Both the position numbers and the translations under genes were made by a program. DNA of 64,000 nucleotides, taken from contig NZ_WPCC01000002.1 in the NCBI RefSeq assembly GCF_009741925.1, positions 62,001 through 126,000 on the forward strand, read 5' to 3'. This document shows, one piece after another, positions 1 to 64,000 of the stretch (its first letter is position 1; each line of letters starts with the position of its first letter). This stretch comes from Natronomonas sp. CBA1123. GTDB taxonomy: Archaea > Halobacteriota > Halobacteria > Halobacteriales > Haloarculaceae. The notes below the pieces were generated by a model that had not been told where the DNA came from, made no database searches, and worked only from the letters and a program-made list of their open reading frames with translations.

Positions 1-1294
1 TGAACAGGCGATTGTCGCGACGCTCGGGGATGCAGACGCGGAGAGATTTGATTACGAAGCCGTACGTACTGCCATAGACGAGGCGCGTGCGGAGTACGAC
101 CGACTCGCGGCCCGGAGCGTCGACTTGCTCACGGCAGGTGGTGGGGACGTGACCGTAACCTCCGGCGAGGAAATCACGGTTGAGGATGTTCGAGAGCACG
201 CCGAGTCGGACACGGCCCCGGCCATCATCGACCTTTTCGCGATGGTAGTAGCTCAGCGACTGGACCGGGTCCACGCCCGGTACGTCGCGTCACAACTCGA
301 CATGTCGCTCTATCCAGCATTCAATGCGATTAATTCGGTGCCCGGTGTCGAGTGTGAACTGCAGGACGAGGTGCTGGTTCTCGACCAAGTGCCAACAGTC
401 GTCGGCGGCACCAGCCACTACGACCGATACGTTGAGTTCCTCCTCGACGAGCGTGAGACATTCGCATCCCGTCGCGAGACGCTCGCGGAGTCGAGCATCA
501 CCCTTGAAGGAGTGGATGTGGACGCACACCTCGTGACGCGGATCAGCGAAATCGAGAGCCGACAGGTCGCGCCGACGTACTTCGCGTTCACGCTGATTGA
601 CCCGGACGCCCTCGGTCAGGAAGTCATGGAAGAGTACGTCGGTGACTCCCGTGGCCTCGGGCGGGAGCGAGCTCGTCTTCGACGGTGGCACGGGTCGCGC
701 CCGAGCGACTTGCGTTCGTATACTGCGATGACGGATCGCCTGTTCAGTCGGGGTCTCGAATCCAACCTAGATCAGCAGGTGCTGCGTGTCATGACGCCGT
801 ACGACGACGATACGTTCGCCGAGTACGCGGCGCAACTCCGCCGCCTACTGGAGGCTGGGCACGAACTGCGATTCCTGACACGGCACACCAAGGAACCCTG
901 GGAGTGGAAACGACTCCGGGATAACCTGTTGAAACCCCTCGACGCTAACCGTGAGCAGGTGTCTATCAGGACCTACTCGCGGTTCAAACAGCACCAGAGG
1001 ATTACCCCCGAAACAGACCGGAGCCAAGTCAGCGAGGTCGGAATCCACGGGAAGTTGCATATCATCGGCGGACCACACGAGGGCGCGGCCCTCCTCGGAT
1101 CGGCCAACTTCATGGAGAATAGCTACCACTGGAACCCAGAGTGTGGTGTCTACACCGAGCGGACCGCATTCGTCAGGGCCGCCACCGAGTTCTTCGACGT
1201 CGTCTGGGACCTCGCCGAGGCTGATCAACTCTCCCTAAATCGACTGCAGGAAATTCCGGACCGAGAGTTCATCCCGAGCTACTACACATCCTAA
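1..1294 (+). CDS. PLD-like phosphodiesterase/nuclease domain protein, 5' part outside the window
   Basis: The reading frame is open from base 2, so the true start lies before the window; a TTG at 125 is not needed as a start. The C-terminal part carries a phospholipase D-type motif: His at codon 1046 and Lys two residues later (HGK), followed by Gly-Ser-Ala-Asn at 1097-1108. Only one HKD motif is visible. Enzymes of this family hydrolyse phosphodiester bonds, in DNA or lipids. Such proteins occur in archaeal defence loci, for example as the DrmC component of DISARM, but the other DISARM genes are not visible here and this protein is longer than typical DrmC. Substrate and pathway are unknown. 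Confidence 0.75.
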   Translation, partial: EQAIVATLGDADAERFDYEAVRTAIDEARAEYDRLAARSVDLLTAGGGDVTVTSGEEITVEDVREHAESDTAPAIIDLFAMVVAQRLDRVHARYVASQLDMSLYPAFNAINSVPGVECELQDEVLVLDQVPTVVGGTSHYDRYVEFLLDERETFASRRETLAESSITLEGVDVDAHLVTRISEIESRQVAPTYFAFTLIDPDALGQEVMEEYVGDSRGLGRERARLRRWHGSRPSDLRSYTAMTDRLFSRGLESNLDQQVLRVMTPYDDDTFAEYAAQLRRLLEAGHELRFLTRHTKEPWEWKRLRDNLLKPLDANREQVSIRTYSRFKQHQRITPETDRSQVSEVGIHGKLHIIGGPHEGAALLGSANFMENSYHWNPECGVYTERTAFVRAATEFFDVVWDLAEADQLSLNRLQEIPDREFIPSYYTS

Positions 1295-1583
1295 TCCCAA
1301 GCTGGACTATCCGAGGCTGGAATGCAGGCTCAAAGAGTTTTGCCAGCTCAATAATGTAGACCCGTTTACGCTGTGCACTATTGAGTTCTGCTGGCGTTGA
1401 CTCGTATTCGATTGCAGCTACTTCCTCAGCGAGGCTTGAGACGGGGACGGGTTTTGACTCGCTGATTGCAAGTACGTCCATGAGTGCTCGCCCCCGTTCG
1501 GGTTTGAGCAAATCGAATACCTCTGATCGTTCAAGAGTCACATCAACGTGTTCTCGAGGATGGCCTGTGCGAGTACCTCCCAA
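1269..1583 (-). pseudogene. Possible DUF7344-like winged-helix remnant
   Basis: A 104-residue minus-strand frame contains an N-terminal stretch (VFDLLKPERGRALMDVL) and then AQRKRVYI, both resembling the haloarchaeal DUF7344 winged-helix domain. The segment that should read like HLPKLxxAGVV is degraded to ELAKLFEPAFQPRIV. The only start is a TTG, and the 3' end overlaps the PLD-like gene by 26 bases. It may be a decaying regulator gene or a chance frame. The rest of 1295-1690 holds nothing else recognisable. Confidence 0.3.
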
Positions 1584-1690
1584 GTACTCGAAGAAGCTAC
1601 GGAGAACAGTGTATCTCCGCGTGCAACCGCGAGCGGTAACTGTTCTGTGTCCCTAGCTATACGGTTCCCGAGGTCCAGTAATATCTAACT

Positions 1691-3161
1691 ATGTCGCCGA
1701 TGTCACGAGATTGGGATCAGAACACTGTTGACCGGCACATCAATTTTCTCCCCTCTCAACAGTCAAAAAACATCTTTCACGATACTCATTATCCAATCGA
1801 TAGAGTCTACGCTAACTATATTAGATCTCCTGTCCGGTATGATGAGTTCCTCACCCAAGAAAATATTCTGGAGTCAATCACCTCATCTAAACTAACCAAC
1901 GACAATCGACTCTTCATCATTGAAGGAGCAAGCGGATGTGGGAAAACCCAACTCTGCACATGGCTTTCACACCAACTTGGTCGCGAACTAGAGAGTGGTC
2001 AGGTAGACAGCTATATTGCGCTCCATCATTCGCAGAGAGACCATTCTGAGGACTTCTTTGATATACTGACTGAATACGTCGAGATTGATAATCAGGTAAT
2101 CAATATTGTTGAGTTGGATTCTGAGAAGGCCGCCAAGGCGTTAGTAGCAAATATACGAGTATTTGGGGATAATCTTAGAGAATTTTCTGAGGCAGAAGTT
2201 CAATCACTTACGGAGTCTCGGCAGGAGCGAGTTGATCTTCAAGATATCTTAGCAAATAATCTCCGCGAATATCAGGCCAAGTACGAGAACGATGTAGATA
2301 CTCACCTAGAGTTAGTTAGTCGTGATGAGTACCAGCTGCTCACGACCGAGGCGTTCAATAATGACCCAGACTGGAGCCGTTTAGACCATCTTCGATCTGC
2401 AATCAAGGAACATCTCACGGGTATATTGGGAGTTGAGTCTGTCTCCGAAAAGCTAGCTAGTATCTCCGAAGCATACGTTGAGAAAGGATACCGACCAGTG
2501 ATACTCTGTGATGACCTGCCAACTCTAGGAGTGCTACAAGAGCAATTCCTAAATTACGCTATTCAGCCCCAGAAAGGCCATTATGATATTGTGGTTGGCT
2601 GGTCTCCCAGTTGGTATAATCACCATGTAGGGCCACATACTGATGGCTACTATGCATATATAAAAAAACAAAGCAGAAGGGTATCTTCGTCTATCAACGG
2701 AAGGGCAGCCGTATTTTTTCACCGAAGAAACGGTAGTGCCCTTCAGCAAGAAGTACATGCGTAGCATTCGATTTGCTTCTGATATCGAATTCGACAGAGA
2801 GATTCCTACCGCCTGTTTCGATGGATTGTATCCGTTTAGCCCCGCCTTTGTTCGTCGTCTCTATTCAAAGCTGAAACAGGATGGAGTCCAAACCCAAACG
2901 CCTCGCTTATTTCTCCGTGCTATTCGAGATTGTCTACTAGCGCAGAATCCCCCATTCGAAACCGTTGAACAAGCCACATACGTTGAGTCAGTGACGATGC
3001 CGACTTTGTTGTCATACCCGCCTGACCTCTTGTCATTACTGAGGTGGTATGGACAGTACCAATCAGGTCGAGTAATCATTCCAGCAAACCTATTCGAAGC
3101 GTTCGATCTTGACATCCCACCTCGAATGGCTCAGGATGAGATGGTTGAGCTCACCGAGTAG
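1691..3161 (+). pseudogene. P-loop ATPase, frameshifted at an A7 run
   Basis: The ATG at 1691 opens a frame with a Walker A motif (GASGCGKT, residues 79-86). After the seven A's at 2662-2668 the coding signal moves to the +1 frame, which has a stop at 2661-2663 and then reads KNKAEGYLRLSTEG and continues to 3161. Removing one A gives a single protein of about 489 residues with a C-terminal YPFSPAFVRRLY segment, a type seen in large AAA ATPases of BREX-like and other defence systems. That family link is from memory only. Base composition is clearly more AT-rich than neighbouring genes, suggesting transfer. It could be a true pseudogene, a sequencing error, or a gene expressed by transcriptional slippage on the A run. 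Confidence 0.65.
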
Positions 3162-3273
3162 TAAAAGCTTGGTTTCGCCGAGTGGCGTTCAGCACTGTAA
3201 TTGGGCATCCCCTTAGCAAAGGGATTTCCTGTGGTTGTGATGAGTGACTGCTTGTAACTCTACTCGAGTCTAA

Positions 3274-3612
3274 TCAGATTTCACTACGATACCCATCCCA
3301 ACGAGAATCTTCGTCGATTAATTCTTCTCGATATCCCGCTAGCGCACCCGGAATATTCTGGTTGTGAACTACTTCCAAGCGTAGTGTTCAGATAAGCTGA
3401 TTCCATGAGAAGGCAAAGATTGAAGCTAATCGTTGGCGGTGTCTGCTTCGGCATTGCTAAAACAAATTGGTAGTTCGCCGCTTTATATCTCGAAAGACAC
3501 GTTCGACACTGTTCCGATTTCCATGTTTTTCGTATTCGATTAGAAGGTATGCCGAGGGGATGGCCTCGTCGCAGTCTGGACACCGTCCAAGAGAGGGGTT
3601 GTCTGGAGTCAT
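3274..3612 (-). pseudogene. Decayed transposase C-terminal fragment, possibly IS6-like
   Basis: Reading leftwards from 3612, one frame gives CPDCDEAIPSAYLLIEYEKH, then RNSVERVFRDIKRRT and, after in-frame stops at 3457-3459 and 3388-3390, FAFSWNQLI. The order of a CxxC, a VERVFRDIKRRT segment and a C-terminal WNQLI resembles the end of haloarchaeal DDE transposases, probably of the IS6 group. The stops and the absence of the rest of the gene mark it as a dead remnant. The longer minus-strand frame overlapping it is basic and has no recognisable features. Nothing else was recognised in 3162-3749. Confidence 0.5.
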
Positions 3613-3749
3613 TGACCGGCCTAGCTGACTGACGTAGCAACATACGAGGGTAAAACGTATAATCCTTAGTCAGACGCTTGTTCGTCGCACAAAGGCTGTT
3701 GAGTGGGGTCACAGAACTCTGTAACTATGCTACCGCCGAAATTACTTGT

Positions 3750-3980
3750 TCACTCGGGCAATTTCCACAGAAGTGCATTTCCAACCTTTCGGCTTTGGAC
3801 TTTCCCCTCTTCTTCAAGAGATTGCAACTTTAGGTATGCAGTCCGGCGATCACAACCTACACTTTCAGCGATTTCACTCGTCCCTGCAGAATTGAGTTCT
3901 TCGAGGGCGTTAAGAAAATCTCTCGGAGGATAAGTTTCGGTAAATTTCCCACTTTCCTCGTCACGGTCCCTGCTACCCAT
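3750..3980 (-). CDS. Small winged helix-turn-helix protein
   Basis: This 76-residue protein has a compact winged-helix: DFLNALEELNSAGTSEIAESVGCDRRTAYLKL forms the helices (residues about 21-52), followed by EEEGKVQSRKVGNALLWKL as recognition wing. Its length and pattern match small haloarchaeal HTH proteins often found beside toxin or mobile genes. It starts with ATG at 3980. It probably binds DNA as a local regulator. No partner toxin is visible next to it. Confidence 0.75.
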   Translation of the reverse strand: MGSRDRDEESGKFTETYPPRDFLNALEELNSAGTSEIAESVGCDRRTAYLKLQSLEEEGKVQSRKVGNALLWKLPE

Positions 3981-4047
3981 ATAGACCCTATTAGAGGCAT
4001 CTCACAAATGACTGCTGGGGAACCATCCATTGGACAAAGGGCCAAAG

Positions 4048-4077
4048 GTTTATACCATTAGACAGCCGACTAATGGT
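4048..4077 (+). promoter_or_regulatory. TATA-like box with overlapping 8-bp inverted repeat
   Basis: A TATA-like GTTTATACC at 4048-4056 overlaps the left arm of a perfect inverted repeat, ACCATTAG (4054-4061) and CTAATGGT (4070-4077). A repressor bound here would cover the promoter. Transcription from this box would start near 4078 and leave about 90 bases of leader before the HNH gene. Confidence 0.5.
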
Positions 4078-4152
4078 TGAGAACATGGTCCCTTGGGGGA
4101 TAATCACAGAATCCCGGGTGCTGGAACACCCAGGCCAGGTTCTCACTAACCA
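4074..4152 (+). promoter_or_regulatory. Predicted structured mRNA leader before the HNH gene
   Basis: The sequence can fold into a branched stem. TGGTT (4074-4078) pairs with AACCA (4148-4152). GAGAAC (4079-4084) pairs with GTTCTC (4139-4144), with a three-base bulge at 4145-4147. TGG (4086-4088) pairs with CCA (4135-4137). Inside are two small hairpins, TCCC/GGGA (4089-4092 with 4097-4100) and GGGTG/CACCC (4116-4120 with 4127-4131). A structured leader is unusual for a haloarchaeal mRNA. It could be a cis-regulatory element or a small RNA; function unknown. Confidence 0.45.
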
Positions 4153-4166
4153 ACGTGGAAGAACCC

Positions 4167-5486
4167 ATGACCGAATCAACACTCAGCCATCAAGAACTTG
4201 ACGACGAGCGGTTGCATAGTGATTTAGTACAGCTTCGTATCCCTCGTCTCGGGGATAGCTCTCGTACCTGCGGGGTCTGCGACCAGTCGCTTCAGGCGGG
4301 CTCAGAACTTACTGTTTCTCTCCTACGACGACCAGGGGACACATCCTTCTGTGTAGCACGAGTGTCGTGTCTTTCGCACACACACCCAGCTATCGGTACT
4401 CAGGAGGAAACAAGAGAGCTTCTCGTCTCGGGGCGGATCGGCCAGTGTCAGGATCAAGCAATGCAGACCTCGTGGTCCGTCCTACTGGAACCAGAATTCA
4501 CCGCCGTCAGCCCAGCTAGTACAACCAAGGTCGCACACCTCATTCCCGACAACCGATCTATCGACAGAAGCTCTCCCGATACCGCCAGTACTGCACTTGA
4601 CCATGACCACTTGCTCACAGATGGCGGAACAACGCCTCCCGAACCGGAGTCCGAACCCGATGACACAGACACCCCAGAAAACGACGATGTGGATCGAACA
4701 CCGTCGTTGACGCCAAGCGTCCGGGAGTTCCTGCGGCAAGACCGGGGCAACGAATGTGAACTCTGTGGAACGAACAACGCTGATGGGGACGTTGATCTCG
4801 AAATTCATCATCGTGTCCCGAAATCAGAGGGCGGAACAGACCAGCCGAGCAACCTCATGCTCGTGTGTCGACAGTGCCACCAGCGACATCACGGTAACAC
4901 GCCGTCCGACCGTGCTGTCGAAGCCGAAAGTCCTGCAGACGAGGACTCGTCTGATGAGGCCGCCAGTGAGACGCGGACGCCGCTGGAGCCTCGGAGCTCG
5001 CCAAACGAGACCGATAGTGAAATCCTCTCAATCATCGAAGATGAGGGACCTGTTCCGACAGGCGTCATTGCTGAGCAAGTCGGCTGTTCGAAACAGCACG
5101 TCCGCCGCCAGTGTTGGAAACTGAGCGGAGAGCAGTTAATCGCGCCGACGAAGAACGAGCAATGGGAGCTGCTTGAATCAGCGAGTAATCAGGAGATTAC
5201 TATCGGGCTGCCGGAGAAGCCGAAACAAGCCAAGCGTGCCGGACGAGACGAGGTCATCCGGCGGATGTCGGCCCACGGGATGGCCCATACGAAAATCGCT
5301 GAGATTACGGGATTAAGTCGGGCGACAGTCGATGTCGCCGTCGACCGTGCTCGGGCTCTCCGTATCGACCAAGCCGAAGAGCCAAGTGCGGACCTTGGCG
5401 CGGTAGCAATGCGTGTTTCTGCACTTCTGGACCTCATCAATCACGCACAAACCGAAAGCGTGGACTCGCAGTCTCTCGGCGACTGA
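4167..5486 (+). CDS. HNH endonuclease-domain protein with C-terminal helix-turn-helix segments
   Basis: The 439-residue protein begins with a cysteine-containing domain (CGVC near residue 35). An acidic linker leads to an HNH domain at about residues 197-243: CELC, the core LEIHHRVPKSEGG, then CRQCHQRHH, giving the paired CxxC zinc knuckles and catalytic histidines. Two helix-turn-helix segments follow: GVIAEQVGCSKQHVRRQ and TKIAEITGLSRATVDVAV. It probably cuts or nicks DNA. ATG 4167 was preferred to the in-frame GTG at 4155, which abuts the leader stem. It may be a homing-type or defence nuclease; the target is unknown. Confidence 0.8.
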   Translation: MTESTLSHQELDDERLHSDLVQLRIPRLGDSSRTCGVCDQSLQAGSELTVSLLRRPGDTSFCVARVSCLSHTHPAIGTQEETRELLVSGRIGQCQDQAMQTSWSVLLEPEFTAVSPASTTKVAHLIPDNRSIDRSSPDTASTALDHDHLLTDGGTTPPEPESEPDDTDTPENDDVDRTPSLTPSVREFLRQDRGNECELCGTNNADGDVDLEIHHRVPKSEGGTDQPSNLMLVCRQCHQRHHGNTPSDRAVEAESPADEDSSDEAASETRTPLEPRSSPNETDSEILSIIEDEGPVPTGVIAEQVGCSKQHVRRQCWKLSGEQLIAPTKNEQWELLESASNQEITIGLPEKPKQAKRAGRDEVIRRMSAHGMAHTKIAEITGLSRATVDVAVDRARALRIDQAEEPSADLGAVAMRVSALLDLINHAQTESVDSQSLGD

Positions 5487-5661
5487 CTGAAACGACTGCT
5501 CGAGGAGGCATTCCCTGTCCTCGAATCCTACTTAGCGTTTTACCCGGGAGCTGTTCGGTACGGATTGAGGCTTGGTGAGGAGCGTCCACACCTCAGTCAA
5601 GTCTGGTCCGTGCGCACAATCAGTACCCCAGCAGAGCCGGTTGCACACCTGGTGAGAACTG

Positions 5662-5705
5662 ATTAACCAACACTACTGCGCCAACTTCCGATATTGTTGG
5701 TTAAT
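5662..5705. repeat. Perfect 11-bp inverted repeat with 22-bp spacer
   Basis: ATTAACCAACA at 5662-5672 is matched exactly by its reverse complement TGTTGGTTAAT at 5695-5705. It lies in the gap after the HNH gene. It could be an operator, a mobile-element end or a terminator stem. No partner copy was found nearby. Confidence 0.6.
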
Positions 5706-6206
5706 AATTTGTTCGAAAACGTTAGTGAGTCGGCTCTACTCACCCATCGAATTCAGGCCATCACCGCCCCTTCTGAATCAGTTCGCCTCCGGTGGGTTAT
5801 TGATCTGAATCGTGAGGTCGTCGACCAGTTCGGTCCCTCTCGGACGCCACCGACAGGGTTCTCGCTCTTCCTCAACGCGGCGAAAGCCGCCTTCCTCGCA
5901 GGAACTGAACCGGAGCCGAGACTCTTCGTCCCACTGAACGATAACCTCCGTCATGAATCGACCTCGTGTGTCTGGCGGTTGCTAGTTGTCTCCTGCGTGT
6001 CGGCGTCGATAGCTGTTCTCGCGGTCGTCGCCATGGTTCGTGCTGTCATTCTTGTTGAACCGTCTTCGGGTGGTTTTGCATCAGTGCGGCTGTCACGCCA
6101 AACAAATGAGTTGGCGGATTTGCTCCGGTGGCGGCTTTCTCCTCCGCATACGTACTGTATATGCGCATCACATTTAAGTCGCAACCGGGGAGGGGAACTA
6201 TCCTGA
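5694..6206 (+). CDS. Uncertain hypothetical ORF
   Basis: A 170-residue frame begins with TTG at 5694, inside the right arm of the inverted repeat. The first 85 codons have haloarchaeal-type third positions and plausible composition. The next part contains a hydrophobic stretch (LLVVSCVSASIAVLAVVAMV). The C-terminal third looks non-coding. I recognise no family. It may be a gene fragment left by rearrangement. A TATA-like TTTAAG at 6174-6179 lies over its end, suggesting that whatever once followed has been lost. Confidence 0.25.
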   Translation: MLVNNLFENVSESALLTHRIQAITAPSESVRLRWVIDLNREVVDQFGPSRTPPTGFSLFLNAAKAAFLAGTEPEPRLFVPLNDNLRHESTSCVWRLLVVSCVSASIAVLAVVAMVRAVILVEPSSGGFASVRLSRQTNELADLLRWRLSPPHTYCICASHLSRNRGGELS

Positions 6207-6228
6207 TGAATGATTGGTGTCGAAGCAC

Positions 6229-7620
6229 TCAGGACGGCGTGAGTATGTCGTCGATGTCCGCTACGCTGAACAGCGACCAGGAGTCGTCGAGTTGTGCTTC
6301 GAGCCCGTCGACGAACCCGTTTTTCGAGAATAGGGCAAACCGCTCGTCTCGATCCGACGATCCCCATCGGACGTTCTCCGCCTTTGCTCGCAGACTCTCG
6401 ACGAGGTCTTCCCCAACTGGATCCGTCGTCCACTTACATTCGGCGAGGAGGATTCGGTCATCGGTCGGTGCCAGCCCGACGATATCGATCTCTTCTTCTC
6501 CGTACCACCAGCGACCGACTTCTGAGTACGGGTCGAATGTGCCGCGTCGAATCCCTTCCCAGACGGCTTCTTGGCACACATCTTCGAACGTGGCTGCAAC
6601 GTGCGTTGGGAGGTCCGGCTGGATCGTCCCGTCGTACACGATTCCCGGTGCTTCCTCGATACTGGATCGATGCGGCTCGACATACCGAAACCAGAACCGA
6701 AGGAACTCGTCCGCAACCCGGTAGCGTGACCGCTTCGATTTCTTCCCCGAGGCCGTGACTGGGACATCGCGTTCGATGAGGCGGAGTCGGCGAAGTGTCT
6801 GTAGGTACTTCGAGAGCGGTCCCGAATCGATCCCCGTTGCGCCGGAGATCTCGTTCGGTGTCGTATGGCCCAGTGCGACCGCTTCGAGGATGCTCATGTA
6901 CCGGGCTGGGTTTCGGAGCTCGGTGCGCAGGAGGAACTCGGGTTCGTTATACAGCACCGCAGACGGTGATAGGACGTGTGATCGAATATTCGCTGCGAGC
7001 GACTGGTCGTAGTCGAACAGCGTGAGGTACATCGGGGTACCACCTGTGACGGCATACGAGCGAATCGCGTCCGTAATGTTGTATATGATAACCTCTCGTG
7101 CCTGTTGAAAAGAAAATGGCGTTACGTCGAGTTGGGCCGTTCGTCGCCCGTACAGTGGGCTCTCGTGGCCCAAGATCTCTGATTCCATCGTGCTCACGCT
7201 CGAACCACAGAGCACCAGCATCGAGTCCGTTCCATCGAGCGCCTGGTCAACGAACGCTTGTATGTACGATGGAAGCGAGTCGTTCTCTTCGACGAGATAC
7301 GGGAACTCGTCGATGACGACGACAAGGTCCTCCCGCTGGAGGTTCTCCCCGAGGTATTCGAACGCTTCGTCCCAACTGTCGATTCGAGGGACGCGCTCGT
7401 CGAAGTAGTCCGCAACTTGGTCGAGGAACTTCTCGCGCTGTCGATGCTCGGCTTCCTGGGCGGCAAGAAAGTAAATGTGGGGACGGTCAGCACAGAATTC
7501 TTTGAGGAGTTCCGTTTTCCCGACCCGACGCCGGCCATAGACGACAACAAAGTCCGAACCGGGGGACTCCACCGCAGCGGTGAGTGTATCGAGTTCTTCC
7601 TCCCGGTCGTAGAAGGTCAT
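6229..7620 (-). CDS. Archaeal-type AAA ATPase with DUF234 (nuclease-like) C-terminus
   Basis: Residues 29-36 are a Walker A motif (GRRRVGKT) and LVVVIDEFPYL near 99-109 is Walker B. A winged-helix region follows (TPNEISGATGIDSGPLSKYL). The C-terminus has EEIDIVGL and ILLAECKW, the D...ExK arrangement of a PD-(D/E)XK nuclease fold, as in the DUF234 domain of this archaeal ATPase family. The length of 463 residues is normal for the family. Members are common, often multi-copy, in mobile archaeal DNA; their role is poorly defined and may involve DNA or toxin-like activity. The gene starts with ATG at 7620 and stands alone. Confidence 0.85.
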   Translation of the reverse strand: MTFYDREEELDTLTAAVESPGSDFVVVYGRRRVGKTELLKEFCADRPHIYFLAAQEAEHRQREKFLDQVADYFDERVPRIDSWDEAFEYLGENLQREDLVVVIDEFPYLVEENDSLPSYIQAFVDQALDGTDSMLVLCGSSVSTMESEILGHESPLYGRRTAQLDVTPFSFQQAREVIIYNITDAIRSYAVTGGTPMYLTLFDYDQSLAANIRSHVLSPSAVLYNEPEFLLRTELRNPARYMSILEAVALGHTTPNEISGATGIDSGPLSKYLQTLRRLRLIERDVPVTASGKKSKRSRYRVADEFLRFWFRYVEPHRSSIEEAPGIVYDGTIQPDLPTHVAATFEDVCQEAVWEGIRRGTFDPYSEVGRWWYGEEEIDIVGLAPTDDRILLAECKWTTDPVGEDLVESLRAKAENVRWGSSDRDERFALFSKNGFVDGLEAQLDDSWSLFSVADIDDILTPS

Positions 7621-7687
7621 ACTTAGGATAATGATTATTGCGATATTGACTTAAGAATTCGGGTGGCCACCCCCACTCACTTGCTGA

Positions 7688-7786
7688 ATTCATGGACGCC
7701 TGACAAAGGAAGAACGGATGGAGGTGTACCAAGCGGTGGCTGAGTATCGAGAGAATTTCCGTACAGGTGCAAAACCTAGAGAGTAA
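7688..7786 (+). pseudogene. C-terminal fragment of an unknown small protein
   Basis: After an in-frame stop at 7685-7687, a plus-strand frame reads IHGRLTKEERMEVYQAVAEY and ends RTGAKPRE before a TAA at 7784-7786. The acidic helical composition looks like the tail of a real haloarchaeal protein rather than random sequence, but no start or upstream part exists. Confidence 0.25.
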
Positions 7787-7816
7787 CAGAACCAACTACC
7801 GATGCAGAATCGGCCA

Positions 7817-9307
7817 TTACGCCGCCGCATCAAGGACCGTCTTAGCAAACTCGGTTATTGCCGTTAAGTTCTGTTTGACCGACGTTGAGATGTCAGCAGC
7901 GGCGGACACCGAGCGCGCTTGAACGGTAACATCAGAGGGGAGCTGACCATCATTGCTGAATGTGATTTCAGCACCCTTCGGTGATTCAAACTGAAAACGG
8001 CAGTGTGTTTCTTCGATTACGGCGGTTGCCCTCAACTCTCCAAAGTCCAGCTCAAAAGTTGGCTGTGCTGCTCCACCACGAGCAAACCCGACAACATCCA
8101 GATCGATTTGATCGGCCGCAATCAAGACACCTGCGTAGAACTCGTCTTTCAGGAATTCGACGCCTTCCTCTCGGGAGGCAAACCATTGGAAGCCTTCTCC
8201 GCTGGGAGAGTGCCGATCTAAGACCGCTCTCTGCTGGGCCGAAAGGGACGATGATTCCGTCCGTTTCAACGGTGGCACTCCATCATTGTCCGCGTACTTC
8301 CCAATCCACCCTGGTGGGACCTGAAAATCGTGCCATGGTTGGCTCGCCTCTTCAACAGTAACGTACTCCGTTGTGAGGTCATTCGGGTCAACGGCCGTGG
8401 GAAAGTTTGCCTTGTACACTTCAAGCGAGTACTCGCAGGTGGCTTCGAATGCTTCCTTGGCTTCAGTTCCAGGTGCATACCCGCCTCGGCCTGCGATAGT
8501 CCGATAGTAGAAGGCTCGTGGGGAATCAGCCTGTTCTAACGAGGGTTCTGGTGACCCTTCTCGCTGTCCTATCCAGTGGTTGGGGAACCCCGACTCATCT
8601 GGCTCGTATCGTCGAGAGATGACATCTGATTCGCCGATTTGTTGGCCCCACCGCGTGTAGAGATCGTGACTCAACCGATAGAGCTCTCCTTCCGGAAGCC
8701 GCTCGTTAATCTTCGGAAATTGGTGTGTGTCGCCTGCTCTATCAGTCACTTCGATATACTCCGAGACGTACTCTCCATCCCACGTGATGTAGCCTCCTGT
8801 ATCGTCACCGAAATACTGCTGTGCAATCCGGTCTAAGTTCTCGTTTGCGGTAGAGTCGAACCCGGGTGTCTCGACGGGCGTGTATCCATCACGTCGTAAC
8901 TCTGCTACGAACGACGTGTCTTGCTTTTCAAGTCGCGTTCTGAAATTCTCAATATTTCCGATGACGTCCGGATGGCTAGCGAGATACCCGACGAGGTGGT
9001 CTATCTCGAGGTCGGCAACTGATGGGACATCGATCTCCCTCTGAATATCCTCATCCGGATCCGCTTTGCGTGGGTGTCCCTCATCGAGGGTGTAGAGATC
9101 GCGAATTTGGCGTAGCGGATGAACAACTGCCCAAGGGAGCTGGTCACCATCACTGTAGCCACAGCTTTCAGTGAGAAACTCAACCGCTCGCTTGTCGATT
9201 TGGTATGTGATAAACCCGACCTCAGGGGGCTTCGCTTTGATAAAATAGTCCGTCTGCCGTGGGTGGATTTTTGCTGACGGATTTTCGCGCTTATTGAGGG
9301 TGGGCAT
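7817..9307 (-). CDS. Unrecognised 496-residue protein
   Basis: The frame starts with ATG at 9307 and encodes an acidic soluble protein of 496 residues with no signal peptide or membrane segment. The N-terminal half has LPWAVVHPLRQIRDLY and an alpha-rich region. The middle has VPPGWIGKYADNDGVPPL, and the C-terminal third looks beta-rich (FELDFGELRATAVIEE) followed by a helix. I recognise no family. It is divergent from an ADP-ribosylglycohydrolase with 127 bp between the starts, so the two may share a control region. A role in a toxin or defence pair is possible but not shown. Confidence 0.7.
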   Translation of the reverse strand: MPTLNKRENPSAKIHPRQTDYFIKAKPPEVGFITYQIDKRAVEFLTESCGYSDGDQLPWAVVHPLRQIRDLYTLDEGHPRKADPDEDIQREIDVPSVADLEIDHLVGYLASHPDVIGNIENFRTRLEKQDTSFVAELRRDGYTPVETPGFDSTANENLDRIAQQYFGDDTGGYITWDGEYVSEYIEVTDRAGDTHQFPKINERLPEGELYRLSHDLYTRWGQQIGESDVISRRYEPDESGFPNHWIGQREGSPEPSLEQADSPRAFYYRTIAGRGGYAPGTEAKEAFEATCEYSLEVYKANFPTAVDPNDLTTEYVTVEEASQPWHDFQVPPGWIGKYADNDGVPPLKRTESSSLSAQQRAVLDRHSPSGEGFQWFASREEGVEFLKDEFYAGVLIAADQIDLDVVGFARGGAAQPTFELDFGELRATAVIEETHCRFQFESPKGAEITFSNDGQLPSDVTVQARSVSAAADISTSVKQNLTAITEFAKTVLDAAA

Positions 9308-9434
9308 CCAGTATGTGCATTGTTCTAACCAAACGATAAGATCCTTTGGTCAATCAGCTTGATTTCTGGAGGAAACGAGATCAAAGGAGAAACGCCCACC
9401 CACATTTTTCTCAGACGTAGTCGTTCAGGCAAGC

Positions 9435-10343
9435 ATGGAGCTGAATCAAGCTCGTGGAGTCCTGTTGGGGCTTGCCTGTGGGGATGCACTCGGACGGCCA
9501 GTTGAGTTTAATACTGCCTCGGAAATCACGGCAGAGTACGGCCGCCTCGATGAAATGGCCGGGCACGGGACGTGGAATCAACCGGCGGGAACGATTACCG
9601 ACGACACCGAACAGGTACTGTGTATCGCGCGAAGCCTCGTCGAGTGCGGTGAATTCGACCCCGAAGACATTGCTGACCGATTCGTCGCGTGGTACGACTC
9701 GAACCCATTCGATATCGGAAACATGACTCGCCGCTCAATTCGAGCGCTCAAACAAGACAAACTGTGGGACGAAGCGGGTCAAGACGTCTGGAAGGAAAGC
9801 CCGGAGGGTGCCAACGCAGGCAACGGAAGCGTGATGCGCTGTCCGCCACTTGCACTCGCCTATCGCGACGATAGAGACCACCTTGTCCAGACGAGCCGTG
9901 CGTCGTCATTCATCACCCACGCCGACGAACGGTGTACCTACGGCTGTGCCGTGCTGAATCTCACGATTGCTGGCCTTCTTCGGGACGACGACGGACCACT
10001 TGGAACAGCGTTGAAGACTGTTCGTTTGGACGCTCCGGACGAACTGCTAACGGCTCTAGAGCCGCTTGCTGATGGCGAGGAACTTGATGAGTTGTCTACG
10101 TCGGGGTATGTCATTCACTCGCTGCAGACAGCGCTGCACGACGGATTCAACGCGGAGAGCGCGGAGGAGGCGATTGTGACTGCCGTCAACCGGGGCGGGG
10201 ACACCGATACAATTGGTGCGATTGCAGGGGCCGTCGCTGGCGCCCGGTTCGGTGCGTCAGAGCTGCCTGATCGGTGGCTTGCTGCTATTGATGAGACGAG
10301 CGAACTTGACGACTTGGCTGACCGACTTGTGGAGATGTCGTGA
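9435..10343 (+). CDS. ADP-ribosylglycohydrolase (DraG family)
   Basis: The protein (302 residues) has the full set of DraG-family motifs: GDALGRP near residues 16-22, the metal-binding TDDTEQ at 55-60, NAGNGSVMRCPPLA at 127-140, and NRGGDTDTIGAIAGA from 252. The aspartates of TDDT and GGDTDT bind the two magnesium ions used to remove ADP-ribose from proteins, nucleic acids or small molecules. It is cytoplasmic. Its divergent neighbour is an unrecognised protein, and the surrounding genes look like accessory or defence DNA. It may reverse ADP-ribosylation by an unknown partner, or be a general housekeeping copy. Confidence 0.88.
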   Translation: MELNQARGVLLGLACGDALGRPVEFNTASEITAEYGRLDEMAGHGTWNQPAGTITDDTEQVLCIARSLVECGEFDPEDIADRFVAWYDSNPFDIGNMTRRSIRALKQDKLWDEAGQDVWKESPEGANAGNGSVMRCPPLALAYRDDRDHLVQTSRASSFITHADERCTYGCAVLNLTIAGLLRDDDGPLGTALKTVRLDAPDELLTALEPLADGEELDELSTSGYVIHSLQTALHDGFNAESAEEAIVTAVNRGGDTDTIGAIAGAVAGARFGASELPDRWLAAIDETSELDDLADRLVEMS

Positions 10344-10415
10344 AGTTCGCCGTTGTATTCAATTGTTAGAATCGGACGGTTGCGACGTCAGAATACTTAT
10401 CGTACAACAGGGATG

Positions 10416-11459
10416 TCACAACCACGAGAGACCAGCATTTAGGTCCTCAAGAAACGATGGACGGACCTGCACCTCTGCGGGAAAGTCGAGCTGTTCTCCC
10501 TGACGAGCAAGGATGGAGTCGCGAAGGAATGGATGGCCGGGATTGAATGAGGGGCTTGTTCGGATTCGGTAGTCGCTATCGATGGTGAACAACGCAGCGT
10601 CGAACGCTCGGTGATGTAACGAATTCAGCACGAGAACGTTCTCAGGATGCTCTGCGAGTTCTGGATGTTGGCTTCGTGGGAGGATGTGGACGAGATCAAG
10701 GAGCTTATCCTCACCAATTCCAGTCATGCTGCAGGCGTGGCCGTATCGCTCAAACGTTTCTTTCCGGAAGCCGTCGCTCACGACTGTTTCAGTTGTTTCG
10801 TAGCGCCGAACTCGTCCAGAATGATCGAGTGGTTCGCCAGTCGGCCACTGGGCAATCTCCCCCGTTTCGACCCAGCGTGTCCAAACGTCCGGAGCACGGC
10901 CATCGTCGTTCATTGTCGTGCGGTCGTGGAGCCACGAGACGGGAATCGATTGCGTGTTGAGAATCGAGAAATGGAAGAGGTAGTTCGGGACTCGGGTCCC
11001 AGAACCGTCTTGGTACGAACGGGACTCAAAATGATCTGGGACACACAAACCGCAAAATTCGACGACCCCCGATTCAGGTTTCCGAAAAACAAGTACTGGC
11101 GGCACGTCCTCGCGCTGTCCCGCTGCGGCCCGGTCGAAGGCAGCTTTGATTTTTTGATTTTTCACTGATTCATCGTACGGATTGGTGGCTTTCGCATCAC
11201 CCCAGTAGCTGACGTACCCTGCGTTTACTGCAAGTGTATCCTCCCACGGATCGTCGTGCTGAGAGACGCCGACATCGTTCGAAACGAGGACAAGTGCGGC
11301 GGGTGTATCGGACCGATCTGCACCAAGCGCCCGAATCCCGCCTGTGTTTTTGATGCCGCTATCAAGAGGGCCGCGAATCCACCGAAGGAACTGGTCGTCC
11401 GAGTTGCGGAAGCTTCCGGTATCCCGGTATTGTTTTCCAATTCGGAATTGGTGATGCAT
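10416..11459 (-). CDS. HNH endonuclease with possible SRA-like N-terminal domain
   Basis: The C-terminal part has an HNH_2-type core (VHILPRSQHPELAEHPENV, then LHHRAFDAALF). The N-terminal 200 residues contain GIRALGADRSDTPAALVLVS and NAGYVSYWGDAK, a pattern resembling modified-base-sensing SRA-like domains fused to HNH nucleases in type IV-like restriction enzymes; that link is from memory. ATG 11459 is preferred to upstream alternatives because a TATA-like TTTATTTTA lies about 25-33 bases before it, as in leaderless genes; this gives 347 residues. It converges with the ADP-ribosylglycohydrolase gene. It probably cleaves foreign or modified DNA. Confidence 0.7.
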   Translation of the reverse strand: MHHQFRIGKQYRDTGSFRNSDDQFLRWIRGPLDSGIKNTGGIRALGADRSDTPAALVLVSNDVGVSQHDDPWEDTLAVNAGYVSYWGDAKATNPYDESVKNQKIKAAFDRAAAGQREDVPPVLVFRKPESGVVEFCGLCVPDHFESRSYQDGSGTRVPNYLFHFSILNTQSIPVSWLHDRTTMNDDGRAPDVWTRWVETGEIAQWPTGEPLDHSGRVRRYETTETVVSDGFRKETFERYGHACSMTGIGEDKLLDLVHILPRSQHPELAEHPENVLVLNSLHHRAFDAALFTIDSDYRIRTSPSFNPGHPFLRDSILARQGEQLDFPAEVQVRPSFLEDLNAGLSWL

Positions 11460-11541
11460 GTTAGCATAGCATCGCATCCGTGTAAAATAAATGGAGGCGC
11501 TGATCTCTGTGAGTACCAACGTAAATTTATCAAAACCTGTC

Positions 11542-11949
11542 TCAGGGCTCGTCGAATGTCATCCCGTAGCCCCACTCCTCGAGTTCACCTTCGACGTCGT
11601 CGAGATGCTCAAGCCCGGCCCGAACCAACGCTTCTCGAAGATCGGTGAGCGAGACATCTGCATCGAAGCGTTCCTCTAGCTCCCGCAATGCATCCCGCTC
11701 CGCCCGCTTCGTCTCCGGCAGCAAAAACAGCGGCACGCGGTCCCGGCCGTCCTGGACCCCATCTCGACGGAACTTGTACGGAATGGTCATCGACTGCTGT
11801 TGACTCTCCGCCGTCTCGGTACTCGACTGCTCACTTGGCGCGTCAGCGGTCGCCTGCGCGTCGTCGTCTGCCTCCACTGGCTCTGGATCATCCGTCGTCG
11901 TCTCTTCGGCAAACGGGTCCTCGCCGGCGCCTTCCTTCATGCCCGTCAT
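11542..11949 (-). CDS. ParA-associated acidic protein (possible partition partner)
   Basis: This 135-residue protein has an acidic low-complexity N-terminus (about residues 5-55) and a C-terminal segment with IPYKFRRDGVQDGRDRVPLFL and LTDLREALVRAGLEHLDDVE. It begins inside the stop of parA (4-base ATGA overlap), so the two are translationally coupled. Proteins of this kind commonly follow ParA in haloarchaeal replicons and may be the site-binding or adaptor partner, but it has no obvious ParB domain. Function is inferred from position. Confidence 0.65.
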   Translation of the reverse strand: MTGMKEGAGEDPFAEETTTDDPEPVEADDDAQATADAPSEQSSTETAESQQQSMTIPYKFRRDGVQDGRDRVPLFLLPETKRAERDALRELEERFDADVSLTDLREALVRAGLEHLDDVEGELEEWGYGMTFDEP

Positions 11950-12845
11950 GCCGATAGCACCTCGTGGTCGAGGTCACCGGGTTCCGGTGGATTTGGCGCT
12001 TCGATACCGACTTCCGCTTCGAGGTGTCGCGCAATGCGGTCGAACTGTGCGAGTGTCTCGAGTTCGTAGTCCCGGCGACGGTCACGGTGGTCCCGCACGT
12101 ATTTGAACGCCGAACACTGTTGCATCCATGCGCCTTCCATCATTGAAGCTCGCTCGCCGATAATCTCTGGGATGGGGTAGTCGATCTCGTCGAGAATCGT
12201 TCGCTGGTCACGGGTGTTCTTGAACCCAATCGGCACAGCGGCAAGAACGCCGACCTCTACGTCCAATTGGTCTTCGAGTCCGGCGACGAGTGATTCTAAC
12301 CCTTCGACGGCAGCGCGACCTTTTGCACTCGGCTCGACAGGGATGACCAACGACCGAGTCGCGTGGATGGCGTTGTAGAGATGGGGGCCTTCGGTCGCGG
12401 GCGGATCACAGATGAGGACGTCGTATTCGTCGGGCACGCCGGCTTCACGGAGGACCCGGAGCAGCTGGGCGTGCATACCGAAGGCCTCGCCCATTGCTTC
12501 TGCCTGCTCTTTCTCTCGTTGGAGATACTCCGCAAGGTCCGAGAGCATGTTGTGCTCCGGAATAATATCGACGCCTTCGACCGTTCGGATGAGATCGTCG
12601 AAATCGCCCTTCGGGCGACGAATCATGTGCCGGACGAGGTTGTCGACCGGCTCCGTACGATCCGTATCGACACCGAAAAGTCGAGAGAGGTCGCCATCCT
12701 GCGGGTCAAGGGGGACGACAAGCGGTTTGAGACCGGCTCGTGCGTGGGCGACGGCGAGATTTGCAGCAGTGGTGGTTTTTCCAACGCCACCTGCCTCACT
12801 GTAAGTCGAGTACGCTAACATATGATGTTCATTGCTGGTATTCAT
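11946..12845 (-). CDS. parA: ParA/MinD-family partition ATPase
   Basis: SEAGGVGKTTTAANLA (residues about 16-31) is the deviant Walker A of ParA/Soj ATPases, and VLICDPPATEGPHLYNA carries the switch II region. At 299 residues it is normal for plasmid and chromosome partition proteins, which bind DNA non-specifically and move replicon centromeres. A second ATG (12821) gives MLAYSTYSEAGG, a common start in haloarchaeal homologues. The first eight codons of the longer form are themselves two 13-bp repeat-like units (ATGAATACCAGCA and ATGAACATCATAT), so the shorter start is quite possible. It is coupled to the downstream acidic gene and preceded by a tandem-repeat array. Confidence 0.88.
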   Translation of the reverse strand: MNTSNEHHMLAYSTYSEAGGVGKTTTAANLAVAHARAGLKPLVVPLDPQDGDLSRLFGVDTDRTEPVDNLVRHMIRRPKGDFDDLIRTVEGVDIIPEHNMLSDLAEYLQREKEQAEAMGEAFGMHAQLLRVLREAGVPDEYDVLICDPPATEGPHLYNAIHATRSLVIPVEPSAKGRAAVEGLESLVAGLEDQLDVEVGVLAAVPIGFKNTRDQRTILDEIDYPIPEIIGERASMMEGAWMQQCSAFKYVRDHRDRRRDYELETLAQFDRIARHLEAEVGIEAPNPPEPGDLDHEVLSA

Positions 12846-12943
12846 CTTGAATGTTCGTCAGACGCATGTAGCACAACAAACCAAGTATGACATTCATGAA
12901 TGTATTTAGTAGTGTGTAACAATGGTCTTCAAGAACAAGAGTA

Positions 12944-13034
12944 ATGAATACAATCTATGAATGTACTTAATGAATGTAGATAATGAACATGCCCAATGAA
13001 GATTCACAATGAACACGACTAGTGAATGCGCATA
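12944..13034 (+). repeat. Seven 13-bp iterons upstream of parA
   Basis: ATGAA, once GTGAA, recurs at exactly 13-bp spacing, beginning at 12944, 12957, 12970, 12983, 12996, 13009 and 13022. The units are ATGAATACAATCT, ATGAATGTACTTA, ATGAATGTAGATA, ATGAACATGCCCA, ATGAAGATTCACA, ATGAACACGACTA and GTGAATGCGCATA. Two more units in opposite orientation, also 13 bp apart, lie at the parA start (12828-12845). Position and periodicity suit a centromere (parS-like) array, a replication iteron set or an autoregulatory operator. Confidence 0.75.
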
Positions 13035-13071
13035 CGGGAGCGGTATTCAGCTACATAGGGCTGTGTGAAAA

Positions 13072-13521
13072 TCAGTTAGTACGGCTTCCAGAAATTGGCT
13101 CGGCAAAAGCGACCGTCTGATTCACGGCCGTAATTTCGACCTCGACCTGTTCGCCGGGTTGGGTCCCCGGGACGATAACGATGAAGCCACGTTCGACCTT
13201 CGCGAGGCCGTCGCCTTGGTCTCCAAGCGTATCGATCGTGACTGAGCGAACCTCGCCTTCCTCGACCGGAGGCTTAGGTGACTGCGTGTCTGACGGAGAC
13301 GTTGATTGTTCGTCGGTCGGGTCGTTGCGAGAGACACCATGGCCGGGTTCTGGCTGGGAGGTATCTACGGCGGAGGGAAGAAGCGCAATTCGATAGATTT
13401 CGTGAGCTGAAAGCGAACTGTTCTCGACGACCTCTTTTGGGAAGCTTACAACGTACCGATCGCCATCAGCTTCGACCTGCGACTCGATTAACAGGCGAAG
13501 GGAATCTGAGATCTGCGTCAT
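13072..13521 (-). CDS. TRAM-domain protein
   Basis: The C-terminal 65 residues (VEEGEVRSVTIDTLGDQGDG, then AKVERGFIVIVPG and PGEQVEVEITAV) form a TRAM domain, a small beta-barrel that binds RNA and acts as an RNA chaperone or tRNA-modification module in archaea. The N-terminus (ISDSLRLLIESQVEADGDRY) is unfamiliar, and the middle is an acidic, proline-rich linker. ATG 13521 is preferred because GAGGTG sits four bases upstream; a GTG two codons earlier is less likely. It lies between the partition locus and the integrase on the opposite strand from the latter. Confidence 0.7.
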   Translation of the reverse strand: MTQISDSLRLLIESQVEADGDRYVVSFPKEVVENSSLSAHEIYRIALLPSAVDTSQPEPGHGVSRNDPTDEQSTSPSDTQSPKPPVEEGEVRSVTIDTLGDQGDGLAKVERGFIVIVPGTQPGEQVEVEITAVNQTVAFAEPISGSRTN

Positions 13522-13601
13522 TACCACCTCTATAACCCGCTTTTACAAAGAGGTCGGGGAATACGAACTAGCTACCCCGATCAAGATAAAATTGATATAG
13601 C

Positions 13602-13628
13602 GATATACAGTTTACATACTCGTATATC
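13602..13628. repeat. 7-bp inverted repeat between TRAM and integrase genes
   Basis: GATATAC (13602-13608) is matched by GTATATC (13622-13628) with 13 bp between. It sits in the AT-rich divergent control region and may be an operator for either gene. Confidence 0.4.
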
Positions 13629-13750
13629 CAATTGTCAGCATCTAAATCTCCTCTTTCTGGGCGAAACAGCAGTATTCCAATGTACTGTGTCTTAACATCC
13701 TAAACACCAGTAGATTATAGTGGGGTGCCGCCGTCCATGATGCACGAAAG

Positions 13751-14929
13751 ATGACGCCACCTGAATCCAGGGGTTCACGGGATAGAAAGCGACTCGAGGC
13801 TGCCATCGATGAACGCATCCGGCTCATCGACTCCGGAAGTTATCGTCGAAATACCGAATTCATATTGCGAGAGCAGTTTTTCGATTTCCTCCAGACAAGT
13901 CCTGATATAGAAGAGCCACCGACTTACGTTGATGAAGTGACGGTCGACCACTGTCGGGCCTACGCTGAATACCTCCGCGAAACAGTTCACGACCAAACTG
14001 AAGATCTCAGCGCCGCTTCAGCTTCCGAGAAAGGGCCTTACTATACGACAGTCCGCGCGTTCTTCAGCTTCTGTATCGACGAGGAATGGACCACGAGCAA
14101 TCCTGCACGCCCGACGCGCGTACGTCGTGTTCTTCCGGAAGACACTACACAGCCAGACCGGCAGTTCTGGACGGCCGAAGCACGAAACGAACTGCTTGAA
14201 CACGTCGATCAGCAAGTCCAAGCTGGAATCGGCGAGCCTGGAAGTATTCGTCGGAAACCAGAGGGGGTTATGCTATATCGGAATCGTGCCCTCGTCGCAG
14301 CGCTTGCCTTTACTGGGGCCCGGGGCGGGGAGATCCTCTCAACCCCCGATGACCGACTCAGAAACGGCCTCAGGTGGAAGAACGTTGATCTGGACGATGG
14401 CATCATTACTGTCCTCGGCAAATCCCGCAATTGGGAACCGATAGGACTCTCTAAACGCGTCTACGAATATCTTGAGCGACTCAAGCGCGTCTTGCAACCG
14501 ACGAATGAGGGATGGCCGGTGTTTCCGTCTAACCACTCTCCAAAACACTCTCGCATCGTACGTGAGACACTCAAGAAGCAGGGGTACAGTGAGCAAGAGC
14601 GTGAAGAAATCCTCGAGGGGTGCACGCTCTGGGAGGTCAGCTACGAACACGACATCGCTCCGCCAGCGCTGTCGGTCAATGGCGGCCGATCGCTTATGCA
14701 ACGGCTCTGTGAGTCTGCGGGCGTAGATGTCGACGATGAATACCTGAAACCGCACGGTGGCCGACGTCGACTCGGCCACGAGATATATCAGGTAAATCCT
14801 GCAAAATCACAGGAGACGCTACGCCACCAGAACATCGGGACGACACACGAGTCCTACCGCGACGAGCAAGCCCGTGAGACGGCTAAGAGCATTGAGGATA
14901 TCGTTGAGGGGGCAGGCGGAGACAAATGA
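13751..14929 (+). CDS. Tyrosine recombinase / integrase
   Basis: The protein has 392 residues with an N-terminal SAM-like core-binding domain (to about residue 120) and a catalytic domain with the expected residues: Arg191 in FTGARGGE, Lys224 in VLGKS, His335 and Arg338 in PHGGRR, His359 in LRHQNIG, and the nucleophile Tyr369 in THESYRDE. All catalytic positions are intact, so the enzyme should be active. It would integrate, excise or resolve a mobile element or plasmid dimer. No tRNA or clear attachment site was seen beside it. It marks the right side of the accessory region. Confidence 0.92.
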   Translation: MTPPESRGSRDRKRLEAAIDERIRLIDSGSYRRNTEFILREQFFDFLQTSPDIEEPPTYVDEVTVDHCRAYAEYLRETVHDQTEDLSAASASEKGPYYTTVRAFFSFCIDEEWTTSNPARPTRVRRVLPEDTTQPDRQFWTAEARNELLEHVDQQVQAGIGEPGSIRRKPEGVMLYRNRALVAALAFTGARGGEILSTPDDRLRNGLRWKNVDLDDGIITVLGKSRNWEPIGLSKRVYEYLERLKRVLQPTNEGWPVFPSNHSPKHSRIVRETLKKQGYSEQEREEILEGCTLWEVSYEHDIAPPALSVNGGRSLMQRLCESAGVDVDDEYLKPHGGRRRLGHEIYQVNPAKSQETLRHQNIGTTHESYRDEQARETAKSIEDIVEGAGGDK

Positions 14930-14995
14930 TGGTCCTCAGCCGTGACGTCAAACCCGACTACTGGTCTGCAAATAGCGAGCGTCCGCATGAGTTGT

Positions 14996-15024
14996 TTGAG
15001 ACTTTTCGATGATTCGTGTCTCAA
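14996..15024. terminator. Stem-loop between convergent genes
   Basis: TTGAGAC (14996-15002) pairs with GTCTCAA (15018-15024) across a 15-base loop. It lies between the ends of the integrase and enoyl-CoA hydratase genes, which converge, so a bidirectional terminator is plausible. There is no strong T-run. Confidence 0.35.
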
Positions 15025-15114
15025 GACGTGCTTCACAGCCTAAGCCGTGAGCTTTCACTCGCTACCGGGAAATTACTGAGAGAGCGGTTTCGATCAAGAC
15101 GACACGGAAGCCCC

Positions 15115-15909
15115 CTAACGCCCCTTGAATTCAGGTTCGTAATCATCTTCCGCGAACCCCCGTGCGCCTTTTTTGTGATCCTCGGTCGATAGTAACGGCT
15201 TGAATTGCTGGCGGTCGTATTCGATTCCCTCTTCAATACCGGTTTGGGAGGCGATAGCAGCTGATCGTTTGATTGCCTGAATCGCGAGTGGGGGCTTCGA
15301 GGCGATGGTCTTAGCGAATTCCTCAACAGCTTCGTCAAAGCCGTTTCCATAGACTTCGCGAACAATACCTAATTCGCCAGCACGCTCACCGCTGATGTGT
15401 TCGCCTGTCATCGCGATTTCTTTTGCGACAGCGGGCGAGGTTAGTTCGCTAATCATTTGCACGCCGCCGGCCCCTGGGATAATTCCAAGATTGACCTCTG
15501 GGAGGCCTAGTTGTGCTTCCTCATGAGCGATGCGAAAATCACAGGAGAGTGCCGTTTCGAGACCACCACCGAGACAATACCCGCTAATCTTGGCAATAAC
15601 TGGTGCCGGAAAATTCCGAATGGTTTCGTAGTGGCTTCGGTCGGATTGGTCCCCAGCAGAAGCGTCACTGAATTCGTTGATGTCTGCACCAGCACAGAAG
15701 TTCCCGCCAGCGCCTTCCATTATGACTGCACGGAGCGCAATTCCGTCTGCCTCGCTGTTCTTCCCCTCAAGCTCTTTCAACCCAGCGAGGATGTCTGACC
15801 GAAGCTGACTATTGAGGGCATTCAATGCGTCTGGACGGTCTAAGGTAAGATAACCGACGCCAGTTTCAGTATCGAATTCCACTTCTGTGGTTTCGAATGT
15901 AGTTGCCAT
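15115..15909 (-). CDS. Enoyl-CoA hydratase (crotonase family)
   Basis: This 264-residue crotonase has the oxyanion-hole segment GNFCAGADINEF (residues 69-80) and both catalytic glutamates of true hydratases: Glu118 in CLGGGLETALSCD and Glu138 in LGLPEVNLGIIPGAGG. It would add water to 2-enoyl-CoA in beta-oxidation. It is divergent from a 3-hydroxyacyl-CoA dehydrogenase, the next enzyme in the same pathway, with 134 bp between starts. ATG 15909 follows a TATA box at about 15935-15942 with an inverted repeat between them. Confidence 0.9.
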   Translation of the reverse strand: MATTFETTEVEFDTETGVGYLTLDRPDALNALNSQLRSDILAGLKELEGKNSEADGIALRAVIMEGAGGNFCAGADINEFSDASAGDQSDRSHYETIRNFPAPVIAKISGYCLGGGLETALSCDFRIAHEEAQLGLPEVNLGIIPGAGGVQMISELTSPAVAKEIAMTGEHISGERAGELGIVREVYGNGFDEAVEEFAKTIASKPPLAIQAIKRSAAIASQTGIEEGIEYDRQQFKPLLSTEDHKKGARGFAEDDYEPEFKGR

Positions 15910-15910
15910 G

Positions 15911-15942
15911 CAGTAACATTACTGTCGACAATTGGTATATAT
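15911..15942 (-). promoter_or_regulatory. TATA box and inverted-repeat operator of the hydratase gene
   Basis: CAGTAA (15911-15916) and TTACTG (15919-15924) form a perfect inverted repeat two bases upstream of the start codon. A TATA-like element (ATATATAC on the minus strand) sits at about 15935-15942. The repeat therefore covers the expected transcription start, a place for repressor binding. Confidence 0.5.
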
Positions 15943-16043
15943 CTATTCGTCTATTGGGCGAATTGGACCACGCTTACGAGCCTCCTTCATGCGTCTTTGG
16001 TTGTAGCAGTACACTTTTTATGTTCGTTTGAGACACGGTAGAT

Positions 16044-17240
16044 ATGGTCGTAGAAATCAGCGACATCGAGACAGTCGCAATAATCGGTAGCGGAGAAATG
16101 GGACGAGGAATCGCCGCCGTGGCCGCGTTGGCTGGCTACGAAACGTACGTCAACGACATCGACGAGTCACAGTTGGCGGAAGCACAAGACAACATCGAGT
16201 GGTCCTACGAGAAATCTGTCGAAAACGGAGCTACGACCGAGACCGAGACAGACGCCGCAATGGAGCGGCTCACTTTCACCACCGACCTCGAGGAGGCAGT
16301 AGGCGACGCGGATTTCGTTACGGAGGCGGCGGTCGAACAACAGTCGGTGAAGGAAGACATCTTTGCCGACCTTGACGAGGTGGCCCCCGAGGATGCCCTC
16401 CTCGCGACGAACACGTCCGGACTCAACATTACCCAACTCGCCGAAACGACTGATCGGCCTGAGCAGGTCATCGGTACTCACTGGTTCAATCCGCCGATGC
16501 TGATGGAATTGGTCGAAGTGATCATGACCGAACACACGCCCGATGACGTGGCTGGAACTGCCGAATCGATAATCGAATCCTTCGATAAAACACCCATCAG
16601 ATGCAAAATTGACATTCCTTCGTTCATCGTAAATCGGCTCATGCGACCGTACGGTGAGGAACCTGCCTGGATGGTGTACCGAGGGGAACACTCCATCAGA
16701 GAAATCGACTCCGCGATGAAATTCAAGGCGAGGTTCCCGATGGGGCCGTTCGAATTGGCGGACTATACTGGTGGTCTCCAGGTTCGTGTCGAGGGCGAAC
16801 AGGACCATCTCGAAGACGACCGCCCAATGTCCTATGACACGGAAGTCTGTCCGATACTCCACCAACTCTACGAAAAAGGACGCTACGGTCGTAAGACCGA
16901 TGCTGGCTATTACGACTACAGCGAGAGCGATGAACCCGATATTCCTGTTGATTCTGGCCAAGGTTTCGATACACTGCTTGTGTGGGCGCCGATTATCAAC
17001 GAAGCCGCAAAGATGGTCGAAAACGGAGTAGCAACAGTTGAGGACATAGATACGGGTGCCAAACTTGGCGGCAACTGGCCAACTGGCCCTCTCGAGAAGT
17101 GCGACGAAGTCGGTGCAGATGTCGTTCTAGAGTGTGTAACCGAAGTCGCCAACCGACACACTGATACGAACAAAATTGCTGAGACGCTACCTTGCGATTT
17201 GCTCGTGGAGAAGGCAAAAAGCGGTGAAACGTTTTACTGA
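16044..17240 (+). CDS. 3-hydroxyacyl-CoA dehydrogenase
   Basis: The 398-residue protein begins with a Rossmann NAD-binding motif (GSGEMGRGIA, residues 15-24). It continues with NTSGLNITQLAE and GTHWFNPPMLMELVEVI, in which His146 is the catalytic base position. PSFIVNRLMRPYGEE starts the helical C-terminal domain, followed by PMGPFELADYTGG. It oxidises 3-hydroxyacyl-CoA to 3-ketoacyl-CoA with NAD. There is no fused hydratase; that activity is provided by the divergent gene. The rather long C-terminus suggests two 3HCDH C-domains, as in bacterial PaaH/FadB2-like forms. Confidence 0.9.
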   Translation: MVVEISDIETVAIIGSGEMGRGIAAVAALAGYETYVNDIDESQLAEAQDNIEWSYEKSVENGATTETETDAAMERLTFTTDLEEAVGDADFVTEAAVEQQSVKEDIFADLDEVAPEDALLATNTSGLNITQLAETTDRPEQVIGTHWFNPPMLMELVEVIMTEHTPDDVAGTAESIIESFDKTPIRCKIDIPSFIVNRLMRPYGEEPAWMVYRGEHSIREIDSAMKFKARFPMGPFELADYTGGLQVRVEGEQDHLEDDRPMSYDTEVCPILHQLYEKGRYGRKTDAGYYDYSESDEPDIPVDSGQGFDTLLVWAPIINEAAKMVENGVATVEDIDTGAKLGGNWPTGPLEKCDEVGADVVLECVTEVANRHTDTNKIAETLPCDLLVEKAKSGETFY

Positions 17241-17820
17241 GAGACAGTAGGCGTCAGGGACGTCTGTTTTACGCGTTCGGACCAGTTGTAACAGTTGACC
17301 GTCCTTGTCTAGTCGGCTCTGGCTCGGCCTGCAGGACGGCGGAGTACTCGTTGCCATTCCTGGACGATCTCCTCGCAGAGTTAACCCACCCCGCTGGCAG
17401 CCCGGTAATCCAAACTCTTGTCCCGCGATACGGGACAGTCGGAAATGGCGACAAACCGACGAAATGCGATCACTCAAACGAGATACGAATTCAGCAAGAC
17501 CGACGTCGGATCAGAACGCCTAGAACTCAAGGAGTCTAAACAGGCTTGTGAACCAAAAGCGTCGGATGGCTGAATGAGGTGGGTTCAAATAACAGAATTA
17601 GCTTTGTTATTTTTCAATAAGCCTCTACGAACAGAATCAGCCAGTCGTTTGGGTATAGTGGTAAAGCCTACTGAACGTGAGCAGTTGTCGACGACTATTC
17701 TGATCGGGACGCGAGCGGCGCTTACTAGTATATAACTATCAGACCAATATCTCCGCTAGAGAATAAAAGGGGGATTGGGGATCACGTATCTTGTTCAGAC
17801 GTCCGATAAGACAGCCGTTA
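17241..17820. other. 580-bp spacer without a clear gene
   Basis: Only short, unconvincing frames occur here. AAATAACA (17587-17594) and TGTTATTT (17605-17612) make an 8-bp stem with a 10-base loop, perhaps part of a terminator or operator. A frame at about 17351-17539 has no family resemblance. The spacer separates the dehydrogenase from the end of the IclR-type regulator. Confidence 0.5.
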
Positions 17821-18594
17821 TCAGGCGTGTGCGATGTTGAGCTCCAGCTCGTTTGCGGTTCCGAGTAGAAGCGATGGTAGCTCCTCTTTGAAACGCTCAC
17901 CAGTGAAACGGTGGCTCGGTCCAGAGACGCTGAGACCTCCGATAACACTGCCTTTGGGGCCTTTTACTGGAACTCCAATCGCACGAAGACCGTCAAGATT
18001 TTCTTCACGATTGAATGCGTACCCTCGCTCCCGGATTTGTTCTAATTCGTCGTACAGGGTATCTTGATCGGTTATCGTCTCGTCGGTGATTTTTTCGAAC
18101 GGCGTTTGTTCGATAATGCGGGACACTTTTTCTGGTGGCATCGCTGCGAGTATACTCTTACCAGATGCAGTCGCATGGAGGGGTATTCGTTTGCCGATCC
18201 CGGGATCCGTCCTGACAGCGTGGTCCCCCACTGCCCGATGGAGATAGACAGCTTCGCCATGCTCTTCGACGAGGAACTGGGCTCGTTCGTCCGTCTCCTC
18301 GGCTAACTCCTCGACCTTCTCTTTCGCCAATTGGTACGCCTGCTTTCGGTTCCGGGCATCTTCTCCAAGTTCGAGAAATCGGAGACCGACATGGTATCCT
18401 TCCTCGTTGACGACGTAGCCTCGTTGGTCGAGCGTCGAGAGATGGCGATGAATGGTGCTTTTGGCATAGTCGAGGTCCGACGTAGCCTCCGAGAGAGTAA
18501 CTCCGTCCTTCTGGTGGACGTATTCGAGGATGTCGAACAGCGTTTCTACCGAACCGACCGAATCGACCCCGTTTCCACGCTCTGATTCGCTCAT
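17821..18594 (-). CDS. IclR-family transcriptional regulator
   Basis: The N-terminal winged helix (VETLFDILEYVHQKDGVTLS and LDYAKSTIHRHLSTL, residues about 17-60) precedes an effector-binding IclR domain with RIPLHATASGKSILAAMP and a C-terminal GLRAIGVPV and IGGLSVSGP. At 257 residues it has the normal length. IclR regulators bind small organic acids or their derivatives and control catabolic operons. It is divergent from the MmgE/PrpD gene (95 bp between starts), so it probably controls the operon that begins there. ATG 18594 is the start. Confidence 0.9.
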   Translation of the reverse strand: MSESERGNGVDSVGSVETLFDILEYVHQKDGVTLSEATSDLDYAKSTIHRHLSTLDQRGYVVNEEGYHVGLRFLELGEDARNRKQAYQLAKEKVEELAEETDERAQFLVEEHGEAVYLHRAVGDHAVRTDPGIGKRIPLHATASGKSILAAMPPEKVSRIIEQTPFEKITDETITDQDTLYDELEQIRERGYAFNREENLDGLRAIGVPVKGPKGSVIGGLSVSGPSHRFTGERFKEELPSLLLGTANELELNIAHA

Positions 18595-18689
18595 GTTTGC
18601 TACTCTGACTCATCCATATTTAATATACCGCATCGTCGAACTCTCTTGCCGTAAAAAATATTTATGAGCGTCGCTCCGGGAGACCTACT

Positions 18690-20037
18690 ATGGCATCACC
18701 AGAAGCGACACTGAGCGATTTTATCGCGACGGTAACGTACGAGGAGGTTCCCGAGCGCGCCCGTGAGACCGTTAGACGTGCTTTTCTTGACACAGTCGGC
18801 GTCACATTGGCAGGTGCGCTGGACGACGCCGGTACTACCGTATTTGATATGGATGACATCGACAGCAGCACGGCTAGTGCCTCAACGATACTTGGAATCG
18901 GGTCGGCCCGATCGCCATCCGACCGAGCACTTCATACTGGAACCGCAAGCCACGCACTGGACTACGACGACCTGGCGTGGGCGATGGATGGCCATCCCAG
19001 CGTTACGCTTGTCCCCCCCACTACTCGTACTCGCAGAGGAATCAGACGCCAGCGGCGAAGACCTCGTGACAGCGTTCGCTGCCGGGTTCGAGACCGAATG
19101 CGCACTTGCCGAGCCGATTAGTCCTGACCACTATGAAGATGGGTGGCACGCAACCGCAACGTTCGGAGCACTCGGTGCAGCCGCCGCTTCTGCCTCACTA
19201 CTCAACCTTTCGGCGGCGAAGACCCGCAATGCATTGAACATCGCAGCGTCAACGCCAGCCGGCCTCAAGCGGAACTTCGGATCGATGACCAAACCGCTCC
19301 ACGCAGGACTGGCTGCACGCTCCGGAGTTACCGCTGCACGTCTCGCTGACAGGGGCTTCAGCGCCGACCCCAACGCGTTGAGCGGTGACCGGGGCTTCTG
19401 GGATCTGTACGGCCCTGAGGATCGAACCGAATTCGCGTTCGATGCCGCCGAGTGGGTCCTCGTCAGTCGGGGTATCCACATCAAGTACTATCCCTGCTGT
19501 TACTTCACCCACACGAGTATTGCGGGCACACAGGCGCTGGTTGACGAACACGATATCTCTCCGTCAGAGATCGAGAGCATCCATCTTCAGGTTGCTCAAG
19601 GCGCAGCAGATGCGCTTCATCACTCGGACCCCGACACCGGCTTGGAAGCGAAGTTTTCACTGGAGTACACGGTCGCAAGCGCTGCCGTTCGTGACCGCGT
19701 CGGTCTTGACGCCTTCACCAAATCGTCGATACAGGAGGATGACGTTCAACGCGTTCGAAAACGGGTCGACTACGACGTGGACGACACGCTCCACTACGAC
19801 TCTCACGAGTCCGTCATCACTATCGAGACGGCGGACGGAACCTACGAACGGACCCAAGAGAACCCACCTGGTACCCACGACAATCCCCTTACCGATTCGC
19901 AGCTTCGGGAGAAGTTCGATGAATGCGCGCGCCGCGCCATTTCAGAACCCGCTTCAGACGAGCTCGCAGATGTTCTTATGACACTTGAGGACCAAAATGA
20001 CGTGGCTGCTGCCATCCGAAACGCGACCGAACCATAG
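18690..20037 (+). pseudogene. MmgE/PrpD-family dehydratase/decarboxylase, frameshifted at a C7 run
   Basis: The frame from ATG 18690 encodes a typical MmgE/PrpD N-terminus ending in HALDYDDLAWAMDGHPSVTL. At a run of seven C's (19013-19019) the coding signal moves to the +1 frame, which reads PLLVLAEESDASGEDLVTAF and continues to 20037. With six C's the product would be about 448 residues, the normal length for 2-methylcitrate dehydratase, cis-aconitate decarboxylase and related enzymes. The downstream part includes KYYPCCYFTHTSIAG. It is the first gene after the IclR regulator and precedes an acyl-CoA dehydrogenase. It is either a recent inactivation or a homopolymer sequencing error. Confidence 0.85.
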
Positions 20038-20073
20038 TTTTAAGCCGGTTGCAGTACGTTCAGCGAACGTTCA

Positions 20074-21273
20074 ATGGTAGATAGAGACACGGTCCAGCTG
20101 ACGGACCAGCAGCGTCTGGTCAGAGATTCGATTCAGGATATTTGCTCCGACTTTGACCGATCCTACTGGCGAGAGAAGGATAATCAAGGAGAGTATCCTC
20201 ACGAGTTCGCGGCGGCCCTCGCTGACGGTGGATGGTTCGGAGCGCTCCTCCCCGAAAAGTACGGCGGCGCAGGGATGGGAACACAAGAAGTCGTGGTGAT
20301 GATGGAAGAAATCGCCGCATCAGGCGGCGGATTTAGCGCCGCACAGGCAGTCCATGGAGCCATCTATAATTCGGTTCCACTGGTGGAGTATGGGAGTGAA
20401 GAAATGAAAGAAGATCTTCTCCCAAAAGTCGCAAACGGCGAGGAGTCGATTCAGGCCTTCGGACTGACCGAACCGAACGCGGGGTCAGATTCGACCTCTA
20501 TCGAGACACGGGCCGAACGAGACGGCGACGAGTTCGTGATTAACGGCCAGAAAATCTGGATTTCGCGCGTCGATGCGAGCGATTATCTCGTCCTCATGGC
20601 GCGTACGACGCCGAAATCCGAAGTAGAGAAACGAACTAGAGGTCTGACGATGTTCCTTGTCCCGCTTGAGGAAGCATACGAACAGAACGGCCTCGAAATC
20701 GAGCAAATAGACAAGACTGCAAGTGGGCCCGTCCATTCTTACGAGCTCTTTTTCGAAGACCTTCGAATTCCCGAGGAGAACGTCATCGGCGAAGAGGGCA
20801 AAGGGTTTTATCAAATGCTGGATGGCCTCAACGAGGAACGGCTCGCCATCGCAGCGGAGTGCATCGGCCTCGGAGAGGCAGCCATCGAAGCGGGCGTTGA
20901 TTACGCCAACGAGCGGGAGGTTTTCGAAACTGCGATTGGCTCCAACCAAGCGATTCAACACCCGCTTGCCGAAGGACACGCACGTGTGCAGGCCGCCAAA
21001 GGAATGGTGTATAACGCGGCAGACCAAGTTGGCGATGCGACCCAGAAGGACGTGGGCGCACTCGCGAACATGTCAAAATTCCTCGCTGCCGACGCCGCGT
21101 TCCAGGCCGCAGACGCTGCTGTTCAGACGCACGGTGGATTCGGTATTGCTCGCGAATACGACGTCGAACGGTTCTTCCGAGAGGCCCGTCTCACGAGGCT
21201 GGTTCCGATTACACAGGAGCTTGCGTTGAATTACATCGGCGAAAATGTTCTCGGACTTCCACGTTCCTACTAA
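20074..21273 (+). CDS. Acyl-CoA dehydrogenase
   Basis: A 399-residue FAD-dependent acyl-CoA dehydrogenase: LLPEKYGGAGMG near residue 58, the substrate/FAD segment QAFGLTEPNAGSDSTSI, KIWISRVDASDYLVLMART, and the C-terminal HGGFGIAREYDVERFFREAR. It introduces a 2,3-double bond and passes electrons to ETF. It overlaps the following MaoC gene (TAATG), so these enzymes are co-translated: the dehydrogenase makes the enoyl-CoA that the MaoC protein hydrates. TATA-like and leader features are weak; the gene lies 36 bp after the MmgE/PrpD gene. Confidence 0.92.
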   Translation: MVDRDTVQLTDQQRLVRDSIQDICSDFDRSYWREKDNQGEYPHEFAAALADGGWFGALLPEKYGGAGMGTQEVVVMMEEIAASGGGFSAAQAVHGAIYNSVPLVEYGSEEMKEDLLPKVANGEESIQAFGLTEPNAGSDSTSIETRAERDGDEFVINGQKIWISRVDASDYLVLMARTTPKSEVEKRTRGLTMFLVPLEEAYEQNGLEIEQIDKTASGPVHSYELFFEDLRIPEENVIGEEGKGFYQMLDGLNEERLAIAAECIGLGEAAIEAGVDYANEREVFETAIGSNQAIQHPLAEGHARVQAAKGMVYNAADQVGDATQKDVGALANMSKFLAADAAFQAADAAVQTHGGFGIAREYDVERFFREARLTRLVPITQELALNYIGENVLGLPRSY

Positions 21274-21818
21274 TGACTGAGAAAACACTCAAATCTGGAT
21301 GGCAGGGAAGATTCTACGAGGACTTCGAGGTCGGTGACGTCTACAAACATCCCTACGGTCGGACGGTCACCGAAACTGACGACGTCTGGTTTACAAACAT
21401 CACGATGAACACCAATCCGATGCATTTCAATGAGGCGTACGCATCGGAAACCGAATTCGGCGAGCGCCTCGTCAACGGGACGTTTGTGATCGCTCTGGCC
21501 GTCGGAATGAGCGTCATCGACGTGTCGATGAACGCCACAGCAAACCTGGGATACGATAAGGTCCGCCACCACGGCCCCGTCTTCCACGGCGATACTATCT
21601 TTGCAGAATCCGAGGTTATTTCGAAACGAGAGTCCGAGAGCCGCGACCACGTCGGCATGGTTACGACGGAGCTTCGTGCGTACAACGAGGACGATGACCT
21701 CGTCCTATCGCTCGAACGGACACCGATGGTGATTAAACGCGAACACGCCGAGCCATCCGCAGCACAGCCCCCAGGGTGGCCGGAGGATGTCGGTACGCAA
21801 CCGGAGGGAGATGAATGA
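21273..21818 (+). CDS. MaoC-like hotdog enoyl-CoA hydratase
   Basis: This 181-residue single-hotdog protein starts with the WQGRFYEDFEVGDVYKHP leader typical of MaoC dehydratases, then NTNPMHFNEAYA at the hydratase motif, then GYDKVRHHGPVFHGDTIFA. In classic R-hydratases the motif has Asp before x-N-P; here the residue is Asn. As I recall, this is shared with the itaconyl/mesaconyl-CoA hydratase-like branch. It hydrates an enoyl-CoA, plausibly a branched one. It overlaps the dehydrogenase by one base and the CoA-transferase by four, placing it in one operon. Confidence 0.85.
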   Translation: MTEKTLKSGWQGRFYEDFEVGDVYKHPYGRTVTETDDVWFTNITMNTNPMHFNEAYASETEFGERLVNGTFVIALAVGMSVIDVSMNATANLGYDKVRHHGPVFHGDTIFAESEVISKRESESRDHVGMVTTELRAYNEDDDLVLSLERTPMVIKREHAEPSAAQPPGWPEDVGTQPEGDE

Positions 21819-23275
21819 GTGGTGGCGAACGACTCGTCGGCGATTTACCCCAGCGTGATGCGTCGGAGATAGCTGGCGAAATCGCTGCTGACGAAACGCT
21901 ACTCGTCAGCGGGTTCGGGAGTGTGGGATATCCCAAGGAGGTTCCGCTCGCGCTTGCGGACTCAAACCGCGACCTATCTCTTACTGTCATAAGTGGCGGA
22001 AGCGTCGGGAACGAAATCGACAGCGAGCTCGTGAAGGCCGACGCAATTGATCGGCGCTATCCCTACCAAGCTCGCCCTCCCGCCCGGGAGGCCGTCAATA
22101 CGCGAGAGATGGCTTTCAAGGATCGGAATATCAGCACGCTCGGCGACGAAATTCAATACAGCGAAATCACGGATGGCGGTACTGCTGTCGTCGAAGCCCT
22201 TGCGGTGGGCACGGATTGGCTTATTCCCACGACGAGCATCGGCCAGACGCCCGCCTTCGTCGAGAGTGCAGACCGCATCATTGTCGAACTCAATCGCTCG
22301 GTTCCGACGGCTGTCCGGAGATTTCATGATATTTATCGACTCGGTAAGCCGCCCAACAGGAATCCGATTCCGCTCGCAGACCCCGGAGAACGAATCGGGG
22401 ACGAACAGATAGAGTTCGATGCTTCGAAGCTTGCCGGTGTCGTCGAAACCGACCGCCGTGATCAGCCCTACGAGTTCCGCGACCCAACCGACGATGATCG
22501 AACGATTGCATCGAATCTCGGCACATTCCTTGAAAATGAGGTCCGGCGATCACCCCTCTTTGAAGAGTCCCTCCGCATCCAGTTCGGTGTTGGAAGTCTC
22601 GGAAACGCATTGATGAGTGCGCTAGGCGATGCAGATCTCGGCGGCCGTGATTTGATATACTTCGGTGAAGTCATTCAAGACGGCTTGCTCGATCTCCTCG
22701 ACGAGGAGAAGTTGTCAGCTGCAAGCGCTACCTCGCTAGCGTTATCCAGCGAGGGACAAGAGCAATTGTTCAACAATGTCGACCGGTACGCAGAGAATGT
22801 CGTCCTCCGCCCAGGCGACCTCTCCAACAGCCCGACACTCATCAACCGCTTCGGCGTCGTTGCGGTAAACAGCGCGCTTGAAATGGACCTGTTTGGTCAC
22901 GTAAACTCCACCCATCTCAACGGTACCCGCATGATGAACGGTATCGGTGGAAGCGCTGATTTTAATCGCCACTCCCCAGTCGCCGTGCTCGCACTCCCAT
23001 CGACGGCCGCCGATGGCGAAATTTCACGAATTGTTCCGATGGTTCCTCACGTTGACCATACTGAACACGACATTGAAGTGGTCGTTACCGAACAAGGGGT
23101 TGCTGACCTTCGAGGTAAATCCCCTGAAGAAACCGCGACAGCGTTAATTAAAAACTGTGCCCACCCCGACTACCGGGAGAATTTGCAGGAGTACCTCAAC
23201 CGAGGCCTCGACTCCGCTGGGCACGTTCCGCACGACATCGAAACAGCACTCGACTGGCACGTTAATCGAACATGA
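21815..23275 (+). CDS. Acetyl-CoA hydrolase/transferase-family CoA-transferase
   Basis: This 486-residue protein belongs to the class I acetyl-CoA hydrolase/transferase family. VNSALEMDLFGHVNSTH carries the glutamate that forms the CoA thioester, and GIGGSADFNR is the glycine-rich loop. The N-terminal domain has LLVSGFGSVGYPKEVPLAL. It would move CoA from a donor such as succinyl-CoA or acetyl-CoA to the pathway acid, or salvage CoA at the end. Members include acetate:succinate and itaconate CoA-transferases. It overlaps the MaoC gene (ATGA), so the pair may act on the same substrate. Confidence 0.88.
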   Translation: MSGGERLVGDLPQRDASEIAGEIAADETLLVSGFGSVGYPKEVPLALADSNRDLSLTVISGGSVGNEIDSELVKADAIDRRYPYQARPPAREAVNTREMAFKDRNISTLGDEIQYSEITDGGTAVVEALAVGTDWLIPTTSIGQTPAFVESADRIIVELNRSVPTAVRRFHDIYRLGKPPNRNPIPLADPGERIGDEQIEFDASKLAGVVETDRRDQPYEFRDPTDDDRTIASNLGTFLENEVRRSPLFEESLRIQFGVGSLGNALMSALGDADLGGRDLIYFGEVIQDGLLDLLDEEKLSAASATSLALSSEGQEQLFNNVDRYAENVVLRPGDLSNSPTLINRFGVVAVNSALEMDLFGHVNSTHLNGTRMMNGIGGSADFNRHSPVAVLALPSTAADGEISRIVPMVPHVDHTEHDIEVVVTEQGVADLRGKSPEETATALIKNCAHPDYRENLQEYLNRGLDSAGHVPHDIETALDWHVNRT

Positions 23276-23365
23276 TTGAACCAGATACCACCACGAGCCG
23301 CACCGCCACCTGTGTCGCCAACACAGCTGTCCGACGACGCACGAAAACTGCACTGGAGGGTTCCA

Positions 23366-24535
23366 ATGTCTGAATCTGTGTACATTGCGGGGGCCTTCGA
23401 GCATCCGACAAGAGAGGCGCCGAACAAGTCGACGATGCAGCTTCACGCGGATGTCGCCGCGGGTGCACTCGAAGATGCCGGCGTTCCAAAGGAGGCCGTC
23501 GACGGTTACTTTACCGCTGGCGTGCCCGAGATGGAGCACAGCCTGACACCGCTGATGGCTGCCGACTACCTCGGCTTGGATGTCGCGTATGCTGATTCGA
23601 CGGACTACGGCGGATCATCATATATCTCACATGTTGGCCACGCCGCGAGTGCCATCCGGGACGGGAAGTGCGACGTCGCGTTGATAACGCTCGCCGGGCG
23701 TCCGCGTTCGCGTGGGCAGGCTACTGGCTCCGGTGTCCGGAAGCTCAGGACTGTTCAGGACAGCTACGAACGTATCTACGGCACGACGAACGTGACGATG
23801 TACGGCATGGCGGCACGTCGTCACATGGAGGAGTACGGAACCACTAGTGAGCAACTCGCAGAGATACGCGCCGCAGCATCTCACCACGCCCAATACAACG
23901 AACACGCGATGTATCGCGACCCAGTTTCTGTCGAGGACGTCGTCGAGTCCCCTGTCGTTGCGGACCCGCTGCATCTGCTCGATTGTTGTGTCATATCCGA
24001 CGGTGGTGGAGCCCTCCTCGTCATCAGCGAGGACGCTCGTTCCGAACTTGACCGCGAGTGTGTCGAAGTGCTCGGACACGGCGAGGCACCGAAACACCAC
24101 GACGCCGGTCGCATAGACATTACCACGACAGGCGCTGTCGAATCCGGCGAACGAGCTTTCACAGAGGCTGGCCTCGGCCCCGAACACGTCGACTATGCCT
24201 CCATCTACGATTCGTTCACTATCACGGTCTTGGAGGCTATCGAAGATCTCGGCTTCTGTAAAAAAGGGTACGGCGGCACATTCGTTGCGGATGGTGCCCT
24301 ACGTGCAGATGGCGAACTCCCGTTCAACACCGACGGTGGCGGCCTCTGTTCGAACCACCCGGGGAACCGCGGCGGGATGACGAAAGTTATCGAGGCTGTT
24401 CGGCAGCTCCGTGGTGAGACCAGTCCCGAAGTACAGGTCGACGCTGACATCGCACTCGCACACGGAACCGGCGGAAGTATTGCAACGCGCCATGGTGCTG
24501 CGACCGTTATCCTCGGTACGGAGGGGATATCATGA
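23366..24535 (+). CDS. Thiolase-fold protein lacking catalytic cysteines (retro-aldolase-like)
   Basis: The 389-residue protein has the thiolase fold: DCCVISDGGGALLV, VDYASIYDSFTITVLEA and the C-terminal SNHPGNRGGMTKVIEA. Where thiolases have the nucleophilic Cys (ACASG) this protein has DYGGSSYISHVGHA (residues 80-93), and the second Cys is replaced in HGTGGSIATRHG. That pattern is shared with Ltp2-type retro-aldolases that pair with a DUF35 protein in steroid side-chain degradation. A DUF35 gene overlaps its stop. ATG 23366 was chosen because GGAGGG lies just upstream; an earlier in-frame start would add 30 atypical residues. Confidence 0.85.
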   Translation: MSESVYIAGAFEHPTREAPNKSTMQLHADVAAGALEDAGVPKEAVDGYFTAGVPEMEHSLTPLMAADYLGLDVAYADSTDYGGSSYISHVGHAASAIRDGKCDVALITLAGRPRSRGQATGSGVRKLRTVQDSYERIYGTTNVTMYGMAARRHMEEYGTTSEQLAEIRAAASHHAQYNEHAMYRDPVSVEDVVESPVVADPLHLLDCCVISDGGGALLVISEDARSELDRECVEVLGHGEAPKHHDAGRIDITTTGAVESGERAFTEAGLGPEHVDYASIYDSFTITVLEAIEDLGFCKKGYGGTFVADGALRADGELPFNTDGGGLCSNHPGNRGGMTKVIEAVRQLRGETSPEVQVDADIALAHGTGGSIATRHGAATVILGTEGIS

Positions 24536-24942
24536 TGGACGTGTGGGAGCCTCGGCCGTTACCCAACGTCACGCCCGAGAGCGAGCGCTACTGGGAAGCT
24601 GCGAGCAACGACCGGCTCCTACTCTCGAAGTGTCCCGACTGTGACCTCGTTATCCACTATCCTCGAGCACGCTGCCCCGATTGTTTCACCGAGACGGAGT
24701 GGACAGAGGCCAGTGGTGACGGCAGGATATACTCGTACTCTGTCGCTGAACGAATGGAAGGGTGGCCCGAAGCGGATCTTCCGCTCGTCGTTGCCTACGT
24801 CGAGTTAGCTGAAGGACCACGTATGATGACGAACCTTATTGGGTGTGATCCAGACGACATCTCCGTCGGTGATTCTGTCTCCGCGGTGTTCATCTCGACC
24901 GAGGAAGACAATATCGGGATACCCGTCTTCCGTCCGGACTGA
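24532..24942 (+). CDS. DUF35 OB-fold/zinc-ribbon acyl-CoA-associated protein
   Basis: The 136-residue protein has a rubredoxin-like zinc ribbon (CPDCDLVIHYPRARCPDC) and an OB-fold C-terminus (GRIYSYSVAERM, PLVVAYVELAEGPRMMTNL). DUF35 proteins partner with thiolase-fold enzymes: they join thiolase and HMG-CoA synthase in archaea and are required for Ltp2-type aldolase activity in actinobacteria. Its start overlaps the stop of the thiolase-like gene (ATGA), strongly suggesting a complex. An alternative ATG is one codon later. Confidence 0.88.
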   Translation: MMDVWEPRPLPNVTPESERYWEAASNDRLLLSKCPDCDLVIHYPRARCPDCFTETEWTEASGDGRIYSYSVAERMEGWPEADLPLVVAYVELAEGPRMMTNLIGCDPDDISVGDSVSAVFISTEEDNIGIPVFRPD

Positions 24943-25031
24943 CCGTCCCAGTTCTTTGCCTCACTGGGGCGGTATCTAGGGGTGGACCGAACCCGAGTTT
25001 TTTTGCTGTCCCGTGGTATTCACCCAATCGT

Positions 25032-26666
25032 ATGCTCAACTGGCCTGATGCTACCATCTATCAAGGAATCGCTGACGTCGCAGCCGACAACCAAGAGACG
25101 ACCGCGATGTGGTTCGAGGGGGAGACAACGACGTACGAAGACCTAATCGTCGAGAGCAAGGCGCTCGCACACGGCTTCGCTGACCTAGGCATTGGGCCGG
25201 AGGACACCATTGCCGTGTGGCTGAGCAACCGTCCCGAATGGATCAAAGCTCAACTCGCTGCATCCTACCTCGGTGCGACGATAGTCGCGGTAAATACGCG
25301 TTACCGGACGCACGAACTGGAGTACATGATGTCAGATTCGTCGTGTTCGGTCCTGCTCACCGAAGAGGCCTTCCTCGGAAACCAGTACCTCGAGATGGTA
25401 GCCGATGTCGTCCCCGAAATCGAGACCGCAACCCCCGAAGAGTTCGCGCCGGACTCAGTTCCATCGCTTGAGCACGTCATTGCTCTTGATTCCCACGACG
25501 ACTTTCCGGCTGTGAGGCCGTATGAGGACGTCGAGAAGACCGGTCGAGGGCGGGACGATGTCTCGCCCGCTACAGATGCCGAGACCCCTGCCTGCGTCTT
25601 CTATACGAGTGGCACGACCAGCGACCCGAAAGGCGTCCTTCAGTCCAATCGCTCACTGCTCAATCATTCTCATCAAGTCGGTACCCATCTTGACCTCGGT
25701 ACAGATGACGTCGGCCTCGGCATCCTCCCGTTTTGTGGCATCTGGGGCTACAATATGTTCATGAGCGTTCTCACACACGGCATCCCACAAATCGTGCAAA
25801 CGCACTTCGACGCCGAGCGAACCATCGAAAACGTCGAGAACCATGGCGTCACCTACATGTCTGGACTCGCCACAATGTATCAGCGGCTTATCGAAGACGA
25901 CGCGTTTGCGGAAGACCGCGTCGCCTCGCTCTCGAAGGGCATTATCGGATTCATCAGCATGGGCTACGATGAAGCCGTCTTTGAAGCCATCGAGAATCGC
26001 ACTGGTGTCCCCGTCTGCCAGCCATACGGGCTTTCGGAAGGGAACAGCCAGATATTCATGGGTGACCCGAGCGACCCCCAGGAACTTCGCAAGCGAGTCG
26101 GCGGGCCGATGGTTTTCCCGGACGAGGAGGAGGTGCGTATCGTCGACCCCGAATCCGGGAAGCCACTTCCAGCAGGTGAAGCAGGCGAGATTTGTTTGAA
26201 GGGATTCAACGTGATGAACGAGTATCTCGGAAAGCCCGATAAGACGAACGAGGCCATCGACGACGACGGGTGGTTCCACACCGGAGACCTCGGAGTTCGT
26301 GACGCCGAGAACGACTATCTCTATTATCAATCCCGAATGGACGACGCACTCCGAATCCGAGGGTTCCTCGTCGCACCACGCGACATCGAGACCGTAATCG
26401 ATGAACACGAAGGTGTCTCGCTTTCCCAAGTCGTTGGTGCGCCACATCCCAAACACGGTCAGGTCGCTGTTGCCTTCATTCAGCGCGCCGACGAGACGCT
26501 CACCGCAGAAGAGATTTATGCGTTTCTCGATGACCGCGTCGCAGACTACAAAGAACCAGAAGCCATCGAGTTCGTTGACGAATTTCCGCGGTCTGCTGGC
26601 CCGCACGGAGAGAAGATACAAAAAACCGAACTTCGCGATCGGGTGGCAGATCGATACACCGAATAG
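25032..26666 (+). CDS. AMP-forming acyl-CoA ligase
   Basis: A 544-residue ANL-family enzyme: the ATP-binding P-loop YTSGTTSDPKGVLQ, QPYGLSEGNSQIF, the WFHTGDLG hinge region and the C-terminal lysine in PHGEKIQKTELR. It activates a carboxylic acid to its CoA thioester with ATP. As the last gene of the cluster that begins with MmgE/PrpD, it probably supplies the CoA ester for the dehydrogenase/MaoC/thiolase-like steps. The substrate cannot be read from the sequence. ATG 25032 is the start, 89 bp after the DUF35 gene. Confidence 0.9.
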   Translation: MLNWPDATIYQGIADVAADNQETTAMWFEGETTTYEDLIVESKALAHGFADLGIGPEDTIAVWLSNRPEWIKAQLAASYLGATIVAVNTRYRTHELEYMMSDSSCSVLLTEEAFLGNQYLEMVADVVPEIETATPEEFAPDSVPSLEHVIALDSHDDFPAVRPYEDVEKTGRGRDDVSPATDAETPACVFYTSGTTSDPKGVLQSNRSLLNHSHQVGTHLDLGTDDVGLGILPFCGIWGYNMFMSVLTHGIPQIVQTHFDAERTIENVENHGVTYMSGLATMYQRLIEDDAFAEDRVASLSKGIIGFISMGYDEAVFEAIENRTGVPVCQPYGLSEGNSQIFMGDPSDPQELRKRVGGPMVFPDEEEVRIVDPESGKPLPAGEAGEICLKGFNVMNEYLGKPDKTNEAIDDDGWFHTGDLGVRDAENDYLYYQSRMDDALRIRGFLVAPRDIETVIDEHEGVSLSQVVGAPHPKHGQVAVAFIQRADETLTAEEIYAFLDDRVADYKEPEAIEFVDEFPRSAGPHGEKIQKTELRDRVADRYTE

Positions 26667-26750
26667 TATCCGCCGTCGCCCTCGATTTTCGAAAGGCAGT
26701 CGTTCAATGCGAAGAGCAGGGGTCGGCTCTCCGATTACGACGGACAGCCG

Positions 26751-27890
26751 TCACACAACGTGATCGAGGCCGTTCTCTTTTATTGTATCTGCAATCTGAT
26801 TTTTTTGGATTTCGTCAGTCCCCGCACCAATACGCCATCCCCGAACATCCCGATAGAGGAACTCTAGTGGATGGCCCTTCTGGTAAGCATTCGCGCCGTG
26901 AATCTGAAGGCACTCGCTTACGACGTGTTCCGCGATTTCTGAGGCATAGAGGGTCGCAACCGAAGCATCAAGCCGACTTGGGGTTCGGTCGGCCGCAACG
27001 GCATTGCGAGCTGCTTGATGAGTCAGACCTTGTGCGGCTTTGTACTGTTTCACGAGGTCAGCCAGTTTCCATTCGATTCCCTGAAAATCACCGATGGGTT
27101 GGCCGAACTGCTCTCGCTCCGTCGCATAGTCGATAGCCATGTCGAGAGCAAACGCCATTCGCCCAGTTATCATCGCTGCGTTCCCGAGTCGCTCCCAATT
27201 TAGCGAGACGAGCTGCTCTTTGAATGCGGACCGCCCGTGTGTGAGGACATTTTCTTCGGGGACATAGACGTCCTCCATGTAGAACTGCGTCTGTTTGTGA
27301 CCAGCCATGTTCGTGAAGTGGTTAGCGATTTCAACGCCGTCGGCGTCGAAATCCACGATAAGGGACCCGAGTCCCTCGTCTGGGTATCGAACCCAAACGA
27401 CGGCCGAACTGGAATATGGCACATCGCTCACCCACGTCTTTTCGCCGGTTACGCGAAAGCCGTCACCGTCCTCCTCGGCAATCGTGTTCATCGCGCCAAC
27501 GTCGGACCCGGCATCGGGTTCGGAGATGGCCAGCGCCATTGCATCTTCCCCGTTCATAATCGGCGGGAGGTAGCTCTCTTTTGCGGCTTCCGTCCCGAAT
27601 TCAGCGACGGCACGCGGAGCGAGCATTTGTTGAGTGTTTAGGAACAGCCCCGTATCAGGACAGACTCGAGAGACTATCTCTATCATCAACATGGCCTCGA
27701 CCTCGGTCATCCCACCACCGCCGTACTTCTCCTCGAAATTTATGCCGAGAAAGCCGTGCTCTGCGAGGAGTTCGATGTTTTCCCACGGCGCTTTGTCATC
27801 CCATGTACACGCCTTCTCAGCGAAATTCTGCTCGGCGAGGTCCCGCACGGTCTCAAGAACCATCCGCTGTTCGTCGGAGAGAGAGTCCAT
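26751..27890 (-). CDS. Acyl-CoA dehydrogenase
   Basis: This second acyl-CoA dehydrogenase (379 residues from ATG 27890) has LGINFEEKYGGGGMTEVE, the FAD/substrate segment MALAISEPDAGSDVGAM, EKTWVSDVPYSSSAVVWVRY and a C-terminal IHGANAYQKGHPLEFLYRDVR. ATG 27890 is preferred over GTG 27935 because a TATA-like TTTATC lies about 27-32 bases upstream. It converges with the ligase at 25032-26666 and is transcribed with two further minus-strand genes upstream. It may serve a different acyl-CoA from the first dehydrogenase. Confidence 0.9.
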   Translation of the reverse strand: MDSLSDEQRMVLETVRDLAEQNFAEKACTWDDKAPWENIELLAEHGFLGINFEEKYGGGGMTEVEAMLMIEIVSRVCPDTGLFLNTQQMLAPRAVAEFGTEAAKESYLPPIMNGEDAMALAISEPDAGSDVGAMNTIAEEDGDGFRVTGEKTWVSDVPYSSSAVVWVRYPDEGLGSLIVDFDADGVEIANHFTNMAGHKQTQFYMEDVYVPEENVLTHGRSAFKEQLVSLNWERLGNAAMITGRMAFALDMAIDYATEREQFGQPIGDFQGIEWKLADLVKQYKAAQGLTHQAARNAVAADRTPSRLDASVATLYASEIAEHVVSECLQIHGANAYQKGHPLEFLYRDVRGWRIGAGTDEIQKNQIADTIKENGLDHVV

Positions 27891-27961
27891 ACCGAGAACG
27901 TCCGTGGGAGTATCTGATAAATGTGATGGTGACACACAGCACGAACAGAGGATTCCGTCCG

Positions 27962-28552
27962 TCAGTAATCGGTTTCCCGAGTAAGCGAGAGTCGACTGAT
28001 GCCCGTAAAATACGGCCCACCGAGACGGCCGACCGCATCGATTTTCCTCGCGTCAACTGCCCCCTCGGTCAGCAGTTCCTCGTCGGCGTGAACGTGTCTG
28101 ACGTCCCCGAAAACGAGCGTGCTTCCGTGGATTCTCTTCGTATCCCGCAGTTCGCATTCGAGATGCGCCGCGGACGCAGCAACCCGTGGTGCATCGACCG
28201 TGACTGCCGGTGCTTTCTCGAGGTCTGCGGACTCGAACTCGCTTTCGGAAGCTGGAGCCGCCCGCGCTGTGTAATCCATGGCACCTGCCACTGCCTCCGT
28301 AACGAGGTTTATGACGAACTCCCCTGTTTCAATCACGTTTGACGGGGTGTGCTTCACACCGTCGTCAGCGTCTTCTGCCGCGAACATCACTACTGGTGGG
28401 TTGGTGTGGACGAGATTGAAATAGCTGTACGGCGCGAGGTTCGACACGCCGTCTGTGTCGACCGTACTTATCCACCCAATCGGACGTGGTGCTACAAGGC
28501 TCGTGAGCAACCGGTGAACACCGGAGACGTCTCCCGCCAAATCCAACTCCAT
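27962..28552 (-). CDS. Flavin reductase-like (split-barrel FMN) protein
   Basis: The 196-residue protein (ATG 28552) contains the flavin reductase-like split barrel: LVAPRPIGWISTVDTDGVSN, LAPYSYFNLVHTNPPVVMFA, and the TGEFVINLVTE segment. Such proteins bind FMN and either supply reduced flavin to a monooxygenase or act as flavoproteins themselves. No flavin monooxygenase is visible nearby. It sits 42 bp after the acyl-CoA ligase at 28595 and before the second dehydrogenase, so it probably belongs to the same operon. Confidence 0.85.
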   Translation of the reverse strand: MELDLAGDVSGVHRLLTSLVAPRPIGWISTVDTDGVSNLAPYSYFNLVHTNPPVVMFAAEDADDGVKHTPSNVIETGEFVINLVTEAVAGAMDYTARAAPASESEFESADLEKAPAVTVDAPRVAASAAHLECELRDTKRIHGSTLVFGDVRHVHADEELLTEGAVDARKIDAVGRLGGPYFTGISRLSLTRETDY

Positions 28553-28594
28553 ACGTAGCGTGTGCGACCAAGTCACATATGAGCGTCGATGAGA

Positions 28595-30220
28595 TTAGGT
28601 GTCGCGCTCCGCCTCCTCAACGAGCGATTCGCGAAGGCTGACCTTTCGAATCTTTCCGGTGTCCGTTCGCGGGAATTCACTCTGGCGGATAGCGACTTTG
28701 GCCGGAACCTTGTAGTCTGCCATCTGCTCTACGCAGAACGAGACGACCTCGTCTTCGGTGAGTGAGCGACCCGCCACCGGCTTCACCACGGCGCCAACAA
28801 TCTCGTCTTTTTCATCATCCGGCAAGCCCACTACGGACACCTCATCCACATCTGGGTGCTGGCTGATGACGCGTTCGACCTCCTGTGGAGAGACGTTGAT
28901 ACCGCCGGTCTTAATCATGTCTTTGATGCGGCCCTCGAAAACCAGCCGCCCATCTGCATCCAACCATCCGATATCGCCGGTCTTGAGATACCCGTCATCA
29001 TCGATGGCCTCTCGAGTTTTGTCGGGACGTTTCAGGTACTTCCGAAACATCGCTCGGCTCCGGATGCATATTTCACCCTCCTCTCCCGGAGCCACCTCAA
29101 CGCCCGTCTCGGGGTCTTTAATTCGAATATCCACGTTCGCGAGTGGACGCCCGACGGTGTTTCGTCGTGGCGCTTTCGGGGAATTGTGATGCGTGATGGC
29201 GCAGATGGCAGAAACCTCAGTGAGACCATAACCGTGCAGTGCTCGCTCGACACCGTGTTCTTCTTCGAGGCGTCGACGCACGGGGCGTGGCCCGACTACT
29301 AGGCCGACCCGTACCGAATCAAGCGCCTGTTGGAGATTGACATCCAAATTTTCCATCTGCTTGAACATATTCCCCATACCGTACAGGACACTACAGGCTT
29401 CTTCTTGGATGAGCTCGACCGCCTCGCGTGCATCGAACTGCTCCTGAACGACGAGAGTCGCACCATGTGAAAAGGCAGTTATCGACTCGTTGCAAGCCGC
29501 GAAACTGAAGAACAGAGGGAGTCCGAGCCAAAATCGGTCGCCGTCTTCGATACCGATCCGTGAGCCGATGCTTCTCGGGTTCGTCACTAGTCCATCGTGT
29601 TCGAGAACGATGGGCTTCGGTCGACCCGTTGTTCCGGAAGAGAACAGGATGTACGCCTCATCGGTTGGCGAAACGGATTCGGTGATTGCGTCGAGTCGTT
29701 CCAACGACACCTCCTCAGCCTTCGTGACGACATCCGTCCACCCATGTGCCCAAGCGGGGGCCTCTCCAACCACGACGAGGTTCTGTAGGACGGGCAGCTC
29801 GGTAGAGTTTATGTTGTGAATCTCACCGGACGCGATTGCAGGGTCGATATCGGTAAGCATCTCCACAAAGTCGTTCCCCAGGAAGCTATCAAGAGTGATA
29901 AGCGTCGAAACATCCGCCTGACGGAGCGCATACCGGAGTTCATCAGTCTTATACCACGTATTCAGACCAACCATAGTCGCACCCACGTGTTCGGCAGCGT
30001 AAGTGGCAATAAACCACTCGACACGGTTACTGATGAGTACGCCGACACGGTCGCCCGGACGGACTCCAAGTGCGAGAAGTCCGCGTGCAAATTCCCGGAC
30101 GCGTTCGTGTAGTTCGGCATAAGTCAGACGTTCGCGCGATGTGACTAATGCCTCTGTCTCTCCGTAGTCACGCTTTGCAGCATCTAACATCTCATTGAGA
30201 GTGTCGCCACGCCAGGTCAT
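28595..30220 (-). CDS. AMP-forming acyl-CoA ligase
   Basis: A 541-residue ANL-family enzyme with FSSGTTGRPKPIVLEHD as the P-loop (note Pro-Ile where Gly-Val is usual), YGLTEVSAICAI, GYLKTGDIGWLDADGRL and the C-terminal catalytic lysine in RTDTGKIRKVSLR. It activates an aliphatic or aromatic acid. Start ATG 30220. It leads the minus-strand group ligase, flavin-reductase-like protein, dehydrogenase. A small inverted repeat, CAGAC/GTCTG (30264-30276), lies in its upstream region. Confidence 0.9.
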   Translation of the reverse strand: MTWRGDTLNEMLDAAKRDYGETEALVTSRERLTYAELHERVREFARGLLALGVRPGDRVGVLISNRVEWFIATYAAEHVGATMVGLNTWYKTDELRYALRQADVSTLITLDSFLGNDFVEMLTDIDPAIASGEIHNINSTELPVLQNLVVVGEAPAWAHGWTDVVTKAEEVSLERLDAITESVSPTDEAYILFSSGTTGRPKPIVLEHDGLVTNPRSIGSRIGIEDGDRFWLGLPLFFSFAACNESITAFSHGATLVVQEQFDAREAVELIQEEACSVLYGMGNMFKQMENLDVNLQQALDSVRVGLVVGPRPVRRRLEEEHGVERALHGYGLTEVSAICAITHHNSPKAPRRNTVGRPLANVDIRIKDPETGVEVAPGEEGEICIRSRAMFRKYLKRPDKTREAIDDDGYLKTGDIGWLDADGRLVFEGRIKDMIKTGGINVSPQEVERVISQHPDVDEVSVVGLPDDEKDEIVGAVVKPVAGRSLTEDEVVSFCVEQMADYKVPAKVAIRQSEFPRTDTGKIRKVSLRESLVEEAERDT

Positions 30221-30434
30221 ATTCCCGATATCATAGCGACCAGAGCAAATAGCTTGTCATTCACAGACATGGTCTGGTTTGGAGGTTACGAGTAGAGCTA
30301 TTCGAAATTTCACGTCTTAATATGCTTCTGCACCCAAATTAGTGGATGTCCTTCAGTTTCAACGGGAGAGTTCGATTTCGCCTGAACCTATTTGAGCGCT
30401 AGATTTATTGCCCAGTCCAAGACAGTCCAAATGG

Positions 30435-31193
30435 ATGAACGGTAACTACGAAACCCAACTTTCGACACACGACGAGGAATCAGTGACCATCCGGGGGAAA
30501 GACCTAACCTCAGAGATAATGGGTGAGTTAGACTTCGGGAGTGCATTCATTCACCTGCTCATTGGAGAGTCGTTGACGGCGAAAGAAGAGCGGCTTGTGA
30601 ATGCAATGCTTTCCTCGCTGATGGTCCACGGAACAACCCCCCACGCGATTGCAACCCGTTTGACGCTCCTTTCAGAACCTAATTCGACCCAAGGAGCCGT
30701 AGCGAGCGGTCTGCTTGGTGTCGGTTCTCGGTTCGCAGGCGCGATGGAACAATGTGCTACGGACCTGCAATCGATTAATTCTGCCGATGACCGCGAGGCG
30801 TCGGTTGCAGAACTGGCAGCAGCCTACCGAGAGAGTGGAAATCGATTTTCGGGAATCGGCCATCCCGAATTTGACCCGATTGACCCCCGTGCTCAGAGAC
30901 TCTTTGAACTCGCCGAAGAAGCCGATGTCGCCGGCGAGCACGTGGCCATCCTCAAAGACTTACAAAGCGAATTTGAAGAGACCACGGGACGAGACCTCCC
31001 GATCAACGTTACTGGGGCCATCGGCGCTCTGTCGTCCGATCTCGGTTTAGAACCCGAAGCAGCTCGCGGATTCGCCATCGTCAGTCGTGCTGCTGGACTC
31101 ATTGCAGAAATCATTGAGGAGAAAGAGTCCCCTATCGCTATGGATGTTTGGCAGTCGGTTGACGATGAAATGACGTACGTCGAAGACCAGTAA
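30435..31193 (+). CDS. Citryl-CoA lyase-like protein (citrate synthase superfamily)
   Basis: This 252-residue protein has the short citrate-synthase-type core: GELDFGSAFIHLLIG, MLSSLMVHGTTPHAIATRL, QGAVASGLLGVGSRFAGAME and GIGHPEFDPIDPRAQRLFEL. The length matches citryl-CoA lyase-like proteins rather than full citrate synthase (about 380). It would cleave or form a C-C bond between a 2-oxo acid and an acyl-CoA. ATG 30435 is preferred because a TATA-like GATTTATTG lies 26-34 bases upstream (leaderless). It stands just before the Liv importer and among acyl-CoA genes. Confidence 0.8.
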   Translation: MNGNYETQLSTHDEESVTIRGKDLTSEIMGELDFGSAFIHLLIGESLTAKEERLVNAMLSSLMVHGTTPHAIATRLTLLSEPNSTQGAVASGLLGVGSRFAGAMEQCATDLQSINSADDREASVAELAAAYRESGNRFSGIGHPEFDPIDPRAQRLFELAEEADVAGEHVAILKDLQSEFEETTGRDLPINVTGAIGALSSDLGLEPEAARGFAIVSRAAGLIAEIIEEKESPIAMDVWQSVDDEMTYVEDQ

Positions 31194-31315
31194 TAGCCAG
31201 TCGGAAAGACTAGTTCTTCGATCAACTATCGGTTCAATATTCTACCCGTCATCTAATCCTAGCTTTGCCGACATAAAATGATTATTATTTGCCATTTCCA
31301 TCATTCTTCTCCAAA

Positions 31316-31356
31316 GATTTAAACACCACCGGGGTAATGTGAGAGTTGGACTCACA
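31316..31356 (+). promoter_or_regulatory. Promoter with inverted repeat at the transcription start of livK-like gene
   Basis: A TATA-like GATTTAAAC lies at about 31314-31322. TGTGAG (31338-31343) and CTCACA (31351-31356) form a perfect 6-bp inverted repeat ending at the start codon. The repeat covers the expected start of a leaderless mRNA and would suit a repressor operator. Confidence 0.45.
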
Positions 31357-32603
31357 TGCCAGAGTACAAGAGACGGTCGTTTCTAGCCAAGAGTTGTGCG
31401 GCAACAGGAATTGCGGTCGGTTTAGCGGGCTGTATGGGAGATAGCGGTGGGAGCCAGGTTCAGTTGGGAGCCATCAATCCATTGTCGGGGTCGGCAGCTT
31501 TCTTCGGCGAATTAGCGACAGAGGCGCAGAGTGCTTGGGTCGAGAATGTTAACGGCAACGGTGGTCTTGAAATCGGCGGTGAGACCCGAGAGATCAATAT
31601 CGTCGAGTACGACGACGAATCTTCGAATGACCAAGCACGGTCGGCAGCACAGCGCCTCACCACATCGGATAATGTTTCGATGATTCTCTCGTCGTGGCGT
31701 TCCAACGGTGCGATAGCCATTAACGAGATTATCAATAATAACCAGATTCCAACGTTCACACACGGCTTTACCCCGCAGGTAAACACCGATGGAACGTACA
31801 TGATGCGGCTGACGGTTTCGACCGTGATGGACGCCTATCCCGCACTCCAATTCGTCAGTGACAGCGACGACATCGAAAAAATCGGTGTCATCGCCGAGGA
31901 GGGTGACTGGGGAGATGACACATTGGACCTGATGGAGTGGTGGTTCAACGAAGCCGACAATGCTGGCGACTACGAGAACCTCGGTCGGTTCTCGTTCAGC
32001 CAACAGGACTTCTCGTCGTACATCACCAAGGCTCGCAACTCCGATATCGATGCACTGTATGTCCAGACATGGGCATCCGCGATGCAGCGATTCATAGAGC
32101 AGCAGGATAGTGCCGGCCTCAATGACGATATGCCGATTCTGACCGGCCTCGGTGGTGCAGACTACAACTCACTGGGCGAAGTCGGCGGTTCAATGTCCAA
32201 CGTTTATGCCCTCGGCGTATACACACGACTCTCTTACGCCGACGACGATCAGATTGCAGAAACAATCAGCGATGAGGCGCTTTCACAATTCGAGGACTAC
32301 CAATCGATAGAAAACGCGCCTGACCACCCGACGGCTTACAACGTTTACGCCGACGCACAAGCCGCCGAATACGCACTCACGGAGGCCGGCTCCACGAACG
32401 GAGAAGACCTACGCGAAGCTTTGGTCGGAAACGAGATTACGACCATCCTCGGCAACGCGACCATCAACGACCGTGGCCAGCCGTCTATCCCCGGTGCGCT
32501 CATCAAGTTCGACGGCTCGAGCGGCGACGCGGAAATCGATACCGTTGCATGGGACGGCCAGCTCCCACCGATTACGAGTATCCCGCCGGAAACAGATCTC
32601 TGA
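31356..32603 (+). CDS. Liv-type ABC substrate-binding lipoprotein
   Basis: The 415-residue protein begins with a Tat motif (KRRSFLAKS, residues 5-13) and a lipobox LAGC with Cys26, so it is exported folded and lipid-anchored. The mature part is a periplasmic-binding-protein fold of the branched-chain amino acid/HAAT family: GAINPLSGSAAFFGE, DQARSAAQRLTT and TYMMRLTVSTVMDAYPA. Members bind amino acids but also aromatic and aliphatic acids or urea. It is followed directly by the two permeases and two ATPases of one importer. Confidence 0.92.
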   Translation: MPEYKRRSFLAKSCAATGIAVGLAGCMGDSGGSQVQLGAINPLSGSAAFFGELATEAQSAWVENVNGNGGLEIGGETREINIVEYDDESSNDQARSAAQRLTTSDNVSMILSSWRSNGAIAINEIINNNQIPTFTHGFTPQVNTDGTYMMRLTVSTVMDAYPALQFVSDSDDIEKIGVIAEEGDWGDDTLDLMEWWFNEADNAGDYENLGRFSFSQQDFSSYITKARNSDIDALYVQTWASAMQRFIEQQDSAGLNDDMPILTGLGGADYNSLGEVGGSMSNVYALGVYTRLSYADDDQIAETISDEALSQFEDYQSIENAPDHPTAYNVYADAQAAEYALTEAGSTNGEDLREALVGNEITTILGNATINDRGQPSIPGALIKFDGSSGDAEIDTVAWDGQLPPITSIPPETDL

Positions 32604-32610
32604 AACGCAG

Positions 32611-33543
32611 ATGGTCCTACTAGAATCACTTATCAATGGCCTCATTCAGGGGAGTATCTTCGCCGTATTCGCGGCAAGCTTCACCATCATATTTGGGGTG
32701 ATGGATATCCCAAATATGGGCCATGCGGCCCTGTTTGCAGGTGGAGCGTACGTCTTCTACCAGTTAGTAAACCTAACTGGGCTCCCATGGATTGTCGGCT
32801 TAATCGGGGCTGTCCTCGCAATCGCCGTCCTCGGAGCTGTGGTTGAAAAGACCTTGCTGTCCCGACTCTATGGCCGAAAAGAGTCGGAGTACGTCTTCGG
32901 CGTCATTCTCGTGACTATCGGCTTGGCTCGGATTCTCGAACGAGGGTATGCCCAGATTTGGGGTCACGCACCCAAATACATCGAATTAGGTAATCTCCAA
33001 GAGAACAGTGTTCAAGTCTCCGGCACGTCTGTTTCCCATCTTGAGTTAGTTGTAATCGCGTTTGCCGTCGCGAACTTTGCGTTCCTATATTGGCTTATCA
33101 ATTACACAGATACCGGCCTCAGTCTTCAGGCAATCGTCCAGAATCGAGAGCTCGCAATTATGCGTGGTATCAACGTTGACCGAGTGTTCCTCATCGCGTT
33201 CACATTGGGTGCAGCGATGATAGCCGCAGCAGGTGTCCTCAACGCGGCGATGTTCACGCTCGAACCAACACTCGGCTTCTCGCTTCTCATTAAGGCCTTC
33301 ATCATCGTGATTCTCGGTGGCATCGGCCGTGTCATGGGAGCGATGGTCGCCGGTTACGCACTCGGTTTGTACGAAGCCTTCGCAGTGTTGTACCTGTCGT
33401 CGTACTACATTTACGCCTCCGAATTTGCCGTGCTGATTGCCTTCTTCCTGTTGAAGGCGATCGTTCTGAGCGAAGGCGAAGACTCTCTGATTGCAGGATT
33501 GAAAGAACGGGCCACGTCTCTTCGACAGGGGGTGGCCGAATGA
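32611..33543 (+). CDS. livH: Liv-type ABC permease (LivH family)
   Basis: ATG 32611 opens a 310-residue membrane protein with about eight hydrophobic segments. It begins MVLLESLINGLIQGSIFAV and has GVMDIPNMGHAALFAGGAY, the hallmark of LivH proteins. ATVQ-like coupling residues appear around AIVQNRELAIMRGINVDRV. An earlier in-frame start would overlap the binding-protein gene and is unlikely. It overlaps livM by the ATGA motif. Confidence 0.92.
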   Translation: MVLLESLINGLIQGSIFAVFAASFTIIFGVMDIPNMGHAALFAGGAYVFYQLVNLTGLPWIVGLIGAVLAIAVLGAVVEKTLLSRLYGRKESEYVFGVILVTIGLARILERGYAQIWGHAPKYIELGNLQENSVQVSGTSVSHLELVVIAFAVANFAFLYWLINYTDTGLSLQAIVQNRELAIMRGINVDRVFLIAFTLGAAMIAAAGVLNAAMFTLEPTLGFSLLIKAFIIVILGGIGRVMGAMVAGYALGLYEAFAVLYLSSYYIYASEFAVLIAFFLLKAIVLSEGEDSLIAGLKERATSLRQGVAE

Positions 33544-34577
33544 GCAGTTCCGAAGCGACGGCGACGCACGAAGAAGAACTGGACGTCGACCTGCGTAATC
33601 TCGAGTGGACCGAACCGATTCGCGCCGCCGCGTTTGTCCTCGTCGGCGGGCTCGTCGTGGTTCCATTCGTCATCTCGTCAAACTACGTTGGCTATGTTGC
33701 GCTCTTGGTTCTCATGTTCGGCATCATGGCGTCAGGATACAACATTATGCTCGGGTGGCCGAACCTGCTCGTTTTTTGCCCGGCAGCGTTAGCCGTCATC
33801 GGCGGCGTTGTCTCGTCGTTACTGGCGATTCAGATGGGCCTGCCATTCGCGGTGACGCTACTAATCGGTGGTCTCACAGCCGCTATCGTCGGTAGTGCTG
33901 TCGCGGCATCGGCAATCATTATTGGCTCGACCTTCGAAATCGTGATCGCCACGCTGGCCTTCGAGCAAATCGTCTACTATGCCTTCACCAACTGGGACAG
34001 AGTAGGTCCGACCGGCATCTCAGGGATGCCGAATCCGTCGTTGGGCCCTCTCGTCTTCACCAGTCAGGTCGAACAGTACGTGTTCTTATTAGCGGTTCTG
34101 GTTCTTGTAACCTTCATCGTCACTGCGTTTGACCGTTCGCTGCTGGGTACGCTCGCTGTTGCAACCGGTGAAGACGAGGAGTTGCTTCGGTCCATCGGGT
34201 ACAACCCGTCTCGATATAAACTGGTCTCGGTCGTATTGGGTGCCTTCGTACTGGGCATCGGCGGTGCACTCTACGCACACGTCAATGGTCTAGTCACGCC
34301 TGGTGCATTCACGCTCGACCAGACCGTGCTCCTGTTGGTCATCGCCGTCCTCGGGGGACTCAGGACTATCTACGGTCCAATCGTCGGAGCCGTGCTCATG
34401 ATTGGCCTACCGGAAATTGTCCGATCGTTGGGCTTCGGCGATTATCAGCCGTACATAATCGGACTCACTCTGATCCTGGTAATACTGTTCCTCCCGAGTG
34501 GTATCGTCGGCGGGGTCAAAGACTACTTCGGCGACTTCGATAACGGAGGTGTTAGTGCATGGGCATTCTGGAAGTGA
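33540..34577 (+). CDS. livM: Liv-type ABC permease (LivM family)
   Basis: A 345-residue permease with a hydrophilic N-terminus (to about residue 25) and about eight membrane segments. The region NIMLGWPNLLVFCPAALAVI corresponds to the LivM signature after its third helix, and GEDEELLRSIGYNPSRYKLV is the cytoplasmic coupling region. It forms the heterodimeric channel with LivH. Its end overlaps livG by 19 bases. Confidence 0.92.
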   Translation: MSSSEATATHEEELDVDLRNLEWTEPIRAAAFVLVGGLVVVPFVISSNYVGYVALLVLMFGIMASGYNIMLGWPNLLVFCPAALAVIGGVVSSLLAIQMGLPFAVTLLIGGLTAAIVGSAVAASAIIIGSTFEIVIATLAFEQIVYYAFTNWDRVGPTGISGMPNPSLGPLVFTSQVEQYVFLLAVLVLVTFIVTAFDRSLLGTLAVATGEDEELLRSIGYNPSRYKLVSVVLGAFVLGIGGALYAHVNGLVTPGAFTLDQTVLLLVIAVLGGLRTIYGPIVGAVLMIGLPEIVRSLGFGDYQPYIIGLTLILVILFLPSGIVGGVKDYFGDFDNGGVSAWAFWK

Positions 34578-35242
34578 CAGAGTTACGGCGCACCTTCGGT
34601 GGTATCATCGCTCTAGACAGCGTCTCGCTTTCCGTCACGGAGGGTGAAACAACAGTAATAATCGGCGCCAACGGCGCCGGCAAGACGACACTGTTCAACT
34701 GTATCACCGGCTATCATATGCCGGACGATGGGAATGTCGTTTTCGAGGGAACAGATATCTCTCAAACTCCAGACTACAAAGTCGCTCGCATGGGTATCCG
34801 TCGCACCTTCCAAGAGGTCGATGTTTTTGATGAGCTGACCGTCGCCGAGAACATCAGCCTCGGTGCGTTCCAGTCAAATCCTCGTGAGTTGATGGAACTC
34901 CTAGATCTGATGGAGATTCATGACAAACTCGGTGAGTCGCTAACACTGTTCGAGCGCAAACGAGTGGCTCTGGCACTGGCTGCCGACGGCCAACTACTCC
35001 TGCTTGATGAGGTGTTCTCGGGTCTTGACCCGGCCGAGAAGCCGGCGATGCTCGAGTACCTTGATGCGCTTGCGGAAGAAAAGACGCTCATGCTCATCGA
35101 ACACGACATCGAGACCGCGTTCGACTTGGCCGATAACGTTGTCGTTCTCTCGCAGGGCCGAGTCCTCGGTCAAGGAACTCCCGAAGAAATCAAAGAGGAT
35201 GAAGAGGTTCAAGAGAAGTATTTGGGTGAGATGGCACTATGA
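34559..35242 (+). CDS. livG: Liv-type ABC ATPase (LivG family)
   Basis: The 227-residue ATPase has Walker A GANGAGKTTLFN, a Q-loop RRTFQEVDVFDELTV, Walker B LLLLDEVFSGLDP and an H-loop LMLIEHD. The ABC signature normally reads LSxGQ; here it is LTLFERKRVALAL, a divergent version found in some LivG-like proteins. It is slightly shorter than most LivG (about 250). GGAGGT lies eight bases before ATG 34559. It powers the importer with the LivF subunit. Confidence 0.9.
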   Translation: MGILEVTELRRTFGGIIALDSVSLSVTEGETTVIIGANGAGKTTLFNCITGYHMPDDGNVVFEGTDISQTPDYKVARMGIRRTFQEVDVFDELTVAENISLGAFQSNPRELMELLDLMEIHDKLGESLTLFERKRVALALAADGQLLLLDEVFSGLDPAEKPAMLEYLDALAEEKTLMLIEHDIETAFDLADNVVVLSQGRVLGQGTPEEIKEDEEVQEKYLGEMAL

Positions 35243-35949
35243 GCGATGAAATTCTGTCCGTTTCAGATTTGGAAGTGTCCTACGGCGACATGACCGTCCT
35301 TCGGAACGTCGACCTCTCGGTTCCGGAAGGTGGCGTCGTCTCCGTCGTCGGAGCGAACGGCGCCGGGAAAACGACGCTGATGAAAGCAATCTCAGGCGTG
35401 AAAGACCCCGATTCCGGAGAGATTACCTTCCGTGATGAAAACACGGTCGGACTCGATCCTCACGAACTCATCCAGCGCGGCCTTACGTACGTGCCGGAGC
35501 GCCACACAGTGTTTCCGGAAATGACAGTTCTCGAGAATCTTCGAACGGCGATGATCCCGGCCGAAGGTTCGAATTCGGACGTTCTCGAGCAGGTATTCGA
35601 GCTGTTCCCCATCCTCGACGAACGGCGCCAGCAGGATGCCGGCACGATGAGTGGCGGACAACAGCAAATGCTCGCCATCGCACAGGGATTGGTCGTTGAG
35701 CCAGACATCATCCTCCTTGACGAGCCAACGCTCGGACTTGCTCCGAAAATCGTCGAGGACGTTCGTGACACGATTCTGGAAATCAGCGACAACGGCGTCA
35801 CCGTCCTCTTAGTCGACGAGAAAATCCAACTCTCGAAAGAGGTGGCCGAAGACCTGTATCTGATGCGGAAGAGCACGCTTCAGTACCTCGGTGAGCGGGG
35901 AGAGTTCGAGGCGGAGTACGAACGTATCCTTCAGGAAACTATCGAATAA
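35239..35949 (+). CDS. livF: Liv-type ABC ATPase (LivF family)
   Basis: The 236-residue ATPase has Walker A GANGAGKTTLMKA, the signature MSGGQQQMLAIA, Walker B IILLDEPTLGLAP and LLVDEKIQLS at the switch region, where LivF proteins have Glu-Gln-Asn instead of the usual His. It overlaps livG by four bases. With the four preceding genes it completes one importer. Confidence 0.92.
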   Translation: MSDEILSVSDLEVSYGDMTVLRNVDLSVPEGGVVSVVGANGAGKTTLMKAISGVKDPDSGEITFRDENTVGLDPHELIQRGLTYVPERHTVFPEMTVLENLRTAMIPAEGSNSDVLEQVFELFPILDERRQQDAGTMSGGQQQMLAIAQGLVVEPDIILLDEPTLGLAPKIVEDVRDTILEISDNGVTVLLVDEKIQLSKEVAEDLYLMRKSTLQYLGERGEFEAEYERILQETIE

Positions 35950-35989
35950 AGCCCACAATCGATTTTAGGACCCCCCACAACTAGCGGGT

Positions 35990-36766
35990 ATGGAAATACC
36001 TGCTACGGAGCATCTCGAAGTAACGACTCGTTCACTCGATTCGGCACCTGAAGAGACAATCCACGAGGTCAAACTGGCGCGGCCTGCGAAACGAAACGCG
36101 CTCCCGATGGAAACGGTTCGTGCGCTAGCAGACCTGTTCGAATCGATAGAGCAGAGCGACGGGAGCGCGATTGCGGTTTCGGCGTTCGGTGACGATTTTT
36201 CGTTGGGAGCTGATATTTCCGACCTTGACCCCGAAACGGTATCCGACCCTGCAAAGCTAGCTGAACAGGTCCAGGCGCTCGTCGCCTCGCTCCGGGACTG
36301 TCCGCTCCCTGTCGTTGCCGTCGTGCAGGGACGTGCCTATGGTGCAGGCTTCCTAATCTGTCTGGGAGCAGACTTGGTTGTCGCCAGCAACGACGCGACG
36401 TTTGCCATCCCCGAGGCAAATCTCGGTATCCCAGTGGCGGGGTACACGACCACGCTGTTACCCCGAATAATCGGTGAGCGACGGGCCCGAGCGTGGCTGT
36501 TCACCGGTGCAGATATCGAGGCCGAAACGGCGGCGGAAGCGGGCTTCGTCACGAAGACAGCACCACCGGACGCTCTTGAGGAAGGCCTGAACAATCTCCT
36601 CAGCGATGTCACTGAAAGCAGCGGCGCAGCACTCGCTGCACTCAAAACGCAACTGGCGAAACTCGATTCGCCAACGCGTGAACAGGCCCGGGCCGACGAG
36701 CAGGATGCGATGAGGTCGGCCTACGAGGAGGGTGATGCACCTGACCGGATTCGAAAGCTACTCTGA
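35990..36766 (+). CDS. Enoyl-CoA hydratase/isomerase-family protein
   Basis: A 258-residue crotonase with the oxyanion segment DDFSLGADISDL (residues 68-79) and AIPEANLGIPVAGY, in which Glu142 is the second catalytic glutamate. The first glutamate of hydratases (in GGGCE) is absent: the segment reads AYGAGFLICLGAD. It may therefore be an isomerase, a hydrolase-like or C-C-lyase crotonase rather than a hydratase. It starts 40 bp after livF and probably belongs to the importer operon, linking transport to acyl-CoA metabolism. Confidence 0.85.
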   Translation: MEIPATEHLEVTTRSLDSAPEETIHEVKLARPAKRNALPMETVRALADLFESIEQSDGSAIAVSAFGDDFSLGADISDLDPETVSDPAKLAEQVQALVASLRDCPLPVVAVVQGRAYGAGFLICLGADLVVASNDATFAIPEANLGIPVAGYTTTLLPRIIGERRARAWLFTGADIEAETAAEAGFVTKTAPPDALEEGLNNLLSDVTESSGAALAALKTQLAKLDSPTREQARADEQDAMRSAYEEGDAPDRIRKLL

Positions 36767-36830
36767 TACGTGAACGCGGTAGCAGCGATTGGAGGTAGAT
36801 TTAGGTGGCAGACGCCACCAGATACAGTCG

Positions 36831-37223
36831 ATGTTTGGAAGCGAGACATGGCTAGCTGATACCGTCGCATCAGCTAACAGCGACGACGACTTCAGCAAGG
36901 CCGCCGAGCACTTTGATGGGTCGATAGCACTGGAAATTGGAGAGCAGACGGTGTGGCTGAAGATTTATCGTGGTGAGATTATCGATACGGAACCCTACGT
37001 CCCCCAGTTTGGGGCGACGTTCCGATTGACCGGGAATGAAGCAGCCTGGCAGCAACTTGCTGCTGGCGATATGTCGTTCTCACAAGCACTGTACGAGACC
37101 GCGATTCGGAGTAGCGGAAACAAACTCGAAGCCAACCGCTTGCGGGACGCAATCGAGTTGTTCGTACGCCATCTCCAAGAGAATACCACGGACAGTACGG
37201 CAGAGATGGAGGTGGCAGAATGA
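36831..37223 (+). CDS. SCP2-like sterol/lipid-binding domain protein
   Basis: ATG 36831 gives 130 residues with the SCP2-like pattern: FDGSIALEIGEQTVWLKIYR, ATFRLTGNEAAWQQLAAGDM and SFSQALYETAIRSSGNKLEA. These small proteins bind hydrophobic ligands such as fatty acyl chains or sterols. A TATA-like GATTTAGG 25-33 bases upstream supports this start over the in-frame TTG at 36789. It overlaps the hydrolase gene by four bases (ATGA). A lipid-binding partner would suit a pathway for a hydrophobic acid. Confidence 0.7.
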   Translation: MFGSETWLADTVASANSDDDFSKAAEHFDGSIALEIGEQTVWLKIYRGEIIDTEPYVPQFGATFRLTGNEAAWQQLAAGDMSFSQALYETAIRSSGNKLEANRLRDAIELFVRHLQENTTDSTAEMEVAE

Positions 37224-38008
37224 CTCAACTCACCGGCACGTACGTAGATGTCGACGGTACGCGGACGTATTATGAAACCGTAGGTGATGCGGAAAATCAA
37301 TCGATTGTACTGATTCATACGGCAGGTGCGGACGGACGTCAGTGGCGATACGTAGCTCCTGCACTCGCTGATTTGGGATATCATGTAATCGTTCCAGACC
37401 TTCCAGGACACGGTAAATCCTACCCGAACGAAGGAGGGCCAAATACGACAATCGAGCAGCATGCCGATGCAATATGGGGATTAGTCGACGCGCTCGGCAT
37501 CACCCAGCCTGTCGTCGGAGGTTGCTCCGTCGGAGGCGATACCACACTCTCGTTGGCTATCGACCATGCAGACGACCTCGCCGGCGCTGTGGCAATGGAG
37601 GGAGCAGGGCGCACACGCGGTGCTCAACTGGGTCGACTCTCTCACCCGCACGCACTACCCAGCTGGCAGGATGTTCTCGAGTACTCCGTTACCGATGCTG
37701 TCGGTCCAACGTGCCCGGAAAATCGTCGACAAGAACTCGCATGGCAACACCGCAGCGCCCACGAAATCGCAACCAACGATTTGCAGGCGTGGGCAGACTT
37801 CGACCGTGCTGACGAACTTGCTAAAGCCGACTGCCCGGTCATGCTCGTCCGCGGGGTTGATGACTACTTTATCCAAGACGACGTTTTCGAGGAGACGATT
37901 GAGCGATTGCCGGATGTTGAACCAGTTGTTCTCTCCGATGTCGGTCATTATCCGATGATGGAGGCTCCCGACAAGGTGACTACCCTAATTGATGAATTCT
38001 TGCAATGA
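37220..38008 (+). CDS. Alpha/beta hydrolase
   Basis: The 262-residue protein has the nucleophile elbow GGCSVGGDTTLSLA (Ser near residue 96), an acid region VRGVDDYFIQDD and the catalytic His in SDVGHYPMMEAPD. It would hydrolyse an ester, lactone, thioester or C-C bond. The final codons (TLIDEFLQ) and the stop lie in the first copy of a 33-bp tandem duplication. It is translationally coupled to the SCP2-like gene. Confidence 0.88.
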   Translation: MTQLTGTYVDVDGTRTYYETVGDAENQSIVLIHTAGADGRQWRYVAPALADLGYHVIVPDLPGHGKSYPNEGGPNTTIEQHADAIWGLVDALGITQPVVGGCSVGGDTTLSLAIDHADDLAGAVAMEGAGRTRGAQLGRLSHPHALPSWQDVLEYSVTDAVGPTCPENRRQELAWQHRSAHEIATNDLQAWADFDRADELAKADCPVMLVRGVDDYFIQDDVFEETIERLPDVEPVVLSDVGHYPMMEAPDKVTTLIDEFLQ

Positions 38009-38049
38009 AATCGTTTCCTAATTGATGAATTCTTGCAATGAAATCGTTT
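37984..38049 (+). repeat. 33-bp tandem duplication spanning the hydrolase stop codon
   Basis: The block beginning CCTAATTGATGAATTC at 37984 is repeated from 38017, exactly 33 bases later, and the second copy runs to 38049. The first copy contains the last codons and stop of the hydrolase; the second is downstream. It looks like a recent slippage duplication. Confidence 0.85.
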
Positions 38050-38617
38050 CCCGGCTGCGACTGGACAGACGACGGCAATCTTGTCTCGTTATTGACGGTC
38101 GCTAATCCGGTTTTCAAAGTTATATACTAATCATATATGTCTTCTAATTTAACGGTATAAAAATAATAACGCCTGCTACAAAATGTTAAATATTTAACAT
38201 TTTACTGTCATCTAATCAAAATGAATTATATATTATAAATTTGTCCATTTCACGTTGTAGAATTAGATGATATGGCATACAAAGCGCTTTAATAACTATT
38301 TGAGCCAGTCTAAATCCTTCTCAGATAATTAAATAACATGTCTGTATGCCTGCCTTTACTGTTCAAGGTAATACATAAAATCTAATCGTCATTTGTATCC
38401 CCCCACATTTGATAACGTATTGCTGGCAAATATCAAATTTATGTAATAGTATTAAACCATATATGTTCGAGTCCGTATTCGAGAAGAACGACGCCACAGT
38501 AATTAGCGAATCGGCGAAGCACGGCCACCGGATTTAGAGGAGGGGTATAAAAATACCCAACAGGGGTTGGAAGAACGTTTAGGCAATCAGCAGCAGCAAA
38601 TACTGGCACGCACTCAC
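38009..38617. other. AT-rich spacer before the hydantoinase operon
   Basis: About 600 bp with no gene. From roughly 38100 to 38470 it is far more AT-rich than its surroundings and has no haloarchaeal coding signal. It holds a 24-bp palindrome (38181-38204), a 9-bp inverted repeat TCATCTAAT (38209-38217) / ATTAGATGA (38262-38270), and TATA-like elements including GGTATAAAAATACC at 38545-38558. It may be a promoter/operator region, an insertion scar or a replication-type element. Confidence 0.6.
38181..38204. promoter_or_regulatory. 24-bp perfect palindrome
   Basis: AAAATGTTAAAT (38181-38192) is followed immediately by its exact reverse complement. The site is symmetrical with no spacer, as expected for a dimeric regulator or a cruciform element. 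It lies about 400 bp upstream of hyuA. Confidence 0.7.
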
Positions 38618-40681
38618 ATGACATACAACTTGGGAGTGGACGTCGGTGGTACCTTCACCGACGTTATCGTGTTCGACGAGGACACCCACGAACTCACCAT
38701 CGACAAGGTGCTATCGACGCCAGCAAATCCATCCGAGGGCGTGCTGAAAGGCGTGAACGAGGCGACCGAGAAGGCAGGTGCGTCGGTCGCGGACCTGGAG
38801 TTGCTTTTCCACGGGACGACGGTCGTAACCAACATGCTGCTCGAAGAGACCGGGGCACGAGTCGGCCTCATCACCACGACAGGCCACGAGGACATCCTCC
38901 ACCTGGCGAGGGCCTGGACGCCGGGTCCACTCTACGGATGGATGGACATGGAGAAACCGGACCCCTTAGCCGATTTAGTAGACACGCGTGGTGTCTCCGG
39001 GACGGTCAGTTCCCCCGAAGGCGAAGTGACCGAGCCACTAGACGAAGCCGAAGTCAGGGAAGCGGTTCGGGAGCTCCGGGACAGTGGGGTCGAGTCCCTA
39101 ACCGTCGCCCTGCTCAACGCGTATCTCAATCCGGTTCAAGAAGAGCGAGTCCGCGAGATAGTCGCCGAGGAAGCGCCAGACCTGCCCGTCTCGATTTCCT
39201 CGGAAATCGTCCCCGAGTATGGCGAGTACGAGCGAACCTTGACGACGGTCATCAACGATTACGCCCGGCCGGCCGTCATCAACTATCTCGACGACCTCGA
39301 CGATTCGCTGGAGGAGGCAGGGTCGACGACGGCGATGAACGTCGTCCGTTCGGACGGCGGCCTAATGAGTTCCGAGGCGGCGAAAGAGCGACCCGTCGAG
39401 CTCGCGCTTTCAGGCCCCTCCGGTGGCGTGGTCGGCGCGGCGACCATCGCGGAAAAGAAAGGGGTACCCGACGTGCTCACCCTCGATATGGGTGGTACCT
39501 CAACCGACGTCTCACTCGTCGAGGACGGCAAACCCGAGACCACGCGCCAGACGAAGGTTGGCTACCGCGAATTCAAGTCCCGCTCGGTCGACGTGAACAC
39601 GGTCGGTGCCGGCGGCGGCTCCGTCGCCCGCGTCCAACTCTCCGGCTCACTGCAAGTCGGTCCCGAGAGTTCCGGCGCCGACCCCGGCCCGGCCTGCTAC
39701 GGACAGGGCGGCGAGGAACCGACGGTCACCGACGCCAACGTCGTTCTGGGACGGATCCCCTCGCAGGTGCAACTCGGTGGAAAGATGGACCTCGACCGGG
39801 ACGCCGCCCGCGATGCAATCGCCACCATTGCCGAGGAACGCGGCACCTCCGTCGAGGAGGCCGCTCAGGCCATCCTCGACATCGTCAACGAAAACATGCA
39901 CGGCGCGCTACGCGTCGTCTCCGTCGAACAGGGGTACGACCCCCGTGATTTCGGCCTCGTGGCTTTCGGTGGCGCCGGTCCGATGCACGCCAACGCGCTC
40001 GCCGACGTGATGGACACCTATCCGCTCGTCATCCCGCCGGGCCCGGGCGTGATGTCGGCATTCGGATTCCTCACCTCCGACGTGCAAAACGAGTTCTCCG
40101 AGACGTACCTCGAAACCGACCTCGACGTCGACGGCGACGACGTCCACGAGGAACTGCTGACGCTCCGTGAGGACGCCGAAACGTGGCTCGATTCGGAGGG
40201 CGTCGACGAATCCGACCACGCCTTCGAGTACTACGCCGACTGTCGGTACTACCGACAAGACATCCAGATGTCGATTCCGGTCGATATCGATGCGCTCCGG
40301 ACCGAAACCGGCCTCGACGAAATCAAAGACGACTTCGAGGCGAGACACGACCAGCGCTTCGGCTTCTCGCTGGATGCACCGCTGGAAATCGCCAATCTCC
40401 GAGTCATCGGGAAGGGCGTCATCGAAGGTGTCACCATCGAGGAGTACGACCTCGGTGGGACGGACCCGAGTGCGGCGCGGGTCGGCACCGACGAGGTGTA
40501 CTTCGATGGCGCCTACCGCGAGACGCCCGTCTACGACCGAACCGAACTACGGCCGGGTAACGAGATTGCCGGGCCGGCAATCGTCGTCGAGGACGACTCG
40601 ACAGTCGTCGTCCAGCCCAACCACACCGCCACCATCGACCGCTATGCAAACATCGAAATCAACCGAGGTGACGACCAATGA
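38618..40681 (+). CDS. hyuA: Hydantoinase/oxoprolinase subunit A
   Basis: ATG 38618 begins LGVDVGGTFTDVIVFDED, the ATP-binding start of HyuA/OplA A subunits. Further motifs are LALSGPSGGVVGAATIA, DMGGTSTDVSLV, NTVGAGGGSVARV and GADPGPACYGQGG. At 687 residues it has the usual length. With HyuB it hydrolyses cyclic amides such as hydantoins, 5-oxoproline or N-methylhydantoin, using ATP; related pairs carboxylate ketones or act on caprolactam. The earlier in-frame start at 38567 is less likely. It overlaps hyuB by four bases. Confidence 0.92.
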   Translation: MTYNLGVDVGGTFTDVIVFDEDTHELTIDKVLSTPANPSEGVLKGVNEATEKAGASVADLELLFHGTTVVTNMLLEETGARVGLITTTGHEDILHLARAWTPGPLYGWMDMEKPDPLADLVDTRGVSGTVSSPEGEVTEPLDEAEVREAVRELRDSGVESLTVALLNAYLNPVQEERVREIVAEEAPDLPVSISSEIVPEYGEYERTLTTVINDYARPAVINYLDDLDDSLEEAGSTTAMNVVRSDGGLMSSEAAKERPVELALSGPSGGVVGAATIAEKKGVPDVLTLDMGGTSTDVSLVEDGKPETTRQTKVGYREFKSRSVDVNTVGAGGGSVARVQLSGSLQVGPESSGADPGPACYGQGGEEPTVTDANVVLGRIPSQVQLGGKMDLDRDAARDAIATIAEERGTSVEEAAQAILDIVNENMHGALRVVSVEQGYDPRDFGLVAFGGAGPMHANALADVMDTYPLVIPPGPGVMSAFGFLTSDVQNEFSETYLETDLDVDGDDVHEELLTLREDAETWLDSEGVDESDHAFEYYADCRYYRQDIQMSIPVDIDALRTETGLDEIKDDFEARHDQRFGFSLDAPLEIANLRVIGKGVIEGVTIEEYDLGGTDPSAARVGTDEVYFDGAYRETPVYDRTELRPGNEIAGPAIVVEDDSTVVVQPNHTATIDRYANIEINRGDDQ

Positions 40682-42531
40682 GCGCTGACACTCCCGATTT
40701 CGTCGGTGAACACGATATCGACCCGACGACGCTCGACATAATCGAGAGCACCCTAGAGAACACTCGATACGAGATGGACCGCGTGCTGGAGACGACCGCA
40801 ATCAGCCCGGTCATCCGCGAGCAGTCCGACCAGTTCCCACTCATCGCGGATTCGAAAGGACGGATGGTCATGGGTCAGTTCGGGTCGGCCATCGAGACTA
40901 TCATCGACAACGCGAGCTTCGGCTGGGATGACCTCGAAGAAGGTGACGTCATCGCAACCAACGACCCCTACATGTGCGCGGGCGCGATGTCACACACGCC
41001 GGACATGCTTCTGCTCCGACCCATCTTCTACGAAGGCGAACGTGTCGGGTTCTCCAGTCAGTGGGGCAACCTGATGGACGTCGGCGGGAAGACCCCCGGT
41101 AGCATGCCGGTCCAAGCGACGTCCATCTTCGAGGAGGGCATCCGCCTCCCACCGGTCAAACTCTACGAGGGCGGCGAGCTTGACGACCAGCTTCTGGAGA
41201 CGTTCGCACACAACACCCGTCTCCCCGACCATGCCGAGGCCGACATCAAGGCACTAGCTGCAGGCACGAAAGCGGCCGAAGAGCGCGTTCAGGAACTCTG
41301 TGACCGCTTCGGGAAAGAGACGTATCTCGAAGGCTGTGACGCCATCCTCGACCGCACCCGAGACGGGATGATAAACCTCATCGACGAGTTCGTCCCCGAA
41401 GGGGAGACGTACACTTTCGAGGACTACGTCGATGACGACGGGATGGGCAACGGCCCGATTAAACTCCACCTCGAAATCTACCGCGAAGGTGACACGGTCT
41501 ACCTCGACTGGACGGGCACCGACGAGCAAGTCCCCGGGACGGTGAACTTCCTGCTGAACGAGAAGATGTTCAAGATGTTCACCGGCGTCTTCCTCATCAT
41601 GGCGTTCGACCCGCTGTTGACGTTCAACGACGGGTACTACGACCTTTTCGAGGTCACGCTCCCCGAGGGGACGGTCGTTCAACCCGAGTTCCCCGCACCA
41701 CTCGGGAACCGCCTGCCGCTGATGGCCCGGCAGTTCGACGTGCTGCAGGCCACGTTTTCGAAGCTCATCGACGGATTCTCCGTCGCCGGCAGTTACGGCA
41801 CCTCGCCGAACCTCGTCTACGCCGGAACCGACTCGGAAGGCAACGACTTCCAGATGCTGGAAATCCTCTACGGCGGCATCCCTGCCCGCCCCGGCGGCGA
41901 CGGCCTTGACGGCCACTCGTGGTGGCCGCTGTTTCGGACGGTCCCCGCCGAGTATCAGGAGGCCTACTACCCGCTTTCTATCGACGAGTACAGCACGCGC
42001 GAAGACACCGGTGGGCCGGGCGAATACCGCGGCGGCCACGGAATCACGAAGGTGTATACCTTCGAGGAGGACGGGGCGATTACCTTCCAGGACGACCGCG
42101 CCCACACCTACCCGTGGGGCGTCGAGGGAGGCAAACACGGCGGCAGAAGCGAAAAGAAGCTACTCCGAGTCGACGGTACAGAGGAGGAACTCCCCTCGAA
42201 GGTCGAAAACGTCCCCGTGCAGGCCGGCGACAAACTGGTCTTCAGCACCGCCGGCGGCGGCGGGTTGGGCGACGCACTCGACCGAGATACTGAAACGGTC
42301 TCCACCGAGGTCCGACGTGGGCTCATCACCGAAGAGGCGGCCGAAGAGGAGTACGGTGTCGTCCTCGCCGAGGACGGCACCGTTGACGAGACGGCGACCG
42401 AATCCCGACGTGCCGAGATTCGGGAGACCCGCGAAGAACTCGGTGCGTTTGATTACGGCCCACTCCCGCCCGAGGAGGAACTCGCCGACCGGATTGCCGC
42501 CGAGCGCCGCGAGTTCGAGAACCGCGATTGA
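40678..42531 (+). CDS. hyuB: Hydantoinase/oxoprolinase subunit B
   Basis: The 617-residue B subunit begins with the conserved DIIESTLENTRYEMDRVLET and ATNDPYMCAGAMSHTPDMLL, and has FSSQWGNLMDVGG and a C-terminal RGGHGITKVYTFEEDGAITF. Length and motifs are normal for HyuB. It carries the amidase half of the ATP-dependent hydantoinase complex. The next gene starts 39 bp later and is probably co-transcribed. Codon third positions here are strongly G/C, unlike the AT-rich spacer upstream of hyuA. Confidence 0.92.
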   Translation: MSADTPDFVGEHDIDPTTLDIIESTLENTRYEMDRVLETTAISPVIREQSDQFPLIADSKGRMVMGQFGSAIETIIDNASFGWDDLEEGDVIATNDPYMCAGAMSHTPDMLLLRPIFYEGERVGFSSQWGNLMDVGGKTPGSMPVQATSIFEEGIRLPPVKLYEGGELDDQLLETFAHNTRLPDHAEADIKALAAGTKAAEERVQELCDRFGKETYLEGCDAILDRTRDGMINLIDEFVPEGETYTFEDYVDDDGMGNGPIKLHLEIYREGDTVYLDWTGTDEQVPGTVNFLLNEKMFKMFTGVFLIMAFDPLLTFNDGYYDLFEVTLPEGTVVQPEFPAPLGNRLPLMARQFDVLQATFSKLIDGFSVAGSYGTSPNLVYAGTDSEGNDFQMLEILYGGIPARPGGDGLDGHSWWPLFRTVPAEYQEAYYPLSIDEYSTREDTGGPGEYRGGHGITKVYTFEEDGAITFQDDRAHTYPWGVEGGKHGGRSEKKLLRVDGTEEELPSKVENVPVQAGDKLVFSTAGGGGLGDALDRDTETVSTEVRRGLITEEAAEEEYGVVLAEDGTVDETATESRRAEIRETREELGAFDYGPLPPEEELADRIAAERREFENRD

Positions 42532-42570
42532 TACCGAGGAACGATTACAATTTCACGACGAACACCACCC

Positions 42571-43212
42571 ATGGACTGGATCGACGAAACCGAGGCCTAC
42601 TACGCCAACCACGACTTCGGCGATGAGGTCGGGATGGGCAACCGACCCGCGTTGGTCGTCATCGACCTGATTAACGCGTTCACCGACGCCGAAACCAACC
42701 TTGGCGCGGATTTCGACGCCGTCGTCAAGCAGACCGAGCGGTTGCTCGCGGCGTTCCGCGAACGGGACCTCCCTCGGTATTTCACCACCGTCGCCTACGA
42801 GGAGTCCTACGGCGACGCCGGTCGGTTCATCGAGAAAGTGCCCGCCCTCCGCGAACTCGAGGCGGGGACCGACGCCGTCGCCGTCGACGGGCGACTCGAC
42901 CCCGAAGCCGGCGAGCGCGTAATCCTCAAAAAGTACGCCAGCGCCTTCTTCGGCACCGACCTCGGGACGGAACTGACGACCGATGGCGTCGACACGCTCG
43001 TTCTCGCGGGCGTCACCACGAGTGGCTGCGTCCGTGCGACGGCCGTCGACAGTCTTCAGCACGGCTACCGGACGGTCGTCCCCGCCGACGCCGTCGGCGA
43101 CCGCGCCGACGGCCCACATCGCGCGAACCTCTTCGACATCGACCAGAAATACGGGGACGTCGTGGCAACCGACGACGTACTCGAGCGCCTCGCAACCGAG
43201 AAAGACGCATGA
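42571..43212 (+). CDS. Isochorismatase-family amidohydrolase (N-carbamoylsarcosine amidase-like)
   Basis: The 213-residue cysteine hydrolase has the full catalytic triad: Asp32 (VVIDLINAF), Lys121 (KKYASAFFGT) and Cys153 (GVTTSGCVRATAVD). The family includes nicotinamidase, maleamate amidase and N-carbamoylsarcosine amidase. Directly behind hyuAB, the last is attractive: hydantoinase opens N-methylhydantoin to N-carbamoylsarcosine and this enzyme would release sarcosine, CO2 and ammonia. That assignment rests on context. Confidence 0.85.
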   Translation: MDWIDETEAYYANHDFGDEVGMGNRPALVVIDLINAFTDAETNLGADFDAVVKQTERLLAAFRERDLPRYFTTVAYEESYGDAGRFIEKVPALRELEAGTDAVAVDGRLDPEAGERVILKKYASAFFGTDLGTELTTDGVDTLVLAGVTTSGCVRATAVDSLQHGYRTVVPADAVGDRADGPHRANLFDIDQKYGDVVATDDVLERLATEKDA

Positions 43213-43265
43213 GAACCACAGAAACATGATTTACACAGATTTGACAACGTTTAATGAGGGATTGT

Positions 43266-44498
43266 ATGAGTAACGACGACACGACAGCACGAGAACGACA
43301 GGGGCCGTTGGACGGGTTGCGCGTTATCGACATGTCGGGCATGATCAGCGGCGCGTTTGCGACGACAATGATGGGCGATTTCGGCGCTGACGTGGTGATG
43401 ATCGAGCATCCGAAAGTGGGCGACCCGATCCGTGAGTGGCCGAAGAAGACCGAGGACGGCCACTCGTTGGCGTGGAAATCGCTCGGGCGCAACAAGCGCT
43501 GTATCACACTCGATTTAGGTTCAGATCGCGGTCGGGAACTCGCTCTGGAACTCATTGAGGATGCCGACATCGTCTTCGAGAACTTCCGGCCCGGGACGAT
43601 GGAACGGTGGGGGCTCGGCCCCGACGACATCCACGAGGTCAACGAACGCGCGATTATGGTCCGGCTTTCGGGATACGGGCAGACCGGTCCAAAATCTGAG
43701 AAACCCGGATTCGGCACCATCGCCGAGGGAATTTCCGGGTGGGCTCACGCCAACGGCTTCCCCGACCGCGAACCGCTTCTGCCGCCGATTAGCCTCGCGG
43801 ACCTGACAGCGGCCCAGTTTGCCCTTCAGGCGACGCTGATGGCCGTCTACGAGCGAGATCTCGGTCGGGGAGGTAGCGACGAGGGACAGGTCGTCGACGT
43901 TTCCCTCATCGAACCACTCTCGCGACTCTTTTTCGGAGACGTAGAGGCCTACGACTACGATGGTCACGTCCGCGAGCGGACAGGGAATCGCCATCCAAAC
44001 ACCGCTCCACGGAACATCTACGAGACGAAGGATGGCTACATGACAATGTCCGCCTCAAATCAGAAAATTTTCGAGCGCGTCGCACACGCCATCGGCAAGC
44101 CCGAACTTATCGAGGATGACCGTTTCGCGGACAACGAAAAACGCGTCGAGAACGTCGAGGCTCTCGACGCGGAAATCGAAGCGTGGACCCGAGACCACAC
44201 GACCGAGGAAGCTATCGACATCTTAGAGGCAGAGGACGCCATCGTGGGACCCGTCTACGACGTCGAAGACATCCGGCAGGACGAGCAGTACCAGGCCCGC
44301 GACGATTTCGTCACGGTCGACGACCCCGACGTTGGGCAAATCGAAACGTTCGCACCGGTCCCCGAGTTCTCCCGAACCCCCGGCGATATCGAGTTTCTCG
44401 GCCCCGGACATGGCGAGCACAACGAGGAAATTTACGGCGGTGAACTCGACCTCTCGCCGGAGGAAATCGTCGACTTGGAGGAGGAGGGAATCATATAA
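43266..44498 (+). CDS. Class III (CaiB/BaiF) CoA-transferase
   Basis: ATG 43266 gives 410 residues: GLRVIDMSGMISGAFATTMM at the start, RNKRCITLDLGSDRGRE, and the catalytic aspartate at Asp179 in PISLADLTAAQFALQ. The enzyme moves CoA between carboxylic acids. The stop is immediately followed by the start of the DRE-TIM enzyme. Its presence behind hydantoinase genes suggests that the product acid is converted to a CoA ester. ATG 43254 (MRDCMSN) is an alternative start. Confidence 0.9.
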   Translation: MSNDDTTARERQGPLDGLRVIDMSGMISGAFATTMMGDFGADVVMIEHPKVGDPIREWPKKTEDGHSLAWKSLGRNKRCITLDLGSDRGRELALELIEDADIVFENFRPGTMERWGLGPDDIHEVNERAIMVRLSGYGQTGPKSEKPGFGTIAEGISGWAHANGFPDREPLLPPISLADLTAAQFALQATLMAVYERDLGRGGSDEGQVVDVSLIEPLSRLFFGDVEAYDYDGHVRERTGNRHPNTAPRNIYETKDGYMTMSASNQKIFERVAHAIGKPELIEDDRFADNEKRVENVEALDAEIEAWTRDHTTEEAIDILEAEDAIVGPVYDVEDIRQDEQYQARDDFVTVDDPDVGQIETFAPVPEFSRTPGDIEFLGPGHGEHNEEIYGGELDLSPEEIVDLEEEGII

Positions 44499-45590
44499 AT
44501 GCTCCTGACAGATGTCACACTCAGGGAAGGGGACCAGATGCCCGGGCGGGAGTTCACCGCCGACGAAAAAATCGAATGCGCACGGACTCTCGACGAGTTG
44601 GGCGTCCCCTTCATTCAGCCCGGCTTTCCCGCGACCGGCGAGAAAGACCAAGCAGCCATCTCGGAGCTAGCGGGGACGACCAATGCGGAGGTAGTCGCTC
44701 TAGCACGCGCGCTCGAAAGCGATATCGATGCAGCGCTTTCGGCCGACGCGGAGGTAATCGAAACGTTCGTTTCCGCGTCGGACCGCCACCTAGAACACTT
44801 ACTCGGGATTACCCGCGAGGAAATGTTGTCGATGCTCGGTGAGGCTGTCGACTACATCCGCGAACACGGCCTTCCCGTGCATGTCACCTTGGCCGACGCC
44901 TTCCGAACGGACCACGACCAGCTTATCGAGATTATCGAGACGATTCCGGAAGTGGATTTCATCTCGCTGGCCGACACCGTCGGCGCGCGAACGCCAGCGA
45001 CGGTACAGGAATATCTCGATGGTCTCGACGGCCACATCGACTTCGGTCGTCTGGGCGTCCATTTCCACGACGATATGGGCTGTGCGACGGCCAACGCCCT
45101 CGCATCTTACCGCGCTGGCGTCGGAAAAGCCGACGTGAGCGTCGCTGGGCTCGGCGAACGAGCCGGCAACAGCCCCCTCGAAGAAGTGGTCGTCGCTTGT
45201 TCCGTCGAGCACGACGACGACCTCGGGATGACGACGGACGAACTCGTTCCGGCGTGCCGAAGCATCCTGGACCGCCTCGGCGAGTCCTACGACGACCGAA
45301 AGGCCGTCCTCGGCGAAAAAATCGCCGAACACGAATCTGGAATCCATACGGCAGCGATGCTCGCTGACCCCGCTACGCTCGAACCATTCGACCCAGAACT
45401 GTTCGGCGGCCAGAGCCGACTGATATTCGGTAGATCCACCGGAGAGAGCGGCGCCCGCCGCCTCCTTCGACGAGTCGGGATAGAGCCCGATACACAGACC
45501 GTGGACAGCTATCTCGATGCCTTAGCTGTAGAGGGGCCGCTCGACCTTGACGCCGCGCTCGCACTAGCCAAACGAGAGTTCGGCAGTTAA
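44499..45590 (+). CDS. DRE-TIM metallolyase (isopropylmalate/homocitrate synthase type)
   Basis: The 363-residue protein starts with DVTLREGDQMPG (Arg9, Glu10, Asp12), the DRE-type site, has ISLADTVGARTPA, and metal ligands His188 and His190 in VHFHDDMGC. GLGERAGNSPLEE and HESGIH place it with the isopropylmalate/homocitrate/citramalate synthases rather than HMG-CoA lyases. It condenses acetyl-CoA with a 2-oxo acid, or runs the reverse. It lacks the C-terminal regulatory domain of LeuA (about 510 residues). Its position after a CoA-transferase suggests a role in the same pathway. Confidence 0.85.
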   Translation: MLLTDVTLREGDQMPGREFTADEKIECARTLDELGVPFIQPGFPATGEKDQAAISELAGTTNAEVVALARALESDIDAALSADAEVIETFVSASDRHLEHLLGITREEMLSMLGEAVDYIREHGLPVHVTLADAFRTDHDQLIEIIETIPEVDFISLADTVGARTPATVQEYLDGLDGHIDFGRLGVHFHDDMGCATANALASYRAGVGKADVSVAGLGERAGNSPLEEVVVACSVEHDDDLGMTTDELVPACRSILDRLGESYDDRKAVLGEKIAEHESGIHTAAMLADPATLEPFDPELFGGQSRLIFGRSTGESGARRLLRRVGIEPDTQTVDSYLDALAVEGPLDLDAALALAKREFGS

Positions 45591-45679
45591 TCGGTCTACA
45601 GCGACTCGATTTCGATGTCTCGGTAGCACCTCAATCGACCCGACGAAGACTTATTCATACTCCCGTTCTACGAAGGTCT

Positions 45680-46339
45680 ATGTTTCAGGCAGAGATTCAC
45701 CTCCAGCAACACAAGGAGTGTGTCGTCTCCAAACTCGCAACGGAGTTCGACGAGAATCTCGACATCGCCATCGAGGAACTCCACGACGAACTCGTGACCT
45801 TCGTGCTCGAACCCGGCGACAACGGCCCGGACGTGTTGGCCACTCTTCGGGAATCCGAGCAGGTGAAACACGTTGAAAACCTGGGTGATGGGAACATACT
45901 CGTGACGAAAACGTCGTGCGGCGCCTATTCGGCAATCGACCGAAACCATGGAATCCTCAGGCGACATACGTCAATTGGCCCGGACCGCCGTGTGTACACG
46001 GTGCTGTTCTTCCGCCGGCAGGACCTTCGGGCAATGATTGAGGATTTCCGTGAAATCGGTACCGTGACACTGGGGAAATTGTCAGCCTTTGATAGGACAG
46101 GTGTACGACTTACCGACCGACAGTACGAGGTAATCGAATGTGCTCTCGAGTCAGGATATTTCGAGTGGCCCCGCGAAATCACGAGCGAGGAACTCGCCGA
46201 GAAGATGGAGATCAGCCGCGCAACGCTTTTGGAACACCTCCGGAAGGCGGAGTCTAAACTCCTCTCCGACGGACTCGAAACCGCGACCACTGAGGCGGTA
46301 CGCACGGACCACATCGAACCAACCACGCCACCGAAGTGA
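45680..46339 (+). CDS. HTH_10 (bacterio-opsin-activator type) regulator
   Basis: The 219-residue protein has an N-terminal ligand-sensing-type domain (residues 1-150) and a C-terminal HTH_10 domain: LTDRQYEVIECALESGYFEW then ITSEELAEKMEISRATLLEHLRKAE. These haloarchaeal regulators typically control the neighbouring metabolic operon. It starts 89 bp after the DRE-TIM gene and probably regulates hyuA-to-DRE-TIM genes. The fuller Bat-type sensor domains (PAS, GAF) are absent. Confidence 0.88.
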   Translation: MFQAEIHLQQHKECVVSKLATEFDENLDIAIEELHDELVTFVLEPGDNGPDVLATLRESEQVKHVENLGDGNILVTKTSCGAYSAIDRNHGILRRHTSIGPDRRVYTVLFFRRQDLRAMIEDFREIGTVTLGKLSAFDRTGVRLTDRQYEVIECALESGYFEWPREITSEELAEKMEISRATLLEHLRKAESKLLSDGLETATTEAVRTDHIEPTTPPK

Positions 46340-46433
46340 AGCTGCGAATATCGTTATTCCCAAGGTAGCGATTGGAGATGAGTATATTACAGTAGGTGGA
46401 ATGAGCCTAAATAATTTGTAGAAGTAACATCAG

Positions 46434-47987
46434 TTGACACTTGTGCGTCGTCTGAGCATCTTCGTTTTGGTCACTTTTGGATTACTAATCGCTGGATTAC
46501 TTGCTGCACCCGCTATTGCGTCAGCCAGTGATACACCGGTTGAAACCACCTATATTGTAGAACAGACTGGCAATCAAAGTGTCACTGTTGAGGCTACCGT
46601 TACGCTTCCTCATGACATCGATTTCGTCAGATTTCGGCCACCAAAAAACGTAACGGTAGAGAGCCATAGCTTTGAGCGGTCCAATGGAAGTAGATACATC
46701 ACTGAAACAGACGCAACAATAACCTATCGCCTTACGTCTCCCTTAGGCAACAGAGACTTCGGGGGAAAGAGTACAGCGATAACCGACGAATGGGCCTTCG
46801 TTCAAGTGACTGGCGTAACGGCTTACAGATATTCAGGGGATAACCCGGGCCGAATTCGAAACACCACCACTTCTGGATCGGGTGTAGCAGGAGACCGATT
46901 TGTGTTCACCGGACCGAACACAGTTATGAATACATCGACAGATAGCGATACCTCTATTCAACTAGTAATTCCAGACCAGTCCAATCTGCGTGCTAATTCT
47001 TCAAAGATTCTTAGTGGGCTTTCGAGGGCAGAAGGCGATCTGTCGCTGTCGGGGCCAAGTCAGATAACGATATTTGTTGGGATGTCACCACTAAGACGAG
47101 GGGGACAAGCTTCTGGAGCAGAATTTTGGGCCCATGAGGAATCAGAACTCAATGGAACAAGTACGTGGTTTCACGAATTCGTTCATACACAACAGCAATA
47201 CAAAACAGCCGAGAATATGCAATGGTTTACCGAGGCGAGCGCAGAGTATTATGCAGTCATCTTGGCGGCAGAACAGAATAGACTCACACAAAGAACCTTC
47301 GGCCGTGCAATCACTAGCCGCCAATACGAGTCAGACCGCCTCTCAAATCCGGATGGCTGGTCCAGCGGTAAAACGCCATATGAGAAGGGTCCACGGGTAC
47401 TCGCAGCGCTCGACATCCAGATCCGGAATCGTAGCGACGGCAACGGAACGCTGCTAGATGTCTTTCAACTACTCAACACCCATCAAGGAGATCTTCGGTA
47501 CGTCGATTTCGAAGATTACGTAGCTGAAGTGGCTGGGGAGCGATTAGATCAGTGGCTTCAGCGATACGTCAGAGGAACTGCAGTCCCGAATCCTCCCGAA
47601 GACCCCGAACGGTATGGGTACGAACTCAAAGACGAGAGAATACTGCCCTCAGAAACGACTCCACTTCCAACAGCCCAGCCAGGCCAAGCGACAGAAACAC
47701 CAACCGGGACTGCAACAGCCGCCGACAACTCCGACCTTGGAGACGTAAGCGAACTTTCAGAAACAGATATAGACATAATAATCTTGATGGCTGGCATTGG
47801 AGGCGGTGGGGGAACTCTAGTAATACTTGCCAGCCTAATTCTTGGAGTTTTTAGAAAGCTGACTGAACGTCTATATCAGCCAATTATACCGGAGCGAATC
47901 ATCGTCGGAGGATTCAACACCGGACTCGGTATTGTTCTACTTACTGGAACAATGATGTTCGGCTACGTTGTCTTGCAATTTACATAG
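46434..47987 (+). CDS. Membrane-anchored HExxH metalloprotease
   Basis: The 517-residue protein has an N-terminal hydrophobic signal (IFVLVTFGLLIAGLLAA), a large extracellular domain, and two membrane segments near the C-terminus (MAGIGGGGGTLVILASLI and GGFNTGLGIVLLTGTMMFGY). HEFVH (His247, Glu248, His251) followed by NMQWFTEASAEYYA gives a gluzincin-type zinc site. A Thr/Pro-rich linker precedes the membrane part. The start is TTG 46434 or GTG 46443, both leaderless behind a TATA-like ATAATTT. Codon use is more AT-rich than neighbours. Confidence 0.8.
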   Translation: MTLVRRLSIFVLVTFGLLIAGLLAAPAIASASDTPVETTYIVEQTGNQSVTVEATVTLPHDIDFVRFRPPKNVTVESHSFERSNGSRYITETDATITYRLTSPLGNRDFGGKSTAITDEWAFVQVTGVTAYRYSGDNPGRIRNTTTSGSGVAGDRFVFTGPNTVMNTSTDSDTSIQLVIPDQSNLRANSSKILSGLSRAEGDLSLSGPSQITIFVGMSPLRRGGQASGAEFWAHEESELNGTSTWFHEFVHTQQQYKTAENMQWFTEASAEYYAVILAAEQNRLTQRTFGRAITSRQYESDRLSNPDGWSSGKTPYEKGPRVLAALDIQIRNRSDGNGTLLDVFQLLNTHQGDLRYVDFEDYVAEVAGERLDQWLQRYVRGTAVPNPPEDPERYGYELKDERILPSETTPLPTAQPGQATETPTGTATAADNSDLGDVSELSETDIDIIILMAGIGGGGGTLVILASLILGVFRKLTERLYQPIIPERIIVGGFNTGLGIVLLTGTMMFGYVVLQFT

Positions 47988-48029
47988 TATTGTAGTGCGA
48001 AAAGGAATTAAGAATCTGGTGTGTAGATA

Positions 48030-48452
48030 TTACTCGGTGTAGACCGTCTCAGCAGCCACATTTGGCCGCGGCTTCTCGAGTAACGCCAAGAATTCATCCG
48101 AGTGGTCGATACGGTCGAACAGCTCTTTGAGCGGTTCAGGAGCAAACATGTTGTTGCGGTCGAACACCGCTCTGGCGTCGTCCGTAAGGTAATAGTATCG
48201 ACGTGGCTCTCCAGGGCTCTGGTCCGGAGCATCTGCATACGCAACCACGCCAGCCTCACGAAGCTTCGCCAATCGCTTGCTGATTTTCGATTTCGAAAAC
48301 GGCGGATTCAGAAGCCAGAACTCCTTCGGTGAGACGAGGCCGCTCGGGTGACCCACGATGTCAGCGACGAGGCTTGCACACGCCTCGTCGTCAACCGCGC
48401 TAATCATCGTGACCGTTTGCTCAACGGCAGGGGACGTGTAGGTTCCTTTCAT
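48030..48452 (-). CDS. Winged-helix transcriptional regulator
   Basis: The 140-residue protein has a winged helix around residues 30-85 (LVSPKEFWLLNPPFSKSKIS then KRLAKLREAGVVAYADA) with a C-terminal wing and helix (PGEPRRYYYLTDDARAVFDR). It resembles MarR/PadR-like haloarchaeal regulators. Start ATG 48452. No gene sits downstream in the same direction, so its targets are unknown; it may control its convergent protease neighbour or itself. Confidence 0.75.
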   Translation of the reverse strand: MKGTYTSPAVEQTVTMISAVDDEACASLVADIVGHPSGLVSPKEFWLLNPPFSKSKISKRLAKLREAGVVAYADAPDQSPGEPRRYYYLTDDARAVFDRNNMFAPEPLKELFDRIDHSDEFLALLEKPRPNVAAETVYTE

Positions 48453-48579
48453 AATTAGTAGATAGGACCCATTTCAGATAAAATTTCGGTAGACAGAAAT
48501 CTTACTGAGGAAGCCATCTAGAGCATACATCAACCATACACCCCTATCCAGAGAGGATCAAACCGGCAATCAAACCCGT

Positions 48580-48800
48580 TGTCATTTACGGCGTCAGAGA
48601 CGTTCCTTCGAGAAAACAGCGAAAGCGAAGTCAGGCCGATGGCACGGCACGTGCTATTCGAGTGGGACGACCACGACTGGTCGGAGAAACCACACCCTCA
48701 TGAAAGTCCCAAAGAAGTGCGCACAGACCCTCAAGTTGCCTCCGTGGGTTGGTAGCCGAACCCTCAACGGGGAAATCCTCGCGCTTTAGCGTGGGGTAGA
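48580..48800 (+). mobile_element. IS200/IS605 (TnpB-type) right-end remnant
   Basis: The sequence ends in a hairpin, CCTCGCGC (48777-48784) and GCGTGGGG (48789-48796) around TTTA, resembling the right end of haloarchaeal TnpB elements. Short frames before it ([34 protein letters not shown]) look like TnpB tail translations recalled from other haloarchaea. No intact tnpA or tnpB remains. The rest of 48453-48802 has nothing recognisable. Confidence 0.4.
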
Positions 48801-48802
48801 TA

Positions 48803-49621
48803 TCAAGAATGCAGGAACTTATCCAGCCCGACAAGTTGATCGGCGATGATGATCGCAATGATGGCGGCGATAACATAGACACTCGAAATCGCCGCAATCT
48901 GCGGACTGATATTCCCTCTTATTGCACTGTAGATCGCAACAGGGAGCGTTTCCGTGTCCGAGATGGTGATAATAAGGCTAACGATGAACTCGTTGAGCGC
49001 GAGCATAAACATCATCAGTGAGCCGGAAATCACGCCCGGCATCAGGGCCGGTAGGGTGACGTGTCTGAACGTTTGAATCTCTTCAGCGCCGAGGCTCCGG
49101 GCAGCATTCTCCAGAGTCGGATCGAAGGAGTTGACGCTGGAAGCGACGCTCCAGATCATAAATGGGATGTTAATGATCGTCAGCGCCAACCCGACAGCCC
49201 AGATATTACCGATCCAGCCGATTCGGCCGAAAAGAATCAATAGAATGAATCCCGACACGACGAGGGGAACGGTGAAGGGTAACAACAGATACAGCTGAAT
49301 CCCGTGTTCGAATCGGATATCGTAACGATTCAATCCGATTGCAGTCGAGAGCCCGATCGGGATCGAAATAATCGTACAGATCGTTGCAACCATCACACTA
49401 TTGATAAACGGCTGAATATATTCACCCTCATCAAGTAGCGAGAAGTACCACCTGAGGCTCAATTCATCCGGTGGGAATGCGATGATTTCGCCTGCGCCAA
49501 GGGAGGCAACGAGGATGATAAGCGAGGGCAACACCAAAAATATCAGTTCCACCAGTGCAAATGCTGTAAGATACGGGTGGTCGGTTTTGAGGTGCTGTCC
49601 GACTCCACGCAAGAGACTCAT
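48803..49621 (-). CDS. Polyamine-type ABC permease (PotC-like)
   Basis: This 272-residue permease has six membrane helices and the coupling motif AARSLGAEEIQTFRHVTLPALMPG near residue 180, as in spermidine/putrescine-type importers. It overlaps the preceding permease gene by one base and completes the membrane pair. No ATPase gene follows; a partial one occurs at the right end of the window. Confidence 0.9.
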   Translation of the reverse strand: MSLLRGVGQHLKTDHPYLTAFALVELIFLVLPSLIILVASLGAGEIIAFPPDELSLRWYFSLLDEGEYIQPFINSVMVATICTIISIPIGLSTAIGLNRYDIRFEHGIQLYLLLPFTVPLVVSGFILLILFGRIGWIGNIWAVGLALTIINIPFMIWSVASSVNSFDPTLENAARSLGAEEIQTFRHVTLPALMPGVISGSLMMFMLALNEFIVSLIITISDTETLPVAIYSAIRGNISPQIAAISSVYVIAAIIAIIIADQLVGLDKFLHS

Positions 49622-50577
49622 TATTCACCCACCTCCACGCCGAGGGTCCCGGTACCGTAGCGCCGAAAGACGCCGAGCACGACGATTGAGGCGACCGCTA
49701 CGAGGACGATACTCAGCACGGACGCAAACGGATAGTTTAGCGTTCCGAACACTGTCTGGTAAATGAAGTTTGCTACGAAGTCGTTCGTGCCGCCGCCGAG
49801 CAGGTCAGGAATCGAGTAGTTCGCCATCGAAATCGTAAATACGACAATTGCCGCCGCGGTTATACCAGGCCGTGCCAACGGGAGGATGACGTGGCGAAAC
49901 GTTTGAATCTGATTCGCGCCAGCGTTTTTTGCCGCCCGTTCGAGATCACGGTCGATGCTCGCTATTGCGGGCGTGATCATTAGGACCGCAAACGGCAGCA
50001 TATACTGGACGAGGCCGATGATGACTGCGGTTGAGGTGCCGATTATGTTTAGCGGTTCAAGCCCGATACTCTCGAGTAGCCAGTTGAACGCGCCATTACG
50101 GCCGAGCAGAATAAGCCAGCCGTACGCCCGGATGATCACTCCTGAAAAGAAAGGAACGAACAACCCAAAGAGTAGCACATACCTGAGGATGGGCTGTTTC
50201 GTTCGGACAACTAAGTACGCATACGGTACCGCGAAGACGACACATAAGACGGTGACAAGTGTGGAATAGAGGATAGTCCGGAAGAATACCGTGTGGAAAG
50301 CGGAGGTCTGAATCAGACGATTCCAGTTGGCAAGGGTGTATTCATAGGTGAAAATTTGGATCGTGTCGTACGTCAGAAAGCTGTACCAAGTGAGGAGTGC
50401 CATCCCAACCGCAAGAAAGCTGATTACGAGCACGCCAGGAGTAATCAGGACGTAACCAAACCGGTTTGAGTCGGCTTTTTTTTCGAAGGGAATGCGCTCT
50501 TTAATTGCGATGATGGCGTCCATCACGGACCACTTGAATTGGGTCCAAGTGTGTCGGTAGGTGTCTATTCGGCTCAT
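49621..50577 (-). CDS. Polyamine-type ABC permease (PotB-like)
   Basis: This 318-residue permease starts with a long cytoplasmic N-terminus (to about residue 45), then six helices and the coupling motif AAKNAGANQIQTFRHVILPLARPG. It is transcribed divergently from the histidinol dehydrogenase gene. The pair probably works with the lipoprotein at 53268 and the ATPase starting at 63898. Confidence 0.9.
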   Translation of the reverse strand: MSRIDTYRHTWTQFKWSVMDAIIAIKERIPFEKKADSNRFGYVLITPGVLVISFLAVGMALLTWYSFLTYDTIQIFTYEYTLANWNRLIQTSAFHTVFFRTILYSTLVTVLCVVFAVPYAYLVVRTKQPILRYVLLFGLFVPFFSGVIIRAYGWLILLGRNGAFNWLLESIGLEPLNIIGTSTAVIIGLVQYMLPFAVLMITPAIASIDRDLERAAKNAGANQIQTFRHVILPLARPGITAAAIVVFTISMANYSIPDLLGGGTNDFVANFIYQTVFGTLNYPFASVLSIVLVAVASIVVLGVFRRYGTGTLGVEVGE

Positions 50578-50911
50578 GCGTCAATCATGTTTCCAGTAGG
50601 GATGCGGTTTCGCTGGCCTGTGCCGTCACGATAATAGACGATTCGTAACGCCGTTCTCATAACAGTTGCTCCCCGGCCCTGTTCGGTGCCGAACAGATGG
50701 ATCGCGGTTGTGAGGCTAGCCACGTCCCAGAGGAGGGGTGTCTTTTGTGTCCCATCGGGTTACGTGGGATGTCCTCCCAATGGGGTATACATTTGAGACC
50801 ACCGTATGGTGGATGAGCATGACTCGAATCATCCGCTCGCACTCATCACGTCGCGAGGAGTCACCACACGGTGGGACCGTATTAATGCGCTTGACGAATC
50901 CACAATGATCC
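50578..50911. promoter_or_regulatory. Divergent control region with two copies of the CCATACGGTGG-type motif
   Basis: CCACCGTATGG lies at 50799-50809, inside a stem CCACC/GGTGG, with GTATAC at 50785-50790. CCACACGGTGG lies at 50864-50874 and is followed by a TATA-like GACCGTATTAATG. That TATA element is 26-34 bases before the histidinol dehydrogenase start, as for a leaderless gene. Another stem occurs near 50747-50768 (CCCATCGGGTTACGTGGG). The region separates the permeases from hisD. Confidence 0.6.
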
Positions 50912-52180
50912 ATGGACGTACAGAAACTCTCGGCGCTCAGTCCTGCTGAGTTGGATGCGATTCACAATCGTGATACTGGCCTTGATGCGATCCGAAACGA
51001 TGTTCGGGACATCATAAATCAAGTCCGGACAGACGGCGATGAGGCACTTTATGAATTCAATCGGCGCTTCGATGACGTCGACAGCGACACCCTAGTTGCG
51101 ACCGACGCGATTTCGGGTGCTGCTGATGTAATCGACGAGGATGTTCGGTATGCTTTGGAAGTCGCAATCGATCGCGTACGTGCTTTCCACGAGCGGCAAC
51201 GGCGTGATGACTGGACGGACGACTTTGAGGGGCTAACACTCGGCCGACAGTTCCGACCCATCGAGCGAGTCGGTGCCTACGTCCCTGGTGGAAGCGCAGC
51301 CTATCCCTCAACGGTGATCATGACTGTCGTTCCCGCGAAGGTCGCTGGCGTTGAGGAGGTAGCCGTCGTAACCCCGCCCGCGGACGAAATCAACCCAGTT
51401 ACACTAGCGGCGCTCGACCTGGCAGGTGCCGACGAGGTGTACACCGTCGGTGGCGCACAGGCTATCGCAGCGCTCGCTTACGGTACGGACTCAATCCCTC
51501 CGGTCGAAAAGATCGTTGGGCCAGGGAATCGCTGGGTTGCTGCCGCAAAGGCAGACGTTCGAGGCGATGTCGCTATCGATATGATCGCTGGACCCACCGA
51601 GGTGCTGATTCTGGCCGACGAAACGGCGACTCCTAAATACGTTGCCGCGGAGCTCGTCGCACAGGCCGAACATGACCCCCACTCTTCCGCCGTGGCCGTC
51701 ACCCCAGACGAGACGGTTGCTGAGGCCGTTGTTGATGAAGTTGACCGGCAAATTTCCGATCTGGATCGAAGCGACACCATCCGCGAGGCGCTTGCTAACG
51801 ACAGCAGCGGCGTCTTCTTGGCCGACTCGATGACTGATGCGACGACCTTTGCCGAATCTTACGCCGTTGAGCATCTCGTGGTACAGACAGCGAATCAAAA
51901 AGAGGTCGTTGACGCTATCGACAGTGCAGGTAGCGTTTTCATGGGCGAGTACAGCCCGGTGGCCGTGGGCGATTACGCGAGTGGGACAAATCACGTCCTG
52001 CCGACCTCGGGAGCAGCGAGAACAACAGGTGGACTCTCGATCGACACGTTCGTCCGCTCGCGGACCGTCCAAGAACTCGACCGCGAGGGGCTAGAGTCGA
52101 TTTCGGAGGCTGTGGTCACGTTGGCCGAATTAGAGGGGCTTGACGCCCATGCCGAAAGCGTTCGAACACGGCTTGAATAG
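50912..52180 (+). CDS. hisD: Histidinol dehydrogenase family enzyme
   Basis: The 422-residue protein matches HisD throughout: VRAFHERQRRDDWTDDFEGL, IERVGAYVPGGSAAYPSTV, GPGNRWVAAAKADVRG, AGPTEVLILAD, AEHDPHSSAVAV (zinc ligands) and DYASGTNHVLPTSGAART. HisD oxidises histidinol to histidine in two NAD steps. Beside hut genes and an ABC importer its job may be catabolic, feeding histidinol into histidine breakdown, rather than biosynthetic. HisD-like dehydrogenases for other alcohols (such as sulfopropanediol) are an alternative. Confidence 0.85.
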   Translation: MDVQKLSALSPAELDAIHNRDTGLDAIRNDVRDIINQVRTDGDEALYEFNRRFDDVDSDTLVATDAISGAADVIDEDVRYALEVAIDRVRAFHERQRRDDWTDDFEGLTLGRQFRPIERVGAYVPGGSAAYPSTVIMTVVPAKVAGVEEVAVVTPPADEINPVTLAALDLAGADEVYTVGGAQAIAALAYGTDSIPPVEKIVGPGNRWVAAAKADVRGDVAIDMIAGPTEVLILADETATPKYVAAELVAQAEHDPHSSAVAVTPDETVAEAVVDEVDRQISDLDRSDTIREALANDSSGVFLADSMTDATTFAESYAVEHLVVQTANQKEVVDAIDSAGSVFMGEYSPVAVGDYASGTNHVLPTSGAARTTGGLSIDTFVRSRTVQELDREGLESISEAVVTLAELEGLDAHAESVRTRLE

Positions 52181-52248
52181 GCGTATCCACCGCTCCATCG
52201 CCCTGTGGTGGGCGTACCTTCTTATCGAGCCACACGCAGACGTGAGAT

Positions 52249-53028
52249 ATGTCCGTACTTGATTCGTTCAGACTCGACGGAAAGACGGCGATTGTGACAG
52301 GCGCAAGCAAGGGTATCGGGCGCGCACTTGCTGAGGGACTCGCCGAGGCAGGTGCCAACGTTTGCGTCGCCAACAGAAACGAACACGACGGCAGAAAGGC
52401 CGCTGAAGCAATCAGCTCATCAACAGACGCCGAGACGACTGCCGTGGCGGTCGACGTTACTGACGAAACCGACGTTGAGCAGATGGTTGAGCAGACACTC
52501 GATGAGTTCGGAGCGATCGATATCTTGGTCAACAATGCGGGGATTGCACGGATGGCACCCGCTCATGAGATGTCATTGGAAACGTGGAACGAGGTGATCG
52601 AGACGAATCTGACAGGCGTGTTCCTCTGTACAAAACACGTTGGCGGAGCGATGATCGATGGCGACGGTGGAACGATTATCAACATGGCGTCGATGTCGGC
52701 GTTTGTGGCGAATTATCCACAGGAAGAGGTTGTCTATCACGCGTCAAAGGGCGGAGTCGTTTCCTTTACGCGACAACTCGCCTCCGAGTGGGCCAAACAC
52801 GGAATCCGAGTTAATGCCATGGCACCAGGGTATATCCGCACGGAGATGATCGACGAAATGCTCTCAGAAAATCCCGAGATGGAAGCGGCGTGGCTTTCGG
52901 AGATGCTCTTTGACGAGATGGCATCTCCTGATGAGTTAGCCGGGACGGCCGTCTATCTCGCTTCGGAAGCTTCCTCGTATATGACCGGCGAGACAGTTGT
53001 TATCGATGGTGGCTACACCGTCAGGTGA
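52249..53028 (+). CDS. Short-chain dehydrogenase/reductase
   Basis: A classical SDR of 259 residues with the cofactor motif TGASKGIG (residues 17-24), NNAG, a catalytic Ser in NMASMSAFVANY and YHASK as the active Tyr-Lys pair. It ends with VYLASEASSYMTGETVVIDGGYTV, typical of the family. It is 68 bp after hisD on the same strand and probably oxidises an alcohol related to the hisD substrate. Substrate unknown. Confidence 0.9.
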   Translation: MSVLDSFRLDGKTAIVTGASKGIGRALAEGLAEAGANVCVANRNEHDGRKAAEAISSSTDAETTAVAVDVTDETDVEQMVEQTLDEFGAIDILVNNAGIARMAPAHEMSLETWNEVIETNLTGVFLCTKHVGGAMIDGDGGTIINMASMSAFVANYPQEEVVYHASKGGVVSFTRQLASEWAKHGIRVNAMAPGYIRTEMIDEMLSENPEMEAAWLSEMLFDEMASPDELAGTAVYLASEASSYMTGETVVIDGGYTVR

Positions 53029-53243
53029 TGTTTTCGCCCCTCGGAAGGGCCTCCAACATCTGGCCGTTGTGGGCTCAGGATATCTCTGATGACAGGAATT
53101 TGGACGGACGGCGTACTGCCGGGTTGTGTAACTGAATATACGAATACTATCGCTCTCGACCGAGATTGTCGGTGATATCTCTCTGCTACCGTGGATGTTT
53201 CCTGAACAAACCTTGGGAGAAAGACGGGTCTTTTATAAATACA

Positions 53244-53257
53244 CAACCTTATGGTGG
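53244..53257 (+). promoter_or_regulatory. Motif copy between TATA box and start of the binding-protein gene
   Basis: CAACCTTATGGTGG matches CCACCGTATGGTGG at 50799-50812 in 12 of 14 positions. It lies between TTTTATAAAT (53231-53240) and the ATG at 53268, a position where a bound protein would block transcription. Confidence 0.5.
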
Positions 53258-53267
53258 GCACAGTTGT

Positions 53268-54482
53268 ATGACCGGTAACGACACTCATACTGAACGAACT
53301 ATGGAAGAAAATACGCAGAAATCGGACGGCGTGAAACGGCTCAGCCGCCGGAAGGTCATCGCGGCAACTGGTGCCGCATCGGTCACTGGATTGGCTGGAT
53401 GTAGTGGTGGCAATGGAAACGGCAACGGAAATGGAAACGGCAATGGAAATGGAAACGGCAACGGAAATGGAAACGGTGGTGGCGAACCCGAAAAGCCGGA
53501 CTCGATTACGGTTCGCGCCTGGGGGGGAGCTTGGCAGGACAACCTCGACGAGTACGTCTCGACGCCGTTCACCGAGGAGACTGGAATAGATGTTGAATAC
53601 GACAACTCCAGCGAGGACCAGATGCAGGCGAAGATCCGGACCGCACTTCAGCAGGACCGCGAACCTCCAGTCAACGTTCAGTGGTCGCTTACGAAGACGA
53701 GTTTTCAGTCCTTCGAACTGGAACTCATGGAGCCGCTCGATACCGAGGTAGTCCCGAACATTACGGATCTACTTGGCGCCGCGCAACCCGACGCTGGCGA
53801 CATTGCATGGCCGTTCGTTAACCTCTACTCGTACACTTACGCACTCACATACAACACCGATGAGGTCGACTCGGAACCAACCTCTTGGAGCATGTGGTGG
53901 GACGACGAGTGGGAGAATCAAATCGGACTTTATCCGAGCGGCCACGGCATAACCCCCGTCTTAGCCGAGATGACGGACACTGAGCTCGGGCCGGTCGAAG
54001 AGATGGGGCCAGTTTGGGATGAGTACGAAAGCCTCCGCCCGAACGTCGGGACGATCGGTGAAGACTCCGAACTCACCCAGAGCCTTCGGCAGGGAGAGGT
54101 CTCAATGGCGGTGTTGCTACCGGCGAATATCGTCAACGCCCAAGATGACGGTGCGCCCGTCGATTACACGATTCCGGAGGAAGGTGCACGAGCGGGCCGC
54201 GATACGATGTGGGTCCCGCGGGGACAGAGCGACTCACTAACCTACTGGAGCCAAAAGTACATCAACACGGCTGCAAGCACCGAAAACATTGGTCCGTGGT
54301 GTGAGAACCTCGGCGTCGCACCCCTCCATGCGGACGCGGAGATCCCCTCTTGGATGGAGGAGGATGTCGCCTTCCCGACGGACCAGGAGCAGTTCGATCA
54401 GATGATTACGCCGTCACTAGATGTCCTCACCGAATACGAACCCAAGTGGGAGAGCCGAGTCAACGAGATTATGGGTTCGTAG
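53268..54482 (+). CDS. Polyamine-type ABC substrate-binding Tat lipoprotein
   Basis: ATG 53268 gives 404 residues: a Tat motif (LSRRKVIA, residues 25-32), lipobox LAGC with Cys45, then eleven Gly-Asn repeats as a spacer, and a PotD-like binding domain (TVRAWGGAWQDNLDEYV, ITDLLGAAQPDAGDIAWPF). A TATA box 28-37 bases upstream supports this start over 53166; 53301 is another in-frame ATG. It probably delivers a positively charged or imidazole ligand to the divergent permeases at 48.8-50.6 kb. Confidence 0.88.
   Translation: MTGNDTHTERTMEENTQKSDGVKRLSRRKVIAATGAASVTGLAGCSGGNGNGNGNGNGNGNGNGNGNGNGGGEPEKPDSITVRAWGGAWQDNLDEYVSTPFTEETGIDVEYDNSSEDQMQAKIRTALQQDREPPVNVQWSLTKTSFQSFELELMEPLDTEVVPNITDLLGAAQPDAGDIAWPFVNLYSYTYALTYNTDEVDSEPTSWSMWWDDEWENQIGLYPSGHGITPVLAEMTDTELGPVEEMGPVWDEYESLRPNVGTIGEDSELTQSLRQGEVSMAVLLPANIVNAQDDGAPVDYTIPEEGARAGRDTMWVPRGQSDSLTYWSQKYINTAASTENIGPWCENLGVAPLHADAEIPSWMEEDVAFPTDQEQFDQMITPSLDVLTEYEPKWESRVNEIMGS
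53409..53474 (+). repeat. Gly-Asn coding tandem repeat
   Basis: Eleven GGN-AAY dipeptide units, with a higher-order 18-bp pattern (GGCAACGGAAATGGAAAC), encode a flexible spacer between the lipid anchor and the binding domain. Such repeats vary in length by slippage. Confidence 0.85.
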
Positions 54483-54613
54483 GCGGGCGTAGTCCCCTTA
54501 TTTGTCCCTCATGCCGCATTCTTCTGACTCGTAGTTAGATTCCACAATCGGATTCACATGGAATTTCGTTGATTCCCCGATTCATATCCCATGGTGAAGG
54601 TTGAAGCTGAGAG

Positions 54614-55510
54614 TTAAGAGAGCGCCTCGATCGACGATAGTTTGTCATCGATAGAAAAGACACGAATCGCCTCACCAGCGACCAGGTTTCCACGCCTCGC
54701 AGCCTTGGTAACTGACTTTCCCTCAGACAGGGCCGAAATGAATCCGGCGTTGAAGAAGTCGCCGGCTCCACAGGTATCGACGGTTTCGGTGAAATCGGTG
54801 GGGACCGTCTCGAAGCCGTCGTTGTCGACGACGATACAGCCTTCCTCGCCGGCCTTGACGATGCAAGTCCCGACACCGCGCTCAACGAGTGCACTACCGG
54901 CGGCTGGTATCGCCGTTGCCTCGCCCAGTCGGCGGACTTCGGTGTCGTTGACGAGCAGATAGTCAATCGACGGGAGAACTTCCTCGAATGCCTCCCGCCA
55001 GCCGGATGGAGACCAGTTCGTATCGAGTAAGACTGGAGCCTCGCGCTCGCCCAACTTCTGGATAGAGGCAACGCCGTCGTCACTCCAGAGGTACGGCGCC
55101 TGTGCGAAGCCAGACACGAGAACAATATCCGCGGTTCCACTGTCTGGTATCTCTACTGAAGTGTTTCCAGCAGCGCCGCGATACGTCACGAAGGATCGGT
55201 CGGTATCCGTGAGAATCGCTGCGGCGGTACTGATACCTGTACCGGGTACCCGGTTAACCATCTCAGTATCGACGCCGTGCTCAGACATGAACGTGAGCCA
55301 CTGCTCGGAGAGCCTATCGGCCCCAACGGGTGTCGATACCCGAACGTCGACATCTTGTGCTGCCAAACCCAACGATGCATAGCCAGCGGACCCACCGGGG
55401 CGCACTTCGAAGCGCGAAGCCACCATTTCCTCGCCAGGGTCTGGGACGCGGTCGACGTCCTCAAAAACGAAATCGACAATGGCATCGCCGACGACAAGTA
55501 CCTCGCTCAT
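54614..55510 (-). CDS. PfkB/ribokinase-family carbohydrate kinase
   Basis: The 298-residue kinase has the N-terminal GDAIVDFVFEDVDRVPDPGEE, the PfkB signature 1 region RPGGSAGYASLGLAAQ, and the C-terminal DTCGAGDFFNAGFISALSEG (signature 2 with catalytic Asp). It phosphorylates a sugar or nucleoside. It lies downstream of the glycerol-dehydrogenase-like gene on the same strand, with a 234-bp gap holding its own control region. A kinase and a polyol dehydrogenase suggest a sugar-alcohol side branch. Confidence 0.88.
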   Translation of the reverse strand: MSEVLVVGDAIVDFVFEDVDRVPDPGEEMVASRFEVRPGGSAGYASLGLAAQDVDVRVSTPVGADRLSEQWLTFMSEHGVDTEMVNRVPGTGISTAAAILTDTDRSFVTYRGAAGNTSVEIPDSGTADIVLVSGFAQAPYLWSDDGVASIQKLGEREAPVLLDTNWSPSGWREAFEEVLPSIDYLLVNDTEVRRLGEATAIPAAGSALVERGVGTCIVKAGEEGCIVVDNDGFETVPTDFTETVDTCGAGDFFNAGFISALSEGKSVTKAARRGNLVAGEAIRVFSIDDKLSSIEALS

Positions 55511-55744
55511 CGGTGATTGGTCAACAGTGAGAGTCGGCCACTACGTGAGTGGTGATTGACTGTGAGATAATTGGTGTCTTTCAACATGGGATTCGGTGTT
55601 CAAAGTACGCACACCTATCATCGAAAGTGTGACGATTGGGGTGTATACCTGAAATCATCCACTATCGTGTCGCTCCATGGGGGAGAATCGTGGCGGTTGA
55701 ACGTGTATTATATGTATGCAACACAAGTCAAAAAGACCGGCTGA
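55511..55744. promoter_or_regulatory. Control region of the kinase gene
   Basis: GTATAC occurs at 55643-55648 and a weak copy of the regional motif, CCATGGGGGAG, at 55675-55685 (8 of 11 matches to CCATGCGGAGG). No gene was seen. Confidence 0.35.
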
Positions 55745-56833
55745 TCAGCCGTCTTTTAGCGTGCGACCGACGCGATCGGCCGTCTCAAGCGCGTTGACAA
55801 CAGCTGAGGGTGTCACTTCGAACGGTTCGTTATGAATTGTCTCGACCGGCTCACAGGCTGCCTCGGCGGCCCGTCGAAGAGTCGCTGCGTCTGTCTCTGT
55901 AAGTCCGATCTCCTCGAGCGTAACTGGCAAGCCGAGTTCAATCGAAAGCTCGATAAATTCGTGGAGTTCGTCCTTCGGCCTTCCTTCCAAGACGAGCTGG
56001 GTGATCGTACCCAGATTAACCTTCTCTCCGTGGGTAGCACCGTGGAGATCGAGGTGTGTCAGGCCGTCGTGAATAGCGTGAGCAGCGGCTAGACCGCCGC
56101 TTTCGAAGCCGAGTCCGCTCATGAGCGTATTGGCTTCTACGACCGCTTCGACGCTTGGCGTTACTGCGTTTTGTTCGACGGCTGTTACAGCGGTGACACC
56201 GTGTTCGGTGATTGTCTCGTAGGCCTCTCGGGCGATTGCGTGTGCGGTCCGCGTTGAGTGGCCCTCAAAGACGTTCTTCGCGTGTGCCTGATACGCCGTA
56301 TCAGCCTCAAACCACGTGGCGAGCGCGTCCGCGATACCGGACCGGAACAGCCGCGTCGGGGCAGCCGCGATGAGTTCGGTGTCGACGACAACGAGATCCG
56401 GGTTGAAGCCATGGAATTGGAGCGTTTCGAAATCACCTGCTTCGGTGTAGATGACCGACAGACTGCTCGTCGGTGCATCCGTGGAGGCGATCGTCGGTAC
56501 AGTCACGATGGAGGTCTCAAGACGCGCAGCAACTGCCTTCGTGATGTCCAGCGTTCGTCCGCCGCCCGCACCGACAACGACATCAGTAGCGTCGATTTCA
56601 TCGACGATTCTATCGATTCTATCATCCGTCGGGACCTCATCAAGTGCGATGGATTCAACGGTAAATCCCGATGCAGCAAGGCCGGTGCCCAACGGCTCAG
56701 CAACGATGTCGATAATCTGTTCGTCAAGAAGCAATGCGGCTTGGGAGCCATCAAACGAGAGATACTTCTCGATCGAGTCGATGACGCCCTGGCCCTGGAC
56801 GTAGCGACCAGGTGACCCGAATATTCGGGTCAC
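55745..56833 (-). CDS. gldA: Glycerol dehydrogenase-like iron-type alcohol dehydrogenase
   Basis: The 362-residue protein has the GldA pattern: SPGRYVQGQGVIDSI, VVGAGGGRTLDITKAVA, PTIASTDAPTSSLSVIYTE, and metal-binding segments DALATWFEAD, AAHAIHDGLT and HLDLHGATHGEKV. Members oxidise glycerol or related diols with NAD. Start is GTG 56833, conserved as MTRIFGSPGRY. The start codon sits inside a 24-bp perfect palindrome. It is downstream of hutH on the same strand. The substrate may not be glycerol. Confidence 0.85.
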   Translation of the reverse strand: MTRIFGSPGRYVQGQGVIDSIEKYLSFDGSQAALLLDEQIIDIVAEPLGTGLAASGFTVESIALDEVPTDDRIDRIVDEIDATDVVVGAGGGRTLDITKAVAARLETSIVTVPTIASTDAPTSSLSVIYTEAGDFETLQFHGFNPDLVVVDTELIAAAPTRLFRSGIADALATWFEADTAYQAHAKNVFEGHSTRTAHAIAREAYETITEHGVTAVTAVEQNAVTPSVEAVVEANTLMSGLGFESGGLAAAHAIHDGLTHLDLHGATHGEKVNLGTITQLVLEGRPKDELHEFIELSIELGLPVTLEEIGLTETDAATLRRAAEAACEPVETIHNEPFEVTPSAVVNALETADRVGRTLKDG

Positions 56834-56834
56834 C
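56811..56834. promoter_or_regulatory. 24-bp perfect palindrome over the gldA start codon
   Basis: GGTGACCCGAAT (56811-56822) is followed directly by its exact reverse complement to 56834. It covers codons 1-8 of gldA. It might be an autoregulatory operator or an RNA hairpin that hides the start codon. Confidence 0.6.
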
Positions 56835-56911
56835 GTGTAACCACCCCTGAATCGTCGTTATCAGCTCGCATGCAAGACCATACACCGTCTGCAATCATCA
56901 ACGGACACCTG

Positions 56912-56922
56912 CCATGCGGAGA
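56912..56922. promoter_or_regulatory. Motif copy upstream of gldA
   Basis: CCATGCGGAGA matches CCATGCGGAGG at 63842-63852 in 10 of 11 positions and CCATACGGTGG in 8. It lies 79-89 bases upstream of the gldA start and just past the end of hutH. Confidence 0.4.
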
Positions 56923-56925
56923 GGT

Positions 56926-58494
56926 CTACTCCAGTTCACCGTTGATTGCCCCCTCGACGTGATCGAGCAGTCTATCGTCGGCGATTATGTCTCGGACAGC
57001 ATCCACGTCGGTGCCGACTGTCCGATCTTCATCGAGGAAGGGAACACGTTCGCGGATGGCCTCATAGGCGGCCCCTGTCCCAGTACCAGGAGTTAGTCCC
57101 TCTACGAAGTCCATCGCCTGTGCGGCACAGACCAGCTCCGCAGCGACAACGTGGCGCGTATTATTGACAATCTCACGAGCGCGATGAGCGCTCGTCGCAC
57201 TCATGCTCACGTGGTCTTCTTGGTTGCCGCTGACCGGGATATTGTCCGTTGACGGGCGACCGATCGAGCGGTTCGTACTGACGAGATCAGCGGCCGTGTA
57301 CTGGACGATCATGTATCCCGACTGGAGGCCATTGTCGTTGGTAAGGAATGCTGGAAGATGTTCCTCTTGGGTGTTCGGGTTGAGTAGCCGATCGATGCGG
57401 CGCTCGGCGATTGCGGCTACCTCAGTGAGCGCGCCGCTCAAATAATCTAGCGGGAGTGCAAGCGGTTCGCCGTGGAAATTTCCCCCGGAGAGGACTGCCG
57501 CGTTCTCAGTCCCGCTAGCGCGGTCGTCAACGCGGTTGGCGTCAAACACTAGTGGATTATCGGTCGCACTGTTGAGTTCCGTCGTTACGATTTCACGGAG
57601 ATGTGTAAGTGAATCCCGCACCGCACCGTGGACCTGCGGCATACACCGGATCGAATAGGGATCCTGTACGCGGTCGCAGTTCCGGTGTGAGTCGATGATT
57701 TCCGAATCTTCGGTGAGGAGACGAAGATTCTTCGCTGTCTCTGAATGTCCGGGATGCGGGCGAACCTCGTGAATTCGAGGGTGGGCCGAGGCAGTAGTGC
57801 TCATCGTTACCTCTGTTGTCAAGGCACCAGCGATGTCGACCGCCTGCAGGATTCGCTCGGCATCACACACCACGAGCGAGGCGAGGGCGACCGTCAGTTG
57901 AGTGCCGTTGATGAGCGCGAGCCCTTCTTTTGCTTGAAGGTCGACCGGTTCAAGCCCTCGACGGTCGAGTGCCGCCTCGCTAGACAGCCGGTCCCCATCG
58001 ACGAAGGCTTCCCCTTCACCGATAAAGACGAGCGCAAGATGTGCCAACGGTGCAAGATCGCCGCTTGCTCCCAGACTTCCTTTTGATTTTACGACCGGAT
58101 GGACGCCTTCGTTGAGCATATCGACAAGAAGATCGATGACACGCTCGCGGATGCCTGAAAACCCCTTTACGAGTGCGTTTAGACGCGTGACCATCATCCC
58201 ACGGACTTCGGGGACGGTGAGGTTCTCTCCGGCCCCCGCGGCGTGACTCCGGATCAGGTTTTGCTGGAGAGACTCGATATCGGATGCAGGGATGCGTTTC
58301 TGGACGAGTTCTCCGAATCCGGTGTTAACACCATAGACTGCTTCTCCGGTGTCGAGGATATCCTCGATACGTTCCCGAGAAGTACGGACTGCTTCGCGGG
58401 CCTCCTCGGTGACGGTGACCGTTGCATTGTGTCGGGCTACCGCCTCGACATCTTCGGGCGTCAAGCTTTCCCCGTCGACGACGACCTCAGTCAT
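56926..58494 (-). CDS. hutH: Histidine ammonia-lyase
   Basis: ATG 58494 gives 522 residues. GSLGASGDLAPLAHLAL contains Ala143-Ser144-Gly145, which cyclises to the MIO electrophile. GVNTGFGELVQ and NGTQLTVALASL are further family motifs. HutH removes ammonia from histidine to give urocanate, the first step of the Hut pathway. It starts within the end of hutI (8-base overlap), so the two are co-translated. The earlier in-frame start at 58569 adds an atypical basic extension and is unlikely. Confidence 0.93.
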   Translation of the reverse strand: MTEVVVDGESLTPEDVEAVARHNATVTVTEEAREAVRTSRERIEDILDTGEAVYGVNTGFGELVQKRIPASDIESLQQNLIRSHAAGAGENLTVPEVRGMMVTRLNALVKGFSGIRERVIDLLVDMLNEGVHPVVKSKGSLGASGDLAPLAHLALVFIGEGEAFVDGDRLSSEAALDRRGLEPVDLQAKEGLALINGTQLTVALASLVVCDAERILQAVDIAGALTTEVTMSTTASAHPRIHEVRPHPGHSETAKNLRLLTEDSEIIDSHRNCDRVQDPYSIRCMPQVHGAVRDSLTHLREIVTTELNSATDNPLVFDANRVDDRASGTENAAVLSGGNFHGEPLALPLDYLSGALTEVAAIAERRIDRLLNPNTQEEHLPAFLTNDNGLQSGYMIVQYTAADLVSTNRSIGRPSTDNIPVSGNQEDHVSMSATSAHRAREIVNNTRHVVAAELVCAAQAMDFVEGLTPGTGTGAAYEAIRERVPFLDEDRTVGTDVDAVRDIIADDRLLDHVEGAINGELE

Positions 58495-59686
58495 GATACA
58501 CCACATCTCCGTCCTTGAGGACCGCCTCGATCGTACTGATGCCGAAATTGTATGGAATTTCGTCCACACTCGATACCGAGGAGATGATCACGTCGCCGGG
58601 GGCACCCACTTGGAGTGTCCCGGTCCCGTCGGTTCGGTTGAGCGCCTGAGCGGCGACTGCTGTCGCCGATCGAAGGGCTTGCTCTGGGACCATTCGCATC
58701 CCGTGGCACGCCAAATCAACGGCGAATTCCATGCTCATCGAGTGACAGTTAGGGTTGAAGTCCGTCGCGATGGCAACCTCATCAAACAGTGTGGGATCTG
58801 CGTACTCAGTATCGAGTGTGAATGCTGTGCCAGGGAGCAAAACGGGCGTAACATCGGCGGCAGCGAGTGCGTCCGCATCCTCGGCGGTTGCCTGCAGCAG
58901 GTGGTCAGCACTGGCTGCGCCGATGTCGGCAGCCAGCTGAGCGCCACCAATGCGTTCGAATTCTTCGGCGTGAATCTTCGGCGTCAGCCCGGTGTCCGCT
59001 CCTGCCTCAAGCACCCGGCGAGACTGTTCAGTGGTAAAGACACCTGCCTCACAGAATACGTCACAAAACTCGGCTAAGTCGTCGACTGCGGGCAGTTGGG
59101 TATCGATGACCTCATCGACGTACTCGTCGGTGCTGGATCCCTCTGGGACGTCGTGGGCCCCCATAAACGTGGGGACGACATCGATAGGGTGTCGGCTGGC
59201 AGCCACGTCGATCGCCTCCAGAAGTTTTCGTTCGGCCTCAACGGTGAGGCCGTATCCGGATTTTACCTCGGCTGTAGTCGTCCCGTGAGCCAGCATCTGA
59301 TCAAGCCGTGCTAACAGTAGCTTAACGAGTTCCGACGTGGAGGCCTCTCGGACTGCCTCGACAGTGCGCAAGATTCCGCCCCCTTCGTCCCGGATTTCTT
59401 GATAGGTTTTCCCCTCAAGCTTTGCAGTAAACTCACCAGAACGGTCGCCCGAAAATACGGCGTGAGTGTGTGAGTCGACAAACCCAGGGAGGACAACCTT
59501 CCCCGACGCGTCAATCGCTCCTGCTGCGTTTTCAGCTGGAAACTCACGCGTTACGTCGTCACTCGATCCGCTTGCTACGATACTCCCCTCGCTAATCGCA
59601 ACAGCGCCATCTTCTATTCGGTCGACACCCGATTCAGTGAGTTTGAGGAGCTCTCCAGCGTCGTGAATAACGGTGTACTCAGTCAT
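58487..59686 (-). CDS. hutI: Imidazolonepropionase
   Basis: The 399-residue amidohydrolase has the metal-binding HxH (His73, His75 in DSHTHAVFSGDR), a further ligand His239 in KIHAEEFERIGG, and Asp309 in IATDFNPNCHSMSM. HutI opens imidazolonepropionate to formiminoglutamate, the third step. It follows hutU by 49 bp and overlaps hutH by 8 bases. Confidence 0.93.
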   Translation of the reverse strand: MTEYTVIHDAGELLKLTESGVDRIEDGAVAISEGSIVASGSSDDVTREFPAENAAGAIDASGKVVLPGFVDSHTHAVFSGDRSGEFTAKLEGKTYQEIRDEGGGILRTVEAVREASTSELVKLLLARLDQMLAHGTTTAEVKSGYGLTVEAERKLLEAIDVAASRHPIDVVPTFMGAHDVPEGSSTDEYVDEVIDTQLPAVDDLAEFCDVFCEAGVFTTEQSRRVLEAGADTGLTPKIHAEEFERIGGAQLAADIGAASADHLLQATAEDADALAAADVTPVLLPGTAFTLDTEYADPTLFDEVAIATDFNPNCHSMSMEFAVDLACHGMRMVPEQALRSATAVAAQALNRTDGTGTLQVGAPGDVIISSVSSVDEIPYNFGISTIEAVLKDGDVVYHD

Positions 59687-59735
59687 GGGCTACTGTTTGA
59701 TTGATCATCAGTGATCCCGGGTAGGATATGTAACA

Positions 59736-61493
59736 TCACTCATCACTCTCCATGGGGATCACTACGTTCGAGCGCTCTGCCTCGTCAAAAGCAGTCTCGT
59801 AGCCGGCATCAGCATGTCGGATGACCCCCATCCCAGGATCGGTAGTGAACACTCGTTTGGCTGTTTTAGCCGCACGCTCCGACCCGTCAAGGACGACATG
59901 GTTGTTGGTGTGGACGGCGTTACCGATGCCGACACCGCCACCGTCGTGAACGCTGACGATATCTGCACCCGCGGCACAGTTCAGAAGAGCGTTCAGTATC
60001 GGCCAATCGGCGACGGCGTCGCTACCGTCCTTCATCGCCTCCGTCTCCCGGTTCGGTGAGGCGACACTCCCCGCGTCGAGGTGGTCTCGTGTTACAACAA
60101 TCGGAGCCGTGATTTCGCCGTCGGCAACGAGTTGGTTGATTCGGAGGGCGAACTGTGCGCGTTCGGTTAGCTCGTCGTCTGGGTCGATGGAATCGATATC
60201 GTCGAGGCCAACCTCGGCCGCCCGAGTCGTTTCATAACCGAGCCAGCATACCCGTGATGGCAGTCCCTGAAACTCGACGTGTTCTTGGGCAAGATTGATC
60301 CATCGACGCAGTCGCTCCTTTGTCGGGAACAGCTCTAGTACCGCGTCGTCCGTCCGGTAGATGTCGGACTCCTCACCGGAGAGCGCAAGCCACCGGAACG
60401 GCCCCTGTCCCTGACAGAACATTGGTCGGATGTACGCCGGGACAAACCCGGGGAAATCGAATGCGTCCTCGCGTCCTCGATGCTCTTTAACCTGTCCGCG
60501 GATGTTGTTTCCGTACTCGAAGGCAACCGCACCGGCACGTTGCATCTCCAGTATCGCGTCGACGTGCCGCTCCATCGTGTCGAGGCTCTCTTTACGGTAG
60601 CGTTCCGGGTCCCGTTCGCGCAGGTCATCGGCCTCGGCAACAGTGTAGCCGCTCGGATAGTATCCCTCCAGTGCATCGTGAGCCGATGTCTGATCCGTGA
60701 CTACGTCAGGGATCACCTCTCGTTCGAGAAGCTCTTCGTACATGTCTGCCGCGTTCATGTGTACACCGACGCTGTAGGGCTCACCGGCTTCGACTGCGGC
60801 TTGTGCGCGCTCAATTGCCTCATCAAGATCGTCAGCCATCTCCTGGCAGTAACCCGTATCAATTCGACGTTGGATACGATCCGCGTCGATGTCGGCAACC
60901 AAGCAGACGCCCTTGTTCATCGTGACGGCAAGCGGCTGGGCACCACCCATTCCACCCAAGCCCGCGGTGACGGTGAGCTGTCCCGATAAATCGCCTCCAA
61001 AGTGTTCGTCGGCACACTTCGCCAATGTCTCGTAGGTCCCCTGGATGATACCTTGGGTGCCGATGTAGGCCCACGAGCCGGCAGTCATCTGACCGTACAT
61101 CATGAGTCCCTCTGCCTCCAGTTCGTGGAAGTGCTCCCAGTCATCCCAGTGGCCGACGAGGTTCGAGTTTGCGATGAGCACACGGGGAGACGTTTCGTGG
61201 GTCTTGAACCGTCCGACCGGCTTGCCGCTCTGGACGAGCAAGGTTTCGTCGTCTTCGAGTGAGGTGAGCTGGTCCATAATCGCGTCATAGGCGTCCCAGC
61301 TACGGGCGGCACGGCCGGTTCCGCCATAAACGACGAGGCGTTCGGGGTCCTCACCAACCTCCGGGTCGAGGTTGTTATTCAACAGTCGTAGTGCTGCTTC
61401 CTGTTGCCAGCCGTTCGTTCGCAACTCCGTTCCCGTTGGGGCACCCTTGAGCTCCTGCCATCTGGAACTGGGCTGGCTCTGATTGTCGGACAT
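59736..61493 (-). CDS. hutU: Urocanate hydratase
   Basis: ATG 61493 gives 585 residues with the NAD-binding glycine motif [31 protein letters not shown] and the catalytic region [15 protein letters not shown] (Cys). HutU hydrates urocanate to imidazolonepropionate using tightly bound NAD. It is the first gene of the hutU-hutI-hutH operon. Upstream are a TATA-like TATTTAAAT and a motif CCATATGACGG (minus strand). TTG 61502 is a less likely start. Confidence 0.93.
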
Positions 61494-61537
61494 CGTTCTC
61501 AATGTAACCTAGAGTAACGACAAACAAAGACATAGAA

Positions 61538-61566
61538 CCGTCATATGGTGATTAATTTAAATAGGC
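61538..61566 (-). promoter_or_regulatory. hutU: hutU promoter with motif-like site
   Basis: On the minus strand a TATA-like TATTTAAATTAAT (about 61551-61563) precedes CCATATGACGG (61548-61538), which matches the regional consensus CCATACGGTGG in 8 of 11 positions. The ATG at 61493 is about 45 bases further on, giving a short leader. Confidence 0.4.
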
Positions 61567-61586
61567 AGTTGAACCGAGGCACTCGC

Positions 61587-62750
61587 TTAGGATTCAACCA
61601 CGTGTTGGAATCGGTCCATTGCTTTCCGGATCGTCTCGGCGTCCGTGGCGTACGAAAACCGCAAGAATCCTTCACCCCCTGGCCCAAAGACAGACCCCGG
61701 GACGGATCCGACGTGTGCGTCTTCTAAGAGTTTCATCGTGAGTTCGCGGCTGGATTCCGTTACTGCAGAGACATCAGCAAAGACGTAAAACGCCCCTTTG
61801 GGATTGCCGGGTTGGACGCCGTCAATGTCGCGCAATCGATCGAGGATGAGCGCGCGCCGATCGGCGAACGACGCATGAATCTCTTCGACGACTTCAGGAT
61901 GATCAAGCGCGGCGCGAGCGGCAATCTGGGAGGGTTCGGCGGCACAGGAGACGGTGTGCTCTTGGAGCACCCGCATCGCCGAGATAACGTCCGCTGGACC
62001 CGATGCATAGCCGAGCCGCCATCCAGTCATTGCATATGATTTCGAGAAACTGTGGACGGTAATCGTCCGCTCGAAGATAGCAGGATCGCTGGCAAGGGAG
62101 TGATGTGTCGCGTCGTCGTAAACGAGATCTTCGTAGGTCTCGTCCAGAATCCCCCAAAGATCTAATTCGGTGAGCAGTTCCCCAATTCCGCGGAGTCGGT
62201 CAGGCGGAATGACAGCCCCTGTCGGATTATTGGGCGTGTTCAGGAGAATGCCAACGGTGTCATCGGTCACTGCCGCCCGGATGTCTGCGATTGTAGGAAC
62301 GAAATTCTCCTCCTGGGAGGTCGGAACTGCCACAAGCGATGCACCCGCACTCGCGAGATGGCCTTCGTAATTCGGCCAGTACGGCGCGGGCACGAGAACC
62401 TCGTCACCCACCTCACAGAGGACCTGCGTCGCGGTGAAGATCGCACCCATCGCTCCAGGTGTGACGACGAGTTCTGAGAGCGGGTCGGCGTCGATTCCAT
62501 TTCGGTTTTTAAGCTTGGCTGACAGCGCCTCTCGAAGTTCCTCACGGCCAAGTGTCTGAGTATAGCTTCCGACACCCTCGTCAATCGCGTCTCTAACCGC
62601 ATTGGCGATCGGTTCGGGAGTCTCGAAATCCGGTTCGCCGATGCTCATATCGTACAATTCGTCGTATTCCTGTGCCGCGTCGAAGATTTCTCGAATGCCT
62701 GATTCGGGCATCCGTGTAGCTCGCCTCGCAAAATCGGATTCCTCGAACAT
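61587..62750 (-). CDS. PLP-dependent class I aminotransferase
   Basis: ATG 62750 gives 387 residues with the PLP-lysine segment VHSFSKSYAMTGWRLGY, NTPNNPTGAVIPPD and a C-terminal GFLRFSYATDAETI. Fold type I aminotransferases of this kind act on aspartate, aromatic amino acids or histidine-like substrates. Its place upstream of hutU and beside motif copies suggests a role in histidine or imidazole amino acid metabolism, for example transamination of histidine or of the glutamate produced. The in-frame start at 62825 lies in the promoter region and is rejected. Confidence 0.88.
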   Translation of the reverse strand: MFEESDFARRATRMPESGIREIFDAAQEYDELYDMSIGEPDFETPEPIANAVRDAIDEGVGSYTQTLGREELREALSAKLKNRNGIDADPLSELVVTPGAMGAIFTATQVLCEVGDEVLVPAPYWPNYEGHLASAGASLVAVPTSQEENFVPTIADIRAAVTDDTVGILLNTPNNPTGAVIPPDRLRGIGELLTELDLWGILDETYEDLVYDDATHHSLASDPAIFERTITVHSFSKSYAMTGWRLGYASGPADVISAMRVLQEHTVSCAAEPSQIAARAALDHPEVVEEIHASFADRRALILDRLRDIDGVQPGNPKGAFYVFADVSAVTESSRELTMKLLEDAHVGSVPGSVFGPGGEGFLRFSYATDAETIRKAMDRFQHVVES

Positions 62751-62789
62751 ACGATAACGGGTTGGGACCGCAGGGAAACGATATCCCCT

Positions 62790-62800
62790 CCATACGGTGG
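62790..62800. promoter_or_regulatory. Motif copy upstream of the aminotransferase
   Basis: CCATACGGTGG is the exact reverse complement of the copy at 50799-50809. It lies 40-50 bases upstream of the aminotransferase start, next to the expected TATA position; GTATAC occurs at 62816-62821. Confidence 0.6.
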
Positions 62801-63040
62801 CCCCGTTTCTGAGTGGTATACGCATGGCGAGGTCTGCAAACCGACCAATCTGTGGCGTACTATTTTTTCAGAGATAAATAAATGTCTATTCGGAAGTTAG
62901 CAGTATAAATATAATATTATCCGATATCTCTGGAGTATTTTGTGAAAATCGGTATAGTTATCTCCAGTGAGCAAGGAAGGTTTCAACACTCGGTTGACGG
63001 TTACCAACGATGAACACGATACAGATTGGAGGAAATATTA

Positions 63041-63721
63041 ATGAGCACACCTAAGTTAGACACTACCATGCACACGGCATCGTTTAGTATCAATGACTCA
63101 AGCGCGTTCGGCGAAGTTACCGCACAGACCAACCGAACAATCAGACTGTGGTGCAACGAGGATCGGGACTTGCTCCACGTGGCAGGCCCCATTGACGATG
63201 AGGTATTAGAGCACCTACGGTCGACCGTCGGTATCCAAGGGCAGATGAGCCAACAAGACGAGGGGATTATCGTTACGAAAGGGTGTCTGAGAGAACGATC
63301 GAGCGGCTATCTCGAAGAGTACGCCCAGGGTGCCGGCTGTCTGTTGGTCGCGCCGCTACGATACGAGCGCGGTGAGAAGCGCTTCCAAGTGGTTGCCCTC
63401 GAATCCTCCCAGATTTCGCAGTTCTATCACGACTTGGTCGAGGATGGTAAACACGTGACTGTCGACTCCAAACGGAAGCTCCAGAGCGTCGATCTGAATC
63501 GGAATGAGCCGCTAATCGCGCCCAACGACATGATATCGGATTTTACACGCCGCCAGCGCGAAGTCCTCAAGACGGCTCATAACGACGGGTACTACGAACT
63601 GCCCCGCAAGACCACGACGGAAGAGATCGCCGAAAAACTCGGCATCACCCGTCGAACCGTCGAAGAACACCTTCGCCGGGGCGAAAAGAAAGTAATGGAC
63701 GGATTCATTGGACAGATTTGA
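63041..63721 (+). CDS. HTH_10 (bacterio-opsin-activator type) regulator
   Basis: The 226-residue regulator has a C-terminal HTH_10 domain (TRRQREVLKTAHNDGYYELP, then TTEEIAEKLGITRRTVEEHL) and an N-terminal sensory domain (TIRLWCNEDRDLLHVAG). ATG 63041 is preferred because GGAGG lies 9 bases upstream, inside the longer frame. It sits between the aminotransferase, transcribed the other way, and the ABC ATPase, both with motif copies, so it is a candidate regulator of the regional motif. Confidence 0.88.
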   Translation: MSTPKLDTTMHTASFSINDSSAFGEVTAQTNRTIRLWCNEDRDLLHVAGPIDDEVLEHLRSTVGIQGQMSQQDEGIIVTKGCLRERSSGYLEEYAQGAGCLLVAPLRYERGEKRFQVVALESSQISQFYHDLVEDGKHVTVDSKRKLQSVDLNRNEPLIAPNDMISDFTRRQREVLKTAHNDGYYELPRKTTTEEIAEKLGITRRTVEEHLRRGEKKVMDGFIGQI

Positions 63722-63841
63722 AGCTTGCTCCGACGACTCGGCCGCAAGTAGTCTCGGCGAGAGTAGCAGCCCTCATCGACATGCAGGGAAAAGGGTATGA
63801 ACGATCACGCCGCTGTATCGCACGTGAATTTAACTGACCCG

Positions 63842-63863
63842 CCATGCGGAGGGCCGTATTATG
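63842..63863 (+). promoter_or_regulatory. Motif copy and TATA box before the ABC ATPase
   Basis: CCATGCGGAGG (63842-63852) is followed by GCCGTATTATG, the same arrangement as before hisD (CCACACGGTGG then GACCGTATTAATG). The TATA-like element is about 35-42 bases before ATG 63898. Confidence 0.5.
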
Positions 63864-63897
63864 TCTCCAAGGACCGAGCAGGATCGGCCAACAGACG

Positions 63898-64000
63898 ATG
63901 GTAAGCCAAGGATTCGACGAAAACGTGACTGACAGTACAGACTCTGTCGTCCGCATCGATAGCGTGACCAAGGACTTCGGCTCCCTCCGTGCGGTCGACG
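63898..64000 (+). CDS. ABC transporter ATPase, 3' part outside the window
   Basis: ATG 63898 begins MVSQGFDENVTDSTD followed by VVRIDSVTKDFGSLRAVD, the start of an ABC ATPase nucleotide-binding domain (beta strands and A-loop region before Walker A). The Walker A motif lies beyond the window. It is likely the missing ATPase of the polyamine-type importer at 48.8-54.5 kb. An in-frame ATG at 63844 is an alternative. Confidence 0.75.
   Translation, partial: MVSQGFDENVTDSTDSVVRIDSVTKDFGSLRAVD

Follow-up and report, generated by a model that had tools for sequence, protein, structure and literature searches.

A nucleophile-free thiolase-fold protein in a haloarchaeal acyl-CoA operon: a candidate retro-aldolase for a small branched dicarboxylate

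Introduction

Retro-aldolases that combine a thiolase fold with a DUF35 partner are known so far from the breakdown of steroids and bile acids, and the chemistry and catalytic residues of two of them, Sal and Ltp2, have been described (PMC12329534). The steroid C3 side-chain aldolase of Thermomonospora curvata, Ltp2, is paired with the DUF35 partner ChsH2 (PDB 6OK1). It has the SCP2-thiolase fold with a glycine in place of the nucleophile, a tyrosine base (Tyr294 of the motif YDHF), an oxyanion-hole histidine (His296) and an acid (Tyr344); its partner carries a C4 zinc ribbon, and the pair comes after an acyl-CoA dehydrogenase and a MaoC-type hydratase. The bile-acid C5 side-chain aldolase CtSal (PDB 9MYR) shares the fold and the glycine, has a Tyr302/Cys304 dyad in the motif YDCY together with Gln352, and works with CtShy, in which a MaoC domain is fused to a DUF35 domain with a C3H1 zinc site.

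Thiolases proper can look similar. The Haloferax ketothiolase PhaA/BktB is Cys-less, has an OB-fold subunit and uses a Ser-His-His triad (PMC7137286), while the benzoylsuccinyl-CoA thiolase BbsAB joins a thiolase fold to DUF35 and belongs to a pathway whose intermediates are succinate-type CoA esters. For small branched dicarboxylates, a Cupriavidus/Pseudomonas cluster of mmgE, mcd, ich, ict and ccl has been shown to degrade methylsuccinate, and the isomerase of the methylsuccinate/itaconate pathway has been reported almost solely from Pseudomonadota (PMC12290011). Methylsuccinate use in haloarchaea has been termed doubtful (PMC5592240), and our literature search, which covered few subscription journals, found no archaeal thiolase-fold aldolase.

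Here we analyse a stretch of 64,000 nucleotides from the haloarchaeon Natronomonas sp. CBA1123 (the window), in which an initial annotation had proposed a retro-aldol acyl-CoA module like the Ltp2/DUF35 system.

Results

All five genes named in that annotation are present on the plus strand at 20074-24942, and each scores far above chance against its family: an acyl-CoA dehydrogenase (ACAD, 20074-21273), a single-domain MaoC hydratase (21273-21818), a class I CoA-transferase of the ScpC/YgfH (Cat1) type (21815-23275), the thiolase-fold protein that is our candidate retro-aldolase (THL, 23363-24535) and a DUF35 protein (24532-24942; zf-ChsH2 and OB_ChsH2_C). ACAD and MaoC overlap by 1 base, MaoC and the CoA-transferase by 4, as do THL and DUF35; the CoA-transferase and THL are 87 bases apart, counted from ATG 23363, with a TTG at 23276 as a possible alternative start. 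Upstream on the same strand lies an MmgE/PrpD-family gene (18690-20037; Pfam), which is frameshifted near 19012-19018, where seven C stand in a row: its N-terminal part is in the frame of ATG 18690 and the remainder in that of the ORF 18763-20037, and intact haloarchaeal homologues match the locus in two frames (tblastn). An IclR-family regulator (17821-18594, minus strand; PF01614/PF09339) diverges from the operon, and such a regulator also flanks ACAD/MaoC modules in other haloarchaea. A nearby ligase and Liv importer had been reported, and both exist: an AMP-forming acyl-CoA ligase (25032-26666, plus), a second ligase (28595-30220) and a five-gene Liv-type ABC importer (31356-35949, plus). 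The SCP2-like protein reported with them was not recovered, as PF02036 has no match on the contig.

THL belongs to the uncharacterised family NF006010/PRK08142, labelled 'thiolase domain-containing protein' (566 bits; curated cut-off 462). In alignments with PDB thiolases and with those encoded by the same genome, its nucleophile position holds Gly84 (T..GGSSY), and this glycine and the motif YDSF are invariant in a 39-sequence family alignment; the genome's own thiolases have kept HD[CM]F together with Cys or Ser. The catalytic Cys is thus missing, as the initial annotation held. It was also right that the second Cys is absent, since THL has YDSF where SCP2-type thiolases carry that residue in HDCF, but it placed the loss at HGTGGS, which is the C-terminal NxGG loop and is without Cys in the aligned SCP2-type thiolases too. 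Two residues were considered as replacement nucleophiles: Ser85 was dropped because it is not conserved in the family, and Cys329 is unlikely, since some members have Asn or Ser at this otherwise nearly invariant position. The alignment supports the conclusion that THL is neither a Cys nor a Ser thiolase.

Tyr282 of YDSF aligns with the catalytic Tyr of both Ltp2 and Sal, and the thiolase Asn/His position is Tyr in THL, as in aldolases. Against Ltp2 (about 28% identity), His296 is replaced by Ser284, and the acid Tyr344 by His332 of the motif NHP; against Sal, the Tyr is kept while Cys304 becomes Ser284 and Gln352 becomes His332. His332 corresponds to the histidine of the thiolase GHP motif and is Gln in one family member (L052). 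Filing THL as a member of Ltp2 or Sal was therefore dropped, the residues being different, and the relationship is kept as a likeness.

A sequence tree, built without L025 and without one very long branch, has a split with 100/100 support between nine Cys/Ser thiolases on one side and THL, Ltp2, Sal and 4u4e on the other; a placement of THL among the thiolases is rejected (p-AU 0.002). The genome's Ser-type thiolase (C66) has Ser exactly at the nucleophile site, carries HDMF and GHP motifs and groups with the Cys thiolases; BbsB, with HDAF and GHP (motifs read outside the N-terminal half), likewise falls with the thiolases. Foldseek ranks 4u4e first for THL, followed by Sal, a thiolase and Ltp2 (6ok1, E 6.6e-27), and Sal is the nearest characterised match in both phmmer and Foldseek. 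The closest solved structure, a Sphaerobacter thermophilus 'thiolase' (PDB 4U4E) annotated merely as putative, is about 41% identical in structural alignment and shares the GG, YDSF and HP motifs; it has LSYTHP where THL has LC.NHP, and falls into a clade of its own, which has a haloarchaeal sister group.

The DUF35 protein consists of a CX2C-X10-CX2C (C4) zinc ribbon and an OB fold, and its nearest solved relative is the ChsH2-DUF35 of the Ltp2 complex (6ok1, E 4.4e-22). The C3H1 site of the Sal partner is not matched, and MaoC and DUF35 are separate proteins here. DUF35 adjoins THL in nearly all loci, and the two would be expected to form a complex. Because THL has lost the nucleophile, has the aldolase Tyr and groups with Ltp2 and Sal, retro-aldol chemistry is plausible, and cleavage of a hydrated acyl-CoA would be the most economical reading of this protein.

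The other operon genes suggest a substrate of a different kind from a steroid side chain. The closest bacterial relatives of ACAD (48-50%) stand mostly within clusters of ACAD, CoA-transferase (CaiB), MaoC and CoA ester lyase, and share with it a Glu in an 'AAECIG' helix. Five of these bacterial loci were read. In three of them ACAD and MaoC occur with a CoA ester lyase, alongside CaiB in two cases and a class I CoA-transferase in the third; in the remaining two, ACAD, CaiB and MaoC have no adjoining lyase. A Thermus cluster combines ACAD, CaiB and MaoC with a CoA ester lyase and a class I fumarase. The window's MaoC (motif N-T-N-P-M-H-F) has the RipB/Ich itaconyl-CoA hydratase equivalog NF038241 as its best NCBIfam match (172 bits, below the cut-off of 340), and neither it nor ACAD attains an equivalog cut-off. 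The CoA-transferase matches NF053853 (512 bits, cut-off 500) and PDB 2g39 (E 1.8e-110).

By these comparisons ACAD and MaoC resemble itaconate/mesaconyl-CoA-type enzymes, not ChsE/ChsH, and together with the CoA-transferase and MmgE they indicate a small branched dicarboxylate. The proposed Ltp2/DUF35-like module accordingly stands for the fold, the absent nucleophile, the Tyr and the DUF35 partner, but not for His296/Tyr344 or for the ACAD and MaoC, and an igr-type operon with ChsH1/ChsH2 is absent. Retro-aldol cleavage of a hydrated acyl-CoA stays plausible; a ring-attached one, or a terpenoid or cyclic acid, is not supported by these genes. A steroid or terpenoid substrate was dropped for the further reason that P450, ChsH1/ChsH2 and ring-cleavage genes were not seen beside the operon. 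In gene content the Cupriavidus/Pseudomonas cluster is the counterpart, with MmgE/PrpD (frameshifted in the window's assembly), ACAD, MaoC hydratase and CoA-transferase co-located; the window differs in its archaeal host, its class I CoA-transferase and the presence of THL/DUF35 where that cluster has a CitE-type citramalyl-CoA lyase. The bacterial Ict is a class III CoA-transferase.

Among 292 haloarchaeal genomes, 89 have an orthologue of this MaoC and 19 have THL. The orthologue occurs in 10 of the 11 genomes with a THL of at least 79% identity and in 79 of the 281 others (p 4e-5); in 4 of 11 genomes with both genes they lie within 10 kb, where about 0.08 would be expected, the four including the starting locus and two from the same genus. 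Besides the window, the five-gene order turned up in one relative, with an SDR inserted; it is no haloarchaeal rule. In haloarchaeal MmgE-ACAD-MaoC-CoA-transferase modules the transferase can be of class I or of class III, and several of these modules come with TRAP/TAXI transporters; other haloarchaea have the ACAD-MaoC-CoA-transferase module without THL/DUF35 and with no lyase adjoining. Elsewhere, the genes beside THL mostly encode enzymes other than those of this module. As most MaoC modules are without THL, we rejected THL as their obligate lyase.

Discussion

The reading we favour, tentatively, is that the operon breaks down a 2-substituted succinate, such as methylsuccinate, itaconate or a close homologue, with a retro-aldol step by THL and DUF35. 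The CoA-transferase would charge the diacid with CoA taken from another acyl-CoA, ACAD would form a mesaconyl/itaconyl-CoA-type enoyl-CoA, and hydration by MaoC would give a citramalyl-CoA-like 3-hydroxyacyl-CoA, which could not be oxidised to a ketone because its hydroxyl is tertiary. THL with DUF35 would then cleave it, standing in for the bacterial TIM-barrel citramalyl-CoA lyase: Tyr282 may accept the proton from the 3-OH, breakage of the carbon-carbon bond would yield an acetyl-CoA enolate and a 2-oxo acid, which would be pyruvate in the case of methylsuccinate, and the enolate may be protonated or stabilised by His332 or by some other group close to the backbone amide of Gly84. Counted against this reading are the modules without THL, the frameshifted MmgE, the sub-cut-off MaoC and ACAD, the Gln of L052, the dehydrogenase and SDR neighbours and the candidate lyases considered below.

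It is rather unlikely, though consistent with several observations, that THL/DUF35 is a retro-aldolase for some other 3-hydroxyacyl-CoA and shares an operon with ACAD, MaoC and the CoA-transferase by chance. In Proteobacteria, Bacillus and Actinobacteria the THL family turns up in catabolic clusters of widely differing kinds, which argues that it is not bound to one diacid; the first ligase (74% in the closest relative) and the Liv genes are syntenic there; and the ACAD Glu is of the isovaleryl-CoA-dehydrogenase type. Such substrates might be HMG-CoA or 3-hydroxyisovaleryl-CoA, the latter giving acetone plus acetyl-CoA, or else a longer acyl-CoA with an alkyl or aryl branch, brought in by Liv and charged by the AMP ligase. 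Against this, ACAD, MaoC, CoA-transferase and MmgE jointly match diacid clusters.

We consider it unlikely that THL/DUF35 cleaves or makes a 3-ketoacyl-CoA in thiolase fashion, with a non-standard nucleophile or CoA acting directly, in R- or S-specific beta-oxidation. An adjacent 3-hydroxyacyl-CoA dehydrogenase or SDR would then supply the substrate, as if a 3-keto compound were made: the dehydrogenase at 16044-17240 (plus) has orthologues (77-85%) adjoining THL in about nine haloarchaeal loci, and an SDR neighbours THL in 23 of 58 bacterial loci and lies immediately upstream in L036, L165 and L166. PhaA/BktB is a haloarchaeal precedent for a Cys-less thiolase with an OB-fold partner, and the GHP histidine is retained; PhaA/BktB and C66, however, have Ser at the nucleophile site, where all 39 THL members have Gly beside a non-conserved Ser85, the thiolase Asn/His is an aldolase-like Tyr, and a tertiary alcohol formed by MaoC would not be oxidisable.

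It is improbable that the lyase of the diacid module is instead the citryl-CoA-lyase-like protein at 30408-31193 (plus; NF004868, 269 bits, cut-off 193; PDB 6hxp) or an HpcH/HpaI-type (CitE-type) protein, which has no match on contig C13 and six on the genome's other contigs, with another role for THL/DUF35: citryl-CoA and citramalyl-CoA cleavage are one reaction type, and the gene, found in 3 of 292 haloarchaeal genomes, is always 2-18 kb from the MaoC orthologue and in G199 inside the MmgE-ACAD-MaoC-CoA-transferase module, but G039, the nearest relative that shares the operon, has THL/DUF35 and lacks it, and in Variovorax WDL1 it adjoins THL, so that both may share a pathway.

A wider proposal, somewhat doubtful at present, is that THL represents a further, third kind of thiolase-fold/DUF35 retro-aldolase, whose site is Tyr-Ser-His where Ltp2 has Tyr-His-Tyr and Sal has Tyr-Cys-Gln. 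It would have taken over from the TIM-barrel citramalyl-CoA lyase in an archaeal route for methylsuccinate-like diacids, and PRK08142 proteins would act as retro-aldolases in many bacterial clusters where they are annotated as thiolases. A methylsuccinate/itaconate-type pathway would be new for haloarchaea. Hundreds of genomes carry the PRK08142 family under the label 'thiolase' although its members have no nucleophile; if these are retro-aldolases, this class of carbon-carbon lyase would be much more general than so far known, and many annotations of catabolic genes would be wrong.

A thiolase fold that has lost its nucleophile

The operon, in a haloarchaeal genome from the class of Natronorubrum and Natrinema, comprises five genes on the forward strand (20074-24942), encoding an acyl-CoA dehydrogenase (ACAD), a MaoC hydratase, a class I CoA-transferase, the thiolase-fold protein THL (23363-24535) and a DUF35 protein; gene overlaps are 1, 4 and 4 bases, and the single gap, of 87 bases, lies 5' of THL. 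THL is a member of the uncharacterised family NF006010/PRK08142 (566 bits against a cut-off of 462). The initial annotation was right that it lacks a catalytic nucleophilic cysteine: that position is Gly84, invariant across the 39 aligned members. Invariant in the same alignment is YDSF (Tyr282, Ser284), which replaces the HDCF, HDMF or HDAF of thiolases, and the GHP histidine of thiolases is retained as His332 of NHP (Gln in one further member, L052). The four other Thiolase_C_1 proteins of this genome carry HDCF or HDMF and have Cys (three) or Ser (one) at the nucleophile position; the Ser-type protein looks like the PhaA/BktB type.

A maximum-likelihood tree separates nine Cys/Ser-type thiolases (one of them, BbsB, by its C-terminal part only) from THL, the Sphaerobacter thermophilus 'thiolase' 4u4e, the side-chain aldolases Sal and Ltp2, and relatives, with support of 100/100; constraining THL to the thiolase side is 36 log units worse (p-AU 0.002). 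A structure search with the AlphaFold model of THL (pLDDT 80.9, pTM 0.86) returned, in order, 4u4e, Sal, a Pyrococcus thiolase and Ltp2. As facts of sequence, the loss of the nucleophile and the grouping with aldolases are solid, and at that level THL does not qualify as an ordinary thiolase.

Comparison with the side-chain aldolases

In Ltp2 the base is Tyr294 and the acid Tyr344, with His296 placed in the oxyanion hole; Sal works through Tyr302 and Cys304, and where Ltp2 has Tyr344 it has Gln (PMC12329534). THL shares the catalytic Tyr with both and has Ser and His at the two remaining sites, and is therefore neither Ltp2 nor Sal; it may nevertheless work like them, through a Tyr/His pair. 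The DUF35 gene adjoins THL in nearly all loci examined, and its product (closest solved relative, 6ok1 chain B) has a C4 zinc ribbon like that of the Ltp2 partner ChsH2, unlike the C3H1 site of the Sal partner Shy. The proposed Ltp2-like system holds for the Tyr, the partner and the tree, and fails at His296 and Tyr344. Its steroid or terpenoid framing finds no support. Retro-aldol chemistry of some kind is the reading of THL towards which we lean.

Genomic context

Directly upstream of the operon lies an MmgE/PrpD gene (18690-20037, forward strand), whose two reading frames join near 19012-19018, in a stretch of seven consecutive C; the gene is therefore broken or mis-assembled there, and the frameshift may be either real or an assembly error. 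Unbroken homologues are present in other haloarchaea. Downstream are an AMP ligase, a second acyl-CoA gene set on the opposite strand, a citryl-CoA-lyase-like gene and a Liv importer; the SCP2-like protein once placed nearby was not found on the contig. The window also holds a hydantoinase/oxoprolinase A and B pair (38567-42531), similar to one near MaoC/CoA-transferase genes in Natronorubrum bangense, and a further CoA-transferase/aldol-lyase pair, in which the gene of an HMG-CoA-lyase-like protein comes immediately after that of a class III CoA-transferase (43254-45590).

A set of MmgE, ACAD, MaoC and CoA-transferase genes has been shown to break down methylsuccinate and itaconate, with citramalyl-CoA lyase as the final enzyme (PMC12290011); in the window, THL/DUF35 stands in the lyase slot instead. 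Haloarchaea repeatedly combine MmgE-ACAD-MaoC with a CoA-transferase of class I or class III; an IclR regulator often accompanies the set, and TRAP/TAXI genes do so in several cases. The top-scoring model for the operon's MaoC is the RipB/Ich itaconyl-CoA hydratase, at a score under its cut-off, and the protein's N..P.HF motif recurs in MaoC proteins from a Thermus cluster whose other genes include class I fumarase, CaiB, ACAD and CoA ester lyase. Among the closest bacterial ACAD relatives (48-50%), whose neighbourhoods were read at five loci, three have a CoA ester lyase along with ACAD and MaoC, the accompanying CoA-transferase being class I in Paracoccus and CaiB in Haematobacter and Burkholderia. 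The remaining two, from Aminobacter and Deinococcus, carry ACAD, CaiB and MaoC with no adjoining lyase; MmgE is also present in Deinococcus.

Orthologues of THL and MaoC occur in 19 and 89 of 292 sampled haloarchaeal genomes. Eleven genomes, this one among them, have a THL of at least 79% identity, and MaoC is present in 10 of these (p 4e-5, kinship uncorrected); the two genes lie less than 10 kb apart in 4 of 11 genomes carrying both, against 0.08 expected, again uncorrected for kinship; both figures count the starting locus, and two of the four close pairs are from one genus. The closest relative (THL 88%) has ACAD-MaoC-CoA-transferase-SDR-THL-DUF35-ligase-Liv, the order of the window with an extra SDR, and in Halomarina BCD28 the THL and MaoC sets are about 9 kb apart.

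THL has other neighbours elsewhere. Four haloarchaeal loci (L037, L038, L039, L041) carry two-subunit PF01144 CoA-transferase-family proteins, most with an enolase-superfamily protein, ACAD and 3-hydroxyacyl-CoA dehydrogenase, and make up a second conserved THL context, probably with a different substrate. Bacillus and Planococcus loci (L077, L089, L097) cluster THL/DUF35 with phosphotriesterase-like proteins, an S15 peptidase, a metallo-beta-lactamase-fold protein and 3-oxoacid CoA-transferase subunits. In Bradyrhizobium (L104, L133 and other loci) THL/DUF35 is part of a conserved, uncharacterised arrangement: nearby are an SDR, a DHDPS-family aldolase, an MFE-2-type MaoC and a large fusion protein of the pyruvate:ferredoxin-oxidoreductase family.

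Which protein cleaves, and what

The citryl-CoA-lyase-like protein (30408-31193, forward strand), which has a citrate-synthase C-terminal fold, competes seriously for the lyase step, since its gene occurs in three haloarchaeal genomes out of 292 and lies in each case within 2-18 kb of the MaoC gene; in Variovorax WDL1 (plasmid 4) it is adjacent to THL itself. The six HpcH/HpaI-type matches in the genome are all on other contigs. A 3-keto substrate, in a thiolase-like use of THL, is suggested by the 3-hydroxyacyl-CoA dehydrogenase adjoining it in many haloarchaeal loci and by an SDR nearby at 23 of the 58 bacterial loci. An OB-fold partner together with the absence of Cys is not enough to exclude thiolase activity, as the ketothiolases of Haloferax demonstrate (PMC7137286), but those enzymes have a Ser nucleophile.

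Addition of water to mesaconyl-C4-CoA or itaconyl-CoA produces an alcohol that is tertiary, open to retro-aldol cleavage but not to oxidation. For the operon, whose substrate and mechanism we infer throughout, such hydration would yield a citramalyl-CoA-like intermediate, and THL/DUF35 would cleave it at the lyase step. Against this diacid reading, the majority of haloarchaeal MaoC modules are without THL. Our tentative proposal is that THL might cleave a citramalyl-CoA-like intermediate in a pathway of the methylsuccinate/itaconate type.
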